Origin: Nitrospira sp.
GTDB taxonomy: Bacteria > Nitrospirota > Nitrospiria > Nitrospirales > Nitrospiraceae
Assembly (NCBI GenBank): GCA_031315995.1
Contig: JALDRG010000002.1
Span: 124,001-188,000, forward strand
Direction: 5' to 3'
DNA length: 64,000 nt
A model generated the notes under the pieces. That model was not told the DNA's origin. It searched no databases and worked only from the letters and a program-made list of their open reading frames with translations. This document shows, in pieces, positions 1 to 64,000 of the stretch. The position numbers and the translations under genes are program-made. The first letter of the stretch is position 1; each line of letters opens with the position of its first letter.

Positions 1-2389
1 TGGGAAGACGGAGACGCACCTGCACCGGCCGTTTCTCGGTGGGAATGTGCACCAGGCCGACGTCGGCACCTTCCAGTGCCAGCCGCAACGTCCTGACGAT
101 TTCCTCCGAAGGAATCCCGGCCAACGCGGCCTTCGCGCGATCGACCGTGAAGACATACTTAATCTGGTCCGCTTCGAGGTAATCATCGACATCCACGACA
201 CCGGCCGTCGTTTCAAACAACCCGCGCACGTCGCGAGCGATCTCGATCTGTCGATCGTAGTCGGGCCCATAGATCTCGGCGACCAGCACGGATTGCACGG
301 GCGGCCCGGGCGGCACCTCCAGCACTTTCACATTCGCGCCGTAAGGCCGTCCGATCTCTTGCACCGCGGGACGAATCCGCTGCGCGATGTCATGACTTTG
401 CGCCTGTCGCCGTTCTTTGGCCACCAAGTTGATCTGAATGTCGGCCTCGTAGGGTTGATCGCGCAAATAGTAATGGCGCACGAGTCCGTTAAAATTGAAG
501 GGGGCCGCCGTGCCGACATAGGCCTGGTAATCACGCAACTCAGGGATCGTGCGGACGTACTGGGTCAATGCCTTGGTCACCCGCGCCGTTTCCTCCAGCG
601 TCGTCCCCTCCGGCATGTCGATCACCAGCTGCAGTTCGCTCTTGTTGTCGAACGGCAGCATCTTCACCACCACGGAACGGGTCGAGAACAGGGCGACCGA
701 ACCGACCAGCAGCAGCGCGATAATCCCCAGCACCAGATAAGCCATCACGGGATGGGACAGGACCGGCGCCAAGAGCCGTTGATACACCCGATAGCTCCAA
801 CTTCCCTCGAAGGATTCATGGTCCACCCCGGACATGTGTACACCGGGGCGATAACAGGTCTGGCAGAACCAGGGAATGACGATGAACGCCACCAGCAGCG
901 ACACAAACATGGCAATCGACGCATTCACCGGAATCGGCCGCATGTAAGGCCCCATCAAACCGGACACAAACGCCATGGGCAGGAGCGCGGCGATCACGGT
1001 CAAGGTCGCGAGAATGGTCGGATTGCCGACTTCATCGACCGCAAACAGGGACGCTTCCCGGTGCGGACGGAGTCGGAGCGTCAGATGCCGGTACGTATTC
1101 TCCACCACCACGATGGCATCATCGACGAGAATGCCGATGGAAAAGATCAACGCAAACAACGTCACGCGATTGATGCTGTACCCGATGAGCATGGAAATAA
1201 ACAGCGTGAGCGCGAGCGTGAGCGGAATCGCGATCGACACGACGAGCGCGGGGCGGAGGCCCAGTGCCAATCCGAGAAAGATCACGACGGCCACGACCGC
1301 GATCAAGAGGTGCCAGAGCAGCTCATTGGCTTTTTCATCGGCGGTTTCGCCGTAATCGCGGGTCACGGTGACCTGCACATCGGCGGGGATCAGGGTCCCT
1401 TTCATCTCCTCGACCTTCCGAATGACATCCCGGGCGATCGTCACGGCGTTGGTGCCGGCCTGCTTGGCGATCGCCACCGTCACGGCGGGAGATTCGCGAG
1501 ACGCCCCCGCGCCGTCGCCACCGGTGCCGAACCACACGTACTGGTTGGTTTCGCTGGGTCCGTCGGTCACCTCAGCCACCTGACGAAGATACACGGGCCG
1601 TTGCTCGTTCACGCCGACGACGAGTCCATCCAGATCTTCCTTCGAACGGATGAATCGGCCCGTCTCCACCAGAAAACTTTCGTTCCGGCTTTCGAAACGG
1701 CCGGTCGGCAACGCGAGGTTTTCTCCTTGAATCACGCTCGCAACTCCCAACGGCGTCAAGCCGTAGGCTTTGAGGCGCGAGGGATCGATCTGCACACGCA
1801 ACTCGCGGCCACGGCCTCCCACCACGAAACCGCCCGCGGTGCCGGGGATCTTCTTCGCATCTTCCAAGACCTGATCGCCCAGTTGCCGTAGCTGATAATC
1901 CGTATATCGCTCGCTCGACAGGGTCAGCGTAACGATCGGGACATCATTGACATCCCGCGGCTTCACCAGAAACGGCTCGGCCCCCGGCGGCAGCAAATCC
2001 TGGTTCGACATCAATTTGTCGTAGAGATCCACCAAACTCTGCTCCATCGGCTCCCCGACATAAAAGCGCACGATGAGCAACGCGCCGCCGGGACGAGAGA
2101 TCGAATAGAGATATTCGACGGTTTTAATTTCCGACAGTTTGCGTTCGATGGGTTTGGTGAGCTGCTCTTCGACCATCTTGGCGGAGGCCCCTGGGAACGG
2201 CAGCCACACGTCGGCCATCGGCACCACGATCTGCGGTTCTTCCTCGCGCGGCGTCAGAAGAACGGCAAAGAGCCCCAGCAGGAGACTGGCGAGAATGATC
2301 AGGGGAGTCAGTTTACTGCCGACGAAGAGCGAGGCGAGGCGGCCGCTGAGACCGAGGGGAGCTGGGGAATGTTGGGGAGCTGATACCAT
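1..2389 (-). CDS. RND efflux transporter permease (AcrB/CzcA family), 3' end outside window
   Basis: Inner-membrane proton-driven RND pump; about 796 residues of the usual 1,000-1,100 are present, with the C-terminus beyond the left edge. After an N-terminal membrane segment (around residues 26-45) it reads like the family: TPREEEPQI and FPGASAKMVEEQ in the first periplasmic loop, then the TM2-TM6 block with the GILVDDAIVVVEN motif carrying the two intramembrane aspartates, followed by a second large periplasmic region. The ATG at 2389 is the only ATG before an in-frame stop upstream. It is the third gene of a minus-strand operon after a DUF2892 protein and the periplasmic adaptor; the outer-membrane partner is not adjacent. 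Substrate (metal, solvent or drug) cannot be told. Confidence 0.93.
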   Translation of the reverse strand, partial: MVSAPQHSPAPLGLSGRLASLFVGSKLTPLIILASLLLGLFAVLLTPREEEPQIVVPMADVWLPFPGASAKMVEEQLTKPIERKLSEIKTVEYLYSISRPGGALLIVRFYVGEPMEQSLVDLYDKLMSNQDLLPPGAEPFLVKPRDVNDVPIVTLTLSSERYTDYQLRQLGDQVLEDAKKIPGTAGGFVVGGRGRELRVQIDPSRLKAYGLTPLGVASVIQGENLALPTGRFESRNESFLVETGRFIRSKEDLDGLVVGVNEQRPVYLRQVAEVTDGPSETNQYVWFGTGGDGAGASRESPAVTVAIAKQAGTNAVTIARDVIRKVEEMKGTLIPADVQVTVTRDYGETADEKANELLWHLLIAVVAVVIFLGLALGLRPALVVSIAIPLTLALTLFISMLIGYSINRVTLFALIFSIGILVDDAIVVVENTYRHLTLRLRPHREASLFAVDEVGNPTILATLTVIAALLPMAFVSGLMGPYMRPIPVNASIAMFVSLLVAFIVIPWFCQTCYRPGVHMSGVDHESFEGSWSYRVYQRLLAPVLSHPVMAYLVLGIIALLLVGSVALFSTRSVVVKMLPFDNKSELQLVIDMPEGTTLEETARVTKALTQYVRTIPELRDYQAYVGTAAPFNFNGLVRHYYLRDQPYEADIQINLVAKERRQAQSHDIAQRIRPAVQEIGRPYGANVKVLEVPPGPPVQSVLVAEIYGPDYDRQIEIARDVRGLFETTAGVVDVDDYLEADQIKYVFTVDRAKAALAGIPSEEIVRTLRLALEGADVGLVHIPTEKRPVQVRLRLP

Positions 2390-2486
2390 AGGACTTATCG
2401 CGTTTGGATGGGATTCGAGACCATGCCACCGGTGGTCCTGTTTTCGCTTCGGCTACACCCCATGAGCGCTAGGTTCCTTCTGAGAC

Positions 2487-3575
2487 TCACGTTCCCTGAG
2501 GCGGCGACGCAACGGCCGTCATACCCTCCACCAGCGCGCCGTCCCGCCCCTTGGTCGCGTCGACGATCACGCGCTCACCGGCATCCACGCCGGACAGGAT
2601 TTCGACACCATGCGCCAACCTTCGGCCGACCTTGACCCATCGAAGACGAGCCACCTGGTCGCTTCCGACAACGAACACACTGGCCAGCTCGCCGCGCTCG
2701 ATGAAGGCTGACTTCGGGAGCAACAGCGTCGTGCTCATGCCCTTTTCAAGACGGAGCCGCCCGAACATGCCGGACTTAAGGCCATTCGTCTTGGGAAGGT
2801 CCACTTTCATCGTGAAGGTATGGGTCTGCGGATCGCCGGCGGGAAGAATTTGCGACACCTTGCCCGTGAACGGATCCGAGCTTAGCGCATCGATCACGAT
2901 CGGAACCGATGATCCGACGGACACGACCCCCACATCGCTTTCGGCGATGGTCGCCTCGAGCCGGAGCTGCTCGGGATCCTCCATCTTGAGGAGCGGCTGC
3001 CCGGGAGAAGCTAATTCTCCGATCTCGACATATTTCTCGGTGATGACGCCGTCGAACGGCGCTTTCACAACCGTGTAACTTAACTGAGCCACCACGGCTC
3101 TGCGACCGGCTTCCGCCACTCGGAAAGCACGCGTGGCATTCTCCATCTCTTGCTTGGAAACCGCGTCCTTCCGATAGAGATCCTTCATTCTGTTCCGGTG
3201 CGCGTCGGCATTGTCGAGTTCCGCCGTGACCCGAGACAGCTCGGCTTGCAAGTCCCGATTATCGAGCACCACCAGGGTCTGCCCTTTGCGCACGAAGCTT
3301 CCTTCGCGAACCAGTAAATTGTCGATGGTGCCCTGGATGCGGCCGGCCAACGTGGCTTGGTAGACCGCCGTAACCTGTCCGGTCACCTCGACCGTGACCG
3401 GAACCTGGCCGCTCTTCACCTCGATCACGGCGGCTTGGATGGCCGGCTGAACGGCCATCGTCGGCGGAGTCCCTGCGGACCCAGTGGGTTCCTGCCCTTG
3501 CCCGCACCCCATCAGGGCAAGCAGAGTCACTCCAATCCATCCGACCTTCATCACGCTGGTCTTATTCCTTGACAC
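2487..3575 (-). CDS. RND periplasmic adaptor (HlyD/AcrA/CzcB family) lipoprotein
   Basis: Membrane-fusion protein linking the RND pump encoded just downstream to an outer-membrane channel; 362 residues is normal for the family. The N-terminus has a lipobox (LMGC, with Cys near residue 24), so it is probably a lipoprotein anchored in the inner membrane. A lipoyl/barrel-sandwich half-motif occurs near residues 70-100 (GRIQGTIDNLLVREGSFVRKG), then a helical hairpin, then the second half with VKAPFDGVITEKYVEIGELA. The GTG start at 3575 has GGAGG four bases upstream and overlaps the stop of the preceding DUF2892 gene by 14 bases; an ATG at 3551 is an alternative. Translation coupling with both neighbours is likely. 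Confidence 0.92.
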   Translation of the reverse strand: MSRNKTSVMKVGWIGVTLLALMGCGQGQEPTGSAGTPPTMAVQPAIQAAVIEVKSGQVPVTVEVTGQVTAVYQATLAGRIQGTIDNLLVREGSFVRKGQTLVVLDNRDLQAELSRVTAELDNADAHRNRMKDLYRKDAVSKQEMENATRAFRVAEAGRRAVVAQLSYTVVKAPFDGVITEKYVEIGELASPGQPLLKMEDPEQLRLEATIAESDVGVVSVGSSVPIVIDALSSDPFTGKVSQILPAGDPQTHTFTMKVDLPKTNGLKSGMFGRLRLEKGMSTTLLLPKSAFIERGELASVFVVGSDQVARLRWVKVGRRLAHGVEILSGVDAGERVIVDATKGRDGALVEGMTAVASPPQGT

Positions 3576-3750
3576 CCAACCTCCGCAAAAGAGCCATCAT
3601 CGGACACCAGCCGGTAAAGGCCGATTGAATCAAGTTCGCTGCGACAAACGCCGCCACGTAATTATAGTAGGGATGCACCGTCGCGCCCAGTACGATTGCC
3701 AGTAACACGAACCCTCCGGCAATCAACCGAAGCCATTCATTCACCGTCAT
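3562..3750 (-). CDS. DUF2892 (YgaP-type) small membrane protein
   Basis: A 62-residue protein with two hydrophobic helices (about residues 9-25 and 28-45) and the WCPMMALLRRLG ending typical of the DUF2892 inner-membrane family, in which short proteins or domains often accompany rhodanese or transport genes. The function of the family is not established. The ATG at 3750 is preceded by GAGGAACC. It is the first gene of the DUF2892 - adaptor - RND permease operon, overlapping the adaptor start by 14 bases, so it is probably expressed with the pump. Confidence 0.85.
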   Translation of the reverse strand: MTVNEWLRLIAGGFVLLAIVLGATVHPYYNYVAAFVAANLIQSAFTGWCPMMALLRRLGVKE

Positions 3751-3898
3751 GGTTCCTCACCCCCTTCCCTCACTCCATATGAGTAGGCGTTACGGGAAAG
3801 GATTCAACCGGCGAGAGGCGGTTTCCCGCGCCGGGGAGAAACGAAGCCTAGAAGGGTTGCTCAAAGAGATCAATGGGTTGGAAGCGAACACTACTCCA

Positions 3899-4924
3899 CT
3901 AGAACCGATACTGCCCGCCGATGGAGATGATCGTATCGTTAAAGTCCCGGAGGACATTGGTCGAGGTACGTTTGCCGTATTGAAACGACACCATGGCCGT
4001 CGCCGCGCTCGAGAGGTGATACCGTAATTCCGCGATGCCCTGATGGGTGGTGTCTTTACGATCCAGGTGTGTATCGCCGATGATCCCGCTCGTGAAGGTT
4101 TTCCGGCGATGGAGGTAGAGGAGGTCGAGATTCAACCGCGAATTCAGACGGAACTCCGTACCGACCGATACCATGTGGAGATAATAGGAGATATCATCCG
4201 CGAACTGCGTCTCCTGCCGACCGTCTGCCAACCCGCGTTCGTAGAGGTATGAGAATGTGAAGGACAGCCAATTCAAGACGCGATAGTCGACTCGCGGACC
4301 GACCGTCCAGAATTTCGTGTCTCGTTCGGCAAACGACTCATTGTAGAAACGAAGACCGGAGCGGCCGATCAAGGCTGCGGTGACCGCCTCGCTGAGCCGC
4401 CGTTCGACTTCGACCCTCCAATGGTGAGAGGTCACCCGCTCTTCTTGAATCGACCGCGTACCGGTGCGGCGCTCAAAATTCGGCCCCAGGAACAGGTTGG
4501 GTACATACCGATACCGCACCATGACCGAAGTGTCCGCATTCAGGTGCAGTCGATCTTGGATACGATAATCTCCGTGATTGAACACGGGATTGTTCGTAAA
4601 CACCGCGCCGTGCGCCTTCACCGACAACTCGTTGTTCCCGAACGACGTGTTCGTGGACCGAATGACCTCGAGCGACGGTTCCCAAATCACGTCCTGAGGC
4701 TTCTCGGTGGAGACCACGGTGGGCTGCGAAGGGTCTTCGCTGAAACGAAGCCGACGGGCCGAAGAAAACTGGAAGGCGTCGGTGGTATAGCTGGTCTTCT
4801 GCTCAGCGATCGCCGACCATTCGGCCGACACCGACGGGGCCGGTCTCCACAGACAGAGACTCACCGTGATCAAGACGAGCGTGCGGAAGGCGAGGGCCGG
4901 AGCAGAACGTTCTAGCCGCATCAT
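3899..4924 (-). CDS. outer-membrane beta-barrel protein
   Basis: About 341 residues with an N-terminal signal peptide ending near the SVSAEW junction, then alternating amphipathic strands rich in aromatic residues (for example VMVRYRYVPNLFLG, WLSFTFSYLYERG, LNLDLLYLHRR, ATAMVSFQYGKR) and a C-terminal Phe (GGQYRF), the usual outer-membrane insertion signal. The strand number suggests a barrel of about 14-16 strands. I chose the ATG at 4924 because it gives a normal signal peptide; a TTG at 4960 would add 12 residues. It lies between the TauE gene and the RND operon on the same strand. It could be a porin or an outer-membrane assembly partner; no specific family is recognised. Confidence 0.8.
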   Translation of the reverse strand: MMRLERSAPALAFRTLVLITVSLCLWRPAPSVSAEWSAIAEQKTSYTTDAFQFSSARRLRFSEDPSQPTVVSTEKPQDVIWEPSLEVIRSTNTSFGNNELSVKAHGAVFTNNPVFNHGDYRIQDRLHLNADTSVMVRYRYVPNLFLGPNFERRTGTRSIQEERVTSHHWRVEVERRLSEAVTAALIGRSGLRFYNESFAERDTKFWTVGPRVDYRVLNWLSFTFSYLYERGLADGRQETQFADDISYYLHMVSVGTEFRLNSRLNLDLLYLHRRKTFTSGIIGDTHLDRKDTTHQGIAELRYHLSSAATAMVSFQYGKRTSTNVLRDFNDTIISIGGQYRF

Positions 4925-5103
4925 CTTCCGTTGTGGCCCGAACACGCGCGCAAACGGCAACTCATCTCAGGACCGTTCTCCAGTGAGACCCGCCGACAGG
5001 CTTGTCGCAGCCACGACTCCACGCATGCGGCAGCCACGCTCGCGAATCATGCGGGATCGATTCTCTTCAGAGTCTGACAGAAGCCGTCATCTGTCAACAG
5101 AGT

Positions 5104-5907
5104 TCAGTCTTGCAGCAGGAGCAATTTCGCCAAATTGATCGCAATGAGACTCACCGCAACGGTAATCGTAATGGATGCGGTCAACCGCCCCATGGTGGTC
5201 GGGGAGAGCCAGCTTCCCATCCGCACCCCCACAAGCATGCCGATCAGGCTGCCCAGGAGCACGAACGTCGTGAGCGACCAGTTCACCCGGCCGAATTGTA
5301 AATGTCCCGCCACCCCGCCGATGGAGATGAGTGCGATAATGGCAAGCGACGTCCCGACCGCTAGCCTGGTCGGAAACCTCAGGATGAGCATCAGCGCAGG
5401 GACGACCATGAAACCGCCACCGACGCCGAATAATCCGTTGACGACCCCCACCACCAGCCCCATCCCGCCGACCTTGAGCCAACAGGTGCGAGGAAAGTGG
5501 GTCGCGCAACTCGTTGCTCCCTCTGTTTGGAGCACCAGAGTGCCTTGCCGCGCGATCACGGTTCTGACGAGCAACAGCAGCAGACCGAACAGGACCAGCA
5601 CGACTTCCTCACGGACCAAACGATGTCCATACGCGCCGCCCCAGGCCCCGATCATGCCGGTCCAACTGAACGCCGCAGCGGACTTCGGCCTCACCAGCCC
5701 TCGCCGCCCATATTCCCAGGCGCCCACCAGCGAGGAAATCGCCACAACCATCAGCGCCATGGCCGCCGCCTCTTGCACGGGAATGCCGGCCAGGTAGACC
5801 ATCAGCGGCACACCGAGGATCGCGCCACCGGTCCCGGTTGCCCCGAGTTGCAGCCCCATCGGCACTCCGGCCAACAGGGAGCGCACCGCCTGCTCGATCA
5901 CGCACAC
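5104..5907 (-). CDS. sulfite exporter TauE/SafE family membrane protein
   Basis: 267 residues, almost entirely membrane segments (about eight), with the duplicated TauE/SafE repeat: GATGTGGAILGVPLMVYLAG near the N-terminus and GVVNGLFGVGGGFMVVPALML in the middle, both glycine-rich motifs of the family (former DUF81). Members export sulfite, sulfoacetate or other small organosulfur anions. The GTG at 5907 is taken as start. It lies 43 bases downstream of a sulfide:quinone oxidoreductase-like gene on the same strand, which makes export or uptake of a sulfur compound the most plausible role. Substrate is inferred from context only. Confidence 0.88.
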   Translation of the reverse strand: MCVIEQAVRSLLAGVPMGLQLGATGTGGAILGVPLMVYLAGIPVQEAAAMALMVVAISSLVGAWEYGRRGLVRPKSAAAFSWTGMIGAWGGAYGHRLVREEVVLVLFGLLLLLVRTVIARQGTLVLQTEGATSCATHFPRTCWLKVGGMGLVVGVVNGLFGVGGGFMVVPALMLILRFPTRLAVGTSLAIIALISIGGVAGHLQFGRVNWSLTTFVLLGSLIGMLVGVRMGSWLSPTTMGRLTASITITVAVSLIAINLAKLLLLQD

Positions 5908-5950
5908 TCATTCTGGTCGAGGCTCTCGACGCGGCTTGCCACCACGCCGA

Positions 5951-7198
5951 TCACGCCGGCCGTTCCAGCTTGGCGATACCCAAAGCTTTGAGAATCACCT
6001 TCTCGTAATAGGGCTCGCACACGCCCTTTTTCATCTTGCGCAAGAAATACTTCTCCAGCGCGATCTTGGCCAGATGCACCCACTTGCCCTTTTTCGCCCA
6101 GGTAACATTCCGTGGCGCCATTTGCGGCAACGCCACAAACGCGACGCCCGTGTCCCCCATGTCCGCGAGGCAGATCGCATTCCACGTGGCGGTCTCGCGT
6201 TTCGGGTCATCCTCGATATCGGCCATGATGTTGTGCACCGCCGCCGACACCATCGACTCGATCATGTACCCGGTCTTGGGCGCACCGGTCGGAATCGGAG
6301 TCTGCTCGACCGGTGGAATGGCTACACAGACGCCGACCGAATAAATATTTCTATACTTGGGATTGGCTTGATAGGCATCGATATTCACGAACCCTTTGGG
6401 GTTGCAGAGCCCCGGCGTTCCCGCCACCGCGTCCACTCCGGCGAACGGCGGAATGATCATCGAATACCGGAACGGGATTTCCTCCCCTCCCTCCAGCAAA
6501 ACCTTGCCCGGCTGCACTTCTTTGATCGCGGTATTGCAGATCGGCTTGATCGAATGGTCGGCAAACTCATCTTCCATCAGGCGACGGGAGGCGCCCACTC
6601 CCGCGAGTCCCATGTGCCCGATATAGGGCTCCGGCGTCACAAAATAGATCGGCACTTTTTTCCGGAGTTTCTTCTTGCGGAGGTCGGCGTCCAGAATGAA
6701 CGCCATTTCATAGGCCGGGCCGAAACAGGATGCCCCTTGCGCCGCGCCCACCACAATCGGACCGGGATCTTTCAGAAACGCTTGGTAGGTCCCCCAGGCC
6801 TGCTCGGCATGGTCGACATTGCACACCGACTGCGTATACCCGCTCGGCCCAAGTCCTGGCACCGCGCCGAAATTGAGCTTCGGCCCGGTGGCAATGATCA
6901 AGTAGTCATAGGGGACCTCCCCTTTCGAGGTGATGACGCGATTCTGTTCCGGCTCGATACGGTCCGCCGTCGCATGGAGATACTCCACACCTTTTTTCTC
7001 CAGTACCGGTCCGAGCGCGAAACTGATGTCCTTCCTGGTTCGCCACCCGACGGCTACCCATGGATTCGAGGGCACAAAATGAAACGAGTCCACATTCGAA
7101 ATGACCGTCACTTTATGTTTCTTTGCCAGCAATTCACGGGCTTCATAGGCTGCCGGCAATCCGCCGATCGACGCACCGATGATGACAACCCTTGCCAT
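5951..7198 (-). CDS. sulfide:quinone oxidoreductase-like flavoprotein
   Basis: A 415-residue FAD-dependent disulfide oxidoreductase-like protein. The N-terminus carries the FAD-binding GASIGGLPAAYEA motif, and IIATGPKL marks the second dinucleotide motif. It matches the sulfide:quinone oxidoreductase family along its length, including AIPPVE...PTGAPKTGYMIESM and the C-terminal amphipathic end thought to hold the enzyme on the membrane. Cysteines at 126 (SVCNVDHAE), 158 (GASCFGPAYE) and 343 (ICLADMGD) correspond in context to the three redox-active cysteines of the Acidithiobacillus enzyme. It would oxidise sulfide to polysulfide/sulfur and pass electrons to quinone. The ATG at 7198 has GGGGAGG seven bases upstream. 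The TauE gene follows. An NADH dehydrogenase-like role is less likely because the cysteines are kept. Confidence 0.85.
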   Translation of the reverse strand: MARVVIIGASIGGLPAAYEARELLAKKHKVTVISNVDSFHFVPSNPWVAVGWRTRKDISFALGPVLEKKGVEYLHATADRIEPEQNRVITSKGEVPYDYLIIATGPKLNFGAVPGLGPSGYTQSVCNVDHAEQAWGTYQAFLKDPGPIVVGAAQGASCFGPAYEMAFILDADLRKKKLRKKVPIYFVTPEPYIGHMGLAGVGASRRLMEDEFADHSIKPICNTAIKEVQPGKVLLEGGEEIPFRYSMIIPPFAGVDAVAGTPGLCNPKGFVNIDAYQANPKYRNIYSVGVCVAIPPVEQTPIPTGAPKTGYMIESMVSAAVHNIMADIEDDPKRETATWNAICLADMGDTGVAFVALPQMAPRNVTWAKKGKWVHLAKIALEKYFLRKMKKGVCEPYYEKVILKALGIAKLERPA

Positions 7199-7548
7199 GA
7201 TCCACCTCCCCCTCAAAATAGAGCGCTACCGTCTCTTCCTTGCCATGCGATCCTGCCGCTCCGGCCAAACCGATCCGGCCCAGACAAATCAAGGGCACAC
7301 TCCGTTCCCATATTTAGTTGTTAAGAGCCACAGAAGACCGGTTTGGATTCACACAGAGACAGATGACCTGTAGGGAGACAGGGTTCCATCATCGAACGCG
7401 ACGGTGACGAAGAGCACAATTACGGCAGTCGACTTGTGTCAACGCGACACATCGACAGTTCTCAGGCATCCCTAAGGAGATTTGTCGGGTTGACATTGTT
7501 TGCCTGGGGCCGGTAGTCATAGAGGTGTTGTTTTACAGAGGAGGTCTC
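7199..7548. other. 350-bp divergent intergenic region
   Basis: Separates the SQR-like gene (minus) from the CHASE3 gene (plus), so it must hold promoters for both. A possible sigma-70 promoter for the plus gene is listed separately. I see no gene, clear terminator or strong palindrome. Confidence 0.6.
7490..7519 (+). promoter_or_regulatory. possible sigma-70 promoter for the CHASE3 gene
   Basis: TTGACA at 7490-7495 is a perfect -35 hexamer; 18 bases later TAGTCA (7514-7519) is only a fair -10. A transcript would start near 7526, just ahead of the ribosome site AGGAGG at about 7539. Confidence 0.3.
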
Positions 7549-8250
7549 ATGTTGCTCCGACGAATGTGTGCCGGCAAAGGCCTTCTCATCGCGCTTGTCG
7601 TAGGATTTATAGCCGTGGAGTCCATTGTGGCGGCTGGTTTTCTCAGCCTGCTGCACTTCAAGACCTCCACCCATTGGGCTACGAAGAGCGAGCAGGTGTT
7701 GCTTGAACTGGAACGCATGATGGGCACCATGGCAGGGGCCGAGACCAGTCAACGCGGCTACCTCATCACCGGAGCCGATGACGATCTTGCTCCCTATCGC
7801 GAGGCCGTCGACACCCTCGACAGCCGGATCCGGCGCATCGGGAGTCTGACCAGGGACAATGCCATCCAGCAGGACCGGGTGGCCTACCTTTCCACACAAA
7901 TCGAACAGCGATCAGAAGAACTGGACCAGGCCATCGTGACACGTCGCGTCAAGGGGCTTCCCTTTGCCAAGTCGGTCGTAACCGTCAATCAGCAGAACCG
8001 GACGATGGATACCATTCAGGATATCATCGCGCAAATCCGGGAAGAGGAAACTCGGATCTTGGCGCGCCACCGTTCCGACTCCGACGCGTGGGCCTTTACG
8101 ACCGGCTCGTTCGCCGCCGTGTTCTTCCTGCTGAACGCAGTCGTGTTCACCTTGTGCGGCGTCATGATGAAAATGGCCCTGACAAGTCAGGAGCAGGCCG
8201 AACGTCTGCTCCACGCATTGCCGCGCTCCTCCTCCCAGGCCACCCTCTAG
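7549..8250 (+). CDS. CHASE3-domain membrane sensor protein without output domain
   Basis: 233 residues: a membrane helix at about 8-30, an extracytoplasmic helical region with the CHASE3 hallmark ETSQRGYLITGADDDLAPY, and a second membrane helix near 185-210 (FAAVFFLLNAVVFTLCGV) followed by only about 25 cytoplasmic residues. CHASE3 normally precedes a histidine kinase or cyclase domain; none follows here, and the next gene is on the other strand. The ATG at 7549 is preceded by AGGAGG at ideal spacing, so I prefer it to the upstream GTG at 7525. The protein may signal through a partner or be a leftover of a larger receptor. Confidence 0.82.
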   Translation: MLLRRMCAGKGLLIALVVGFIAVESIVAAGFLSLLHFKTSTHWATKSEQVLLELERMMGTMAGAETSQRGYLITGADDDLAPYREAVDTLDSRIRRIGSLTRDNAIQQDRVAYLSTQIEQRSEELDQAIVTRRVKGLPFAKSVVTVNQQNRTMDTIQDIIAQIREEETRILARHRSDSDAWAFTTGSFAAVFFLLNAVVFTLCGVMMKMALTSQEQAERLLHALPRSSSQATL

Positions 8251-8346
8251 CGGCATCCCAGCCAGGCCACCCGTCACCGGTCCTAACGCCAGCATAGATC
8301 TCTTTCGTTGACATACAACTCACCGGCATCTTTTTGTAGTTTGCGG

Positions 8347-8820
8347 CTAGGTGCGGGCCAGGACCACGGCCAGTAACAAGACCAACAGCGCCACCAACAA
8401 CGACATGCGAGGCAGGAGCACCGAATAGCGGAGCAGCAACCGCTCCCGGGTCGTCCTGTCTGACTCAGCCTTTCCCAAGGTCTGTCGCACCCGCGGCCCC
8501 ACGACGAGATCGTGGAGCAGCGTCAGGGTCAACAGGACGGTCACCATCCCGATCTTCGCAGAAAAAATCGTAGGCCAGTGCCACGGTTCAGTGAGTGGAA
8601 TCGATCGACCCGCGGCCAGCATCAGCCCGGTTCCTACCAGGAGCCCCATCGTTCCCCACACCACGGATCTGAATCGATACGCAACCGTGCGAAAGAGTGC
8701 AGCATGTTGAGCAAACTGCCCGTCCCGCTTCAGGACCGGCACCAACACCACGGACAAGAACACCATCCCTCCGATCCACACCACAGCCGCCAAGAGATGC
8801 ATCCAAACCAGGGCAAACAC
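8347..8820 (-). CDS. CopD-like integral membrane protein
   Basis: 157 residues with four predicted membrane helices. The N-terminus (WMHLLAAVVWIGGMVFL) matches the conserved first helix of the CopD family, with its His and Trp, and further helices end in LLVALLVLLLAVVLA. CopD relatives are linked to copper import or are heme-binding membrane proteins; the short free-standing form has no proven function. A GTG start at 8820 has GGAAGG in front. Copper-protein genes lie a few kilobases away, but this gene is not in their operon. Confidence 0.75.
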   Translation of the reverse strand: MFALVWMHLLAAVVWIGGMVFLSVVLVPVLKRDGQFAQHAALFRTVAYRFRSVVWGTMGLLVGTGLMLAAGRSIPLTEPWHWPTIFSAKIGMVTVLLTLTLLHDLVVGPRVRQTLGKAESDRTTRERLLLRYSVLLPRMSLLVALLVLLLAVVLART

Positions 8821-9151
8821 AAGACCTTCCTTTCTACGGCACGAATCAACAGACCATGTCGAGGAGACTGCGGAGGCGCAAGAATTTACCTTACTGGTGG
8901 GCGGACCAATACGGATTGGGGCACCGGGCGAGTCCCCCCAGCAAAGCGGTCAGATACGTCGAGGAACAACTGCTTGGAAGAACCTGCGTGCTATTCATGC
9001 AGGCCCGACTTCGGGAATAGTATAGGCATGAGACGCCACCACGCCGGTCGGACCTCACGGCACCGACCGGGTGGCAACGTCGGACTCCATTGCCTACTGT
9101 CGCGATTGCGATCTTGGGACAGACGACCTCTCGTCCCGTCTCAGTGTTCCG
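8821..9151. other. 331-bp intergenic region, nothing recognised
   Basis: Lies between the CopD-like gene and an outer-membrane protein gene, both on the minus strand. Open frames here are short and without recognisable protein signatures. No clear hairpin terminator was found. Confidence 0.5.
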
Positions 9152-9862
9152 CTAGAATGCAATCCCGACATAGGGCCCGACTTGAAAATAACTATTGGAC
9201 GTGTTGGTCATGTTGGCCGTCAGGTGGTAGCGGGCGTCCATGCCCAATTTGAAGGCCTTCCAGACCTGATACTCGAATCCGGCGCCGAACTGCACCCCCA
9301 CATCCAAATATTGCGTCTGGTTGGAGGGAGGACTGATGACATGGATATCCAACCCGACCGGAATAAGCCAGGGCCGAAAGGCGCTGCCTTCCATGAACTT
9401 CAACTTTGGTGCGATGTCGATCGTGACCATCGTCAATTGTTGCAGCGACGGTGTGGTCGAGGTGACCTGCAAGCCTGCCGGCGGAGTCGTGCCGACGCCG
9501 ATGTTCCCGGTGTTGGTCACGACTTTGGATGAGATACGATTGAATTGCAGACCGATCTCGCCCATAGCCCAAGTCCCATTCATCATGCCCCACGCGTTCT
9601 TCGACATCGCCAAATCCAACCAAGCGCCGACATACCATCCGTTCTGACTATTGTTCAGACCGGCGCCAAGCGGATTCCTGGCGTCGGTGAACAGCGCATT
9701 GGATCGATCGCTGTCCAGCCGCATGAACCCACCCTTGAACGCAATCATATTGCCGATTTCTTCAGCCGAAACCGGCCGCGCACCAAAAACACCGAGCACC
9801 GCGACGATCGCAACCGTCGCACGCACGACTCCACCGATCCCACGTCTCATCCGTTTCTGCAT
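9152..9862 (-). CDS. outer-membrane beta-barrel protein (OmpA/OmpW-like size)
   Basis: 236 residues. A signal peptide ends at RPVSAEE; the mature part has alternating strands (for example NGWYVGAWLDLAM, WGMMNGTWAMGEIGLQF, DVGVQFGAGFEYQVW, FKLGMDARYHLTAN) and ends in VGPYVGIAF with the terminal Phe of outer-membrane barrels. Size suits an eight- to ten-stranded barrel. The ATG at 9862 follows AGGAGGGGGGCATT, a strong ribosome site. It is the most downstream member of a minus-strand block of secreted proteins (SUMF1-like, cupredoxin-like, multicopper oxidase), but 142 bases separate it from the next gene. Ligand unknown. Confidence 0.8.
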   Translation of the reverse strand: MQKRMRRGIGGVVRATVAIVAVLGVFGARPVSAEEIGNMIAFKGGFMRLDSDRSNALFTDARNPLGAGLNNSQNGWYVGAWLDLAMSKNAWGMMNGTWAMGEIGLQFNRISSKVVTNTGNIGVGTTPPAGLQVTSTTPSLQQLTMVTIDIAPKLKFMEGSAFRPWLIPVGLDIHVISPPSNQTQYLDVGVQFGAGFEYQVWKAFKLGMDARYHLTANMTNTSNSYFQVGPYVGIAF

Positions 9863-10004
9863 AATGCCCCCCTCCTTGGGCTGTTGTTACGGGAACGTCA
9901 TCATGACTTTCCCGTCGGCTTGCTGCGTAGCGCTCGCCGGCCCGAGGCATCAGCATGGTCAAGAATCGACGCATGTTCGACAACTACTGTCCGTTCGGCC
10001 CCGC

Positions 10005-10928
10005 TTAAGACACGGGGCTCGCGGCTCCCTCATTCACATCATTCACATCTTGCGCACAACGGAACCCCATCCAATTGAGCTTGGTCTTCGGGTCGGTTCC
10101 ATTCCGCATCGCCGCCCGCATCGTGGTGGTGCTATCCATCCATCCACCGCCGCGGAACGCTTTCTGCGTGCCGGTCTTCGGCCCTTTCGGGTTCCGATCC
10201 GGCGCGGTCTTGTAATAATCCTGGTCGTACCAATCGGAGACCCATTCGGCCACGTTCCCGAGGGTTTGATAGAGGCCATAGGGGCTCACGGCATTGTCGT
10301 ACTTGTCGACGGAAATGATCGGCGGATAGAGCAGCAGCCGTTCGGGACGATCCCGCACCGGCCCCGACAATCCGGTCCTGCCGAAGTTGGCCCTGGTCGG
10401 ACCGGCATATTCGCTCCCCCATGGGAACCGCCGCCCATCGACCCCCCGCGCGGCCTTCTCCCACTCCGCCTCCGTCGGCAACCGCTTGCCCGCCCATCGG
10501 CAATAGGCATCCGCGTCATACCAGCTCACGTGCATGATGGGGTGCTGCGCCATCGTCTCCTGAAAATTTCCTCCGTCATACCGCCAATCCAATTGCGGCA
10601 ACCGGTTGGTGGCCAACACAAACTTGAGATAGGCCAGCGCCGTCACCTCGTACTTGCCGATCTCGAAGGCATCCAGATACACGCGACGCTGCGGGATCTC
10701 ACTTCGATAGGCCACTCGATCCGTCTTCTTATCGCTGCCCATCACGAACTCTCCCGCCGGAATCAACACCATCTCGTCTTTGGTGTTCCACTTTGCGACC
10801 CGCTCTTGCGCGAGTCGCTTGCCTGCTTCCGTCCACTCCACGACGATATCCTGGGTATCCAACGCCTGCACGGCCGGCGCCAACGCCCATAGTGCCGCTC
10901 CGATCAACAGGGCCTGCCCGGCTCGCAT
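10005..10928 (-). CDS. secreted SUMF1/FGE-fold protein lacking catalytic cysteines (copy 1)
   Basis: 307 residues with a signal peptide (MRAGQALLIG... ending at VQALDTQ) and a full formylglycine-generating-enzyme-sulfatase fold: MVLIPAGEFVMGSD, the HVSWYDADAYCRWAGKRLPTEAEWEKAARG block, GNVAEWVSDWY and FRGGGWMD...GFRCA. The real sulfatase-activating enzymes carry two catalytic cysteines just after the RGGSW motif; here that stretch (MDSTTTMRAAMRNG) has none, so this is a non-FGE member of the fold (as in EgtB, PvdO or NirV relatives) of unknown activity. The ATG at 10928 gives a proper signal peptide; an ATG at 10979 would add 17 charged residues. Copy 2 lies 69 bases upstream. Confidence 0.87.
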   Translation of the reverse strand: MRAGQALLIGAALWALAPAVQALDTQDIVVEWTEAGKRLAQERVAKWNTKDEMVLIPAGEFVMGSDKKTDRVAYRSEIPQRRVYLDAFEIGKYEVTALAYLKFVLATNRLPQLDWRYDGGNFQETMAQHPIMHVSWYDADAYCRWAGKRLPTEAEWEKAARGVDGRRFPWGSEYAGPTRANFGRTGLSGPVRDRPERLLLYPPIISVDKYDNAVSPYGLYQTLGNVAEWVSDWYDQDYYKTAPDRNPKGPKTGTQKAFRGGGWMDSTTTMRAAMRNGTDPKTKLNWMGFRCAQDVNDVNEGAASPVS

Positions 10929-10997
10929 GAATGGACCTGCTCTACCTGTCCGTTGCCTGTTCACCCTCGGCCTCCTCATCCTGTTCGACTTCGACGC

Positions 10998-11921
10998 TCA
11001 GCGGTCGGCCTTTTGCAGAAGTTCCGGATCGACGGCTGAAAGTTGGCGGCTATCGTCTTCTGATGCGGCGCAACGAAATCCGATCAAATAACTCCAGTGA
11101 TCCAAGCCACCGGAGTTACGCCCGGCGGAGCGGGCCACTTCGGGATCTTCGTTCCACGATCCTCCGCGAAACACTTTGTCCTGTCCCGTCGCGGGGCCGA
11201 GCGGATTCCGGTTGTGTGCGCGCCGGTAATACTCCGGATCGAACCAATCCGAGACCCACTCGCTCACATTGCCCGCAAGCTGATAGACCCCGTAGGGACT
11301 CACGCCGTTCTCGTATCGATCCACATTCGCGAGCGGCGGGTATTTCGCTCCGCGCTTGGAGCCGGAGTGGGCAATATTGCTTTTGATCCATCCCGCAGGC
11401 TCATTGCCCCAGGGAAACATCCGGCCATCTTCACCGCGCGCGGCCTTCTCCCATTCGGCTTCGGTCGGCAGACGGGCGCTTCTCCAACGGCAATAGGCGT
11501 CGGCATCCCGCCAAGACACGCCGATCACCGGATGTTTGGCCATCTTGTCCAGAAACGGCTGTCCCCGCCAGTATTGCGGCCACGCCGCACCGGTGGCCAG
11601 CACATACCGGAGATAGTTCACGTTGCTGACCTCGAACCGGTCGATGCGGAACGCATCGACATACACGTGCCGCTGTGGCTGTTCCTGCGGCCCGGCAGCC
11701 CGATCAAACCGAGGATCGCTTCCCATCAGAAATGTGCCCGCCGGAATTCCCACCATGCCTCCCGGCACCTCAATCAACGCCAGCCGCTCCGCCTCATCGA
11801 GGGGGGACCACAACGGCGGGGGTTTCGGCAGTTCATGATCGGCGTGAAGTAACCCTAGTGGTGACAGACACACCGACAGCAGTACTGCCCCCGTCATTCT
11901 CATCATCGCTAGGCTGTTCAT
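10998..11921 (-). CDS. secreted SUMF1/FGE-fold protein lacking catalytic cysteines (copy 2)
   Basis: Paralogue of the next gene on the same strand, about 307 residues. It has a signal peptide, then MVGIPAGTFLMGSDPRFDR, GVSWRDADAYCRW, RLPTEAEWEKAARGEDGRMFPWG, AGNVSEWVSDWFDPEYY and FRGGSWNEDPEVARSAGRNSG...GFRCA. As in copy 1, the two catalytic cysteines of formylglycine-generating enzymes are absent after RGGSW. The ATG at 11921 is preferred to an upstream TTG at 11945, without a strong ribosome site to prove it. It follows the cupredoxin-like gene by 78 bases, so the two SUMF1-like and two cupredoxin-like genes may be co-expressed; a role in maturing or binding the copper proteins is only a guess. 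Confidence 0.86.
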   Translation of the reverse strand: MNSLAMMRMTGAVLLSVCLSPLGLLHADHELPKPPPLWSPLDEAERLALIEVPGGMVGIPAGTFLMGSDPRFDRAAGPQEQPQRHVYVDAFRIDRFEVSNVNYLRYVLATGAAWPQYWRGQPFLDKMAKHPVIGVSWRDADAYCRWRSARLPTEAEWEKAARGEDGRMFPWGNEPAGWIKSNIAHSGSKRGAKYPPLANVDRYENGVSPYGVYQLAGNVSEWVSDWFDPEYYRRAHNRNPLGPATGQDKVFRGGSWNEDPEVARSAGRNSGGLDHWSYLIGFRCAASEDDSRQLSAVDPELLQKADR

Positions 11922-11999
11922 GGCTGGACGTGTGTTCGAGAACAACCCGTCGGTCTCCGCGGTCGGATCCTGAACGAGGCTCGCTCCTGTCTGGGTGCG

Positions 12000-12953
12000 T
12001 TAATACACTTGTTTTTCCAATGTCGGTAGAATTGAAGACTGTACGTCCTCGGTAATCGTGTAGCGGATGTAGGCGTTTTCGATCATCTGATTGGCATACA
12101 AACGCCCCGTGGGGGCCTCAACTTTCACATCGACCGAGGCCGTCCCCTTCTCCGGTATCGTGACGGTCTGCTCATACTTCTCCCGCAGATAGGGATGCCA
12201 GATGGTGACGGTATATGTTCCAGGCGGAACATCCGTCAGTTCGTAGCGCCCCTGCTCATCGGTCAGGGTGTAATAGGGATGTTCCATCACAAGGGCCCAG
12301 CTTTCCATGTAGGCATGAAACCCACACTGCATCGTGAAGACGCGCCGTCCCTTGGTCATCTTGACCTCTTGGGTGATCGGCACTCCTTCGTAATGCTTAT
12401 GAAAATGTGCGCTCAGGCCGGCCTCATTCGGATACCGCTTGCTGATCGGCAACGGCACATTGAACAACACCCGTGGCCCCAAGTGAGAGGTCTCGTACGC
12501 CTGCACATCGTGCAGGGCCGGGTCCATATTGATCACCACGATATCGTGCTGATCCCTGACTAAATTGACGAACGGGAGAAAACGACAATCCATGGCTTCG
12601 ACTCGGGGAGCCGCGAACTCCCCGAATGGCTTTCCTCGAGTCACCTTCTCGAGATAAACGACCACCTGTTTGAATTCGCCGTCTTTTCCCACTTGAAACG
12701 GTTGAAGGAGCCGCCATCCTTGACCGTCTGAGATCCGACCGCAATAGATCTGATCCGGCAGGGTCGTGAGGTTGTAGCCTTTCGGCTTCGGCACTTCGCC
12801 GACCATGGTGACCGTGCCGGAAAGCGTTCCCCCATCGGTAACCGTGACTTCCTCATATCCCCACGCCGACACATGCGTGAAAGGGACGGACAATAAGAGC
12901 GCAGCTACAATGTGCACGAACCGATTTATCATCTTCGGCTTGGTGTTGGTCAT
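12000..12953 (-). CDS. secreted cupredoxin-like protein with CarboxypepD regulatory-like domain (copy 1)
   Basis: About 317 residues from the ATG at 12953 (an ATG at 12932 is an equally good alternative; both precede the signal peptide). The N-terminal part resembles a cupredoxin with candidate type 1 copper ligands His in DPALHDVQAYE and Cys, His and Met in MQCGFHAYM; the Cys-x2-His-x2-Met spacing is the one seen in amicyanin. The C-terminal part (YYTLTDEQGRYELTDVPPGTYTVTIWHPY) is a CarboxypepD-type beta-sandwich. Probably a periplasmic electron carrier or copper protein. It is a clear paralogue of the upstream gene at 13303-14229. Confidence 0.82.
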   Translation of the reverse strand: MTNTKPKMINRFVHIVAALLLSVPFTHVSAWGYEEVTVTDGGTLSGTVTMVGEVPKPKGYNLTTLPDQIYCGRISDGQGWRLLQPFQVGKDGEFKQVVVYLEKVTRGKPFGEFAAPRVEAMDCRFLPFVNLVRDQHDIVVINMDPALHDVQAYETSHLGPRVLFNVPLPISKRYPNEAGLSAHFHKHYEGVPITQEVKMTKGRRVFTMQCGFHAYMESWALVMEHPYYTLTDEQGRYELTDVPPGTYTVTIWHPYLREKYEQTVTIPEKGTASVDVKVEAPTGRLYANQMIENAYIRYTITEDVQSSILPTLEKQVY

Positions 12954-13302
12954 AGTGAATCGCGCCTCAGGGTTCTTTTTATTGAGTTCCAGAACGTCCG
13001 GCGACTCCGCCTCTTCAACAACTCCCTCTCGCACAAAGAGCCGGCCGCCTATCTGTCGGCATATCGTCATCTGATTATGGCGGGAACCGGCATGGCCGAC
13101 GCCTGATCCCTCGATGTCCATTCGACGACGAAGTTTCCTGCATCGAACCGACCGGCCATCGAGAGAGGATCACCGGCGCTGCCGTGATCGACTGCACGGT
13201 GTGGAACACCGTCCACCGTCGGCAGACGCGGCCTGCCATGCGCATTACCCTTCGACCTCCTTTAGGCGGGGCCGGATACTTTCTACTCTCGTCACCCATT
13301 CC
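12954..13302. other. 349-bp intergenic region between the two cupredoxin-like genes
   Basis: Continues open on the minus strand as a possible 56-residue N-terminal extension of the downstream cupredoxin-like protein, but that stretch is charged, precedes a signal peptide and is unlike the paralogue, so I treat it as untranslated. No other gene or terminator seen. Confidence 0.5.
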
Positions 13303-14229
13303 TCAGTGCTCCTGCTTTTTGATCATCGGATCGATATCTTTCTGTGCTTCCACAGTGTAGCGGGCGGACGGGTGATCCAACACCTCGTTGGCATAGAGCC
13401 GGCCCGTCGGGGCCGCGACCATAATACCGGCCTCCACAGTCCCTTTTGGACCGACAGTGACCGTCTGCTCTATCGTGCTCCTGATATACGGATGCCAGAC
13501 GACCAGCTTATAGGTGCCCGGCGGCACATCAGTCATGGTGAATCGACCCTGTTCATCTGTCTTGGCAAAATACGGGTTGGTGATGGCGACACCCCAACTT
13601 TCCATGTAGGCGTGAAAACCGCACTGCATGACGAAGACTCGACGGCCCTTGCTGAGATTGACCAATTGCTTCATCGGCGGGCCGGCCATATGCTTGTGGT
13701 ACATCCCGGCATCGCTGCGATCCTTGAGGTCGCGGGGATGCGCTGGGTTCATCGGCAACGGCACGTTGAACAAGACACGCGCACCCAGATGCGACGTTTC
13801 ATAGGCCTGAATATCGTGCATGACCGGATCCATGTTGACCACCGTCACCGTTTGATCGTCCCGCACGACGGTCGTGAACGGAAGGAAGAGACAGTCTCTC
13901 GCTTCGATTTGGGGGACGGTCTTTTCAGCGAAGGGTTTGCCTTTTTCGATCCCTTCCAGATAGACCACCACATCGCGAAACTCACCTGCCGGCCCGACCT
14001 GGAAGGGTTGCAGAATCCGCCAGCCTCGCCCGTCAGAAATCCGTCCGCAATAGTATTGGTCCGGCAACGTAATGAGGTTGTAGCCCTTCGGCTTCGGCAC
14101 GGTACCCTCAAGTTTGACGGTTCCCATGATGGTCCCGCCCTCTGAAACCGAGATCTCTTCATAGGCCATGGCCGGACTGCCTAGACAGGCAGCCATCAGC
14201 CCTATCGCGATGGTGGTCCCAATCTTCAT
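13303..14229 (-). CDS. secreted cupredoxin-like protein with CarboxypepD regulatory-like domain (copy 2)
   Basis: 308 residues with a clean signal peptide (ending PAMAYEE). Candidate copper ligands are His128 (PVMHDIQ) and Cys183, His186 and Met189 (MQCGFHAYM), giving the amicyanin-type Cys-x2-His-x2-Met loop. The last third (KTDEQGRFTMTDVPPGTYKLVVWHPY) is a CarboxypepD-like domain, followed by a conserved APTGRLYANE tail shared with copy 1. The ATG at 14229 follows GGGAGG, and 13 bases around that ribosome site (GAGGGAGGCCGAC) are identical to those before the multicopper oxidase gene. Likely a periplasmic copper electron carrier working with that oxidase; this partnership is inferred from context. 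Confidence 0.85.
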   Translation of the reverse strand: MKIGTTIAIGLMAACLGSPAMAYEEISVSEGGTIMGTVKLEGTVPKPKGYNLITLPDQYYCGRISDGRGWRILQPFQVGPAGEFRDVVVYLEGIEKGKPFAEKTVPQIEARDCLFLPFTTVVRDDQTVTVVNMDPVMHDIQAYETSHLGARVLFNVPLPMNPAHPRDLKDRSDAGMYHKHMAGPPMKQLVNLSKGRRVFVMQCGFHAYMESWGVAITNPYFAKTDEQGRFTMTDVPPGTYKLVVWHPYIRSTIEQTVTVGPKGTVEAGIMVAAPTGRLYANEVLDHPSARYTVEAQKDIDPMIKKQEH

Positions 14230-14350
14230 TTCGTCGGCCTCCCTCTAGTTTCTCCACATACGAATATCGCAGCCCCTCAGCCGCGCTAAGATCAGGATAC
14301 GCTCCCCCACCGGCCTATCTCAAGACTCAGGCACCGAACCTAGAAACACA

Positions 14351-14388
14351 GATGGGGGAGCTGCGTACTACGTGGCAGCTCCCCCATC
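14351..14388 (-). terminator. strong hairpin after the multicopper oxidase gene
   Basis: A perfect 14-bp inverted repeat (arms 14351-14364 and 14375-14388, 10-base loop) starting 25 bases beyond the oxidase stop codon. On the minus strand it is followed by TGTGTTTC, a modest U-rich tail, so it is a probable intrinsic terminator or an mRNA-stabilising hairpin between the oxidase and the cupredoxin-like gene. Confidence 0.7.
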
Positions 14389-14412
14389 CGGTATCACGCC
14401 ATGACGAACCCG

Positions 14413-16674
14413 CTACTTCATAGCAGTCGGAATCGCCTGCGGCTCAGGCAGCTCGGCTTGACGCGTGCCTGATCCACTTCCGCTGAGAGGCTGAATCCGC
14501 GAATCGCCGGTCGGCAACACGCGCAGATAGCCCCACTGTCCGGACTGCGTGTAGGGCAGCCGCGCATTCGACCACACGAAGTCACCCACCTGACGATACG
14601 GTCCGCCCGCACCGCCACGGATGAAGACATCGAGGATCTCAGACCCGGCGTATTCCACCACGCTGATCATATCGGCACCCGTCATGTACGGCTCGATCGG
14701 CCACTCGTGGCCTTCGACACTGAACATGCAGTTCTGCTCGCTGTTTGCGCCGATCACGTGGATACGGATCGCATCGCCCGCATGCGCCTCGATCAAAGGC
14801 GTCACGGGATCTTCGGGCTTATCCACCGCACAAGGCTGGAACATTTTGCCCAGCGAGCACCCTTGCTCTTCACGGAACTTGTACGGTTCGGCGCGGTAGT
14901 TCACCGACGTCAAACCGGCCACGTTCTGCACGTACGGCATAAACGCGGTTCCGATAATGTTGTCCTCATCTTGGAAGAAGAGGGCCACATCACGGTAGTT
15001 CCGCTTGCCGACGTTCTCAGGCAGGCTGGCGTCGACAATGACGTCCGCCCGCCACACGTTCTTCTGCGACACATCGGCACCGGTGACCGGATCACGATAT
15101 TGCGATCCCTTCGGCCCGATGACGATCGCGCCGTACAATCCGTTGCGCGGATTGAGGACGATGTTGCCGCCGTCCCAGACCAACGACGTCGTTTCCTTGT
15201 TCAAAGGATGCGCGTAGTAGGTATAGGTGCGGCTTTCGCCCGGCGCCACGGTCTGGTCGCCGGCGTTGTTGCCGACATTCAGGCCCTGGCTGTCTTTCGG
15301 ATCGAAGGCCAGGCCCGGCGCAAAGAACGACGCCCGGCTCGCCTTCATCTTGTTCTTCAGATTCACCTTGATGCAATCGCCCAGATTCGCGCGCAGCGTG
15401 AGCGGATTCGGCATCACGTTGCCCGCCACGGTCGCGGCTTCTTCCTCCAGCGCGAAGATCTTGCCTTCCGGCATGGTCATTTCGATCTTCCGCTCGAAGT
15501 CCACCTCGATCGCATCCGGGGACTTCGGATTGAGCTTCATCGGGCGATCCAACGCCACGACGTTGAAGCTCTTCACCGGAGCATCCGACGGACAGACGGA
15601 ATTTGGTGTCGCTGGGATCCCGAGAGGATTGGTCCCCTTGGGCAGCGGCTTCAAGTCCGCCGTTTCCTTGTCGAGCACACGGATGATGCCCCATCCACCT
15701 TCGGCGAAGTGTGACGTTCTGCCGTTGAAGTGAATGTAATCGCCAGGCATCCCCTGGAATCCGCCCGCCTTGGAGACGAGGTCATACCGCTCGGCGATCC
15801 CGACGTGAATCGAGTTCTTCCGGTTGGCATCCGCCGCATACCGCTCCGTGAGGAAGGTATGGCCGGCGATCGTCCACACGTGCGACTCGTTCATCAGCTG
15901 GTGCAACAGGCGGAACACCATGGTGTCGCCCGTGTACGCCCGCAGGAGCGGAGTGCCCGGATCACCGTGGACCGCGCTGCTGAACAGCTTGGAGGTGTCC
16001 GGATTGTTGGACAGGCGTTGTGCAAACGGAGCCGCGCGGAAGTTGAAGCCGCTACCGGTCGTATGCGTACCGCCGTTGATGTACTTGTTCGGCGCGTTCA
16101 AGATCTTATCCGGCATCTGGAACGACACCGTCTTGCCCGCTTCCAACGCCACTTCGATCGGCTGTCCCGGAGGATTGCCGGCTTCGATGACATTGACCGT
16201 GTGCGGCACCGTGTCGTGGATGGAAACCATCAACTCACGGAAGCTGCCGCTGACACCGGCGCCGATCGGCTCGTTGCTGTGAATGTCCGCGATCGACCAC
16301 ATACACCAACTTGCCGTTCTTCGATCATGATAGGTGGACCCGAACGGCTCCACGATCGTCACGCCGAACCCGCCATGGGGCCAGGTCGTCGGACTGAACG
16401 CATGGTCGCCGGGCAGAACACGGTCCCCATATCCACATCGACCCACCACCGATACCGGCACGAACTCCGGCGACACAAGATCCCCCGCCGGATGGTTCTG
16501 CTTCAGCGGCTTGAAGAACGTGACCAGGTCGCCCTTGATCTCCTTGACCCGGGCAACTTCCTGACAGCTCTTGTCCCGCGGCAGTGACGCCGCCGCATCA
16601 TGGCCCTTCTCCAAACAATCCATCCCCACCATCAACTCGGTGTTCGGATGGAAGAGAGACGCACCGGGCGCCAT
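14413..16674 (-). CDS. large multicopper oxidase, C-terminal part (frame 2)
   Basis: 753 residues that do not stand alone: there is no signal peptide and coding in this frame extends upstream of the ATG at 16674 to about 16740 (GKKTKHLVAG...). It contains several cupredoxin-like domains (HGGFGVTIVEPFGSTYHD; NESHVWTIAGHTFLTERY; YTYYAHPLNKETTSLVWDGG; CMFSVEGHEWPIEPY; SGQWGYLRVLP at the end) but not the HCH type 3 copper motif, which lies in the upstream part at 17116-19338. I read it as the C-terminal half of one protein of about 1,640 residues interrupted by several frameshifts. A perfect hairpin follows the stop codon. Size and domain order recall MofA/MnxG-type manganese oxidases, but substrate is unknown. 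Confidence 0.85.
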   Translation of the reverse strand: MAPGASLFHPNTELMVGMDCLEKGHDAAASLPRDKSCQEVARVKEIKGDLVTFFKPLKQNHPAGDLVSPEFVPVSVVGRCGYGDRVLPGDHAFSPTTWPHGGFGVTIVEPFGSTYHDRRTASWCMWSIADIHSNEPIGAGVSGSFRELMVSIHDTVPHTVNVIEAGNPPGQPIEVALEAGKTVSFQMPDKILNAPNKYINGGTHTTGSGFNFRAAPFAQRLSNNPDTSKLFSSAVHGDPGTPLLRAYTGDTMVFRLLHQLMNESHVWTIAGHTFLTERYAADANRKNSIHVGIAERYDLVSKAGGFQGMPGDYIHFNGRTSHFAEGGWGIIRVLDKETADLKPLPKGTNPLGIPATPNSVCPSDAPVKSFNVVALDRPMKLNPKSPDAIEVDFERKIEMTMPEGKIFALEEEAATVAGNVMPNPLTLRANLGDCIKVNLKNKMKASRASFFAPGLAFDPKDSQGLNVGNNAGDQTVAPGESRTYTYYAHPLNKETTSLVWDGGNIVLNPRNGLYGAIVIGPKGSQYRDPVTGADVSQKNVWRADVIVDASLPENVGKRNYRDVALFFQDEDNIIGTAFMPYVQNVAGLTSVNYRAEPYKFREEQGCSLGKMFQPCAVDKPEDPVTPLIEAHAGDAIRIHVIGANSEQNCMFSVEGHEWPIEPYMTGADMISVVEYAGSEILDVFIRGGAGGPYRQVGDFVWSNARLPYTQSGQWGYLRVLPTGDSRIQPLSGSGSGTRQAELPEPQAIPTAMK

Positions 16675-17400
16675 CTCGATCTTGATGGTCGCCGTTCCGG
16701 CTTTGATGCCTTTTTCACTGCCACCATCGGTGCCGGCAACTAAGTGCTTGGTCTTCTTCCCACATGGTGAACGGGCCGGATCGACATTTCATACTCCATC
16801 CCGAGATCACTCCGTCCGAGTTCCTGCGTCGAACTGGAAGAAGTGTGAGGATGGATAAAGGATCTTGTACTGACTGAGAAATCTTCGTGTAATCGTCGTC
16901 CCATTCGCTGGTCAGCAACACGTCCACGCAGTCATACACGTTGGCGCGGATGACGGCGGGAAGTTTCAGATCATCATTGGCTCTGGTCAACGTCTTTCTC
17001 TTCGAATATCGATCAGACCATCTTGTCCACCATGGGGCCGGCTCTTTCCCTTGCTTCTTGGCCAGAGTGATCGGCATGGACGAAGTGAATGTTGTAATGC
17101 TTCCGATTGGCGTTGTCAGGGCATAGGCCCAACGGCTCCCGTTTCCGCCCGGCATCGCTGTTCGGAGGTCCGTTCACTCGTTCGCGTCCTGGTGAATGGT
17201 TCCAACCAGGGTGCGCCGCTGTGATTCGTGAAAACGGCACACGCTTGCCGAAATGCGCTTGAACAATGGCCAGGCCATCCGTCCCGTCGTCGGGTCGAAA
17301 AGAATCGCTGGCCTGGTGCTGTCATCCCACTTCGCGGCCCACGTATACGGATTCTGGGCCGTGCTCTCCGCTCGCCGCGAGCGATGCTGCTGTCCCACTT
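16675..17400 (-). pseudogene. frameshift-ridden middle of the multicopper oxidase gene
   Basis: Recognisable oxidase sequence jumps between all three minus-strand frames: AYGKTVWDWKW (frame of the 5' part, to about 17390), then PYTWAAKWDDSTRPAILFDPTTGRMAW, then HFGKRVPFS, then TNHSGAPWLEPF, then NANRKHYNIHFV, then NDDLKLPAVIRANVYDCVDVLLTSEWDDDY, then SSHFFQFDA, then NSDGVISG, then MEYEMSIRP, then back to the frame of the 3' part. At least eight small indels are needed in about 650 bases, while the 2 kb on either side are intact. The stretch includes two copper-ligand motifs, HYNIHFV and SHFFQFDA (expected HPHFFQFD). Confidence 0.75.
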
Positions 17401-19338
17401 CCAGTCCCAGACGGTTTTACCGTAGGCCATGATCTGGCCCTTCTCGTCGTCCTTATGACCGGGTTTGCCCTGAGCGGGCACCCACATTTCGACCCAATCC
17501 TTGATATTCACAATCACGGGATCAGATTTCCAATTGGTCTTCTGACTCTTGTCGACGATCTTGAACGTCTTCCCGAACCAATCGACGGTCGTGCCAATCA
17601 GCTTGTCCGATGACACGCCGAGCTTCATGCGGCCTTTCCGATCGGGCAATTCCGCCAAGTCCGGCATCGTGTCGGTATGACCCCCGCCGACCTGCAACGT
17701 ATTGTAGAACCGCCCGTAGCCCCACATACCCGCCACATAGTGGTGCGCCACGTGGCAATGGAAGAGGAATTCACCGGCCAGGTGCTGACAGCCGCCGCCG
17801 CCGCATTCCGGCTCGAGGTCCAACGACTCAGACGGACCGATGACTTCCACGTCGACACGGTCAGACTTCGTACGGACCACCGGATACTTCACCGGTCCGT
17901 CCTGCCCCGCCGCCCACAGATTGTTCGGCTCGGTGCCCGGACTCCGCTGCCAACGAATCGTTCCGCTGTGCGGATGGTGCGAGTGAAACACTTCTGATCC
18001 ACCATGGACCAAGCGCCACTTGACGGGATCTCCCAGATACCCACGAGGAATCGTGGTCGGAGGATCACCGAAGGTGTAGGCGCTGTAGGCCAGCGACTCA
18101 TCCTCGAATCCAAAGTATTCATGCTGCAAATGCATCTGATCGATACCGAACGGTTCGCTCCGATAATTCAACGCGCGACCGCCCGGACGATAGGCATCGG
18201 TCAACGGATCGCGCTGCGGCAAGAAGTCACCCTTCTTGTTCAGCGGACGGAAGGCTTCGTCGCCGATTTCGTGATAGAACAACACGAACTCGCGGAAGTC
18301 TGGCCCGGATCCGTTATCGATGTTGACCTGCCAGCCGCTCGTCACTTGCTTGTCTGGACCGGTCCCCAACGCATCCACGTATGTTGAGCCCTTCGGCTCG
18401 ACGATGAACCCTCCAAAGAGACCGAGCACGGTCAATTCACGGTCGTGGCTGTAGGAGTGAAACTGACGAACACCCTCCTGCATCTGCGGGTGGATGTACC
18501 ATTCGAACTCCTGCGTCTTGCCCGGCGCCACGATCGACTCAGGATTCGTCGTCGTCGCCGGCTTGCCGGTTGCGCTCACGATCATGCTGGACGCCTGGAT
18601 GAACAGGCTCCCGTCTTCACTCTCCATCTGATTGCGGAGCGTCATTTTCACGCAATCGCCCTGGTTGGCGCGGAGCACCAACGGCTGAATCACGTCACCT
18701 TGCAACCCGGTGGATACCGCACCCGGATCAAACCCGTCCTTTTCCCGCGCAACTTTATTCTTCTCTTCCTCGGCACGCGCCTTTCCGACATCATCGGTCA
18801 GGACATACATATACCCAGGATAGAAGTCGAGCCAACGGTTGAGGGTGATCTCGATGTTGATCATCGACACGTCATACAGCTTAACCGGCGCGTTGGCGGG
18901 GCACTTTCCCCCCGACGTCGTTACCGGTTCGCCCTTCGACGAATCGGTTGCCAGCAGGAAACTGCTCCCATCCTGCCCCATGTACTGGTGCATCATCGAC
19001 ATCTCGTTGAACGCACCGGAGGTCTGCTGCGCCTTTGCGTCCTTCTGCGCCTGCTGCTCCAACTTTTCCATCAGGCGATGGTGCTGCATCTCCATCTTTT
19101 CCGCATTGCCGGCGCGACCCTCCATGGCGTTTTCCACCACAGTCTGACCCTTGAGGGTCTGGGTCCAACCCGGCATGGCGACCGGCGACGCATGCCCATC
19201 ATGCGACGGATCTCCCGGCCCGGCCGCAAACACCCATGGCGCCGCGAGCAAACTGCCCGATAGCAGCGCCGCCTGCAGGCTACGCATCGCTTCGCGACTG
19301 ATGCGCCTGCGTTTTGACACATGCACTGAAGACCTCAT
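17116..19338 (-). CDS. large multicopper oxidase, N-terminal part (frame 1)
   Basis: Signal peptide at the N-terminus (ends near PWVFAAGPGD), a Met/His/Gln-rich stretch (about 50-130), then cupredoxin domains. Type 2/3 copper motifs are clear: HSHHPHSGTIRW near residue 460 and FLFHCHVAHHYVAGM near residue 535, the latter with Cys, His and Met for the type 1 site. Real coding ends near 17390 (VWDWKWDSS); the remaining 90 residues to the stop at 17116 are out-of-frame and arginine-rich. The ATG at 19338 follows GGAGG at ideal distance. Upstream lie a sigma-54 promoter and a structured leader. Secreted copper oxidase; together with 14413-16674 it forms one gene of about 4.9 kb. Confidence 0.85.
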   Translation of the reverse strand: MRSSVHVSKRRRISREAMRSLQAALLSGSLLAAPWVFAAGPGDPSHDGHASPVAMPGWTQTLKGQTVVENAMEGRAGNAEKMEMQHHRLMEKLEQQAQKDAKAQQTSGAFNEMSMMHQYMGQDGSSFLLATDSSKGEPVTTSGGKCPANAPVKLYDVSMINIEITLNRWLDFYPGYMYVLTDDVGKARAEEEKNKVAREKDGFDPGAVSTGLQGDVIQPLVLRANQGDCVKMTLRNQMESEDGSLFIQASSMIVSATGKPATTTNPESIVAPGKTQEFEWYIHPQMQEGVRQFHSYSHDRELTVLGLFGGFIVEPKGSTYVDALGTGPDKQVTSGWQVNIDNGSGPDFREFVLFYHEIGDEAFRPLNKKGDFLPQRDPLTDAYRPGGRALNYRSEPFGIDQMHLQHEYFGFEDESLAYSAYTFGDPPTTIPRGYLGDPVKWRLVHGGSEVFHSHHPHSGTIRWQRSPGTEPNNLWAAGQDGPVKYPVVRTKSDRVDVEVIGPSESLDLEPECGGGGCQHLAGEFLFHCHVAHHYVAGMWGYGRFYNTLQVGGGHTDTMPDLAELPDRKGRMKLGVSSDKLIGTTVDWFGKTFKIVDKSQKTNWKSDPVIVNIKDWVEMWVPAQGKPGHKDDEKGQIMAYGKTVWDWKWDSSIARGERRARPRIRIRGPRSGMTAPGQRFFSTRRRDGWPGHCSSAFRQACAVFTNHSGAPWLEPFTRTRTSERTSEQRCRAETGAVGPMP

Positions 19339-19567
19339 ATGTCGGCCTCCCTCCTTAATAATTCCCGCGCCCTTCCGCGGGAGTGGTTAAAAAGCGTGGT
19401 CGTGTGACCGGCCTCCATCAGGCAGGACCCCGGCTGCTCCGGCCTCTCCTTCCTCTCTCCACGAAACGCTCCCAAAGTGAAGAAGGGCTGGTGAAGGATG
19501 TCCTCAAACTTCGAGGGAGCAGGTCATTCGGAGGCCGGTCCTAATCACCCGCACCTTCACCAGCGCC
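19339..19567 (-). promoter_or_regulatory. structured 5' leader of the multicopper oxidase mRNA
   Basis: If transcription starts near 19567, the leader is about 229 bases. It holds two perfect 11-base inverted repeats that interleave: 19554-19564 with 19487-19497, and 19530-19540 with 19406-19416. In RNA the helices would form a pseudoknot or be mutually exclusive. A third hairpin (7-bp stem, 19363-19369 with 19376-19382) sits about 13 bases before the ribosome site. I recognise no known riboswitch class. This is part of a 575-bp gene-free stretch (19339-19913). Confidence 0.5.
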
Positions 19568-19578
19568 TCCCATCCAAC

Positions 19579-19593
19579 GCAATTGATGTGCCC
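19579..19593 (-). promoter_or_regulatory. sigma-54 promoter for the multicopper oxidase gene
   Basis: The minus strand reads GGGCAC-ATCAA-TTGCG, matching the sigma-54 consensus TGGCAC-N5-TTGCA/T at all key positions (GG at -24, GC at -12) with exact spacing. Predicted start near 19567, about 229 bases before the oxidase ATG. A sigma-54 activator gene lies immediately upstream. Confidence 0.72.
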
Positions 19594-19750
19594 GTCTGAA
19601 GGCAGGACAATTCACAGCATTTCAATCATATTCTTAATGAGTTACGTGCCGATGCAGTAACGTCGGTAGGGGCGCGGAATACGGTTGTTTTCCAGGCGAT
19701 TAGACATCAGAGGCAGGCAACGGGATCAGTCCTTACAATACAACTACTTA

Positions 19751-19774
19751 TGCTGTCCAAACAACTGGACAGCA
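19751..19774. promoter_or_regulatory. 24-bp palindrome, probable activator (enhancer) site
   Basis: Perfect 9-bp inverted repeat TGCTGTCCA-aacaac-TGGACAGCA. It lies about 160-190 bases upstream of the sigma-54 promoter, the usual distance for an enhancer bound by a Fis-type HTH dimer, and beyond the stop codon of the adjacent activator gene. Confidence 0.6.
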
Positions 19775-19913
19775 GGTTTTGACTTTCGGGGCAATAAGGG
19801 GCACGCAGGGGGAGGCGTACCTACAGGAATAGGGACAATCAGGTTGGTTTTGAAGAGTATTTGAGTGAACGCGGAGAATCGGCACAACCGGGCAGAGCCG
19901 GATCACATCTGCG

Positions 19914-21317
19914 CTACCGAATGTCGAAGTCGTGCAGCTTGTTATACAGACTGGCTCGACTGATTCTGAGCAGACGGGCAGCCTTCACACGATTCCCGGA
20001 TGTCTGCTGCAATGCCTGAAGGATGCGAGCCCGCTCAGCCTGCCGCGCCGCACCACGACCGACCGTACGCAGATCGGCGGCTTCCGGCTGGGATCCCAAT
20101 GCGACCAGGTCCGCGCAGGTCAACTCCGTGTGTGTCGTCGTGACGACGGCGCGCTCGATGTAGTGCTGCAGTTCGCGAACATTCCCGGGCCAAGGCGCAG
20201 CGGTTAACGCACACATGGCTTCCGCTGTCACCAGGCGCAGATCCTGACGATGCCGTCCGCAAGAGTCGGCGATAAATTTCGAAACCAACAGGGGAATATC
20301 TTCTCTACGATCACGCAGGGGAGGCAAATGAACGGGCAACACGGCCAACCGATAGTAGAGGTCTTGCCGGAAGGCCTTGGCCTGTACGAGATCGGTTAAA
20401 TCCCTGTTGGTCGCGGAAATGACGCGGACGTCGATTTTCACCGGTCGAGTGCCGCCGACTCGCTTGATTTCTCCCTCTTGCAGCACCCGAAGCAGTTTTG
20501 CCTGAAAGGTCGGCGTGGTGTCGGCGATCTCATCGAGAAAGATGGTCCCCCCATCAGCCTCTTCGAACAGACCGGGCTTGGCCTCAGCGGCTCCGGTAAA
20601 GGCCCCTTTGACATGGCCAAAGAGTTCGCTCTCCAGCAAGGTCTCCGGAAGTGCCCCGCAATCCACCACCACAAAGGGTTTCTCTCGACGATAACTGGTC
20701 CGGTGAATGGTCTGGGCCACCAGTTCCTTTCCTGTGCCGCTCTCGCCCTGAATCAACACCGTGGCAGAACTGTCCGCCACCAATCGGATCATTTCAAACA
20801 GCTGATGCATGGCCGGACTTGCGCCGACCAGATCTCCCAATCGCGACTCGGTCCGTTCCGGGCGCAACCGGCCTGAACTCTGCTGAGCAAGCGACTTCGG
20901 AGCACCCACCGTATCCGACCGTTTGTGAAACAGTACCAGGATTGAGGCGACCTCTCCTGATGACGACAGAAGAGGAAAGGCCTGATGCATACCGCAGGAG
21001 GTTCCATCCCCGGCCGCACTGCAAGAAACGGTGCGCACCTCTCCGGTCGCAAACACCGACTCAGCGGGGCATTTCCCACAGGGGTCTGTCATTTGGACAA
21101 AGGCTTGATAACACTTGGCCGGCTTGATGACCGTCGACGCCCCTCCACCCCGAACCCAGGCCGCGTCATTGGCATACACCACATTCAGATCCCGATCCAT
21201 CACGGCAACCCGATCAGTCAACCCATCGGCCAATTGCTTGAGGGCCTCCAAACGAGCGGCAAGAATTGGGTCAGAAAAGGGAACGATAGGCGGTATCGGC
21301 GCGTGAGATCCGGCCAT
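19914..21317 (-). CDS. sigma-54-dependent activator with Cys-rich PAS domain, AAA+ and Fis HTH
   Basis: 467 residues. The N-terminal PAS-like domain has five cysteines in the pattern CYQAF, DPCGKCP, VSC, TSCGMH, suggesting redox, metal or cluster sensing. The central AAA+ domain has Walker A (GESGTGKE), an intact GAFTGA loop for sigma-54 contact, Walker B (GGTIFLDEI) and the R-finger region; a Fis-type HTH ends the protein ([23 protein letters not shown]). The ATG at 21317 is preceded by GAGGAG at seven bases, better than the upstream start at 21347. The neighbouring sigma-54 promoter and palindrome make the multicopper oxidase its likely target. There is no receiver domain, so control is through the PAS domain. 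Confidence 0.93.
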
Positions 21318-21456
21318 CTCATCACTCCTCATATCCGTGGGAACCAAGACGGGCCTTTCTTCACGGTGAAGGCCCTATATGTACTACGCCCAGCACTGCG
21401 AAGACAACCCTCTCACTGGTGGGAGATCGGCCCAAACACCCGTTCGTGGCACAGGT

Positions 21457-21861
21457 TCAGCGCAGCAGCCGATCCTCCGATCGAGTTTCGGGATGTTGCA
21501 GGAGTTGTTTGACGGTGGCCTTCAGTTCCGATAGTCGAACCGGTTTGTCGAAGTAGGCCGTCGCTCCGTTCTTGATCGCATTGTCCCTGGTTTGGGCATC
21601 ACCGAAGGCCGTCATCACGACAATCGGACAACCGGGCACGCAACTTCTCAATTGAGACACATAGTCGAAGCCGCCGGCCGGCATTCTCAAATCGGTCACA
21701 ATCAGGTCGGGGGCCGCAAGCCTGGCCGCAGCCAACCCCTCCACTCCATTGCTGGCTTCCCGCAATTGATACCCTTCTCCCCACAACTCGTCGCAGAGCA
21801 GGCTCCGCATCTCTTTATCGTCTTCCACAACCAGTAACACAGCCGGTGCTCTTTCATTCAC
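21457..21861 (-). CDS. single-domain response regulator
   Basis: 134 residues, a lone CheY-like receiver: acidic pair in VVEDD, phospho-acceptor Asp57 in VTDLRMP, Thr in MTAFGD, and Lys in FDKPVRL. All phosphorylation residues are present and there is no output domain. I chose the GTG at 21861, which has GAGGG seven bases upstream; the longer frame to 21948 adds a Cys/Trp-rich stretch unlike the family. It lies between the PAS-sigma-54 activator and a large PAS histidine kinase on the same strand, so it is a likely phosphotransfer partner of that kinase. Confidence 0.85.
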   Translation of the reverse strand: MNERAPAVLLVVEDDKEMRSLLCDELWGEGYQLREASNGVEGLAAARLAAPDLIVTDLRMPAGGFDYVSQLRSCVPGCPIVVMTAFGDAQTRDNAIKNGATAYFDKPVRLSELKATVKQLLQHPETRSEDRLLR

Positions 21862-22075
21862 GTTCGATCCCTCAAACCGCACACGCCATGGACAGTAACC
21901 CACGCAAACCATGTGCCACTCACGCCGGCACGAGAAAACGAACAACACCTTGTATTCATTGAATAACTTAATGTGAAGGATATACCAACCAGGGGCGCAC
22001 TGTAACAGGCCCTGGCGAGAAAGACCCCAGGCTCGGCAACATCCTGTCCCGAAGCGCTACAGCAGAGGACAACCG

Positions 22076-24790
22076 TCACGCGTTCGATGGGTTATGAGGG
22101 ATGACACTCACCTCACGGTGGATCGGCAGGCAAATGGTGAAGATCGCCCCTTTCCCAGGCTCGCTCTCGACTGTAATCGTCCCGCCATGCTCTTCGATGA
22201 TGCCTTTCGCCACGGTCAGCCCCAAACCAGTTCCCTTCCCGAACTCCTTGGTCGTGAAAAACGGATCGAAGATTCTGGCGATCACGTCTCGAGACATGCC
22301 GTGGCCGGTATCCGCAATCGTCAGGGCGACCACGTCCCGGTCGGGCGCCAATGCGAGCCTCAGGGTTCCTCCCTCAGGCATCGCATGAATCGCATTCATC
22401 ACCAGGTTGATCAAGACCTGGCTCATCTGATCGGCATCGGCGTGCACCAATGGACAGGCGTCGGCGAACGAGGTTTCGACGATGACGTGGCTATGAGACA
22501 GGCGCTCTTGAAAGATTTCCAGATTGTCCTCGATGGTCTGGCGCAGATCGAGGGCACAATGTTCCACCGGGCGCCGCCGGGCAAAGGCCAACAGCTGGTT
22601 CATCACTCGCGTAATCCGCTCGACCTGACTGACGATGGTTTGGAGCCCCTTCCTGACCGGCTCCTCCTTCGTCCGCTCCATCAGGTACTCAGCCCGTCCC
22701 AAAATGACGTTCATGGGCGTACCGATCTCGTGCGCCATACCGGATGCCACCGTTCCGAGCTCGGCGACCCGCTCAGTCCGGCGTAGTTGCGCCTCCAGGC
22801 GCTTTCGCTCCGTGATGTCGCTGGCAATGCCGTCGATCCGCAAGGGTCGTCCTGCGGCATCTGTGATGATGCGCCCACGGTCGTGCAGCCAGCGCAGATC
22901 GCTGTCGACCCTGACGATGCGATATTCCACATCGAACTCTCCCGTCGTCTGAAGATTGCGTCTCGCCTGTTCGGCCAGCGCACGATCGTCGGAATGCACC
23001 ACCTCCAGCCATAACGAGGGCCGGGCCAAAAACGCGTCGACCGACCGACCATAAATGTTCGCCACGGACGGACTGACATAAAAGAGCGTCGACAAATCCA
23101 GCGAAGAAGACCAAATCACATCCTCCATCGCACCCAAGAGACTTTGCAGCCGCTCTTCGCTTTCCCGCAACTTCTGTTCGGCCACTTTGCGCATCGTAAT
23201 GTCCCGCAAGACGACCAGCATCCCGACGCCGTCCTCGTCCTGGAAACGAGCCGCCCTCACGGTCACATCCACGATCACCTTATCCAACCGCACGATCTTT
23301 TCTTCGACCTCAGGCACCGTGCGGCCTGGCCCCGTGAGATGCCGGATGCGCTCACCGACCAACTCGTGGTAATCGGGATGCGAGAGGTCGTAGAGCGACC
23401 GTCCCAAGATGTCGTCTGCCCGCGCCGCCCCGAATAGTCGCAGGCCCTGGTCGTTGGCAAAAATGATCCGCTTCTCGCGGATGACCAGAACGGCATCCGG
23501 CAAGACTGCCAAGAGCCTGCGATACCGTTCTTCACTTTGGCGCAGAAGCTTTTCGGCCTTCTTCCACTCAGTCACATCGCGCGTGACTCCCAATACGGCC
23601 GTAATGGTCCCATCGGCGGCGCGCAGGGGCACCACATGCGTGTCCAACCAGCGAGGAGTGCCCAAAAGACCGACCATTTCAAACTCCAACCGCCCCGCCT
23701 CCCCCTGTCCTGCCGAACGGACCAGTTCACGGAAGGCCGGTTGAAATTCAGCGGCGACCAGACTGCACACATCCCGCCCAACGATGTCCGTGCTACTCGT
23801 GGCCTCGATCATGGCGAGCCCGGCGGTATTGATCGTCCGGACTGTTCCATCCAGGGCCAGCACCTTCACACACTCGGGCTCGGTCTCGATGATCGCCCGC
23901 AGCAGGGCTTCGCGTTCAGCCAGTTCCTGCTCGAGCCGTTTTCGTTCGGTGATATCACGGAGAATGACGGTGTAGTAGCGCGCCCCCTCCACGCCGATGT
24001 GTGAGATCGCGGCCTCGATCGGAAATTCCACTCCGTCGGCACGAACACCCATAATCATACCTAGCGCGCCCATTCGGCGCGTCGAGATGCCGGAACGGCC
24101 GAACTGCCGAATGTGGTCACTATGGGCGCTTCGGAACCGCTCGGGAATGAGCCGATCCAAGGGCCGCCCTACCATTTCTTCGGCCTTCCACTGAAACATC
24201 CGCTCAGCCGCCTGGTTGAACAGCACGATCTGCTGCCCTTCATCAACGGCAATGATGGCATCCATGGCCGACCGGACGATCCCCTCAAACCTCAATTTCT
24301 CCCGATGCATTTCTGCTTCGGCCGAACGTTGCCCAGCCACCGCACCCATCACAGCCACCTCGGCCAGGGCCCTCGCTTCTGCGGCCGCAGCGTTCGCCGA
24401 CTCGGCTTGTTGTCGCTCAGCCTGTGCGGTCGTGAGTGCCTGCGACAGCGGCCCCTGGTTCGTACCGGCCGGCACGGAACACGGTCGGCGGACGACCGCG
24501 AGGACAACGACGGCTCCCATGAGTCCGATTCCAAGGAGGCGATTGAGCAGCGAGGAGAACGGCGGAACCTCGGGAGACGAGGCAAGGAGACCGATGACCA
24601 GCAACAGGGTCACCAACCCCATGAAATAAAGAGTAGCGCGTGCCCCCGAGGACACCGCGATAAACGTCAGCGGAATCCCATAGAGCAGCCACACAACGAC
24701 CTCGGCAGGCGCCAACATATCTAGGACAAAGATCCCGATCGTCAGCAGCGCCGGCACGCCATATTTGAGAAGGAGGGGTTTCAGATGAAG
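22076..24790 (-). CDS. membrane-bound multi-PAS histidine kinase
   Basis: About 904 residues. Several N-terminal membrane helices (residues about 5-105) are followed by a coiled coil, then four PAS domains (starting near FEGIVRSAMDAIIAVDE, AIIETEPECVKVLAL, RRLLAVLPDAVLVIR and SLLGAMEDVIWSSS), a HisKA dimerisation domain with the phospho-His in MAHEIGTPMNVI, and an HATPase domain with VLINLVMNAIHAM, DTGHGM and GTGLGLTVAKGI. No receiver is attached. The GTG at 24790 preceded by GGGAG is preferred; a start at 24910 would overlap the conserved HTH of the upstream regulator by 77 bases. Partner: the NtrC-type regulator encoded directly upstream. Confidence 0.92.
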   Translation of the reverse strand, partial: LHLKPLLLKYGVPALLTIGIFVLDMLAPAEVVVWLLYGIPLTFIAVSSGARATLYFMGLVTLLLVIGLLASSPEVPPFSSLLNRLLGIGLMGAVVVLAVVRRPCSVPAGTNQGPLSQALTTAQAERQQAESANAAAAEARALAEVAVMGAVAGQRSAEAEMHREKLRFEGIVRSAMDAIIAVDEGQQIVLFNQAAERMFQWKAEEMVGRPLDRLIPERFRSAHSDHIRQFGRSGISTRRMGALGMIMGVRADGVEFPIEAAISHIGVEGARYYTVILRDITERKRLEQELAEREALLRAIIETEPECVKVLALDGTVRTINTAGLAMIEATSSTDIVGRDVCSLVAAEFQPAFRELVRSAGQGEAGRLEFEMVGLLGTPRWLDTHVVPLRAADGTITAVLGVTRDVTEWKKAEKLLRQSEERYRRLLAVLPDAVLVIREKRIIFANDQGLRLFGAARADDILGRSLYDLSHPDYHELVGERIRHLTGPGRTVPEVEEKIVRLDKVIVDVTVRAARFQDEDGVGMLVVLRDITMRKVAEQKLRESEERLQSLLGAMEDVIWSSSLDLSTLFYVSPSVANIYGRSVDAFLARPSLWLEVVHSDDRALAEQARRNLQTTGEFDVEYRIVRVDSDLRWLHDRGRIITDAAGRPLRIDGIASDITERKRLEAQLRRTERVAELGTVASGMAHEIGTPMNVILGRAEYLMERTKEEPVRKGLQTIVSQVERITRVMNQLLAFARRRPVEHCALDLRQTIEDNLEIFQERLSHSHVIVETSFADACPLVHADADQMSQVLINLVMNAIHAMPEGGTLRLALAPDRDVVALTIADTGHGMSRDVIARIFDPFFTTKEFGKGTGLGLTVAKGIIEEHGGTITVESEPGKGAIFTICLPIHREVSVIPHNPSNA

Positions 24791-24833
24791 GGGCTGCACG
24801 CCGATGACTCCCAGCGCGACGGTAAGACGGTGG

Positions 24834-26213
24834 CTACGCGTCTGCGTGTGGCTTGCCTTCGATTTCAGCCAGCTTCCGATACAGGGTCTTCCGGTCGATG
24901 CCCAGGACATGAGCGGCTTGATATTTATTACCGCCCGTCTTCTCTAAAATTTTCACGATGTACTCTTTTTCCACTTCATGCAGGGGCAAGGTCCGTTCCG
25001 CCGCTTCATCGAGAATCCGGCGATCTCCGCGCGCACCCTGCACCTGAATCGGCAAATCGTCCGCGCCGATCATGTCACCATGGCTCAAGGTCACGGCCCG
25101 CTCAATGACGTTTTCCAACTCCCGCACATTTCCCGGCCAGGCATAGTCGGCCAACATGGCCAGGGCCGACTCGCTCAGCCCCTTGACCTGCTTCCCGCGG
25201 GATTCGGCGCATTTCTTCAAGAACGCATCCACCAGGATCGGAATATCCTCCCGGCGTTCCCGCAACGGCGGAAGCCGCAACTCGATGACATTGAGTCGAT
25301 AGTAAAAATCTTCCCGGAATCGCTTGTGTTTGACTTCATCGGCGAGATTCAAGTTCGTGGCGGCGATAATCCGCACATCTACGGGAATGGATTTAGTGGC
25401 GCCCACCCGGCGAATCTCTCGTTCCTGGATGGCGCGCAGGAGTTTCGCCTGGAGCATGAGCGGAAGTTCGCTGATTTCGTCCAGAAACAATGTGCCTTTT
25501 TGCGCCTCCTCAAACAGCCCGCGCTTATCCATTTTGGCATCCGTAAAGGAACCTCGCATGTGGCCGAAGAGTTCACTCTCCAGCAACTGTTCAGGAATCG
25601 CGGCGCAGTTAACGGGGACAAATGGGGCATCACGTCGATCACTATTATAATGAATGGCCTTGGCCACCAGTTCTTTTCCAGTCCCGCTTTCCCCCGTAAT
25701 CAGCACGTTGGTCGGGCTGTCGGCCACCCGTCGAATCAGATCGAAGACCGCCTGCATCGGCTTACTCTTGCCGAGGATCTGATGAAAGCTGTACTCCTTG
25801 TGCACCTCTTTCCGTAGACGGCTGACCTCGCGCCGGAGCGCTGCCTCTCGAATGGCCCGCTCGACCACGCGCACTAACTCCTCGGTTTTCACCGGCTTGG
25901 TCAGATAGTCGCTGGCGCCGTGCCGCATCGCGTCCACGGCCGTCTCCACCGACCCGAAGGCCGTCATCAGGATGACCCCGATATCGGGATAGCGATGTTT
26001 CACCTCCGCCAGCAGCTCGGTGCCCGACATGCCTTTCATTCGCAGGTCGGTGAGGACCACGGCGTAGTCTTCCTCGCTTAGCTGTTGAAGCGCTTCGTCG
26101 CCGCTGCCGACCCCGGTGCATTGATGTCCCCGACCCTGCAACACATCACACAGGAGGCTGCGCATGTCGGCATCATCATCGACCACCAATACTCCGCCCC
26201 ATTCCTCGGTCAT
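24834..26213 (-). CDS. NtrC-family sigma-54 response regulator
   Basis: 459 residues: receiver (VVDDDAD, phospho-acceptor Asp56 in LTDLRMK, Lys in LTKPVK), AAA+ domain with GESGTGKE and GTLFLDEI, and a Fis HTH at the C-terminus (NKYQAAHVLGIDRKTLYRKL). The loop that contacts sigma-54, normally GAFTGA, reads GSFTDA, a variant with an Asp in place of Gly. The ATG at 26213 has GAGGG seven bases upstream. Its stop is 43 bases before the preferred start of the PAS kinase, so the two form a two-component pair of the ZraSR/AtoSC kind. Targets are unknown; the divergent MacA-like operon is one candidate. Confidence 0.94.
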   Translation of the reverse strand: MTEEWGGVLVVDDDADMRSLLCDVLQGRGHQCTGVGSGDEALQQLSEEDYAVVLTDLRMKGMSGTELLAEVKHRYPDIGVILMTAFGSVETAVDAMRHGASDYLTKPVKTEELVRVVERAIREAALRREVSRLRKEVHKEYSFHQILGKSKPMQAVFDLIRRVADSPTNVLITGESGTGKELVAKAIHYNSDRRDAPFVPVNCAAIPEQLLESELFGHMRGSFTDAKMDKRGLFEEAQKGTLFLDEISELPLMLQAKLLRAIQEREIRRVGATKSIPVDVRIIAATNLNLADEVKHKRFREDFYYRLNVIELRLPPLRERREDIPILVDAFLKKCAESRGKQVKGLSESALAMLADYAWPGNVRELENVIERAVTLSHGDMIGADDLPIQVQGARGDRRILDEAAERTLPLHEVEKEYIVKILEKTGGNKYQAAHVLGIDRKTLYRKLAEIEGKPHADA

Positions 26214-26486
26214 ACAGCGTCCCTCACTTGATCCTTGTCTAGACCGGCTTGTGCGGCTGATGCGCGAACAGACTAATCGGCTTACTCCTAGGCGGTCAAG
26301 GGGGCGTCCTGCCGCAACCGCTTACTGCCTGCTGTCGCGAAATGCCCCAACGATATTCCAAGACTATCCCAAGACTGCCCCCTGAGCCACCAATCCATGG
26401 GGTGAGCACGCCGCGTCATCGATTGGTCAGCCCATCCCGCAACGGCACTTCTCTTGCGTCTTCCCGGGTGAAACGGGAGGTGATTC

Positions 26487-27806
26487 ATGGCCGCAGACCA
26501 CTCGGAACTCGATCCCCAGCAAACCGCTCACCCGACACCGGTTGTGCTGGCTCCCGTTCCGGTAGTGCAAGGTCAAGGCCATCATCAGATGCCTGTCAGA
26601 GCCGGCTTGAGCGCCCCTCCTGTCAGAAAGCGACGGATGCCGTTCCTGCTGGGAACGATCGGACTTCTGGCTCTTCTGGCGATCAGCCTCTGGTACTGGT
26701 GGTCCACCAACCCTATTGCCAGCCACTACAAGACCCTCCCGATCGACCGTGGACCGATTACCGCTCTTGTGACGGCCACCGGAGCCGTCAATCCGGTTGT
26801 CTCGGTGCAGGTCGGCAGTCAGGTCTCGGGCAAGATTGCAAAACTCTATGCCGACTTTAATTCGGTGGTGAGAGAAGGGCAGATCCTCGCCTCCATTGAT
26901 CCAAAGCCCTATCATGCCAAGGTCAGCCAGACCAAAGCTGGGCTCAAGAGCGCCGAGGCCAATCTCGCCAAAGCACGAAATCTATTCCTGCAGCGAAAGC
27001 TGGAACTGGACCGGATGGGTGCCCTGCGCGCCGAACAATTTGTGTCTCAATCCGAACTGGATCTGGCAAAAACCAATGCCCGCGACGCCGAGGCGCAGGT
27101 GGATCTGTCCCAAGCGCAGGTGGATCAAGCCAGGGCCACGCTCTCTTCTGCGGAATTGGACCTGGGCTACACCACTATTTATTCGCCAGTCAACGGCACC
27201 GTCGTCTCCCGCAATGTCGAAGAAGGACAGACCGTCGCCGCGAGTTTTCAAACCCCGACCCTTTTTGTGCTCGCACAAGATCTGACCCGGATGCAAGTCA
27301 ACGCCAACGTCAGCGAATCCGACATCGGCGGCGTGACGGAAGGGAAACCGGCTGACTTCAGGGTGGATGCCTACCCGCGCGAGTTTTTTCACGGCATCGT
27401 GACGCAGGTCCGAAATTCGCCGGTCAGCATTCAAAACGTTGTCACCTACGATGTGATCATCTCGGTCGAAAACCCCGACTTCAAGCTCAAACCCGGCATG
27501 ACTGCCAGCATCACCATTGTGACCGCGCGAAACGAACATGCGCTCCGCGCGCCCAACGCGGCGTTACGTTTCCGTCTCCCCGGCGTGCCGGTGGATCGGA
27601 AGACGCCGCAGCTCTGGGTGTTGGAAACGAGTGGACGTGTGCGGGCCGCCCCGATCACCCCCGGCATTGCAGACTCGCTGTTCACCGAGATTGCCGACGG
27701 CGACGTGCGGGAGGGTGATGCCGCGATCGTGGCATTGGAGACCGCGGAGGACCGCGCCCAGCAAACACTACCGCCTGGTTTCGAGTTCGGACCGAAGATG
27801 CGGTGA
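26487..27806 (+). CDS. MacA-like periplasmic adaptor (HlyD family)
   Basis: 439 residues with an N-terminal membrane anchor near 52-70 (FLLGTIGLLALLAISLWYW). The barrel-sandwich motif begins VVSVQVGSQVSGKIAKLYADFNS, a long helical hairpin follows (about 125-225), then YSPVNGTVVSRNVEEGQTVAA and beta-barrel domains as in MacA. The ATG at 26487 follows GGAGG with six bases between. It is followed after 10 bases by a MacB-like permease gene. A MacAB-type pump exports peptides, macrolides or siderophores through a TolC channel. The ATP-binding subunit expected between adaptor and permease is missing. Confidence 0.92.
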   Translation: MAADHSELDPQQTAHPTPVVLAPVPVVQGQGHHQMPVRAGLSAPPVRKRRMPFLLGTIGLLALLAISLWYWWSTNPIASHYKTLPIDRGPITALVTATGAVNPVVSVQVGSQVSGKIAKLYADFNSVVREGQILASIDPKPYHAKVSQTKAGLKSAEANLAKARNLFLQRKLELDRMGALRAEQFVSQSELDLAKTNARDAEAQVDLSQAQVDQARATLSSAELDLGYTTIYSPVNGTVVSRNVEEGQTVAASFQTPTLFVLAQDLTRMQVNANVSESDIGGVTEGKPADFRVDAYPREFFHGIVTQVRNSPVSIQNVVTYDVIISVENPDFKLKPGMTASITIVTARNEHALRAPNAALRFRLPGVPVDRKTPQLWVLETSGRVRAAPITPGIADSLFTEIADGDVREGDAAIVALETAEDRAQQTLPPGFEFGPKMR

Positions 27807-27816
27807 GCGACGTGGC

Positions 27817-29049
27817 ATGAGCTTTCTCTGGCTGACCATTCAAGCCGCCCTGCGTGTGCTCCGGCGCAATCCCTTGCGCGCAGGATTAACCATGCTCGGC
27901 ATCGTCATCGGTGTCGGCGCCGTCGTCGGCATGGTGAGCCTTGGACAGGGCGCAACCGCCTCGGTCCAGCGTGAGATCGCCAGCCTTGGCACCAATGTGC
28001 TCATTATCATTCCTGGCGCCACCACGACGGGCGGCATACGCGGCGGACTCGGATCGGTCTCGACTCTCACCGTTGAAGATGCGCGCGAGATCGAAAAGCG
28101 CATCGGCGACATCAGCCTCGTGACCTATGCGTCCCGCTCCGTCTTACAAGTCATTCGCGAACATAAAAACTGGAACACCATTGCAATAGGCACCACAACA
28201 GCCTTCACCGAGCTCCGCAACTGGCCTGTGGCGGAAGGGAACTTCTTTACCCAGGCGGATGAAGACGCCGCCACGAAGGTCGCGGTGCTGGGGAAGACTG
28301 TCGTCGACAACCTGTTTGAGCGCGGAGAAGACGTGGTCGGGGCGCAGATTCGAATCAAGAATGTGCCGCTTCGCGTCATCGGCGTCCTGGCACCGAAAGG
28401 ACAGTCTCTGACCGGGCAAGATCAGGACGACATCGTCATCCTTCCGTTCACGACCGCGGAGCGGAAGGTCCTGGGCACAAAGTTCCTTGGGACGGTCGGG
28501 ATTATTCTGGTCGCCACCCAGCACCGTTACAGCATCCCCGCCGCCGTCGAGGAGATTAAAGAACTCCTGCGCACGCGACACCGGATTCACACGGCCGAGG
28601 AGGACGATTTTACGATCCGAACCATGGAAGATGTGGCCAAGACCGTGGCGGGGGCCAGTCGAACCATGATGGTGATGCTGCTCAGCATCGCGTCGATTTC
28701 CCTCGTCGTGGGCGGCATCGGAATTATGAATATTTTGCTGGTTTCGGTGACGGAACGCACCAGGGAAATCGGTATCCGCATGGCAGTCGGCGCCAAACGC
28801 GCCCACATCTTGCTGCAATTTCTGGTCGAGGCGATGATCCTCACGGTGATCGGCGGAGTGGCCGGTGTGATATTTGGCATCGCCGGGGCGCGGCTCCTGA
28901 CTCACCTCATCGGCTGGCCTACGATCATCTCGTCGCAAGCGGTGGCCGTCGCCTTCTTCGTCTCTCTGGTCGTGGGAATTTTTTTCGGCCTCTACCCGGC
29001 CAACAAAGCCTCGCGGATGAATCCCATCGAAGCGCTGCATTATGAGTAG
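27817..29049 (+). CDS. MacB-like ABC transporter permease (FtsX family), no fused ATPase
   Basis: 410 residues: first membrane helix near 20-40 (GLTMLGIVIGVGAVVGMVSLG), the MacB periplasmic core domain (about 45-270), and three C-terminal helices of the FtsX domain (SIASISLVVGGIGIMNILLVSVTERTREIG, with the conserved ERTREIGIRMAVGAKR signature). The ABC domain that is N-terminal in Escherichia coli MacB is not present; in most bacteria it is a separate neighbouring gene, but none is found here between 26487 and 29049. The ATG at 27817 is chosen because the longer frame upstream overlaps the adaptor gene. Probably works with the adaptor and an ATPase encoded elsewhere. Confidence 0.93.
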   Translation: MSFLWLTIQAALRVLRRNPLRAGLTMLGIVIGVGAVVGMVSLGQGATASVQREIASLGTNVLIIIPGATTTGGIRGGLGSVSTLTVEDAREIEKRIGDISLVTYASRSVLQVIREHKNWNTIAIGTTTAFTELRNWPVAEGNFFTQADEDAATKVAVLGKTVVDNLFERGEDVVGAQIRIKNVPLRVIGVLAPKGQSLTGQDQDDIVILPFTTAERKVLGTKFLGTVGIILVATQHRYSIPAAVEEIKELLRTRHRIHTAEEDDFTIRTMEDVAKTVAGASRTMMVMLLSIASISLVVGGIGIMNILLVSVTERTREIGIRMAVGAKRAHILLQFLVEAMILTVIGGVAGVIFGIAGARLLTHLIGWPTIISSQAVAVAFFVSLVVGIFFGLYPANKASRMNPIEALHYE

Positions 29050-29082
29050 GGCTGAGAAGCGAACGGTGGGCAATGGGCCGGC

Positions 29083-30012
29083 TCAACGTCCCGCGACCTG
29101 CTGCTCCGCGTGGTAGGAACTGCGGACCAGTGGGCCAGATTCCACATGGCGAAAGCCTAAGGCAAGGCCTTCCTCTTTTAAGGTGGCAAATTCATCGGGG
29201 TGGTAGAAACGCGCCACAGGGAGATGTTCTTTCGTCGGTTGCAGGTATTGGCCGATGGTCAGGATATCGCAATCGACTGAACGCAAGTCACGCATAACCT
29301 CGCGGGCCTCATCTGCCGTTTCGCCCATGCCGAGGATCAATCCCGACTTCGTCGTCAGCCCCATCTGCTTCGCCCGGTCCAGCAACTCGATGGATCGCTG
29401 ATATTTCCCCTGGGGACGGATCGAGGGAAACAGACGACGTACCGTTTCGATGTTGTGATTCAGGATGTCCGGATTCTCCGCGGCAACCATCGCCAGCGCC
29501 GCTTCGTTTCCTTCAAAGTCCGGAATCAACACCTCGATCGTACAACTGGGAATCAATCGACGGATGTGACGGATGGTTTCGGCAAAGATCGAGGCGCCGC
29601 CATCGTCAAGTTCGTCGCGGTTCACCGAGGTGATAACGGCATGCCTCAAACTCAACGCCTGAATGGCTTCCGCCACGCGCAGCGGCTCCTCGCGATCCAC
29701 TTCATGCGGCCGGCCGGTGGCGACCGAGCAGTAGTGGCATCTCCTGGTACAGATGTCGCCGAGAATCAGAAAGGTTGCGGTGCGCGCGTTCCAACATTCC
29801 CACACGTTCGGACAACGGGCCTCTTCACAAATCGTGTGGAGATTGAGCCGGTCCATGGTGGCGCGGATGTCCTGGTAGTCGGGACCGGTCTGAAGCCGAA
29901 CCTTGAACCAGGGCGGCAGGCGGCGGGAATGAGACGTCGACGGCTGATATCCGACGTCCGACGCTGAATCTTCACCTAGAGGTTTCCGGGGATCAATGTG
30001 AATGAAGCTCAC
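29083..30012 (-). CDS. lipA: lipoyl synthase
   Basis: 309 residues. Radical SAM enzyme inserting two sulfurs into octanoyl groups on lipoyl domains of 2-oxoacid dehydrogenases. Both iron-sulfur motifs are complete: Cys62, Cys67, Cys73 ([12 protein letters not shown]) for the sacrificial cluster and Cys88, Cys92, Cys95 (CTRRCHYC) for the SAM cluster; the C-terminal SSYHAEQ supplies the Ser ligand. The GTG at 30012 overlaps the upstream stop by four bases (GTGA), so it was translationally coupled to a pyruvate dehydrogenase E2 gene, now only a fused remnant. Length and motifs are normal, so the enzyme itself should work. Confidence 0.96.
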
Positions 30013-30611
30013 GGTTTCACCATCGGCGCGATGAGCTCCTGCGGGTGCTCGAGGATTCGTTTGAACTCTTTGAGAAACTGCGCGCCCATCAATCCATCGA
30101 GCGCCCGATGGTCGCACGACAGCGTGACCTTCATCCGACGTCCCACCGTAACAGCGCCCTTGACCACGACGGACACATCACGAATGTCACCGACAGCAAT
30201 CGACGCGGCTTGCGGCGGCATCAACACCGCGATAAAGTTGTCCACTCCGAACATGCCGAGGTTGGAGACATGTAGCGAATCTTCGCGGCGTTGTTGACGA
30301 TCTGATCGAGCACCACGATGCCCAAGTTCATGGTCATCAGTTCGACGATCGGCTGCAGCCGCGCCGATGGCCAAACCGGTGAAGCCCGCTTCCGTAATCG
30401 GCGTATCAACCACCCGTTGCGGACCAACCCCCTCGACGAACCTCTTGCTGACCTTGAAGGCGCCCTGGTAACGGCCGACTTCTTCACCGATTAACAACAC
30501 CGTATCGTCGTGGCGCATCTCTTCCCAGATCGCCTGATCTGGCGGTGGAGGAACAGCGGATCGGTCTTGTCCATGTCCGTCATTATGCATGGGCGTGAGG
30601 AGCCGACTCAA
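30009..30611 (-). pseudogene. fused remnant of pyruvate dehydrogenase E1 alpha, E1 beta and E2 genes
   Basis: An open frame of 200 codons made of unrelated pieces. Near 30585 a short start ([15 protein letters not shown] in another frame) resembles an E1 alpha N-terminus. From about 30530 [22 protein letters not shown] to [16 protein letters not shown] is E1 beta; a small deletion shifts frame ([29 protein letters not shown] continues E1 beta in the next frame). At about 30270 the sequence changes abruptly to [23 protein letters not shown]...SCDHRALDG, the C-terminal catalytic domain of dihydrolipoyl acetyltransferase with its active-site HRALDG. Most of E1 alpha, two thirds of E1 beta, and the lipoyl domain and front of E2 are missing. 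lipA follows intact. Confidence 0.85.
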
Positions 30612-30694
30612 CCTCGATCTTCCGAGGTCAACACGAGGATAAGACCGAGAGAGAAAAACCGCCGAAGGAAGATGTTATTGTGGAGCGCAGGCGA

Positions 30695-30725
30695 CTCAGG
30701 TGCGGGCGCAATCTCCGCACCTGAG
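30695..30725 (-). terminator. hairpin after the secreted hypothetical gene
   Basis: Perfect 11-bp inverted repeat (30695-30705 with 30715-30725, nine-base loop) beginning nine bases beyond the stop of the gene at 30734-31408. No U-run follows on the minus strand, so it may act as a Rho-assisted terminator or 3' stabiliser. Confidence 0.5.
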
Positions 30726-30733
30726 CGGCAGGG

Positions 30734-31408
30734 CTATTTTACCTTGGAAAAATCTGCATCGAACTGCATTTGCTGTCCGTCCTGCAAAGTCACGATTATC
30801 GTCGTTTTGGCGTTGGGATCAAACGACTCGTATCCGAACCGGGCGGTAAACCGCGACCGGTAGGCGGGTCCTGCGCCATCATTTTTTCGTCCCCGATCGG
30901 CCGGACTGATATCTACCGGACGGATATTCTTTCCCTTTTGCTGAAACACGACGTCGGCCTTCTCCGCGAAGTACTCATCATCGCCGCAGAGCTGCACTTC
31001 GACTTCCATGTTCGGCATGTCCACGACCTTCTGGATAAATTCATCGGGCATGCGCACATCTTTCTTCTGTTTCTTCGATTCCGCCGCTTCCTGCCTACCG
31101 AAGGCCTCGAGCCGATACCGCTTGGTGCGCAAGATGGCACTCGCGCCGCAGGGATCTTTCTCGGGATCGGCGCCCACTCGCGTGACCAACGACGCCTGCT
31201 GCAAGACCTTCTTCACATCTTCCGGCGACCCGGCTTTTTCCATAGGCGCCCGGCCGGCCTCCAAGGCCTTCTTGGCTTCGTCGGGGGACAACTTGACATC
31301 GATCGCCCACGTCGGCCCGCTGACCGCCCATACCATCGCTCCGATGACCAGCCCGAGGACACCATGGGACCGCCGACGCCGACCTGCACTGCAATGATTA
31401 GCGCGCAT
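30734..31408 (-). CDS. secreted hypothetical protein
   Basis: 224 residues with a signal peptide (hydrophobic core LGLVIGAMVWAVSG, cleavage near TWAIDVK). The mature part is polar, starts with a helical stretch (SPDEAKKALEAGRAPMEKAG) and ends in beta-like segments (TTIIVTLQDGQQMQFDADFSKV). Two cysteines remain (DPCGAS and QLCGDD), which may form a disulfide. The ATG at 31408 follows GGGAGG at good spacing. It is a single gene with a hairpin at its end. No family is recognised. Confidence 0.75.
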   Translation of the reverse strand: MRANHCSAGRRRRSHGVLGLVIGAMVWAVSGPTWAIDVKLSPDEAKKALEAGRAPMEKAGSPEDVKKVLQQASLVTRVGADPEKDPCGASAILRTKRYRLEAFGRQEAAESKKQKKDVRMPDEFIQKVVDMPNMEVEVQLCGDDEYFAEKADVVFQQKGKNIRPVDISPADRGRKNDGAGPAYRSRFTARFGYESFDPNAKTTIIVTLQDGQQMQFDADFSKVK

Positions 31409-31509
31409 GACTACCTCCCTGACGCGTCACTGAATAAGGGCGCATTGTAAAAGGATTGCGAAGGCCTTTTCAATCTCACGAACGCAGGCACATTCATGGG
31501 CGAGCCGGG

Positions 31510-32142
31510 CTACGAACTGAAGCGATTCCAGTTGGGATAGGGCTTGCGGGCATAGAGTCGATCGACATCCACCGGACAAGGCGCGCCGCGCTGATGCAGC
31601 ATCTCCGCAACCAGGCGAAGTGGCAACCCCACGGCCGCGGTGTAATCGCCGTCAATCCGCTCGATAAGGGTTGCGCCGCCACCTTGGATAGAATAGGCGC
31701 CGGCCTTGCCCAGACTGTCGCCGGTTCGCAGATAGGCGGCCACGGCATCTTCATTCGGGAGCTTCATCGTCACCAGCACCGTGGCGATCTGCACCTCGCA
31801 TCGATCACGGTCAGGCCCCACCAGAGCGACGGCGGTCACAATCTTGTGCATCCGCCCGGCCATGCGCTGGAGCATGGACTCGGCATCGGCCAAATCGGCC
31901 GGCTTTCCCAAGACCTCCGAACCAAGGCTGATCAAGGTGTCGCTCCCAATGATGAGCGCGTCAGGACAATGTGCCGCACAGGACCGGGCCTTGCCCACGG
32001 CAAACTCGATGGCCTGCTGCTCGGCAGACAGATGCGGCATCACCTGCTCGACGAACGGCGGAGCAATGACGTCAAAGGGTAGCCCCAGGAGGGTCAACAA
32101 TTCATGCCGTCTCGGGGAGGTGGAAGCCAGAATCAGCCGCAT
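31510..32142 (-). CDS. maf: Maf-family nucleoside triphosphate pyrophosphatase
   Basis: 210 residues; hydrolyses non-canonical or modified nucleotides (dTTP/UTP or m7GTP class) to monophosphates. Family motifs are present: N-terminal LILASTSPRRHELL, the substrate-pocket VGKARS, IIGSDTLISLG with the catalytic Asp, KPADLADAESML, AGRMHKIVTAVAL and GKAGAYSIQGGGATLIERIDGDYTAAVGLP. The ATG at 32142 aligns with the usual family start and lies four bases after the dus stop; the longer frame to 32196 only reads through the end of dus. Last gene of an MNIO - dus - maf operon. Confidence 0.93.
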   Translation of the reverse strand: MRLILASTSPRRHELLTLLGLPFDVIAPPFVEQVMPHLSAEQQAIEFAVGKARSCAAHCPDALIIGSDTLISLGSEVLGKPADLADAESMLQRMAGRMHKIVTAVALVGPDRDRCEVQIATVLVTMKLPNEDAVAAYLRTGDSLGKAGAYSIQGGGATLIERIDGDYTAAVGLPLRLVAEMLHQRGAPCPVDVDRLYARKPYPNWNRFSS

Positions 32143-32146
32143 GGGA

Positions 32147-33328
32147 TCAGGAAACGCAGGGGTGTGAGACGTGAGGCTCGAGGAGAACAGGCTCAAGCGC
32201 GGCGAGCTCCGCCGTCATAAGGTCATGACAAAACTCTGCGACGATGCGTTCGACGTCCAGCACGCTGGACGCCCCGAACATCTTGCCGCGCATCGCTGCG
32301 GCATGGGGAAATCCTTTGCAGTACCAGCCCAGATGTTTCCGAATGGACCGGAACCGTTCCAGTCCGGCGATGGCTTCATACTGTTTCGCATGGTCGAGCA
32401 TGACCTGCATGCGATGACGGAGCGAAACCTGCGGTTCCCAGGCCGTGAGGGATAAGGTGGACAGGTCCCGTTCGCTGAACGCCCGCCGAGCCTGCTCTTT
32501 CTCACGAAAGAACCAGGGCGATCCCAACGTCCCTCGCCCGACTAACACGCCCTGCACCTGGCTCTCGGCAATGCGTCGGATCGCATCGACCAATGTGTTG
32601 AGATCACCGTTCCCCAGAATCAGCGTGTCGGTGCCGCGCGCCAGCTTGGCGGCTTCGGCGATGGCCGACCAATCCGCCGCTCCCCGGTACATCTGCTGCA
32701 GCGTTCGGCCGTGTACGGTGATGGCCGCCGGGCCGACTGCCAACAGATGTTCGATCCAGCGCTCGACCACGACACAATCAAACCCCAGTCGAGTCTTGAT
32801 GGAAAGCGGAAGAAGCCGGCGTGAAACGACCGGCACACCGCAGCGACGATGATTCAACGTATGAATAAATTCAATGCGAGAGGGTTTAAATCCCTGGGTG
32901 TGGATGGACTGCCCCCCGGCCCAATCCTCCAAACCCTGTCGGGTAGCGCGCACAATCGCATGCGCCAGATCCGGCGTCTTGATTAGGGCCGCGCCCGAAC
33001 CCGACGCCGCCACGCTCTTCGACGGGCAACCCATATTGATATCGAGTCCGTCGAAGCCAAGCTCACAGACCACCTGCGCCGCGCGATAAAACTGATCTGG
33101 GTCCTTGCCATAGAGCTGCGCGACAATCGGCCGCTCGGCCTCGCTGTATATCAACGACGACAGGAGATGGTCCGGTCCACGGCATATCTCGTTGACGTTG
33201 GTGAACTCGGTAAAGGTGATATCGGCTCGTCCCTGAGCAGCCACCACCTGCCGAAAGGCGGCATCGGTCACTCCATCCATCGGCGCCAATCCAAGAATAG
33301 GCTGTGGCAGTGTCGCCCAAAAGCTCAT
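32147..33328 (-). CDS. dus: tRNA-dihydrouridine synthase
   Basis: 393 residues. FMN-dependent reductase that makes dihydrouridine in tRNA D-loops. The TIM barrel starts with LGLAPMDGVTDAAFR; the catalytic Cys lies in DINMGCPSKSV; the phosphate-binding end has NGDLNT and GVLVGRGTLGSPWF. A C-terminal helical domain follows. It is somewhat longer than the usual 320-350 residues because of an insert around residues 125-160 and a C-terminal tail. The ATG start overlaps the stop of the upstream MNIO gene (ATGA). Which of the DusA/B/C subtypes it is cannot be decided here. Confidence 0.92.
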   Translation of the reverse strand: MSFWATLPQPILGLAPMDGVTDAAFRQVVAAQGRADITFTEFTNVNEICRGPDHLLSSLIYSEAERPIVAQLYGKDPDQFYRAAQVVCELGFDGLDINMGCPSKSVAASGSGAALIKTPDLAHAIVRATRQGLEDWAGGQSIHTQGFKPSRIEFIHTLNHRRCGVPVVSRRLLPLSIKTRLGFDCVVVERWIEHLLAVGPAAITVHGRTLQQMYRGAADWSAIAEAAKLARGTDTLILGNGDLNTLVDAIRRIAESQVQGVLVGRGTLGSPWFFREKEQARRAFSERDLSTLSLTAWEPQVSLRHRMQVMLDHAKQYEAIAGLERFRSIRKHLGWYCKGFPHAAAMRGKMFGASSVLDVERIVAEFCHDLMTAELAALEPVLLEPHVSHPCVS

Positions 33329-34818
33329 GCGCGCACCTCGGCCGATTCAACCGGTTCGTTCGCCGCGCGATAGGCCGTCCGCAGTTCCTGGGCTTCCTCC
33401 ATCACCATCCCAGCAGCCGCTGGGCAGTCATTCGCGACGAATTCGACGAACCGATCGATCTTCAGCAGGAAAAAGTCATAATCATTCTCTTCGGACCTCG
33501 GTCGGCTGAACCAGAATGGGACGAACCGCTCCAATGGGAGAAGGGTCTCCGCCAGCATCCGACAGGTCTTCGGAAACATATCCTGCAACTCACCTCCCCA
33601 ATGGAGCAACTCGTAGGGGAGGTAGATCTCGCGGTACCGGTTCAGGTCATCGAGCGATCCGCCGAGCAGAGTCGGCTCTTCCGTCATGGACACCGACGGT
33701 TGGGACGGCCGGCCGCTGACAAATCGAACATAGGCTTGGTACTGCCTACTGAGTGTCGCCTGTTCAGCCGACGTCAGAGGCCGGCGTGATTCCGCGTATG
33801 GGACCATCTCTGGTCGCGGCCACCGAAGCGATGCAGACTGACCAGCCTGCTCGACACCGCCGGCCAGCGTTTCAAATCGATCACAAAACCGACGAAACTC
33901 CGTGACGATCGTGGCCACCGGCTTCGTATCGACTTCCAGCGCCACGCCTTTCAACGACGTCAGGCGAGGATGTTCCAAAACCTGGGCCAGCAGATCGAAC
34001 AAGACTTCCGGAATCGGAGATCCGTGAGCGTCGATCCAATAAGGCAATCCAGCATCCTCGGCAGCCTGTCGGAAGTCATCATGCGGTGTGAATTCTGCGA
34101 GCCCGGCGACATGAATTTCGATGACTCGTTCCATCGGAAAGACATCCAGAAATTCAGCGGTAAAGGCCCCTACCGTCTGACGGCGCCAGGCTCCCGTGTA
34201 CCGATACACCGTCCAGAGATGTCCGATGTCCAGCACCAGGCCGCATGCGACATGTTCGGTCACCGTTCGGAAGAAAGCAGGAATCGCAAGTGAGCCGCAG
34301 CCAAAATACGTGAGCGGCGGCATTTCCAACAAGACGAGGGCGGGCTTTGTCCCATGATGACGCGCCTGCTCGTCCACTTGCGCCTGGAGAAGGTTCAGAT
34401 TCTCAGCCGTCATCCTGGCCGACAAGTCCGTATACAACGGCGGCAGATAGGTGCCGAAGGCATACCCCGCCATCTGCTTCGTGGCACATTCATGATTCAG
34501 CCACGCACTGTCCAGGACGGCGATCTGCGCACAGGCTTCCGCCACCCCTTGCCTCCCGGAGCTGCTGTGAGAAAAATCGGGCTGCGTGGTCCACAAGCCT
34601 TCGCCATGATAGGGAAGCTTCATGTCCTGCAGGTGCCGTCGCACCCACTGCAGGGCTGAGATCGCCGCCTTGAAAACCTCCAGATAGCCTGGGCGCAGAC
34701 CCCCATCTCGCAACACCTGGACGAGGTGCAACAGATCCGGAGAATAGACATCGACGGATAACCCTAATCCATGCACGGCGATCCGACTCGCACGTTGTGT
34801 GAATTCACTTTCCATCAT
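33325..34818 (-). CDS. DUF692-type multinuclear iron oxygenase (MNIO) with extra C-terminal domain
   Basis: About 497 residues. The first 300 form a DUF692 TIM barrel of the MNIO group (relatives MbnB and TglH modify cysteines in ribosomal peptides). Candidate metal ligands are in LPYHGEGLW, LEMPP, LVLDIGHLW, IEIHVAGL, WIDAHGSPIPE and ALEVDTK, paralleling the family's HS, ENP, DVNN, EIHLAGH, IDTHGHPV and EWD blocks. The last 190 residues (from about PLTSAEQATLSRQY) are a helical domain I do not recognise. No precursor peptide or MbnC/TglI partner gene is visible next door; it overlaps dus by four bases instead. The start is uncertain (ATGs at 34848, 34818 and 34815). Confidence 0.8.
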   Translation of the reverse strand: MMESEFTQRASRIAVHGLGLSVDVYSPDLLHLVQVLRDGGLRPGYLEVFKAAISALQWVRRHLQDMKLPYHGEGLWTTQPDFSHSSSGRQGVAEACAQIAVLDSAWLNHECATKQMAGYAFGTYLPPLYTDLSARMTAENLNLLQAQVDEQARHHGTKPALVLLEMPPLTYFGCGSLAIPAFFRTVTEHVACGLVLDIGHLWTVYRYTGAWRRQTVGAFTAEFLDVFPMERVIEIHVAGLAEFTPHDDFRQAAEDAGLPYWIDAHGSPIPEVLFDLLAQVLEHPRLTSLKGVALEVDTKPVATIVTEFRRFCDRFETLAGGVEQAGQSASLRWPRPEMVPYAESRRPLTSAEQATLSRQYQAYVRFVSGRPSQPSVSMTEEPTLLGGSLDDLNRYREIYLPYELLHWGGELQDMFPKTCRMLAETLLPLERFVPFWFSRPRSEENDYDFFLLKIDRFVEFVANDCPAAAGMVMEEAQELRTAYRAANEPVESAEVRA

Positions 34819-35009
34819 GTCGCGTTTGGCATATTTTGAAGCAATCATAGTGACTATACTTCTTGTGCAGTCTAAGCGCCTAACCTCTTGGTTGACAAGG
34901 GAAGATGGGGACACCGCTCCGGCATATCGATCTGGTATACTTCCTTTCGACGTGGTGGTCGCCGGGCCGCAACGTCAGCCCCTCTCACGGCGAGAAACAG
35001 GCTTAACCG

Positions 35010-35786
35010 ATGACAAAGACCGGCTACATGCTCCGCGACAAACCGACCCATTACTCAACCCCTATGGTGGCCCACATGATGACACCCGGAGTAGTACAGG
35101 TCCCGGGGGATGTTTCTGTCAGCGAAGCCGCCTTGCTCCTCGACCGGGAGCGCATTCCCTGCCTGTTGGTGAAGGATAGTGACACCACGTTCGGGATCAT
35201 GACCTCCGGCGATATTGTCACGAAGGTCGTTGCCCAGGGACTGGAACCGCACGATGTGGAAGTCCGGTCCATCATGTCGAAACCCGTGCATTCCATCGAA
35301 TGTGATCAGATTCTCGACGACGCGACCAGCGTGATGGCCTCCACCGGCGCCTCGCTGCTGATCGTCACCAAACAAGGCCAGCCAGTGGGCATCCTGACGG
35401 CGCGAGATCTTGCGCTGGCGCCCAAGCGATGCGAAACATGTCTGCCTGCCACCATTCGCGTGACAAACGGTGAGGGCGAGGGAGCGAAACACATCGCCAC
35501 CATCCGACAGTTAAGTCACGTCGGGGCCTTCATCGAGAGCCGCACACTGCTGCTCCCCGGTACGAACATCGTCCTCTCTTTTCTACTCCCAGGAGTGGAC
35601 TTGAGCTTCTCCGTGCGCGGGACCATCCTCAACAGTAGTTATGAGCCGGAATTCCAGGAAGACCGGGGCGTGCGGGGAACGAATCCCGGAGTCGACATCC
35701 AATTCGCTCCTCTGCCCTCCTCCGACGAGGCGAAGATTCGCGCCTGGGTGCTGCAAAACTTGCCGCGAGCGGCCGGCCTCTCCTAA
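35010..35786 (+). CDS. CBS-domain pair fused to a PilZ-like domain
   Basis: 258 residues. Residues 20-140 are two CBS repeats (MTPGVVQVPGDVSVSEAALLL...GIMTSGDIVTKV and IMSKPVHSIECDQILDDATSVM...GILTARDLAL), which bind adenine nucleotides. Residues 150-255 are PilZ-like (HIATIRQLSHVGAFIES, LPGTNIVLSFLLPG). The RxxxR half of the c-di-GMP motif is absent and the usual D/NxSxxG reads QLSHVG, so direct c-di-GMP binding is doubtful. Soluble, probably a signal-integrating protein. Divergent from the MNIO operon, with 190 bases between. Confidence 0.85.
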   Translation: MTKTGYMLRDKPTHYSTPMVAHMMTPGVVQVPGDVSVSEAALLLDRERIPCLLVKDSDTTFGIMTSGDIVTKVVAQGLEPHDVEVRSIMSKPVHSIECDQILDDATSVMASTGASLLIVTKQGQPVGILTARDLALAPKRCETCLPATIRVTNGEGEGAKHIATIRQLSHVGAFIESRTLLLPGTNIVLSFLLPGVDLSFSVRGTILNSSYEPEFQEDRGVRGTNPGVDIQFAPLPSSDEAKIRAWVLQNLPRAAGLS

Positions 35787-35936
35787 CTCGAACGATTCAT
35801 GAACACCTGCGACCTTGTTCGATCGTCTCGCCTTTGCCTGCTTCGATGAATCTTTTGCTTCATCCGCGTGAGCTTGTTATGATTTCTTTCTCCGACGATA
35901 CGCGTCTGGAGTTTACCGTGCTTTAGGTGACCATTC

Positions 35937-36992
35937 ATGAAAAGCCCTGCCGCTCGCTCCAAGCCGACCCCGACCAAAGACGAAATTCGCGCGCAACTCA
36001 ACACCCTGCTCGACCGTCCGGACGACGACATCCAGGCGGCGCTCATGAAGGAAATTCTCGCGGGAGTCATCCGGCTCTCGGAATCGCAGCTGGATGTCCT
36101 CGATCTCAAGATCGTGAATCGAGCTCTGAAGGAACTGCGGCACGCCTTCAGGGTGTTCCAAGGGTACCGCCACCGCCTCAAGGTCAGCGTATTCGGATCG
36201 GCCCGCACTCCCGCCGACGACCCCAACTACCAGCTGGCCTTTCAATTCGCCCGACGGATGGTGGAAGAAGGCTACATGACCATCACCGGCGGCGCGGACG
36301 GCATCATGCGAGCGTCACAAGAAGGCGCCGGCCGCGAACATAGTTTCGGCGTGAATATCATGCTGCCCTTCGAGCAAGGCGCCAACGCCGTCATCGCTGA
36401 TGACCCCAAGCTCGTCACCTTCAAATACTTCTTCACCCGCAAACTCATGTTCCAAAAAGAATCACATGCGATTGCTTTGTTTCCAGGAGGATTCGGCACC
36501 CATGACGAGGGATTTGAAATCATGACCCTCGTGCAGACCGGCAAGAGCGACCCGAAACCGATCGTATGCCTCCAAGCGCCAGGCTGCGACTACTGGAATC
36601 ACTGGAATTCGTTCATCACCGAACAATTGTTGAAACGACGGCTGATCAACGCCGAGGATCTCTCCCTCTTCACCATCGTCGACAACGTCGACGATGCCGT
36701 CACGGAGATCCGCACATTTTATCAGCGTTATCACTCGCTCCGATTTGTGGGGCGTCAGCTCGTCGTCAGACTGAAGGCGCCATTGACCGAGTCGCAGGTG
36801 GCGGACGTACAACGGCAATTCAACGACATGCTGACGGAAGGAACGTTCGAACAACGGCCGTCGCTTCCCGAGGAAATCGATGAGCCCGGGCTGAAGGATC
36901 TCTCGCGATTGACCTTCTCGTTCAACCGTCGAAACGCCGGCCGCCTCCGACAGCTGATCAATCATCTCAACCAACTGCCCGCGACGGTGTAG
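35937..36992 (+). CDS. LOG-family protein (Rossmann fold)
   Basis: 351 residues. The core (residues about 80-260) has the LOG signature: SVFGSART near the start, ITGGADGIM, and PGGFGTHDEGFEIMTL with the PGGxGTxxE motif of cytokinin-activating phosphoribohydrolases. It carries an extra N-terminal helical domain of about 75 residues and a C-terminal extension, as in the longer LOG-like subgroup, where activity on nucleotide monophosphates is likely but not proven. Soluble. The ATG follows AGGTGACCATTC. A perfect hairpin follows the stop codon. Confidence 0.88.
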   Translation: MKSPAARSKPTPTKDEIRAQLNTLLDRPDDDIQAALMKEILAGVIRLSESQLDVLDLKIVNRALKELRHAFRVFQGYRHRLKVSVFGSARTPADDPNYQLAFQFARRMVEEGYMTITGGADGIMRASQEGAGREHSFGVNIMLPFEQGANAVIADDPKLVTFKYFFTRKLMFQKESHAIALFPGGFGTHDEGFEIMTLVQTGKSDPKPIVCLQAPGCDYWNHWNSFITEQLLKRRLINAEDLSLFTIVDNVDDAVTEIRTFYQRYHSLRFVGRQLVVRLKAPLTESQVADVQRQFNDMLTEGTFEQRPSLPEEIDEPGLKDLSRLTFSFNRRNAGRLRQLINHLNQLPATV

Positions 36993-37001
36993 CCGGATCC
37001 A

Positions 37002-37032
37002 GGCGATGCCGGTCAGGCCGACCGGCATCGCC
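37002..37032 (+). terminator. hairpin terminator after the LOG-family gene
   Basis: Perfect 13-bp inverted repeat (37002-37014 with 37020-37032, five-base loop), nine bases after the stop codon. The following bases are C-rich rather than U-rich, so termination may be incomplete. Confidence 0.65.
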
Positions 37033-37090
37033 CTCCCCCCTGAGTTAGCCCTTTAGTCTCCATGAACGGACATGCTAAGGTGGTGAGCCT

Positions 37091-37963
37091 ATGAGTGCTG
37101 CCTCCATGCGAAGTCATTCCTCTTCTCCTCCCACGCTGATTCTCTATCACGCGGAATGTGCGGATGGTTTCGGTGCCGCGTGGGCCATTTGGCGGCGCTA
37201 CCCCGGCGCGGAGTATCGTCCCGTGAAACATGGGGAGGGACCACCGGCCGGCCTGGCCGGACATCGTATCGTCATTGTGGATTTTAGTTACCCCCGGCCG
37301 ACGCTCGAAACCATCGCTAAAGACGCAGCCAGCCTGGTTGTCCTGGACCATCACATCACCGCCCAACAGACGCTGGCCGATCTGCCCTATGCCTATTTCG
37401 ATCAGAAAAAATCCGGCGCCGTGCTCGGCTGGGAATGGGCCCACGATGAACCGGCTCCCTGGTTGTTGCGATATATTCAGGACAAGGACCTCTGGCAGTG
37501 GGCGCTCCCGAACAGCCGGGAGATCAGCGCCGCACTGGCCTCGCATCCGTTCGACTTTCAGCTTTGGACGCGCTTCGAGCAGCGTGAGTTGGAGCGGGAC
37601 GGCCAGGCGATTCTCCGCTACGAAAACGAACTGGTCAAGAAATTGGCCTCACACGCGACCCTGGTTCAATTTGAAGGGGCGACCGTGCCCGCAGTTCAGA
37701 GTGCCGTCCTCACGAGTCAAATCGGCGAACGACTGTCCGCCGAGCACCCCTTCTGCCTCATCTGGCATGACCGCAACGGGCGACGGTACTACAGCATGCG
37801 CTCCCGCGAAGATGGAACCGACGTGGGCTCGATCGCCGCGTCATTCGGCGGCGGAGGGCATACGCATGCGGCCGGTTTTTCGATTCCGTTGCAAGCCGAC
37901 GGGTCGCTCCCATCACATCCTCGATTACCGCTAGCAGCACCCTTGCACCCGGACCATCGGTGA
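37091..37963 (+). CDS. DHH-family phosphoesterase
   Basis: 290 residues. DHH superfamily phosphodiesterase (nano-RNase/oligoribonuclease-like or related). Motifs: HAECADGFGAAWA (motif I with Asp), VDFSYPR (motif II), VLDHHITA (the DHH motif) and, at the C-terminus, GGGGHTHAAGFSI of the DHHA1 substrate domain. The first Asp motif reads ECADG rather than DxD, as in several members of this branch. Cytoplasmic. It precedes the rhomboid gene by three bases and is probably co-transcribed with it. Substrate not known. Confidence 0.9.
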   Translation: MSAASMRSHSSSPPTLILYHAECADGFGAAWAIWRRYPGAEYRPVKHGEGPPAGLAGHRIVIVDFSYPRPTLETIAKDAASLVVLDHHITAQQTLADLPYAYFDQKKSGAVLGWEWAHDEPAPWLLRYIQDKDLWQWALPNSREISAALASHPFDFQLWTRFEQRELERDGQAILRYENELVKKLASHATLVQFEGATVPAVQSAVLTSQIGERLSAEHPFCLIWHDRNGRRYYSMRSREDGTDVGSIAASFGGGGHTHAAGFSIPLQADGSLPSHPRLPLAAPLHPDHR

Positions 37964-37966
37964 CCG

Positions 37967-38671
37967 ATGCTGCCCCTCAATGACGATACCCCGACCGACA
38001 GTACGCCGGTCGTGACCATCAGCTTCATCGTCGCCTGCTCCCTTATTTTTCTCTATCAAAGCGCCTTACCGCCGACCCCCGGGGAAATTCTCGTGTATCA
38101 GTACGGTGCGATTCCGGCCGTCCTGTTCGGTCATGCGGCCCTCCCACCCGAAGCGATGGCGATCCCCGCGTTTTCGACCGTCCTGACGAGCATGTTCCTG
38201 CACGGCAGCTGGATGCATCTCATCGGCAATATGTTGTACCTCTGGGTCTTCGGCAATAACATCGAAGATGTGATGGGAGCCACGAAATTTATTATCTTCT
38301 ACCTGCTGTGCGGCATCGTGGCGGCATTCAGTCATGCGGTCACGGATCCCACATCAACCGTCCCGATGGTCGGCGCCAGCGGCGCGATCTCGGGAGTATT
38401 AGGCGCCTACCTGCTGTTGTTTCCTCATGCCAGAATTTTGCTGCTTGCCCCGCTCGTGGGAACCATCTATGTGCCGGCCGGCCTCGTGCTGGGATTTTGG
38501 TTCGTGATGCAGATTCTGAGCGGCGGAGCGAGCCTCGGCTCGCAAGGGGGAGGGGTGGCCTTTTTCGCTCATATCGGTGGATTCGTGGCCGGGATGATCC
38601 TGATCGGATTTTTCAAACGACCGGAAGTGCGGTTTTTCACGCCTGCTCGTGCCAGATCCTGGCGCTACTGA
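37967..38671 (+). CDS. rhomboid-family intramembrane serine protease
   Basis: 234 residues with six or more membrane helices. Catalytic Ser138 lies in GASGAISG and catalytic His202 in FFAHIGGFVAG; the HGSWMHLIGNMLYLWVFG segment is the conserved rhomboid helix with its His and Asn. It cleaves single-pass membrane proteins within or near the membrane; substrate unknown. Start ATG three bases after the DHH gene. Its end faces the end of the hybrid kinase gene with only 16 bases between. Confidence 0.94.
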   Translation: MLPLNDDTPTDSTPVVTISFIVACSLIFLYQSALPPTPGEILVYQYGAIPAVLFGHAALPPEAMAIPAFSTVLTSMFLHGSWMHLIGNMLYLWVFGNNIEDVMGATKFIIFYLLCGIVAAFSHAVTDPTSTVPMVGASGAISGVLGAYLLLFPHARILLLAPLVGTIYVPAGLVLGFWFVMQILSGGASLGSQGGGVAFFAHIGGFVAGMILIGFFKRPEVRFFTPARARSWRY

Positions 38672-38687
38672 ATGCTCGCTCGACAAC

Positions 38688-40568
38688 TCACACATCCAGC
38701 AGTTCGCGGATTTTTCCGGCCAAATCATGCTGTCGATAGGGCTGCTGCAGGAAGTATTTTTTATTGACCCGATGACTGGCGATCGTGTCGTCCGAGAACC
38801 CGGACACAAACAACGCCTTCATCTTGGGATGTTGGAGGACCAGGCGCTTGGCCAACTCCCGGCCGCTGATTTCCGGCATGGAGAGGTGGCTGACGGTGAG
38901 GTGAATCGGCCCTTGGTGCTGCTGGGCCACCAGCAGGGCCTCCACGGCAGACCCCGCCTCCAACACATGATAGCGATGGCAGTTGAGCGTCGAGAAGGCC
39001 AGCTTTCTGGCAATTTCATCCTCCTCGACCAACAGCACCGTCTCCGCCCCTTTCGACAGCGCTTCGTTGAGTACCCTCGTATCCCTCAAGATTCCATTTC
39101 GCTCAACTAACGGGAAATAGACGCGCACTGTCGTCCCCTGTCCGGGCTGGCTCTGGACCTCAACCATTCCTCCGTATTGGCGAACGATCCCATAGACCGA
39201 CGTCAGGCCTAGCCCGGCATGGGTTTCCTTGGTGGAGAAGAACGGTTCGAACATCTGGGATTGGACGGTCAGGTTCATCCCACCGCCACTATCGCTCACG
39301 GCAATCCGGGCCATGCGCTTCCTGGGATTCTTTTCCAGTTGCTCGGCGGGGAGCAATTCACCGGTGACGACCTCTAGTGCAATGTCCACACGACCGCCCT
39401 TCGGCATGGCATCCCGCGCATTGGCTACCAGATGCAAGAGCGCATACTCCAATCGATCATGCCCGATTTCCACCAAGATCGGCACCGAATCACTCGGCAA
39501 CCGCATGTCGATCCGTCCGGGCAGCAGCCCTTGCAACGTCTCCCGCATCGATTCAATTGCCGGACCGAGCGACAACGTGTCACGAATGGTGGTTTCATGT
39601 ACCTGTAACGCCAATAGTTGTGCCGTTAAGGTCGCGGCCCGCTCTCCGCTGCGGAAAATCTCGTCGACCGGCCCCTGCAAGGCATCATTCGGCTTCAGTT
39701 TGGACACGATGACGCCGGTCTCTTTTCCGATGACCGACAACACTTCATTGAACTCATGCGCCAACTTGGACGCCAGGCGGCCCACCGCCTCGAATTTCTG
39801 CGCTTCGCGCAACTGTCGTTCCAACCCCGTCCGCTCCACCATGCCTTGACGGATCTCTTGATTCGCACGGGAGAGACCCTGCTTCAGTCCTTGCACGCGG
39901 GTTTCGAGTTGCGACCGTCGTTCCTCCAGCACCTGCTCAGACTGTTTCAATCCCTGTACGTTTTCCCGCAACAGGCGATTGCGCCGGCGCTCAGTGGCGA
40001 CCGTTTCAAGCGTGAGGCCATAAAACACCGACATGATCAGCAAGACCGGTATACCCAGAAGATGCCCCACCGCGAGGGTGCCCGACTGCATCGCATGTTC
40101 GTACACCAAGACGCCATACCCGGCGCAGATGACCATCGACAGACCGAGCAGTTGTCGAAGCGAAGGGGCCGAAGAGGCAATCAAGAGCAGGAGAAAATAG
40201 GTGAGATACAGTTCGGAGCTGGCGTTCCCCGAAAGATAAATCGTCCCCGTCACCAACAGGGTATTGATGCTGATCAGCGCGCCGGGAAACCAGGCCCCCT
40301 CAAGGAGATTCCGCGGCAACAGCATGATCCCGCAACTGATCAGAATCAGGCCGGCGGCCACCATGAGACTCACCGCACGCCCGTAGATCGTCTCATTACT
40401 GACCAACAACTCATAGGAGAGGATGCCCGCCACAAGACTTTGCAGAAAAATCGTGCGCGTACGGGAATGATTGAGCAGCCGCCCCAGCCCTCGCATAGTT
40501 GGGTGCCGTCCGGTTTGGTCGAGTTCGGAAGAAGAAAGTGGAACGCTCACTACCGCGCCTGCCTTCAA
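38688..40568 (-). CDS. membrane hybrid histidine kinase with inactive receiver
   Basis: 626 residues. Five or six N-terminal membrane helices (about 40-190), a coiled coil (200-265), HisKA-like domain with LAHEFNEVLSVI, and HATPase with LLHLVANARDAMPKGG, DSGGGM and GLGLTSVYGIVRQYGG. The C-terminal receiver (about 510-626) starts normally (VLLVEEDEIARK) but the phospho-acceptor Asp is His561 (VSHLSMP) and the conserved Lys is Gln609 (FLQQPYR), so it cannot be phosphorylated in the usual way. The start is a TTG at 40568; a GTG at 40550 and an ATG at 40496 are alternatives. Monocistronic. Confidence 0.9.
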   Translation of the reverse strand: MKAGAVVSVPLSSSELDQTGRHPTMRGLGRLLNHSRTRTIFLQSLVAGILSYELLVSNETIYGRAVSLMVAAGLILISCGIMLLPRNLLEGAWFPGALISINTLLVTGTIYLSGNASSELYLTYFLLLLIASSAPSLRQLLGLSMVICAGYGVLVYEHAMQSGTLAVGHLLGIPVLLIMSVFYGLTLETVATERRRNRLLRENVQGLKQSEQVLEERRSQLETRVQGLKQGLSRANQEIRQGMVERTGLERQLREAQKFEAVGRLASKLAHEFNEVLSVIGKETGVIVSKLKPNDALQGPVDEIFRSGERAATLTAQLLALQVHETTIRDTLSLGPAIESMRETLQGLLPGRIDMRLPSDSVPILVEIGHDRLEYALLHLVANARDAMPKGGRVDIALEVVTGELLPAEQLEKNPRKRMARIAVSDSGGGMNLTVQSQMFEPFFSTKETHAGLGLTSVYGIVRQYGGMVEVQSQPGQGTTVRVYFPLVERNGILRDTRVLNEALSKGAETVLLVEEDEIARKLAFSTLNCHRYHVLEAGSAVEALLVAQQHQGPIHLTVSHLSMPEISGRELAKRLVLQHPKMKALFVSGFSDDTIASHRVNKKYFLQQPYRQHDLAGKIRELLDV

Positions 40569-40938
40569 TAGGAAAGTGTGAGACCGAGTGAGAAGTCAGC
40601 AAGTCCCATACCCTGATTACGACGCGGCAAGTCGTGGCATTTTCAGGGACCGTAAAAAAACGGGGTGGCCTGGACGGCCAGAAGACTCACCTCGTATCAC
40701 AAAAACGAACACCCGCCGGGCGGGACAAGCGACGCCAACGGATGCGAATGAGCACCACCGTAGACGTTGCCTGACACAGACCGAAGCGTCTCGCTCGTTC
40801 TGCGCATTCATGACCTTTCGTGGGGACCTCGCAGGACCTCCAGATGAGACTGGCTTGCGGAATTGCGCGGACGGGAGGCCTTCTTGGGCAAGATGTTGAC
40901 CGACCAAGCGGCGAGGGCGGTGACTGCAACGGAACGAT
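40569..40938. other. 370-bp intergenic region between purK and the hybrid kinase
   Basis: No gene is recognised. It contains a minus-strand terminator-like hairpin with a T7 run (40654-40680, listed separately) and a second small GC hairpin (40712-40724). The kinase promoter must lie in the lower part. Confidence 0.5.
40654..40680 (-). terminator. terminator-like hairpin downstream of purK
   Basis: On the minus strand TGGCC-gtcca-GGCCA (40680-40666) is followed after five bases by seven Ts (40660-40654). The stem is short, but the T-run is the longest nearby; it lies about 260 bases after the purK stop. Confidence 0.45.
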
Positions 40939-42120
40939 TTATGAACGCTGTGGGCGAACGGCGAGTGGGGCGAGCCGCGATCGGAACGTTGACGCTTTGA
41001 AGAGGGCCTCCTCACGGGTCGCGGCGAGGAAGGTAATGTGACCCATTTTTCGTTTCGGACGCATCACCCGCTTTCCATAATGATGGACCACTGCGCCCGG
41101 CTCGCGCAGGAGCTCTTGTGCGGCGGGCAGCACCGTGACCAGCCGGATCTCGTCTCCGATAAGATTGAGCATCACCGCGGGACTCAGCAAGCGCACCTCC
41201 CCAAGCGGCAACCCACAAAGGGCGCGCACCTGCTGTTCAAATTGCGATACCGTACAGGCATCCAATGAGTAATGGCCGGAATTATGCGGCCTGGGCGCGA
41301 CTTCGTTGATAAGCAGCCGGCCATCTGCCATGAGAAACAGCTCCACGCAAAACACCCCTACGCCGCCCAAAACCTGTACCGCGCGCCGTGCCATGGTCGC
41401 AGCCTGCTCAGCGACGGTCTCCGGCACGTCGGCCGGCACCGTGGTCTGGCGCAGAATGCCGTCTTCATGCACATTTTCAACGAGCGGATACGTGCGCGCG
41501 GCTCCGTCGACGGTGCGCACGACCAGGATCGAGACCTCGCGTTCGAAAGGCAGCCACTCCTCCAAAATCCAACGCGATCCCGGCCTCGTGGACCGAGCCA
41601 TGTCCTGCTGCACCGTGTCGCAATCTTCTGTGCGATCGATCTTCCATTGTCCTTTGCCGTCGTACCCCGCGGTCGCGGTTTTGCAGACCAGCGGGTACGC
41701 GAGCACCGTTTGACGACTGAGTTCCTCCGGCGATGAGAGAGCGTGAAACCTCGGGACAGCGAGTCCATGAGCGTGCAGAAAGGTCTTTTGTTCGATCCGA
41801 TCTTGAATTACGCGGAGGACTCGACTCGATGGCCGAACCGGCACCTCACTCTCCATCTGCTCGCACAAGTCAGCCGGCACATTTTCCCACTCATACGTGA
41901 CCGCGCGAACCCGCTCGACGAAATTCTTGCGGGCAACGGCGTCCATAAACGGTTTGACGAGGGAATAGTCGGCAAGTCGGTGGGCGGGCGCTTCGGGGTC
42001 GGGATCCCATACCGCGATGGCATACCCCATGCGTCGAGCCGTGGTGGCGAACATTGCGCCGAGTTGCCCTCCCCCTAGAACCCCTAGAGTCGCGCCGGGA
42101 TCGACGACCGTCATGTTCAC
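40939..42120 (-). CDS. purK: 5-(carboxyamino)imidazole ribonucleotide synthase
   Basis: 393 residues. ATP-grasp enzyme that carboxylates aminoimidazole ribonucleotide at N5 using ATP and bicarbonate in purine synthesis. Recognisable are the N-terminal [14 protein letters not shown], the ATP-grasp core ([17 protein letters not shown]), [11 protein letters not shown] and [19 protein letters not shown]. The GTG at 42120 overlaps the purE stop by four bases (GTGA), so the two are coupled. The gene order purE-purK and the length are standard. Confidence 0.95.
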
Positions 42121-42668
42121 GACCGACGGCTCGTTCGAGCGCTTCGTCTCAGAAGGGGAGGAGACAGACGGGCATCGTCCTGTGAATCGAGCACCGCTTG
42201 CGTTTGATTGGCGCGGAACTGCGCCACGCGTTGTCTGATGGATGCCGACCGTAACGCCAAGATTTGCGCGGCTAGGATGGCGGCATTTTCGGCGCCTCCG
42301 ATGGCGACCGTCGCGACCGGGATGCCCCGAGGCATCTGTACGATGGACAACAACGAGTCCAACCCACGGAGATTCTCCGTGGGAATGGGAACCCCGATCA
42401 CCGGCAATGAGGTCTTCGCCGCCAACATCCCGGGAAGATGGGCGGCGCCGCCGGCGCCTGCAATGATGACCTGGAGGCCCCGCGCCGACGCCTGCTCCGC
42501 ATAGGCAAAGAGGCGATCGGGGGTACGATGGGCCGAGACCACCAGCAGCTCGTTGGGAATTCCGAGCTCATTGAGCATGGCCACGGCCTTCTCCAGAATG
42601 GGAAAATCCGACGTGCTTCCACCCAATACCCCGACGGAAGCCCGAACCCCTGAGTTCTTGTGTGACAT
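42117..42668 (-). CDS. purE: 5-(carboxyamino)imidazole ribonucleotide mutase
   Basis: 183 residues. Moves the carboxyl group from N5 to C4 of the imidazole ribonucleotide, the step after PurK. Motifs: [28 protein letters not shown] with the catalytic His, and [24 protein letters not shown]. The ATG at 42668 is chosen (AAGGTGG eight bases upstream) over a GTG at 42680. The C-terminal 20 residues are Arg/Ser-rich and not conserved. Class I PurE, as expected beside purK. Confidence 0.95.
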
Positions 42669-42844
42669 ACGTAAGGCCACCTTTGGCTGAAGGAACGGAT
42701 GATGCGGCGAACCTTAGCCCTTCTACAGTCAACGGGTCAAGCCGCGCATCGGCGGAACCCCTCATTGAATTGACCAAGTCCCGCGCAATCCACTATGATA
42801 CGACCTGTGTGCCTTCAAAGATGACTGTGCCCTGGAGGGGACAC

Positions 42845-44281
42845 GTGCAGCGTATCCGTGAAGGGCTCAAGACCCGACTTCGCTCCCTCGTCACGCAGCG
42901 CACCGGCCTGGATGAAATGGCCGTTGATGAGCTGGCGATATCCACCAAGTTGCGGTCTTGGGAAGCGGTCCAAATTCCTGAACGGCTTCGTTTCTCTTCT
43001 CGGCTGGCCCTTCTCTTGGTCGGCTTCTTCATTTTTATCGTGGCGTTCGTCCCCTGGACCCAAACCATCACGGTGACCGGTCAACTCTCCGCCTATTCCC
43101 CTTTCGACCGGCCGCAGGACATCGAGGCGCAGATCACCGGCCGTATCAAGAAGTGGCATATCTTCGAAGGCGTACGAGTGACGGCCGGCGATGTGATTCT
43201 CGAACTCGAAGACTACGACCCGAACTTCATGGCGCCGGATCTCTTGAACTTGCTGGAACAGCGCAAGAAAGCCCTCGAAGACACGAGAAAGGCCGCCTTG
43301 AGTCGCGCTGACCAGCTCGATAAGCGGATCACGGAAATGCAAAACCTCGTCAAGGCGGCGGTTCCATCGGCAAGCGCCCGCATCCTCGAAGCAGAGAGCA
43401 AGGTCCGTGAAGCACGGCAGAAAATCGAAGCCGCCAAGATTGCGGTGGCCACCGCCGAACTCAATCTAGACCGGCACCAACAACTGGCGAAACAAGGCCT
43501 TGTCTCGCAACGCGAACTGGAACTCACCATTCAATCAGCGGTCGCCAGCAAAGCCAACCTGCGAGGAGCACAGGCCAACCTCAGCGCAGCCGAACAGAGC
43601 ATGAAGGCGCTGAGTTTCGGGCGGGAACAAGTGAGTGCGGAAGTACTTCAACGCCTCCTCGACGCCGAAGCGGCGCGCGATGCGTCGATCGGAGAAGCGG
43701 CTCGCGCTGCCGATCAAGTCGCGGACATGTCGCTGCGACTGTCCAATGCGACCCAACGCCGCGTGGCCAGCCGCATTATTTCGCCGATCGATGGCACCGT
43801 GGTGAAAATGGCGCAGGCCGGCGCAGGTGAAACAGTGCGGCCGGGCGACAAACTGGTCAAGATTTCTCCAGCCAGCACGGACCAGGCCATTGAGATGGTG
43901 GCCGACGGCATTGATGCTCCGTTGCTCAATGTCGGCCGGAAGGTGAAAATCCTGTTCTACGGTATCCCCGCCATCCCGTTACCGGCGTGGCCGGAATTGA
44001 TGGCCGGCACCTACAACGGGGTGATCAAGGTCATCGACCAAGTGGACGACGGAAAAGGCAATTTCCGTTTCTGGGTCGTCCCCGACCAGGAAGAGCGCCC
44101 CTGGCCACCGCAAGAACATGTCCGCCAGGGCACCAAAGCCATGGGGTGGGTCATCCTCAATCGTGTCCCGCTCTGGTATGAGCTGTGGCGCCGCTTCAAC
44201 CTGTTTCCGCCCGACTACCAGGAACGACCCCCGAGTTTGATCGATACGCTCTTACCGAAAGCCGGGCGAGGGGCCAAGTAA
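42845..44281 (+). CDS. HlyD-like membrane-fusion protein of a type I secretion-like system
   Basis: 478 residues. A cytoplasmic N-terminus of about 50 residues precedes one membrane helix (53-72), then a biotinyl/lipoyl half (QITGRIKKWHIFEGVRVTAGDVI), a long coiled-coil hairpin rich in Ala, Glu and Lys (about 130-320), and the second half (IISPIDGTVVKMAQAGAGETVRPGDKLVKI). The C-terminal barrel ends with a tail of about 35 residues (LWYELWRRFNLFPPDY). I chose the GTG at 42845 because GGAGG lies six bases before it; ATGs at 42662 and 42821 lack a ribosome site. It heads an adaptor - TolC - ABC - ABC set. Confidence 0.88.
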   Translation: MQRIREGLKTRLRSLVTQRTGLDEMAVDELAISTKLRSWEAVQIPERLRFSSRLALLLVGFFIFIVAFVPWTQTITVTGQLSAYSPFDRPQDIEAQITGRIKKWHIFEGVRVTAGDVILELEDYDPNFMAPDLLNLLEQRKKALEDTRKAALSRADQLDKRITEMQNLVKAAVPSASARILEAESKVREARQKIEAAKIAVATAELNLDRHQQLAKQGLVSQRELELTIQSAVASKANLRGAQANLSAAEQSMKALSFGREQVSAEVLQRLLDAEAARDASIGEAARAADQVADMSLRLSNATQRRVASRIISPIDGTVVKMAQAGAGETVRPGDKLVKISPASTDQAIEMVADGIDAPLLNVGRKVKILFYGIPAIPLPAWPELMAGTYNGVIKVIDQVDDGKGNFRFWVVPDQEERPWPPQEHVRQGTKAMGWVILNRVPLWYELWRRFNLFPPDYQERPPSLIDTLLPKAGRGAK

Positions 44282-44372
44282 CCAGGCCCCGCTTCCTCGG
44301 CCTTCCTGTCGGAGCGCGCATACTCTTCGACGCTTATTTTCTCCCGTTTGGATTCAGAAAGGAGTGCGACTC

Positions 44373-45863
44373 ATGAAGAACGCGATCCGGATAGTTGCCA
44401 TCGCAGCCTGTGCGCTCTGCTGGCTGCCGGGACACAGTTGGGCGGCAGAAGACGCAGCCACCTCACGCGTGCTCCCGCCGATTCCTCTCTCGTTGAACGA
44501 AGTCCTCGCCTGGATCGATCGGTCCCATCCGTTGCTGAAGGGCGCCGGCACCGAAAAAACCTCGGCACGAGGAAAAATGCTCAAAGCCCTGGGTGCCTTC
44601 GAGCCGACCCTGGTCAATGATACCGAGATCGAGCGATTTATCGACAAAGGGACGACTAAAACGCAAAGCGTCGGCTTCAACGATACGTTGGTCGAAGCCC
44701 GTCACCCGTGGGGATTTCGTGGTAGCGCAGGGTTTCGCCAGGCCATCGGCGACGCGAGGATCCCTGACCTCTCCTTCGGCAACGGCAACCAGCAGGTGAT
44801 TCTCGGCGGCTTCATACCCCTCCTCAAAGGGCTCATGGTCAATCCTGAAAATGCCGAACTCCAGCGATCGCAGTTGGCCGATCCGCGCGCCGACGTAAAG
44901 ATCTCCCAAACCAGGCAAGACCTCTTCCTGGCTGCCGCCTCTCAATTTTGGGATTGGGTCTCTGCGGCAAAATTCGTGGGCGTCCAACGCCGAGCCCTCG
45001 CCGTGGCGGAAGAGCGCCTGAAGCAGGTGGAGGGCAGAGCCAAAGCCGGAGCCGTGGCTCCGCTCGACGTGGTTGAAGCCGGCCAGGAGGTCCAGCGACG
45101 CCGCGAGGTTTCCATCGGAGCGCAACGAGCCGTGGAGCAGGAGCAGTATAAGATGTCGATGTTCCTCTGGGAAAACCAGACGCCGACGGCACCGCAAGTG
45201 GAACGAGCGCCTGATTTCCCGCCTCCGGCAGCCGTGCCGACGGCTGAGATCGTTCAAGCCGACAAGTTGCAAGCGAAAACCGACCGGCCCGAGATTCGCG
45301 AGGTCGATATCGAAGCCAAGGTCAACAACATCGACTTGGAATTGGCCAAGAACAACCTGCTGCCCAGCCTCGACGTCGAAGCGGCACCGGCGCGGGCTCC
45401 AGAGAAGTTCGTCCTCGGACTCGGCTACCGATTTGGGGTCGAGCTACGCATGCCGATCCTTCAACGCAGAAGTCGAGGCGAAGTATTGGAAGCACAGGCA
45501 CAGGCCGATCGTCTGGTGATGGTTCAGAAGTATCGGGAACAACAGGTGGTCGTCGATGTCGACAATGCGCTCTCGGCGATCGAGCGGGCGAAGGAGCGGG
45601 TAACCGCAGCGACCGAATCCCTCCGCATGGCCAAAACGCTTGAGGAAGGCGAACGGTTCCGGTTCAGTCTGGGCGCCACGAGCGTCCTCTTTGTAAACCT
45701 GCGCGAACGAAATTCTGTCGATTCAGAAATGCAGTTGGTGCGGGCGAAGGCGGATTATCAAAAGGCGTTGGCCCTGTATCAGTGGGCCACCGGGACCTGG
45801 GCGCGAAGCTATCCGTCCGCCACGCCGGTCAACTACCGGATCGGCGCGAGCTTCTCCAAATAG
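44373..45863 (+). CDS. TolC-like outer-membrane channel protein
   Basis: 496 residues. Signal peptide ending at SWAAED; two OEP repeats with long alpha-helical barrels (for example AEERLKQVEGRAKAGAVAPLDVVEAGQEVQRRREV and the matching second copy NALSAIERAKERVTAATESLRMAKTLEEGERFRFSLG) separated by beta strands (KFVLGLGYRFGVELRMPIL). It would form the outer-membrane exit duct for the adaptor encoded 91 bases upstream. The ATG at 44373 has AGGAG eight bases before it. Confidence 0.93.
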   Translation: MKNAIRIVAIAACALCWLPGHSWAAEDAATSRVLPPIPLSLNEVLAWIDRSHPLLKGAGTEKTSARGKMLKALGAFEPTLVNDTEIERFIDKGTTKTQSVGFNDTLVEARHPWGFRGSAGFRQAIGDARIPDLSFGNGNQQVILGGFIPLLKGLMVNPENAELQRSQLADPRADVKISQTRQDLFLAAASQFWDWVSAAKFVGVQRRALAVAEERLKQVEGRAKAGAVAPLDVVEAGQEVQRRREVSIGAQRAVEQEQYKMSMFLWENQTPTAPQVERAPDFPPPAAVPTAEIVQADKLQAKTDRPEIREVDIEAKVNNIDLELAKNNLLPSLDVEAAPARAPEKFVLGLGYRFGVELRMPILQRRSRGEVLEAQAQADRLVMVQKYREQQVVVDVDNALSAIERAKERVTAATESLRMAKTLEEGERFRFSLGATSVLFVNLRERNSVDSEMQLVRAKADYQKALALYQWATGTWARSYPSATPVNYRIGASFSK

Positions 45864-45997
45864 TGGTATTTCACGGTCTGCTCTGATAGGTTTTAACACG
45901 CGCGATGGGCAGACACAGACAGGTCCGATCAACAATCTGAGACTGCCTTCGCAGAGGTGCGGCAAGAGGCTCGGTCAGGGTTTGCAGGGGTAGCACG

Positions 45998-47668
45998 ATG
46001 GCCCAAGACCATTCCGGCAACCAAGGGAATCTGTTCCAAACGGTCGTCGGCCATCTCGGCCTTTTATTCCGTCTGGAACGGCGCGTCCTCGGCCTCATCT
46101 TCTCCTACTCGATCGCCATCGGGCTCTTCGCGCTGATCGTTCCCCTCACCGTTCAAGAACTCGTCAATACGTTCGCGTTCGCTCTCCAGCCCATCACCAT
46201 CGTCACCTTATCGGCGGTCATGGTGACGGCCTTGCTGTTCGTCGGAGCGTTTCGGGCGTTGCAATATTACGCCGTCGAGGTATTGGAGCGCCGCATCTTC
46301 GCCCGCGTCGCCATTGCGATGGCGCAGCAGCTCCCACACTTGCGTTATCAGGGATTCAAGCCTCGCTACGCGAATTTCTTCGTCGAAACCATTCTCATGC
46401 AACGAGCGGTCTCCGTCCTGCTGGTGGATCTGATTAACGTCGTCGTCGGCGGGGCGGTCGGCATGACCATCCTGGTGTTCTATCACCCCTATTTCCTGCT
46501 GTATAACGCGATCCTGCTGGTCGGATTCAACGTGGTCTTTTTCCTCATGAGTCATGGCGGCCTGAAGGCCGACATCAACCTTTCTCACGCCAAATACGAT
46601 ACGTTGCACTGGTTTCAGGAAATTGCCTACAACCTGCTCCATTTCAAGTCAACCGACAGCCAGACACTCCTGGTCAAAAAAACAGATCAGCTCGTGGATG
46701 CCTATATCGGCGTGCGCCGGACCAGATTCGGAGTGTTGATCCGCCAGTATGTGGGATCCCTCGGATGGCAGGCCATCGCGCATGGCGGTCTCATTGCCAC
46801 CGCCGGGTGGCTGTTAGGCATCGGCCAGTTGACGCTCGGGCAATTTGTCGCCGCCGAGGTGGTAGTGAGCGGCATGCTCTTGAGTTTCGATGGGGTCGTC
46901 AAACGGATGGGGCATATCTATTATTTCCTCACGGCGTTGACGGAACTGAACTTCTTATTCTCGCTTCCGAAAGACCAGGATACCGCCACCCTCTCCATTC
47001 CGCTCCCGGATCCGACTATCCATGGTATACGCGTCACCTGCAAAGATCTCACGTTTGCACCCGCCGATGGCCCGCCCGTGTTCGAACGGTTCAACCTGGA
47101 AGTCACCCCCGGCGAAAAAATCGGCATTTATGCGGACACGACGACGGCCAAGACCGTGCTGGCTCGGGTACTGGGCGGGTTGGAATCTCCCACCTCCGGC
47201 GTGATCCGCTACAACGGCGTCGACCTCCGGCACCTCGATCTGGATTCCGTCAACCGATTCAGAGGATTCATTCTGGATTCACAAATGTCGCTGTTCGAAG
47301 GCACACTCGAGGAGAACATCGTGCTGGGGCGGGACTACATTCCCTATAGCGACGTGCGCTGGGCGCTGCGCTTCACCGAACTCGAAGAGGAGGTCGATGC
47401 CCTGCCCCAAGGTCTGAAAACCCATGTCCGAGCTGCAGGAAAAATATTCGCCCCCACTCACATCGTGCGCATCCTGATCGCACGGGCGATTCTGGGCCGG
47501 CCACAACTCCTGATTTTCGAGAGCATCCTTCACCACAACATGCACCCCGCTATTCGCGAGACCATTCTCAGGCGCCTATGCAGTAAGGAAGAACCTTGGT
47601 CGGTCATCTTTGTCTCGAACGATCCCAACCTCACCCCCCATGTCGACCGCCGCATTATGCTGAACTAG
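45998..47668 (+). CDS. ABC-exporter-like protein with degenerate ATPase domain (copy 1)
   Basis: 556 residues. Residues 25-320 form a six-helix exporter membrane domain (IAIGLFALIVPLTVQELVNTFAFAL and others); residues 340-556 align with an ABC ATPase but lack its machinery. Walker A reads YADTTTAKT (only Lys385 and Thr386 kept), the signature LSGGQ is FAPTH at 494-498, Walker B Asp-Glu is Glu517-Ser518 (LLIFESIL), and the switch His is Asn (FVSNDPN). No frameshift is needed, and flanking hydrophobic positions are conserved, so the protein is under selection without ATPase activity. Its twin follows at 47972. It may be a pseudo-transporter or scaffold for the HlyD/TolC pair. The ATG follows AGGGG. 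Confidence 0.9.
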   Translation: MAQDHSGNQGNLFQTVVGHLGLLFRLERRVLGLIFSYSIAIGLFALIVPLTVQELVNTFAFALQPITIVTLSAVMVTALLFVGAFRALQYYAVEVLERRIFARVAIAMAQQLPHLRYQGFKPRYANFFVETILMQRAVSVLLVDLINVVVGGAVGMTILVFYHPYFLLYNAILLVGFNVVFFLMSHGGLKADINLSHAKYDTLHWFQEIAYNLLHFKSTDSQTLLVKKTDQLVDAYIGVRRTRFGVLIRQYVGSLGWQAIAHGGLIATAGWLLGIGQLTLGQFVAAEVVVSGMLLSFDGVVKRMGHIYYFLTALTELNFLFSLPKDQDTATLSIPLPDPTIHGIRVTCKDLTFAPADGPPVFERFNLEVTPGEKIGIYADTTTAKTVLARVLGGLESPTSGVIRYNGVDLRHLDLDSVNRFRGFILDSQMSLFEGTLEENIVLGRDYIPYSDVRWALRFTELEEEVDALPQGLKTHVRAAGKIFAPTHIVRILIARAILGRPQLLIFESILHHNMHPAIRETILRRLCSKEEPWSVIFVSNDPNLTPHVDRRIMLN

Positions 47669-47971
47669 CTGGATGTCCCATCCATTCACCCGTCTGCGCC
47701 CACCCTGTTCCATGTCCCAGCCCTTGGCCCCCCGCATCAGATCACCCATCACGCCGAACCACACATGCTGTCGTGAAGGCCGAGTCTCGACAGGAATTCT
47801 CATGAGGCCGACGTAGGCGTACGGCAGTCCATCGAGGAGGATGAACGAGAAAAACCCCGCCGTGCGAGAGCGGATGACGCCGCGGTATTCCGAAATCATC
47901 CGGGTCAACCTTGACAGGAATTAGGCAATCCCCCACACTGCCTCCCACAGCCGACCGCGACGAGCTACTGC
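47669..47971. other. 303-bp gap between the two ABC-like genes
   Basis: No plus-strand gene. A minus-strand open frame (about 47702-47908, MISEYRGVIRSRTAGFFSF...) has coding-like codon use but no recognised domain, and its end overlaps the upstream ABC gene; I do not call it. No terminator hairpin seen, so the two ABC genes may be read together. Confidence 0.4.
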
Positions 47972-49648
47972 GTGAATCAGAACGCTACTGACGCAACCCT
48001 TTCGACTCCCTCCGCATGGACCATCCTTGCTCGCCTGAATCTGTTGGTCGGGCTCGAGCGCCGCATCCTCACCATCATCGTCTCCTATGCGGTCGTGATC
48101 GGCCTGTTTGCGTTGATCATCCCCCTCACTGTTCAGGAACTGGTCAATACCTTCGCATTCGCCATTCAACCGATCATGATCGTCACGCTGGTCGGGATGA
48201 TGCTCGGCGCGTTGCTGTTGATGGGCGCATTCCTGGTCCTGCAGGCGCGTGCGGTGGAAATCCTGGTCCAGCGCCTCTATGCACGCCTAGCCGTCGCTTT
48301 TACCGAAGCCCTGCCGCGCTTCCGAGAGAGCGTATTTCTTCCTCAACAGACCAACACCTTCATCGAAGCGGAGCTACTGCCGCGCGCCTTGGTGGCCACG
48401 CTCACGGACGTGATCAACGTGACGGTGTCGGGACTGATCGGTCTGACGATCCTCATCATGTACCATCCCTACTTCCTCGGATATAACACCCTCCTGATTA
48501 CGGGATTTGCCTTTCTCCTGACGTTTTTCGGCCGCGGGGGGATCCGCATCACCCAACAGGTGTCTCATCTGCATTACCAGACCTTTCACTGGCTGCAGGA
48601 CATCGGCATCAACCGGCTGCACTTCAAATCCACGGACAGCCTCCCGCTCTTGCTCAAGAAGACAGACGCGCTCGTTCAGGCCTATATCATGGCACGCAAG
48701 CTCCGTTCAGATATCTTGATCGGCGCGCAATATAAGAGCGCGGTCATTTTTCAGGCCCTGGCGCACAGCGGCATGATCGGCCTCGGTGGCTGGTTGCTGT
48801 CGGTCGGCGATATCACACTCGGGCAGTTCGTTGCGGCGGAGGTGATTGTCGGAACCCTGCTGCTCAACCTCGACATCGTGGCCCGGCGCATGTATGCCGC
48901 CATCTACGTCGTAACCTCACTTCATGAACTATCCACACTTTTCGAAATGCCGAAGGAGGATGTGTCCGGCCCAGTGGCCGCCTGGCTTCCCGATCCCTGT
49001 CTGCAGGGGGTGCGCCTGACATGCAAGGATCTCGCATTTGCCGCGCCGGACGGACCGCTCCTCTTCGGCGGATTCAACCTGGACGTTCTGCCCGGCGAGA
49101 AGGTCTGCGTCCTCTCGGGGACCAGCACAAGCAAGACCTCGCTCGCCCTCGTATTGGCCGGACTGTACCACCCGACCGGCGGGGTGATCCGTTACAACGA
49201 CGTCGATCTGCGTGATGTGTCGCTGAATTACGTGAACCGCTGCCGAGGATTGATGCTGGACTCCCACCCCACCCTGTTCGATGGAACCCTGGAAGAAAAT
49301 ATCACCCTCCAGCGCCCGTCGATTCAATTCGAGGCCCTGAGCTGGGCGTTGCGGTTCGTGGACCTTGAAGAAGAAATCGATGCCATGCCCCAAGGCTTGG
49401 AAACCCTTGCGCATGGGAACGGCGCCAACTTAACCCGAAGCCTGGTACTTCGTATTCTCCTCGCCCGAATGATCGTCACCCGGCCGGAATTGCTGATCTT
49501 CAACGGCAGTCTTCACAATATTGAACCGGCGCTCCGATTGACCTTGCTGCGCCGGCTTTGCTCCAAGGAGGAACCCTGGTCGGTCGTGTTCGTCTCCAAT
49601 GATCCGGAAGTCGGCCAACTGGTCGATCGACGCGTGGTACTGGACTGA
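47972..49648 (+). CDS. ABC-exporter-like protein with degenerate ATPase domain (copy 2)
   Basis: 558 residues, a clear paralogue of copy 1 with the same layout: six-helix membrane domain (VIGLFALIIPLTVQELVNTFAFAIQ) and a C-terminal ABC-like domain. The motifs are lost again but differently: Walker A SGTSTSKTS (Lys kept, glycines gone), signature LTRSL, Walker B LLIFNGSL with Asn-Gly in place of Asp-Glu, and FVSNDPE at the switch. The shared SKEEPWSV(I/V)FVSNDP stretch in both copies indicates constraint. Start is a GTG with a weak ribosome site. The two probably pair as a heterodimer, as ABC exporters must dimerise. Confidence 0.88.
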   Translation: MNQNATDATLSTPSAWTILARLNLLVGLERRILTIIVSYAVVIGLFALIIPLTVQELVNTFAFAIQPIMIVTLVGMMLGALLLMGAFLVLQARAVEILVQRLYARLAVAFTEALPRFRESVFLPQQTNTFIEAELLPRALVATLTDVINVTVSGLIGLTILIMYHPYFLGYNTLLITGFAFLLTFFGRGGIRITQQVSHLHYQTFHWLQDIGINRLHFKSTDSLPLLLKKTDALVQAYIMARKLRSDILIGAQYKSAVIFQALAHSGMIGLGGWLLSVGDITLGQFVAAEVIVGTLLLNLDIVARRMYAAIYVVTSLHELSTLFEMPKEDVSGPVAAWLPDPCLQGVRLTCKDLAFAAPDGPLLFGGFNLDVLPGEKVCVLSGTSTSKTSLALVLAGLYHPTGGVIRYNDVDLRDVSLNYVNRCRGLMLDSHPTLFDGTLEENITLQRPSIQFEALSWALRFVDLEEEIDAMPQGLETLAHGNGANLTRSLVLRILLARMIVTRPELLIFNGSLHNIEPALRLTLLRRLCSKEEPWSVVFVSNDPEVGQLVDRRVVLD

Positions 49649-49748
49649 CGACCTATTGCACGGCAAACGCAACTCGGCTTCTTTCTCCCCGTGCGATCTG
49701 CTAAACTCAGCGTTACGCTACGCCTCCGGCCTGACGAAAGGCACGCTT

Positions 49749-50531
49749 GTGTCACTGGCATCACGCCTCAAACTGTCCTTTCCCAGTACCAATCAACTGA
49801 TCATCAGCGTCCTGATCGCGGGGTTAGGGTGGGTCAGCGGTCAGGCCTTGAGCCGCATCGATCAAGACCTCCGCATCATGTACACGGAATACACCCTTGG
49901 CGCGACGGACCTCGCCCATATTTCAGCGAACGTCATGCGGTACCGCAATACGATCATCCGGTCGTTGGAGGCTGAGAATCAGGCCACCTTCGAACGGATT
50001 ACCGATTCCCTGCCGGCGCAGCGAGCGCGTATCCAACATGCCGTGGATCGTTATGCCGCGGCAGGTCTGCGAGTGTCACGCAGCGGCCGAAGCGAAGAAA
50101 AAGATATTCAGGCGGTTCGCGAAAGCCTTGACCAGTACTTCCACGTGGCCAGCAAGACAATCGATTTGCTGACCCAGGAATGGAGGGCCGGTTCCCCAGC
50201 TAAAGCAACGGAACTCCGGCGTAAGGCTGAGATTCATGCGGCCGACAACGGGGGACCGAAAATCATGCAGGTGAGTCTCGCGCTGGACCGTCTACTGGAG
50301 ACGGTTGCGGAAGTCGCCAAAGACATGCGCGACGAGGGGACGAAGACCATCCTGTCCACCAGTTATTGGATCGTCGGCGGGAGCTTCTTCATCGCTCTTC
50401 TGAACTTATTTCTCAGCTGTGCACCCCGGGCAAGGAAGCTACTCTCCTCCAGACCGGAAGAGACCAGTCGGCCCGATTCGTCCCTGCACCTGCCGAGTGA
50501 GGGATCGAAACCCGCGTTCCGCACCGACTGA
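49749..50531 (+). CDS. membrane protein with 4HB_MCP-type sensor domain, no output domain
   Basis: 260 residues: membrane helix 14-32, an extracytoplasmic region of about 170 residues typical of the four-helix-bundle domain of chemoreceptors (MYTEYTLGATDLAHISANVMRYRNTI, then ITDSLPAQRARI), second membrane helix 206-226, and a short polar tail of 34 residues. HAMP, methyl-accepting or kinase domains are absent. The GTG at 49749 follows AAGG and lies 100 bases after the second ABC-like gene on the same strand, so it is likely part of that unit, possibly as its sensor or a periplasmic accessory. Confidence 0.8.
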   Translation: MSLASRLKLSFPSTNQLIISVLIAGLGWVSGQALSRIDQDLRIMYTEYTLGATDLAHISANVMRYRNTIIRSLEAENQATFERITDSLPAQRARIQHAVDRYAAAGLRVSRSGRSEEKDIQAVRESLDQYFHVASKTIDLLTQEWRAGSPAKATELRRKAEIHAADNGGPKIMQVSLALDRLLETVAEVAKDMRDEGTKTILSTSYWIVGGSFFIALLNLFLSCAPRARKLLSSRPEETSRPDSSLHLPSEGSKPAFRTD

Positions 50532-50550
50532 CCATCGCATTGTCGCCCCC

Positions 50551-51261
50551 TTACGTCGCCCCCTCGATCGGACGGCCGAGAGCCTGGAAGAGCTGACCAC
50601 GCTCTTCCGAATTCAGATCCATCCACTGACCGGCATGTAAACCTTCAATGGTGATATGCATGATCCGCACTCGATGCAATGACACAACCCGATAGCCGAG
50701 CGCCTGACACATACGCCGGATCTGGCGGTTGCGCCCCTCCGTCAGAATGATACGAAAGCGACGAGGGGCGAGGCGTTCCATCGTGCAAGGCCTGGTGCGC
50801 ACCCCGACAATCATCACCCCCTCGGCCATCCGCGAAAGAAACGCCTCGTCGAATTCCCGATCCACTTCCACGCGATATTCCCGCTCATGACCATGCTCGA
50901 CCCGCAAGATCTCATTGACGATATCGCCGTCATTCGTCAGCAGAATGAGGCCGGAGGAATCTTTATCGAGCCGCCCAATGGGAAAAATTCTGGCTGTGTG
51001 AGCGATTTCGGAAATAATGTTCCGCCGCACATGGCGTTCGGTGGTCGTCGTCACCCCGACAGGTTTGTGATACTTGATATACACCGCGCGATTGCCCCGC
51101 TGCAGGACGAGGCCGTCGCGCGCCACGAGATCCTGCGGCGAGACCTGATCGCCGAGCTTGGCCACCGCACCGTTGATGGTCACACGCCCTTCGGCAATCA
51201 GGCGATCAGCTTCTCGCCGCGAACACAGGCCTTGCTCGGTAAAAAATTTATTGATGCGCAT
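50551..51261 (-). CDS. 23S rRNA pseudouridine synthase, RluF-like (RsuA family)
   Basis: 236 residues. An N-terminal S4 RNA-binding domain (MRINKFFTEQGLCSRREADRLI) is followed by the catalytic domain with GRLDKDSSGLILLTN (catalytic Asp) and EGRNRQIRRMCQALGY. The RIMHITIEGLHAGQWMDL end and overall pattern are closest to RluF, which modifies U2604, but RluB or RluE specificity cannot be excluded. The ATG is at 51261. It is encoded convergently with the 4HB protein gene, with 19 bases between. Confidence 0.92.
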   Translation of the reverse strand: MRINKFFTEQGLCSRREADRLIAEGRVTINGAVAKLGDQVSPQDLVARDGLVLQRGNRAVYIKYHKPVGVTTTTERHVRRNIISEIAHTARIFPIGRLDKDSSGLILLTNDGDIVNEILRVEHGHEREYRVEVDREFDEAFLSRMAEGVMIVGVRTRPCTMERLAPRRFRIILTEGRNRQIRRMCQALGYRVVSLHRVRIMHITIEGLHAGQWMDLNSEERGQLFQALGRPIEGAT

Positions 51262-51386
51262 AGGAAGGGAATCAGGCGTCGGGCGTCAATGGTCGATCAT
51301 CAACTGCACGGCGCAGGTCCTTCGAGTGAGGAAGGACGGATTACGGCGACGGTGAGCAGCTCGCAGATCTGCCGCGACCGGAGGCT

Positions 51387-52319
51387 TCAGTGCACACGCC
51401 GTCCGGCATGAACCCGCCCCAGCATGCGGTAAATCAAACGAGCGATGCTGAACTGTGGAGCGACGAACCCTTCAATGGGCGCGATCTCGCTGATATCCAT
51501 GCCCACGATACCCGGCCCGTTTGCCAGCGCGGTCACGAGCGCGAGGGTGTCGTACCAACCCAACCCGCCCGGTTCAGGCGTTCCCAACGCCGGCACGAGC
51601 GACGCATCGAGCCCATCGCAATCGAAGGTAAGGTACACCGGTCCGGTACAGGCGGCCAGGATGTCTGGAATCCAACGAGCCGCCCTTCCCTCATACGGAC
51701 CGGAGGGATCGAGAATCGAGGCGGCAAAAAATGTATGGATTCGCGAGGTCTTCTGGATAAGGTCGATTTCTTCCGGGCTGATCGATCGGACGCCGACTTG
51801 TACCAGCGGCAGACCATCCTGCACCACGCGGGCCATCACACTCGCATGGCTGTAGGGATTGCCCTGGTAGGCCTGGCGGAGATCGCCATGGGCATCGATC
51901 TGCACCACACACATAGCCGGGTAGTTCCGTGCATGCGCACGAATCGCCCCTAACGCGCCGGTATGTTCGCCGGTCAAGGTCACCAGAAACTTTCCCTGTC
52001 CGACATGCGGCTGCACAAAATCCTGGATGGCCTGCACGGCCGGTCCGTCGACCCGCCCGTCCAGGTTCAACGTTGCAGCCGTGGCCACACCGCCCCACTC
52101 GCGATAGGGCTCGTACCGCAGCGTCTCATCATATAACTCGACCTGTTGGGACGCTTCAATGATGGCGGAGGGACCTCGATCGGAGCCGAGGATATAGCTC
52201 GACGTGTGTTCATAGGGAGCCGGCAGGACGTAGACTCCGGCCTGCTCAGGATGACACCAGGGCTCGTCGATTCCGAGAAAATTGTCGGCTTGTCCAAGCC
52301 ACCCGGACGGGAGCGTCAT
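51387..52319 (-). CDS. speB: agmatinase (ureohydrolase family)
   Basis: 310 residues. Binuclear manganese hydrolase splitting agmatine to putrescine and urea. Metal-site motifs are His119 (GEHTGALG), Asp142-Ala-His144-Gly-Asp146 (IDAHGDLR) and Asp233-Cys-Asp235-Gly-Leu-Asp238 (TFDCDGLDAS). The specificity loop (GNPYSHASVMARV) favours agmatine over arginine, and the upstream gene encodes a pyruvoyl-dependent arginine decarboxylase that would supply agmatine. The ATG at 52319 lies 11 bases after that gene; a longer frame to 52406 overlaps it. Confidence 0.92.
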   Translation of the reverse strand: MTLPSGWLGQADNFLGIDEPWCHPEQAGVYVLPAPYEHTSSYILGSDRGPSAIIEASQQVELYDETLRYEPYREWGGVATAATLNLDGRVDGPAVQAIQDFVQPHVGQGKFLVTLTGEHTGALGAIRAHARNYPAMCVVQIDAHGDLRQAYQGNPYSHASVMARVVQDGLPLVQVGVRSISPEEIDLIQKTSRIHTFFAASILDPSGPYEGRAARWIPDILAACTGPVYLTFDCDGLDASLVPALGTPEPGGLGWYDTLALVTALANGPGIVGMDISEIAPIEGFVAPQFSIARLIYRMLGRVHAGRRVH

Positions 52320-52330
52320 AGCTTCCGCCG

Positions 52331-52906
52331 TTAGGCCTGGTTCCGGAGACTTTTGGGAATGTTTTCGATGGGGATAAACACCGCCAAGGCGATCACGCAG
52401 GTCCATCGATTGGGCCGGCCGACCGCGGATTGGGTGATATTCAGCGTCCGCACGATCTTTCCACCCATCTTGAACACCTGCTCGCGCTCTTTCCAGGCCA
52501 CGTCCGGATCGAACTCAATGCCTTGGGTGGTGGCCAGCATCTGCGCCGCGAGATCTTCGGTGTATTCGCCGGACTCCTCGTCCGTTTCGCCGTAGGCATG
52601 GTGTTCGGAAAGATAGCCGTAGGTGTCCCGATCGGTCGGAATCGCTAAACCGATCGACGCAGAAATCAGCCGGTTGCGTTCGTTGGTCTCGGACCTGGCC
52701 ATCACGCAAAATGTGATTTCACCGGGATTCAGGAGTTTTTCGCCGCGCTTGCGCGGGAGAATTTTGCAATTGGGTGGGAGAATGGACGAGACGCTGACGA
52801 GGTTGCAGTATGCCACGCCGGCGCTGCGCAAGGCCTGCTCGAACGCAGCCAGCTTTTCCTTGTGCACCCCGACGCCCCTCGTCAAAAACATGTGTGTTGG
52901 TACCAT
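52331..52906 (-). CDS. pdaD: pyruvoyl-dependent arginine decarboxylase
   Basis: 191 residues. Converts arginine to agmatine with a pyruvoyl group made by self-cleavage at a Ser-Ser bond; here Ser40-Ser41 in [11 protein letters not shown]. Also recognisable are the [29 protein letters not shown] region and [11 protein letters not shown]...AAQML. The ATG at 52906 has GAGGGAG six bases upstream; an ATG 18 bases earlier would place its ribosome site too close. With the agmatinase downstream it gives a two-step arginine-to-putrescine route. Archaeal-type enzyme, also common in Nitrospirota. Confidence 0.94.
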
Positions 52907-53080
52907 GTAGGTCTCCCTCTTCATCCCTCGTCGAAAGCACTCCGCCTGAGCGTTCGAAGATTTGTCACAAACCCTGTGACGCGCATTTGATCATGCGGCG
53001 ACACGCGCGGAAGTTGTATCAAGTTTGCGGGGCATCCGCAATATGGCGATCTGGTTTTTTTGTCTCGCACTCGAGTTCCA

Positions 53081-54511
53081 TCAAGGTCGGCGCAGGTTCA
53101 TGACCAACAACTTGGGCTCAGTCATGTCCTCGATCGCATAGCGAAGACCTTCCCGTCCGATCCCCGAATCCTTCACGCCACCATAGGGCATGTGGTCTGC
53201 CCGGAATGTGGGAATCTCGTTCGCCAAGACCGCGCCGACCTCCAACTGCTCGAATGCCTGGAAAATTCGTCCGATGTTGTTGGTGAAGATTCCCGCCTGC
53301 AAACCGTAGTCTGACTCATTCACGGCGTTCATCACCGCCTCGAACTCACAATACGGGGTGATCGTCACGAGCGGACCGAAGACTTCCTGACAGGACACCT
53401 GCATGCTGGCATTCACGTGGGACAAGACCGTCGGGCGCACGACCGATCCTACCCGCGTTCCGCCCGACAGCAGGTGGGCGCCCTGCGCCACGGCTTCCCT
53501 GATCCAGCCTTCGACTCGCTGCGCCGCGCCCGGGTCAATCAACGGACCCACGACCGTGCGTTCGTCGCATGGATCTCCGGTCTCCAACCGCTGCACGCAC
53601 GCCACGAGCTGCTCGGTGAACGCCGCGGCGACCGACTCGTGCACGAAGATCCGTTGCACCGAAATACACGTCTGGCCGGCATAGCTGAATCCGCCGGTCA
53701 CGCAACGCTGCGCCACGTAATCCAGATCGGCATCGGGCTCGATCACGACGGCGGCGTTCCCACCCAATTCGAGCACCACCTTCTTCTTGCCGCACTTGGC
53801 TTTCAACATCCATCCCACGGGCGCGCTGCCGGTAAAGCTCAATAACTTGAACCGGGCATCGACGACCAGCTGCTCCGCCACCCGGTTATCGCAGGGCAGC
53901 ACGTTGAGCCCGCCCGGCGGGACGCCAGCCTCCAGGAGCAGATCACCGAGCAGGAGCGCCGTCAGGGGAGTCTGCGGGGCCGGTTTGATCAGAATGGAGT
54001 TGCCCGAGGCCAAGGCGGGAGCCACCTTATGGACGACGAGATTGAGCGGGAAGTTGAAGGGGGTAATGCCGAGAATGGGCCCGATGGGAAACCGCCGCGT
54101 CACCCCCCAGTACGATTCCATCCCGGGCGACCAATCCAGCGGCACCACCTCTCCACCGATTCGTTTGGCTTCCTCTCCGGCGATCGAGAGGGTCTGAATG
54201 GCACGACCGACTTCTCGGCGTGAGTCGGTCAGAGGCTTGCCGGCCTCAGCCATCATGGTGCGCGCAAACTCCTCCTGTCTTGCCTGAAGCGCCTGAGCCG
54301 CTTTCTGAAGCATGGTCGATCGCGCGTAGCCCGACAAGCGGCGCATCGCCGCCGCGCCATCGACGGAAGACTGCACCGCCGCCTCCGCCTCAGCCGGACC
54401 GGCCTGACAGACATGGGCAATCGTCTCACCTGTATAGGGATTTCGTACGGGAGCAGCCGTGGTGGCGTGACACCACCGGCCGCCGATCAGAAATGGACGT
54501 CCATCTTCCAA
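53081..54511 (-). CDS. NAD(P)-dependent aldehyde dehydrogenase
   Basis: 476 residues, ALDH superfamily. Motifs in order: GITPFNFPLNLVVHK, ILIKPAPQTP, LLSFTGSAPVGW, VVLELGGNAAVV with catalytic Glu, GQTCISVQR with catalytic Cys, EVFGPLVTITPY, and PYGGVKDSGIGREG. The sequence is of the lactaldehyde/succinate-semialdehyde/non-phosphorylating GAPDH-like group; next to arginine-putrescine genes, an aminobutyraldehyde-type substrate is possible but unproven. The start at 54511 is 29 bases downstream of the zinc-ribbon gene. Confidence 0.92.
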   Translation of the reverse strand: MEDGRPFLIGGRWCHATTAAPVRNPYTGETIAHVCQAGPAEAEAAVQSSVDGAAAMRRLSGYARSTMLQKAAQALQARQEEFARTMMAEAGKPLTDSRREVGRAIQTLSIAGEEAKRIGGEVVPLDWSPGMESYWGVTRRFPIGPILGITPFNFPLNLVVHKVAPALASGNSILIKPAPQTPLTALLLGDLLLEAGVPPGGLNVLPCDNRVAEQLVVDARFKLLSFTGSAPVGWMLKAKCGKKKVVLELGGNAAVVIEPDADLDYVAQRCVTGGFSYAGQTCISVQRIFVHESVAAAFTEQLVACVQRLETGDPCDERTVVGPLIDPGAAQRVEGWIREAVAQGAHLLSGGTRVGSVVRPTVLSHVNASMQVSCQEVFGPLVTITPYCEFEAVMNAVNESDYGLQAGIFTNNIGRIFQAFEQLEVGAVLANEIPTFRADHMPYGGVKDSGIGREGLRYAIEDMTEPKLLVMNLRRP

Positions 54512-54540
54512 CGGACCAACTCCAGGAGAGGAAGACTCGC

Positions 54541-54819
54541 TTACTGTACTGATTCCATCGGAGGGGCCGCGGGAGCCGCGGCACTGAGCGCCTCTTCAGC
54601 AGCCTGAGCCGCCACTGCCTTGGCGATCAAGTCTTCGGTTCCCCAATCTTGAACCGCCGCCAAGGTAAACGCCTCATAGGTCGAAACTCCATGACACGTC
54701 GGACAGGCCGGCATGGGAACCTTCCGGCAGAACGCCTCGCTCAAACAGGACATGCACACCCACACATCCGGCTCTCCATCCTTGGCAGGCACAGACCAAA
54801 AGGCTTGTTTCGACGCCAT
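54541..54819 (-). CDS. small zinc-ribbon/rubredoxin-like protein
   Basis: 92 residues with metal-binding cysteines at 22, 25, 31, 39 and 42 (VCMSCLSEAFC, PACPTC), then an Ala-rich helical tail. The spacing suits a zinc ribbon or rubredoxin-like knuckle. The ATG at 54819 has GAGG about nine bases upstream. It lies between a DsbA-like gene and the aldehyde dehydrogenase on the same strand. Function unknown. Confidence 0.7.
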   Translation of the reverse strand: MASKQAFWSVPAKDGEPDVWVCMSCLSEAFCRKVPMPACPTCHGVSTYEAFTLAAVQDWGTEDLIAKAVAAQAAEEALSAAAPAAPPMESVQ

Positions 54820-54891
54820 AGTGCAATTTCCTCTTTCCTGGCTAAACGATGATTCTCGTCACCATGCGGGCTTGCTTCCGCATGGAAGGCA

Positions 54892-55545
54892 TTATTTCTG
54901 CTTCGCCGCAGTCGGCGCGAGCAACTTTTCAATCTCTTCCTCGAAGGCTTCAAACGGGAAGGCGCCGGGAATCGCAATGGCAGGATTCTTGGTGGTCGGC
55001 TCCTGCGTCGTGCGCATCAGAAGGAAACCGGGCGTGCCGTGGAATCCCCAGGAGTTCGCTTCATCCCGGTCTCGAAAGATGGCCTGCACATGCGGGGCAT
55101 CCCGTAAACATTGCCGGAACTGTGATTGGTCGAGGCCGATGGCTTTGGCATGCTGCGTATAGCTATCCGCGTCCAACCGCCCGTCCGCGGCAAACAAGCG
55201 GTCATGCATCGGCCAATACGTGCCCTGGTCTCCGGCACAACGGGCCGCGAGGGCGGCCGTCACCCCAGGGCCCTGATCCGCGCGGGGATAGTCCTTGTAG
55301 AGAAACCGCACCTTGCCCGTCTCCACATAACGGGCCTGAATCTTTGGCCAGGTTTCTTTGAAAAACTTGAGGCAGTACCCGCAGGTGAAATCCGAATACT
55401 CAATGAGCGTCACGGGCGCATCCGCCTTGCCCCGCATACGATGATCGACCGCAGGAGCACTCGCAGCCACGGCCGCACCGGCGATCACCAGCAGCAGGAG
55501 GCACAGCATCCCATATCGCAACAGCCACGCCGTCACGGGGGTCAT
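54892..55545 (-). CDS. DsbA-family thiol oxidoreductase, membrane-anchored or secreted
   Basis: 217 residues: hydrophobic N-terminus (LCLLLLVIAGAAVAASA) as signal or anchor, then the thioredoxin fold with redox pair Cys55-Gly-Tyr-Cys58 (SDFTCGYCLKFF), helical insert, and the cis-Pro loop GFHGTPGFLLM. It resembles the BdbD/DsbA-like group with HR(M/F)G...APVTLIEYSDF. The ATG overlaps the stop of the upstream deoxyhypusine-synthase-family gene by four bases (ATGA), so they are coupled, though a functional link is not evident. Confidence 0.9.
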   Translation of the reverse strand: MTPVTAWLLRYGMLCLLLLVIAGAAVAASAPAVDHRMRGKADAPVTLIEYSDFTCGYCLKFFKETWPKIQARYVETGKVRFLYKDYPRADQGPGVTAALAARCAGDQGTYWPMHDRLFAADGRLDADSYTQHAKAIGLDQSQFRQCLRDAPHVQAIFRDRDEANSWGFHGTPGFLLMRTTQEPTTKNPAIAIPGAFPFEAFEEEIEKLLAPTAAKQK

Positions 55546-56645
55546 GCCGAAACGCTCTTGGCGCGGTTGCGCTCTAACAGTCCTACCATGAGCAAGGGCC
55601 ACACCAGCGTCGCGTCGCTGAGCACTTCGGCGAAGCGCCCACCCTCGGCCGGCGGCACGAATTTGCCCCATGAGATACCTTCTTGATACGTACACCCGCT
55701 CAAACCACCCCAGTAATCCGGTTCGGGGCAGATCCGGACGCCATAGTGAAAGCGTGGCGGCTTGACGTTCAGGCCCAAACGGCTATTGCTTATTTCGATG
55801 TAGGGCGCCACCTGCTGCGCCCAATTGCGCGGCACCCCGCCGCCGATGGTGAAAATGCCGAGGCGTTGGGACCCTAGGATTTCTTCCGCATAGTGATTGA
55901 GATCGAGATAGGGGTTGAAGACGGGACAGGTTTCGTGAAGCGCGCGCAACACGGCAAGGTCTCCACCCTCCTTGATTCGGCTGCGAGCCTGATCGATATG
56001 CTTGCCCATGGCCCAGGTGCCGACATCCAGCCCCATCTCGGAATCGGTAAACGCTGGAATGTACACCGGCACATTTTTCAAGTAGGCGCTTTTCAGAATG
56101 CCAGGACCTTCAAATTCCTCGCTCAGCGTCTTCCCCAGCTCCCGGGTCAGGAGGTGTGAGGACAGCGGCTGATCGGAATTGATCCGCTTCAGCGTCAACG
56201 AGACCACATGCTCAACGTAGTTGAGGTTCGACTCCATTTCAAGGGTGTCATAGACGCGGTTGTATCCCTTCTGGAATAACTCCTCATCGCTATGAGAAGC
56301 GTCGTGACGATAGTGAAGCTTGCCGACCGATTCGCTCAAGCCGTGCGCCACCAGTGCGCCGGTCGAGACGATGGCGTGCACCATGCCGCGGTCGATCATC
56401 GTGCTGATGATTTTGCCCATCTTGGCAATGGTCATGGCGCCCGAGAGCGTCAGCACGACCTTACAGTCGGCATCATCGATCATGGCGGCGAGCGTGTCAT
56501 ACGCCTCCCCCAGACGCCGACCGCCGAACGCGGTCTTCCGCATCGCCTCTAACAATTCCGAAAAGGAACGAATCTTCTCGGGATCGAGAGGCTCGAGCGC
56601 CTCCAGACCATCCGTGGCACCGTCGTGAAACACCCGTCCCGCCAT
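55542..56645 (-). CDS. deoxyhypusine synthase family protein
   Basis: 367 residues. NAD-dependent aminobutyl-transfer enzyme family. The active-site Lys is Lys328 in GISWGKF, and the NAD fold shows VLTLSGAMT, VSTGALVAHG, YIPAFTDSEMGLDVG and GIFTIGGGVPRNWAQQ. Bacteria lack the eIF5A substrate; bacterial homologues make homospermidine or other polyamines from putrescine or spermidine. The agmatinase and arginine decarboxylase genes in the same strand run fit that. A good sigma-70 promoter lies upstream. True activity must be tested. Confidence 0.88.
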   Translation of the reverse strand: MAGRVFHDGATDGLEALEPLDPEKIRSFSELLEAMRKTAFGGRRLGEAYDTLAAMIDDADCKVVLTLSGAMTIAKMGKIISTMIDRGMVHAIVSTGALVAHGLSESVGKLHYRHDASHSDEELFQKGYNRVYDTLEMESNLNYVEHVVSLTLKRINSDQPLSSHLLTRELGKTLSEEFEGPGILKSAYLKNVPVYIPAFTDSEMGLDVGTWAMGKHIDQARSRIKEGGDLAVLRALHETCPVFNPYLDLNHYAEEILGSQRLGIFTIGGGVPRNWAQQVAPYIEISNSRLGLNVKPPRFHYGVRICPEPDYWGGLSGCTYQEGISWGKFVPPAEGGRFAEVLSDATLVWPLLMVGLLERNRAKSVSA

Positions 56646-56691
56646 GATGAGAGCCTCCCGAAAAAATCAACCTTCCGATCGAGCAGCTCAT

Positions 56692-56721
56692 TTTATACAC
56701 AACCGACCGTCGCGGGGTCAA
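56692..56721 (-). promoter_or_regulatory. sigma-70 promoter for the deoxyhypusine-synthase-family gene
   Basis: Minus strand: TTGACC (56721-56716), 18 bases, TATAAA (56697-56692). Predicted start near 56685, 40 bases before the ATG. Confidence 0.6.
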
Positions 56722-56866
56722 TTGAAGCACCGATCGGCCGTGTCGACGCGACCCGCCGTTCATCACACGTGACGCATGCTGAGCGCTCTTCTCGGCGACC
56801 TCGGATAGTAGAGTAAGTCTGCTGGAAGGACCGGGACAGGAAGGAGGCTGCAGATGGAACGAACAG

Positions 56867-57619
56867 TCAGCTACGAACGCCGCTGACCAGCGTCAGCACC
56901 ATGGCCGTGAGATACATGAGACTGATACCGGCAAACATGCCCGCCGCCACCTGTACCCGACGCGTCGCCGTGTACGATACCACCGTCAGCGAGAGCACCA
57001 CATAGAGCAGCGAGCCTGCGGCCAGGGCGTAACAGCCGATTGCGACGTAGGAAGACACTCCCTGCCCGCTGAGGAACGTCCCGACACAGGTCGGCACCCC
57101 GGCGATCAGACCCAGCAGAAAGACGTCGCACCAGGAGATCGGCGTTTTCCCGGCCGCCCCTACAATGCCGAACCCCTCGGTGCCATTGTGCAAACCAAAG
57201 CCGGCTACCAGCAATGCGCTGAGCGTATACTGGCCACCGGCGTAACTGGCACCGATCGCGAGCCCCTCGCCGAGATTGTGTAACCCCATCCCCACCGCAA
57301 TCATATAAGGCAGTGACAGGACGCGGCTTCCTGAGCGCCCGCCGAAAACCTGGCTGGACTCCAACGCGACCAAACCGACAAAGCTCACTCCGAGGCTGCC
57401 CAGAAAGACCACCCATGAGACCAGATCACGAGCGCCGGTCAGCTCGGTCGCCTCATGCATGAGATCAAAAAAGAGATACACGATCACCCCGGTCGCGACG
57501 CCGATCAGCCCGCCCTCCCAAGTCCTCGGCAACACTTTCCCAAGGAACAAGGCCGCCAGAATCCCAAGGTAGACAGGCATGACACCGGCAATCGCGCCCA
57601 GTCCGATCAAATCCAACAT
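56867..57619 (-). CDS. ZIP-family metal transporter
   Basis: 250 residues with eight membrane helices. Helix IV carries GLHNLGEGLAIGASYA and helix V GLHNGTEGFGIVG, the paired metal-binding motifs of ZIP zinc/iron/manganese transporters. The His-rich cytoplasmic loop of many members is short here. It imports divalent metal into the cytoplasm. The start is the ATG at 57619; the upstream 114 bases separate it from the GT4-like gene on the same strand. Confidence 0.92.
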   Translation of the reverse strand: MLDLIGLGAIAGVMPVYLGILAALFLGKVLPRTWEGGLIGVATGVIVYLFFDLMHEATELTGARDLVSWVVFLGSLGVSFVGLVALESSQVFGGRSGSRVLSLPYMIAVGMGLHNLGEGLAIGASYAGGQYTLSALLVAGFGLHNGTEGFGIVGAAGKTPISWCDVFLLGLIAGVPTCVGTFLSGQGVSSYVAIGCYALAAGSLLYVVLSLTVVSYTATRRVQVAAGMFAGISLMYLTAMVLTLVSGVRS

Positions 57620-57733
57620 GCCACACTTTTATCAGACCGACCGGCGGAGAAGAAAGTTCTTTGTCACGGACGTCGCGCCCGCGATAAGAGAACGCCCTCC
57701 GGAGATCGACGCGGCGAGACCGGCGCAGGGGCA

Positions 57734-58378
57734 TCAGAGACGACTCTCTGCGCCTTGGAGAGAATAGAGCGGCTGAACCGGCTGTCGACGGGCAATCGTC
57801 GACGTCACAATTCGGTCGTAGACCGCCGTGTAGGCCATTGCCGTCTCAACGAGCGCATCCAATGTCTCCTCGAATCGCCCATCCTGCTGCGGGGGAAGGC
57901 GCCAAGGGATGACAGCCTGCCAGTTGAGTTCGGGACATTGCCGGACCTGCTCGGAGGACGTCGCCACCAGGGCCAGTTCCTTGAACTCCCGATAGAGCCT
58001 GAGGACTTCCGGCGCATCCAAGGAGCCATATACCGTCGCCACAATGGGGAACGGGCTTCGGCGCATCAACGGAAACGCCGTGAATCCCGCATGTACGTGG
58101 ATCAGATCGAACGGGGAGGCCGTGGACAGCGCCTTTTCCACCGCGAGCAACGACAATGCTTCCGAAAGGTGACGTTTGGGAGCAGCATAATGCCGAAGCG
58201 CCAGCGGAGCGACCGACACCAACGCCCCCGATACCCTACTGTCTCCGCTCGCGAACACCGTGACATCATGACCGAATCGGATCAAGCCCTTCGTCAGGAA
58301 TGCGACGCCGCGGGCTTCCTGACCTTCACTCTCGATCGACACTTCTTCTACACACGGACTGACATGAGCAATGCGCAT
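57734..58378 (-). CDS. GT4-type glycosyltransferase N-terminal domain only
   Basis: 214 residues matching the N-terminal (acceptor) half of family 4 glycosyltransferases: MRIAHVSPCVEEV, GVAFLTKGLIRFGHDVTVFASGDS, FDLIHVHAGFTAFPLMRR and IVATVYGSLD. The C-terminal donor-binding Rossmann domain with its EX7E motif, about 170 further residues, is absent; instead the protein ends in a short helical tail. A ribosome site (AAGGGAG) precedes the ATG. No donor-domain sequence is seen downstream, so this is either truncated or a stand-alone domain. Confidence 0.8.
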   Translation of the reverse strand: MRIAHVSPCVEEVSIESEGQEARGVAFLTKGLIRFGHDVTVFASGDSRVSGALVSVAPLALRHYAAPKRHLSEALSLLAVEKALSTASPFDLIHVHAGFTAFPLMRRSPFPIVATVYGSLDAPEVLRLYREFKELALVATSSEQVRQCPELNWQAVIPWRLPPQQDGRFEETLDALVETAMAYTAVYDRIVTSTIARRQPVQPLYSLQGAESRL

Positions 58379-58831
58379 ACGCTTCTCCCTTTTCTTGTTC
58401 CTCGATCACCCGGATCGTTCCCTCGCTCAGGGCAAGGTCCTCTCCCCGCGGAACTCAATCAAAGCGTGCTCACAGAGAACCAGCTCGGCCGGTTTAATCG
58501 AGCGCGGCCGGATCGACACCGTGACGGCTGTGGTTGAGGCTGCCCGTGCACCATCTGACGGTTCCTGACGGTTCGACACAACCGTACGGACAGGCAAAGC
58601 AGAAGACCCGCACCTCACATCATGAGGGGAGATGGTACGACGGCAACATGAAAATTCGCTGAAGACTGTATGAAAATTTGATGAGCGTGAGGCGAGACAT
58701 AGAGAGTCAGCGGCACTCGAGTGGGCGTCAGCAGCCCGACGGCTCAGACAAGGGTTCTGTGCGCGAGACCTGACCTTGTTCCGCAGCCTACGAATGATGG
58801 AGAAGAATGTCTAGAGGAACACTGCGCGGGA
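58379..58831. other. 453-bp intergenic region
   Basis: No gene recognised between two minus-strand genes. It contains two adjacent perfect copies of a decamer, CTGACGGTTC, at 58555-58564 and 58565-58574, and a short A/T-rich stretch with repeated ATGAAAATT (about 58647 and 58670). Confidence 0.5.
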
Positions 58832-59077
58832 TCAGACCGCTCGTGACTTGCGACCTGTCGACTGACAACTTTCGCACCGCGTCTGAAACCACCACGCGGC
58901 GTCAGGACTGAGGCCTTGCGCTTGCAGCACGGCCGATTCATCCTGCCAAGGCTCCTGAGCCGCCCCATGCGGACCGGCAACCTTCACCCGATCACACACC
59001 CGACAGCGGAATAATACCGGGCGACCGAAGAATCGCTCTGATCCCTCTCCTGCCTTCTCCTGGCCGCCCGTGCGCAT
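58832..59077 (-). CDS. small zinc-ribbon protein
   Basis: 81 residues with two Cys pairs, Cys25-x2-Cys28 (FRCRVCDRV) and Cys68-x2-Cys71 (RCESC), spaced as in a zinc ribbon, and an internal AWWFQTR. The ATG at 59077 has GGGAGG five bases upstream, which supports a real gene. Function unknown; neighbours do not suggest one. Confidence 0.62.
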   Translation of the reverse strand: MRTGGQEKAGEGSERFFGRPVLFRCRVCDRVKVAGPHGAAQEPWQDESAVLQAQGLSPDAAWWFQTRCESCQSTGRKSRAV

Positions 59078-59235
59078 ACACCCTCCCGCCGTGATTGCCG
59101 AGCCTGCCCACCCCTTATAAGACAGTTCGGCACCCTGCGGAACTCGTAAGGCCTGACAGTATCGGACGGAAGATTACGAGGGGTAGACGCGTGAGGGCAC
59201 CAGCGGGAAAACCTTTGGGGATTACATAGGAGAGG

Positions 59236-59880
59236 TCAAGAGGGAGCCAAAATCCCGTGTGTTAGTGCATATTTGATCAGCTCGGCCGTGGTACGCAGGT
59301 TCAGCTGCTCCATGATCTGCGCCTTGTGAAACTCCACGGTTCTGGTCGAAATCTTGAGGCGGATTGCGATGTCCTTCACCGTTCGCCCTTCCGCCAGCAA
59401 CTGCAACACCTCGCGCTGACGAAAGGTCAGCGATTTCTTCTGGTGCGGCTGACCCGGTGCGGCCGTGAGCAGCACCTCCAGCAAATCTTTCGCGATCAAC
59501 GGCGTGATGTAGGTATGCCCGGCCCACACAGCTCGAATCGCTTGCTCCAGTTCGTCGACCGCCGATCGCTTCAGGACATACCCCGACGCTCCGGCTTCGA
59601 AAGCGGATCGGACATAATCTGCATCGGCATGCATGGTGACAAAAATCACCTTGATCGACGGGTGGGCTTTCTTGAGCTGCGTAGCCGCATCGATACCGTT
59701 CAGTAAGGGCATCGACACGTCGAGGATCACGATATCGGGCTGTACTCGCTGCGCCGCCTCCAGGAGCGCCCGCCCGTCCTCAACCATCCCCACCAGGTCG
59801 CATTGATCGTCGAGGATGCGGCGGAAGCCTTCGAGCACTAAGGAATGATCGTCGGCCAACAACACCCGTGGCTTAGACAT
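59236..59880 (-). CDS. NarL/FixJ-type response regulator
   Basis: 214 residues. Receiver with phospho-acceptor Asp54 (VILDVSMP), acidic pair in LLADDHS, and Lys in YVLKRS; LuxR-type HTH at the end (LTFRQREVLQLLAEGRTVKDIAIRLKISTRTVEFHKAQIMEQL). The ATG at 59880 follows GAGG and overlaps the end of the kinase gene by eight bases, forming a coupled two-component pair. It acts as a DNA-binding activator or repressor; targets unknown. Confidence 0.95.
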   Translation of the reverse strand: MSKPRVLLADDHSLVLEGFRRILDDQCDLVGMVEDGRALLEAAQRVQPDIVILDVSMPLLNGIDAATQLKKAHPSIKVIFVTMHADADYVRSAFEAGASGYVLKRSAVDELEQAIRAVWAGHTYITPLIAKDLLEVLLTAAPGQPHQKKSLTFRQREVLQLLAEGRTVKDIAIRLKISTRTVEFHKAQIMEQLNLRTTAELIKYALTHGILAPS

Positions 59881-61039
59881 GCGCGCGTCCTCCCAGCGGC
59901 ACATCGACCTCGATATACGTCCCGTGCCCCGGCGCCGTCGTGACCTCCAATGTGCCTTGCACCAACCGCACCCGCTCTTTCATGCTGAGCAACCCCAACC
60001 GTCCACGCATCAGTGACGCCTGCATCGAATCGAACCCGACCCCATTGTCCCGAACCGAGAGAGTAACGCTCCCTTCATCGCAAATCAATTCCACTTCAAC
60101 CTCAGAGGCCTGGGCGTGACGGGCTATGTTGTTGAGACTCTCCTGCGCAATCCGATAGATGCAGGTGGCCAGATCGGACGGAACCGGATTCACCGGATCA
60201 TGATGGACATACACCGCGTGAACCCCGGTGCTGGCCGAAAAGTCATCCACCAACCGGCGAACGGCTTTGATGAGCCCAAGATCGTCCAGAATCGACGGAT
60301 GAAATCGATAGGCCATCTGCCGGACATCGTCCGACACCGCAGTCAAACGACCCGTGATCGAACGCACCATGCTGATGATGGAGGCTACATCTCCCGTTTC
60401 GCCCTTTTCGATCCGTCGCAGGTCCATCGCCAGCATGGCCAATCGTTGGTTCACGTCATCATGCAAATCACGCGCGATGCGGCGGCGTTCCTCTTCTTGA
60501 GCCGTCAGCAGTTGACCAGCCAGCGCCCGGAGTTCTTCGCGACTGCCCCGTAACTCCTCCTGACTCACCTTCAAGGACGTCTCGCTCTCTCTGAGCGACC
60601 GTTCCGTCTCCATTCGTTCGTCGATCTCCTCGACCAGCGCCTGGTTCACCAATGCTAGTTCACGCGTACGCTCATCGACCCGAACCTCGAGCTCGTTGTG
60701 AGCATTACGGAGCGCCTCTTCGATTCTCCGACGCTGCATCGAATACACGACAGGAAACCAGATCGCCGTCAGACTAAAGAACCGATTGCTGAGTCCCATC
60801 CAGAGCGGAACATTTTGCAGCGTGACCCCCAGAAAGACATCGGAGAGGGCCAAGATCGAACACGTCCCCGCCACCAGCAGGGGAACCTTGCGATCCGGTA
60901 ACGCTAAGGACAGCACCACGAGGCCTCCATACAGCACCCCGTTGCCGATGCCGAGTGGAAGATAGAGATCAAGGGTGTACAAACCGATTCCGAGGACGAT
61001 GATGGTCAGAAGCAACAGTCTGTGGGAGGGCTGGGGCAT
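59873..61039 (-). CDS. NarX/DegS-type (HisKA_3) sensor histidine kinase
   Basis: 388 residues. Three to four N-terminal membrane helices (about 8-95, LYTLDLYLPLGIGNGVLYGGLVVLSLALPDR), a coiled coil (110-175), the HisKA_3 phospho-His in ARDLHDDVNQRLAML, and an HATPase domain with ESLNNIARHA, RDNGVGFD and GRLGLLSMKERV. No dedicated extracellular sensor domain; sensing is probably membrane-based. The ATG at 61039 is taken as start. Partner is the LuxR-type regulator overlapping downstream. Confidence 0.93.
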   Translation of the reverse strand: MPQPSHRLLLLTIIVLGIGLYTLDLYLPLGIGNGVLYGGLVVLSLALPDRKVPLLVAGTCSILALSDVFLGVTLQNVPLWMGLSNRFFSLTAIWFPVVYSMQRRRIEEALRNAHNELEVRVDERTRELALVNQALVEEIDERMETERSLRESETSLKVSQEELRGSREELRALAGQLLTAQEEERRRIARDLHDDVNQRLAMLAMDLRRIEKGETGDVASIISMVRSITGRLTAVSDDVRQMAYRFHPSILDDLGLIKAVRRLVDDFSASTGVHAVYVHHDPVNPVPSDLATCIYRIAQESLNNIARHAQASEVEVELICDEGSVTLSVRDNGVGFDSMQASLMRGRLGLLSMKERVRLVQGTLEVTTAPGHGTYIEVDVPLGGRAHV

Positions 61040-61386
61040 GGAGGAGCGATTATCCTCCCTTCTCCCCAGAGGCTTCAAGCCGGTTCCTTGACAGTGCAGT
61101 CTCTCGCCAGTCGATCATCCCTCCGATCCCAACCAGACCACTCTCACAGTCCGGGCCGGCCGGACACGCACTCCCTCGCCGACAAGACGAGACCTCGCGC
61201 TCGCACCGAGACAGAGTCCGCGCCGCGAGCACGTTTGCACCTGATAATCAATGGACAAACATCCACCTGTCCGGCATAATGCCGCAACGGTTCTTCACAG
61301 TTGTTCCTATCGACTTCCACGTATTCATTCCATGATTCACACACCGTTGCACTCGCCAGTGACCTTCCTCTGAGGCCACCTATTCT
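61040..61386. other. 347-bp divergent intergenic region
   Basis: Between the HisKA_3 kinase (minus) and the antiporter (plus). The frame of the kinase stays open a little further upstream, but no gene, hairpin or convincing promoter pair is recognised. Confidence 0.5.
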
Positions 61387-63312
61387 GTGACCACCGCCCA
61401 CGCCAGTATGACCTTCGCCATCGCACTGGTTGCCGGAGTGTTGGCCCAGAGTTTGGCCAAACACCTGCGGATTCCCGGGATCATCTTGCTGCTGGCAATC
61501 GGCGGCGTGCTGGGGCCGGAGGGGTTCGACTGGGTGCATCCCGACTCCATCGGCGGGGGGTTGTTCGATCTGGTTGATTTGGCCGTGGCCGTCATCCTCT
61601 TCGAAGGCGGCCTGAATCTGGAAGCCTCTCGACTACGTCGCCAGGAAACTCCCATCCGTCGGTTGATCACCTGGGGAGCCCTGATCACATTAGGGGGCGC
61701 GATTGGTTCCGCCATGCTGTTTCTGCATTGGCCCCTGAGCTTGGCCGCCCTGTTCGGTAGCCTGGTCGTAGTCACGGGACCCACGGTCGTCGCACCGCTC
61801 ATCCGTGATTTGCGGTTACGCCCCGGCCTTAAAACCGTGATCGAGGCCGAAGGGGTCCTGATCGATCCGATCGGGGCGATTCTCGCCATTCTCGTTTTAC
61901 ACATCGTGCTCGCTCCCGGCGCCGAGACGTTTGCGAGCGAACTGTACTTTCTCAGCATGCGCTTGGGTTTTGGCATCCTAGCGGGGCTGTCCGGCGGGCT
62001 GATCATCGGCTGGCTCCTGCGTGTGCGGGGGCTCGTTCCGCAAGGACATGAGAATATCTTTACCCTGGCGCTGGTCTATTTCTTATTTCAGGCCGCCGAT
62101 CACATCATCTCCCACAGCGGCATCCTAGCCGTGACCGTGGCGGGTATCCTGGTTGGGAATATGGGAACTCAGGTGGATCGGGACCTCCGCGAGTTCAAGG
62201 ATCAGCTCACGGTCATGTTCGTGGGGTTGTTGTTCATTCTTCTGTCCGCCGATATCCGTTGGGGCGACATGATCCAAATCGGATGGCCGGCGGTGTGGAT
62301 CAACGGCGCCCTCATCCTCGTCGTCCGACCGCTCAGCGTGTTGCTGTCCACCTATCGGTCAGGGTTGGCCCTTCGAGAGCAACTCTTCCTGGCCTGGGTG
62401 GCGCCTCGCGGCATTGTGGCCGCCGCCATGGCCACGCTGACCGCCGATGCCATGCTCCGGCAGCATATCAGCGGTGGAGAAGAGCTTCGTGCCATGGTCT
62501 TCCTCACCATCGCCGTCACGGTGGTACACGCCGGGACTACGGCCAGACTGGCGGCCTGGCTGCTCAATCTCCAACTCCCCGGTCGGAATGCCGTGGCCAT
62601 TCTCGGCGCACATGGACTGGGTTTGGCCCTGGCGCATGAACTACACACAGAAGGCATTCCCACCGTGTTTCTAGACGCCGATCCGAAGCGTTGTCGAGAG
62701 GCGCAGGAGGCCGGCTTCACTGTGGTCTTCGGCGATGCCCTGCAGGAGCGCACCCTTCAACGGGCGCATTTTGAAGTCGTCGACAAGGTGATCGGGCTCA
62801 CCGCAAACGAACATCTCAACTGTCGGTTTGTGGCCCAAGCGCGGATGCTCTTTAAGGTGCCGACCGCCTATGTGGCGGTCGAGGCGCTGAACGGCACGGG
62901 CGAATCCGGCCCGTTGCGGCAAATCGACGCCGAGGTGCTTTTCGAAGGTCCTCACGATACGGAACGGTGGGACGTCCGCTGGCGACATGGCGACGTAGAA
63001 GTCATCCGGTGCCTATACGACCCGCCCGAGGAAAAGACGCCGTCGTCCGACAAGCCCGCTGAGCCCCCTGCAACCCCTCATTCCCTGGGTGAACATGGCG
63101 TGATCCTCACGATCCATGATGGAAAGCGCATATTTCCCATGTGGCTGGGCTATCAACCAAAGGCGGGAGAGCACGCGGCAGTCGCTGTCTTCAAGCCACA
63201 GCGCGATGAAGCAATAACGCAGTTGGGAGCGGCCGGGTGGGTCATTGCTCCCCCTTCCGAGCCGGAAGACAGTCCCGCTCCAGCCAGTCTGCAGAATCCT
63301 TCCCTCGCCTAA
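61387..63312 (+). CDS. cation/proton antiporter (CPA family) with TrkA-N regulatory domain
   Basis: 641 residues. About twelve membrane helices (1-400) include the CPA1 landmarks LFEGGLNLEASRLRR and TGPTVVAPLIRDLRLRP, and IEAEGVLIDPIGAI with an Asp in the exchange site. Residues about 405-520 form an RCK/TrkA-N Rossmann domain (VAILGAHGLGLALAHELHTEGIPTVFLDAD), a nucleotide- or NAD-sensing module. The rest is polar with a Pro/Ser-rich linker and a small C-terminal domain. It exchanges Na+ or K+ for H+ across the inner membrane. The GTG at 61387 is used; an ATG at 61408 is possible. Confidence 0.92.
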   Translation: MTTAHASMTFAIALVAGVLAQSLAKHLRIPGIILLLAIGGVLGPEGFDWVHPDSIGGGLFDLVDLAVAVILFEGGLNLEASRLRRQETPIRRLITWGALITLGGAIGSAMLFLHWPLSLAALFGSLVVVTGPTVVAPLIRDLRLRPGLKTVIEAEGVLIDPIGAILAILVLHIVLAPGAETFASELYFLSMRLGFGILAGLSGGLIIGWLLRVRGLVPQGHENIFTLALVYFLFQAADHIISHSGILAVTVAGILVGNMGTQVDRDLREFKDQLTVMFVGLLFILLSADIRWGDMIQIGWPAVWINGALILVVRPLSVLLSTYRSGLALREQLFLAWVAPRGIVAAAMATLTADAMLRQHISGGEELRAMVFLTIAVTVVHAGTTARLAAWLLNLQLPGRNAVAILGAHGLGLALAHELHTEGIPTVFLDADPKRCREAQEAGFTVVFGDALQERTLQRAHFEVVDKVIGLTANEHLNCRFVAQARMLFKVPTAYVAVEALNGTGESGPLRQIDAEVLFEGPHDTERWDVRWRHGDVEVIRCLYDPPEEKTPSSDKPAEPPATPHSLGEHGVILTIHDGKRIFPMWLGYQPKAGEHAAVAVFKPQRDEAITQLGAAGWVIAPPSEPEDSPAPASLQNPSLA

Positions 63313-63581
63313 CACCGTGCGGATCATCGGCTCAGGTGCGTAGCCACACGAAACAGAGTTGACGTCACTCAGCCGACGAACACCAGGCCGCTGATTCGTT
63401 CATCCCTGCCGTTTGATTCCGGACATCCATGCAACAGGGAGTCGGACGGGAGACATCGATTGACCGCCAAGCCCAACAAGAAAGGCTGGCGGTGGGATGC
63501 CGCTCTGTCTAGCTTACCGGCTTAGCGATGACTGACTTGATATCCCTGGACAGCTGCGACCTGCGGGGTGAGAACGTTGAT

Positions 63582-63659
63582 TGGTGGTCCCAACGGGATT
63601 TGAACCCGTGTCTGAGCCTTGAGAGGGCTCCGTCCTAGGCCAAGCTAGACGATGGGACC
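63582..63659 (-). tRNA. tRNA-Glu (anticodon CUC)
   Basis: Minus-strand cloverleaf: acceptor GGTCCCA/TGGGACC, anticodon stem GAGCC/GGCTC with loop CTCTCAA (anticodon CTC), T-arm ACGGG-TTCAAAT-CCCGT, discriminator A and an encoded CCA (63582-63584). The D-arm (CGTCTAGCTTGGCCTAGGACG) is typical of tRNA-Glu. Confidence 0.95.
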
Positions 63660-63694
63660 AGAAAGGCAGTCGATGCGGCAACTGAAAGAGCAGG

Positions 63695-63724
63695 ACTGTA
63701 CCACAGCGAGTTTTGGCTTTTCAA
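63695..63724 (-). promoter_or_regulatory. sigma-70 promoter for tRNA-Glu
   Basis: Minus strand: TTGAAA (63724-63719), 18 bases, TACAGT (63700-63695). Start predicted near 63687, 28 bases before the tRNA. Confidence 0.5.
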
Positions 63725-63828
63725 ACAGCAAGTCAACGAGGGCAGGACTGACGGCTGCGTGAAACCGGATACATCTGGACGGGCCGCGCCTGCTTGCGGA
63801 GGCAATTGAAATAGCCTACAGTACGACG

Positions 63829-64000
63829 ATGGTCGTCCATTTCGCTGGCCCCCGATTCCTTCTCATCTCAGGTCTGCTTCCGGCGTTCCTCTCCCTAGCC
63901 GGCTGCGGGGCGAGCTTTCTGGAAGGAACCATCGCGCCGCCCTATTCCAGCGCCTGGACCAAGTGCGGGGCCACCACCAAAGTGCGCGTGAAACCACCGC
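63829..64000 (+). CDS. lipoprotein, N-terminal part only
   Basis: 57 codons to the right edge. A signal peptide with lipobox LAGC (Cys about residue 26) is followed by GASFLEGTIAPPYSSAWTKCGATTKV. Too short to name; upstream is the tRNA-Glu region on the other strand. Confidence 0.6.
   Translation, partial: MVVHFAGPRFLLISGLLPAFLSLAGCGASFLEGTIAPPYSSAWTKCGATTKVRVKPP

Follow-up and report, generated by a model that had tools for sequence, protein, structure and literature searches.

How can an operon built like a type I secretion locus be maintained when, judged by their motifs, both of its ABC exporters are without a usable ATPase? This question is raised by a locus within a 64,000-nt stretch of DNA from Nitrospira sp. 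(GCA_031315995.1, contig JALDRG010000002.1, 124,001-188,000, forward strand), referred to here as the window. The operon runs in the order HlyD-type adaptor, TolC-like channel, ABC-1, ABC-2 and four-helix-bundle (4HB) protein, all on the + strand with open frames, and yields Pfam and NCBIfam matches to HlyD, OEP/TolC, ABC_tran and 4HB_MCP. The HlyD-family periplasmic adaptor (42821..44281, +; HlyD_3, type_I_hlyD and family alignment), for which the ATG at 42821 is the inferred start codon, has an N-terminal TM helix and is followed by the TolC-like outer-membrane channel (44364..45863, +; OEP, 4e-30), by ABC-1 (45998..47668, +; 556 aa) and by its tandem paralogue ABC-2 (47972..49648, +; 558 aa), placed by alignment and tree. 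The last gene (~49749..50531, +; 4HB_MCP_1, 3e-11, and TarH) encodes the 4HB protein. Outside the system, Pfam and synteny mark purE (42117..42680, -), with purK beside it (40939-42120), as the left boundary and an RsuA-type pseudouridine synthase (50551..51261, -) as the right one. The locus gave no PADLOC match to a defence system, and a defence-system identity was rejected on that ground.

ABC-1 has the fold of an ABC exporter, a six-TM exporter domain (residues ~1-340; 45998..47017, +, by family alignment) followed by an NBD fold, and its full-length profile matches HlyB (5.7e-54) as well as PCAT1 and ComA. Its AlphaFold model is weak (pLDDT 61), so no residue geometry was drawn from it; Foldseek matches agree with the sequence result, HlyB being the top match to this weak model (552 columns, TM 0.64). 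The ATPase motifs were read by alignment with intact exporters that this genome also encodes (L003-L005). At the Walker A position of ABC-1 (47132..47155, +) the consensus GxxGxGKT is replaced by ADTTTAKT, at the signature position (47447..47461, +) LSGGQ is replaced by FAPTH, the Walker B acid pair (47519..47524, +) is E-S in place of D-E, and the switch His (47618..47620, +) is Asn. ABC-2, 54% identical to ABC-1, has SGTSTSKT, LTRSL, N-G and Asn at these positions. The Walker A Lys and Thr are retained in both copies, and the E-S of ABC-1 is a local derivative of the usual family state, D-G. A first-pass annotation of this DNA had stated that both ABCs lack the Walker A glycines, LSGGQ, the Walker B acids and the switch His, and the alignment bears this out residue by residue. 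From these motifs, neither ABC-1 nor ABC-2 would have a usable ATPase; as each copy is missing both halves of the ATP site, a complete site cannot arise in a homodimer or in a heterodimer.

Distant relatives carried by plasmids of Bacteroidota and sphingomonads share the same adaptor family and have NBDs that are degenerate in other ways, so that motif loss spans three phyla. The Walker B Asp-Glu, the S-G-G signature and the switch His are each found in 0/136 NBD-bearing members; a full Walker A occurs in 1/136, and is kept in the Riemerella member. Basal members (e.g. L085, SKNSTGKTTL, and L140) retain GKT and the Walker B Asp. The search covered 396 Nitrospirota and 175 Nitrospiraceae genomes, and neither its motif-read members nor the plasmid relatives linked to the same adaptor family included an orthologue with intact motifs (0/136). 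In three species of a sister family, f2, the adaptor, TolC and membrane domain (337-346 aa) are present and the NBD is absent, with neither an NBD remnant downstream of the membrane domain nor an adjoining NBD gene in the three genomes. Conservation is inverted relative to intact exporters, the membrane half being better conserved than the NBD (NBD/TMD identity ratio of about 0.69-0.97 in the family vs 2.12 in intact exporters). DabA lies beside the f2 loci that lack an NBD, and beside one plasmid locus of Sphingobium; DabA-mediated inorganic-carbon uptake was dropped as a general partner because nearly all of the order has DabA and because, in the genome of the window, it is found on different contigs. 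Several family genes in annotated plasmid records are labelled as ATP-binding proteins, which is misleading.

The window adaptor carries the TolC-docking motif RHQQLAKQGLVS (RxxxLxxxxxxS), which agrees with the RLS/RLT hairpin-tip motif defined for TolC docking in type I secretion adaptors (PMC3391258), and has a family-specific C-terminus, VPLWYELWRRFNLFPPDY. Adaptors from the three phyla align as one family, in which RxxxLxxxxxxS is kept in the Nitrospirota adaptors inspected and in 2/3 Bacteroidota ones. A dedicated TolC is encoded at most loci, in up to three tandem copies, and 110/112 Nitrospirota genomes with either the ABC protein or the adaptor have both. Within the membrane domain, Q53 (165/165), H163 of the YHPYF motif (166/166), Q250 (168/168) and W205 of ABC-1 are invariant across the family. 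E287 is near-invariant (160/168); the 8 exceptions have Gln, and a proton path based simply on one glutamate would therefore not be universal. The TM3-TM4 turn is the predicted location of H163, whose role may be in adaptor docking rather than in a proton path.

Motif differences between copies and lineages resemble decay, and the ABC genes might be read as pseudogenes or as relaxed relics that merely persist. We give this reading almost no credence. ABC-1 occurs in 146/175 Nitrospiraceae genomes, mostly at a single syntenic spot, frames are intact in dozens of genomes, and operon and synteny are conserved; dN/dS is 0.043 for ABC-1, equal in TMD and NBD, and 0.079 for ABC-2, both far from 1 (speB, for comparison, 0.046). 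Low dN/dS, intact frames, wide presence and synteny together indicate that ABC-1 is no pseudogene, and dN/dS refutes decay for this copy. The earlier view that this is not simple decay thus stands, with purifying selection acting and the motif loss itself conserved. Alternatively, the cycle may still be driven or gated by ATP that is bound but not hydrolysed, or is hydrolysed very slowly, as the GKT and Walker B Asp of basal members and the full Walker A of Riemerella could suggest. We regard this as improbable, since the P-loop glycines are missing from the window copies, the family as a whole has lost the catalytic Glu, the signature and the switch His, and in certain members the NBD itself is absent. 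Less probable again is a membrane domain energised in trans by a separate ATPase (a stray NBD, a SecA-like protein or another). T1SS-like clusters in which a secondary SecA takes the place of an ABC ATPase have been proposed for some members of the Nitrospirae, Planctomycetes and other groups (PMC4452313); against this, the conserved operon has no ATPase gene, the site is still filled by the pseudo-NBD, and the NBD-less f2 members have no adjoining NBD gene. A third ATPase is unlikely because none is encoded in the operon and the NBD-less relatives retain the same partners.

A non-transporting trans-envelope or sensory complex, with the pseudo-transporter as scaffold or receptor for envelope or ligand signals and the 4HB protein as sensor, is unlikely too, if the most serious of these competitors. 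Operons of a paralogous ABC branch also encode a histidine kinase and a sigma-54 (NtrC-type) response regulator, with no adaptor or TolC gene at the loci read, and the final gene of the window operon encodes a chemoreceptor-like 4HB ligand-binding domain. Its product is a periplasmic sensor-like protein (TM-4HB-TM, start set at a conserved GTG, VSLxSR) without a cytoplasmic output domain. However, no kinase gene is present in the window operon, the strongest constraint lies in the membrane domain, and most loci encode a dedicated TolC together with an adaptor that carries the docking motif, parts for which a sensor would have no use. Among the options offered by the first-pass annotation, a third ATPase thus loses ground, and transport without ATP hydrolysis appears preferable to a non-transporting complex.

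The loss of the ATP-burning residues under strong selection implies that the pump probably uses another energy source or has another job. We suggest, with confidence evenly balanced between acceptance and doubt, that the system exports across the envelope without hydrolysing ATP and is probably gradient-driven. Its inner-membrane subunit would be derived from an ABC exporter of the HlyB/PCAT type in which ATP hydrolysis was lost, and the adaptor and TolC-like channel, still docking, would bridge the envelope. Passage across the inner membrane would take place through the ABC-derived membrane domain, alternating or gating without ATP hydrolysis, driven most likely by an ion gradient (proton coupling via conserved membrane residues) or by downhill flow of substrate. 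The NBD is kept under purifying selection in most members and so has some role; the pseudo-NBD may be a structural or regulatory platform in most lineages, dispensable and deleted in some relatives. The 4HB protein is a probable sensor of a periplasmic ligand that would tune the complex.

A close known counterpart is the HlyB-HlyD-TolC type I secretion system, which likewise combines an ABC exporter, a HlyD-type adaptor and a TolC-like gene in one operon; the window ABC shares fold and full-length profile with HlyB/PCAT-type exporters, and the adaptor their docking motif. Unlike these systems, the family has no functional ATP site (0/136) and in some members no NBD, and it has no C39/CLD domain, except perhaps a candidate N-terminal extension in Persicobacter. 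No candidate RTX or double-Gly leader substrate was seen in the syntenic neighbours read. MacAB-TolC is similarly a tripartite ABC-adaptor-TolC pump; MacB, however, is built on another fold (MacB_PCD/FtsX) and its ATPase is active, and the window ABCs have neither that fold nor a usable ATPase. Heterodimeric exporters (TmrAB, TM287/288, BmrCD) resemble the two non-identical tandem copies in having non-canonical NBD residues. TM287/288 and BmrCD retain one consensus ATP site. So does TmrAB (PMC8277102), whereas the window pair can form none. The two-ABC composition highlighted at first pass is present in the window and is not a defining trait, because many orthologous loci and lineages have a single ABC; the tandem pair is dispensable. 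On the evidence of these loci and of the tree, whose branches are long, whose intact outgroups number only two and which was used only for order within Nitrospirales, an ABC-1/ABC-2 heterodimer was rejected as the core idea.

To our knowledge SbmA has no adaptor or TolC partners. It is a proton-driven transporter that arose from a full-length ABC transporter after NBD loss, and is an importer without coupling helices, with TM0 helices and a glutamate ladder (PMC13316013). SbmA/BacA (SLiPT) proteins share with the window system an ABC-exporter-derived membrane domain, and ATP-free working would be a further likeness. There was no Pfam SbmA/BacA match and no SbmA among the PDB profile matches, and membership of that family was rejected on this basis; by analogy, the window family could, with about equal likelihood either way, be an independent parallel to SbmA. 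In several phyla, Nitrospirae among them, the secondary-SecA T1SS-like clusters described by Kamneva et al. 2015 likewise have HlyD-like genes and no functional ABC ATPase; they comprise SecA_DEAD and M50 peptidase with no ABC homologue (PMC4452313). The window system differs in having an ABC-derived membrane protein and in lacking SecA, none being detected by Pfam in the immediate neighbours. A literature search found no published description of a tripartite exporter with dead ABC ATPases, in keeping with the earlier statement that no described system of this composition was known.

ABC, RND and MFS, the classes of tripartite pump, are distinguished by the energiser. If the proposed reading is true, a conserved ABC-fold, adaptor and TolC family without an ATPase would break this classing, and would join SbmA as a second, independently arisen instance of a primary transporter becoming something else. 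More tentatively, and with somewhat less conviction than we attach to the exporter itself, we raise a class of ion-gradient-powered tripartite exporters over Nitrospirota, Bacteroidota and Pseudomonadota in which all stages from degenerate to deleted NBD are visible. The graded series, from GKT kept through all motifs lost to NBD deleted, would be a test bed for non-hydrolytic roles of NBDs. Nitrospira is a main nitrite oxidiser, and as the system is close to universal in this genus, it is probably important to the nitrite-oxidiser lifestyle.

On the plus strand of the Nitrospira window, Pfam and ORF reading place an HlyD-family adaptor, a TolC-like channel, two tandem ABC-exporter-like proteins (ABC-1, 45998-47668; ABC-2, 47972-49648) and a 4HB_MCP-domain protein (49749-50531) in that order, flanked by the minus-strand genes purK-purE on one side and rsuA-speB-pdaD on the other. 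All reading frames of the operon are open, and ABC-1 shares 98% identity with its counterpart in MAG RBC048 and about 94% with the Candidatus N. defluvii protein. The first-pass annotation had described both ABC proteins as stripped of their ATPase motifs, and alignment with three exporters of the same genome (L003-L005), all with every motif present, confirmed this: ABC-1 carries ADTTTAKT at Walker A, FAPTH at the signature, E-S at Walker B and Asn for the switch His, while ABC-2 carries SGTSTSKT, LTRSL, N-G and Asn, respectively. The P-loop Lys and Thr persist in both. As neither half of the composite site is intact in either protein, a normal ATP site is out of reach for homodimer and heterodimer alike. 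In a single genome, assembled in 1030 contigs, ABC-1 contains an in-frame TAG (L023, G036:C1022:2464-4128), either an assembly error or a young pseudogene.

ABC-1 was matched (E<1e-60) in 146/175 Nitrospiraceae genomes, including 100 of the 114 good-quality ones, and in 19 of 22 genera, and the adaptor-TolC-ABC(-ABC)-4HB order occupies one fixed spot, between purE and rsuA/speB, through most of the family. Co-occurrence of adaptor and ABC is almost perfect (110/112 Nitrospirota genomes). Median pairwise dN/dS (Nei-Gojobori, dS 0.05-1.2) was 0.043 for ABC-1 (0.043 for the membrane domain, TMD, and 0.044 for the ATPase domain, NBD), 0.079 for ABC-2, 0.050 for the adaptor, 0.054 for TolC and 0.080 for the 4HB protein, compared with 0.046 and 0.124 for the neighbouring speB and purK. 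We conclude that the operon is conserved and under selection.

Among 136 NBD-bearing sequences, Walker B D-E, the S-G-G signature and the switch His were each found in none, and a full Walker A in one. Most Nitrospirota members have D-G at Walker B and Asn for the switch His, so the catalytic Glu and His were lost before the family spread in Nitrospirota; the window copies are degraded beyond this usual state. Orthologues with intact motifs, or a dN/dS near 1, had been named at first pass as findings that would refute the original view; neither was found among the sequences compared, and both tests thus favour that view. The family extends over three phyla. A tblastn search of plasmids retrieved ABC relatives at 24-29% identity from Persicobacter, Aureibacter, Riemerella and sphingomonads, with the order ABC-adaptor-TolC where annotated or read; the exception is a single copy in Sphingobium, which is split by an IS3 element. 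The window and Persicobacter adaptors match the same 20 plasmid records, and in the family alignment a C-terminal signature is common to the adaptors of the window and of the plasmid relatives. Degeneration marks all the ABC proteins examined, though its form differs: Persicobacter has GYNNSGKN with N-D, Riemerella has an intact Walker A (GDTASGKS) but K-E and neither signature nor His, and the sphingomonad proteins lack the P-loop.

In the intact exporters of the window genome, conservation is concentrated in the NBD (50% identity, against 24% for the TMD; ratio 2.12); in the pseudo-ABC family this ratio is 0.69-0.97. The family-invariant residues of the membrane half (ABC-1 numbering) are Q53, H163 in a Y-H-P-x-F turn, W205 (Phe in two cases) and Q250, all absent from the intact controls except for Gln at position 53 in L004. 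E287 in TM6, likewise absent from the controls, is near-invariant, and its replacement by Gln in eight members means that it is no strict requirement. The motif RxxxLxxxxxxS, which docks TolC in MacA/AcrA/HlyD (PMC3391258), is kept by the adaptors inspected from Nitrospirota, Persicobacter and Aureibacter; Riemerella has Met in place of Leu, and two sphingomonad adaptors deviate at the Ser.

The system is also carried by 11 genomes of a sister family (f2) in the same taxonomic order. Eight have an NBD with an unusable Walker A, and in three (G319, G327 and G433; loci L155, L153 and L154) a 337-346 aa protein ends after the sixth TM helix, with adaptor and TolC retained. Three NBD queries found no NBD remnant at these loci (tblastn, lowest E value above 1), and the gene that follows in L153 begins within about 60 bases. 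The NBD can be deleted. All three proteins are altered or shortened around the NBD-contact regions of the membrane domain, a change that compares with SbmA, whose coupling helices have been lost (PMC13316013). Genes for DabA, an inorganic-carbon uptake protein, adjoin these NBD-less systems (L153:4444-11728, L154, L155) and a Sphingobium plasmid copy (L159:1362-8156); as DabA is near-universal in the order, the adjacency may be chance.

The tandem ABC pair, presented at first pass as the core composition, is not the essence of the system: many orthologous loci have a single ABC and others two. In the tree, from which only the order within Nitrospirales is taken because of long branches, the ABC-2 branch lies within the Nitrospiraceae clade, surrounded by other singletons and paralogues. 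Another branch of this clade (L131-L139, L141-L142; e.g. L131:5976-10513, minus strand) is located away from the purE/rsuA spot, mostly adjoins a PAS histidine kinase and an NtrC-like sigma-54 response regulator, and had no adaptor or TolC detected at its loci; it is possibly a transporter-like sensor. In genus g15 the purE/rsuA spot mostly holds a single ABC and a single adaptor together with three TolC genes in tandem, and a second locus, TolC-ABC with a divergent adaptor, occurs in several of these genomes. The triple TolC-like genes (L091, L093, L096, L098, L099, L102, L107, L108), 45-53% identical to the window TolC, could conceivably form a heterotrimeric channel.

Elsewhere in the window, two minus-strand ORFs of ~740-750 aa (14413-16674 and 17116-19338), separated by a 146-aa ORF, have no Pfam match at 1e-8; each weakly matches a different part of MnxG, the giant multicopper oxidase that oxidises manganese, which gives the appearance of a split MnxG. 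At 26487-29049 (plus strand) an adaptor resembling MacA is encoded with a MacB-like permease (MacB_PCD + FtsX) whose ORF has no ATPase domain; with lipoyl synthase as the following gene, this is apparently another exporter with no downstream ATPase gene. On the minus strand, a 200-aa ORF (30009-30611) has a transketolase-type pyrimidine domain fused to the end of a 2-oxoacid dehydrogenase acyltransferase, and may have arisen in a dehydrogenase cluster by deletion or by an assembly join; a 529-aa protein (33325-34914) has an MbnB/TglH/ChrH domain, known from RiPP-modifying enzymes.

Full-length profiles matched HlyB (5.7e-54), PCAT1 and ComA, and TMD-only profiles ComA, BmrA and HlyB, with SbmA not among the latter matches. 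The ABC-1 AlphaFold model is poor (pLDDT 61), and its top Foldseek match was the HlyB/D complex over 552 columns. On these profile matches and the Foldseek ranking, the family most likely branched off from type-I-secretion exporters. The system is built like a type I secretion system but lacks the ATPase that defines one, and is therefore called T1SS-like in build.

The system is most likely an envelope-spanning export conduit, in which the membrane domain would work without ATP hydrolysis, driven by gradient coupling or downhill flow, and the pseudo-NBD would act as a scaffold or regulator. That a system lacking an ATPase would be gradient-driven is inferred by analogy with SbmA, a proton-driven transporter derived from an ABC transporter after NBD loss. 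A sensory or scaffolding complex is the main rival and a plausible one, in agreement with the kinase-linked paralogues and with the 4HB protein in the operon. The latter is predicted as TM-4HB-TM (AlphaFold, pLDDT 79), and the best match to its model is the ligand-binding domain of Vc1313, whose structure was determined with D-Arg/D-Lys (TM 0.84 by target, E 4e-4). The agmatinase and arginine decarboxylase genes speB and pdaD (51387-52924) are neighbours in most orthologous loci, which hints weakly at a basic amino acid or polyamine as ligand or substrate.

The open-licence literature on degenerate exporters, Nitrospira T1SS, ATP-independent ABC exporters and DabA links yielded no description of such a system, an absence that is not proof; the nearest described ideas are SbmA and SecA-associated T1SS-like clusters. 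If gradient coupling holds for the export conduit, the system may represent a new class.
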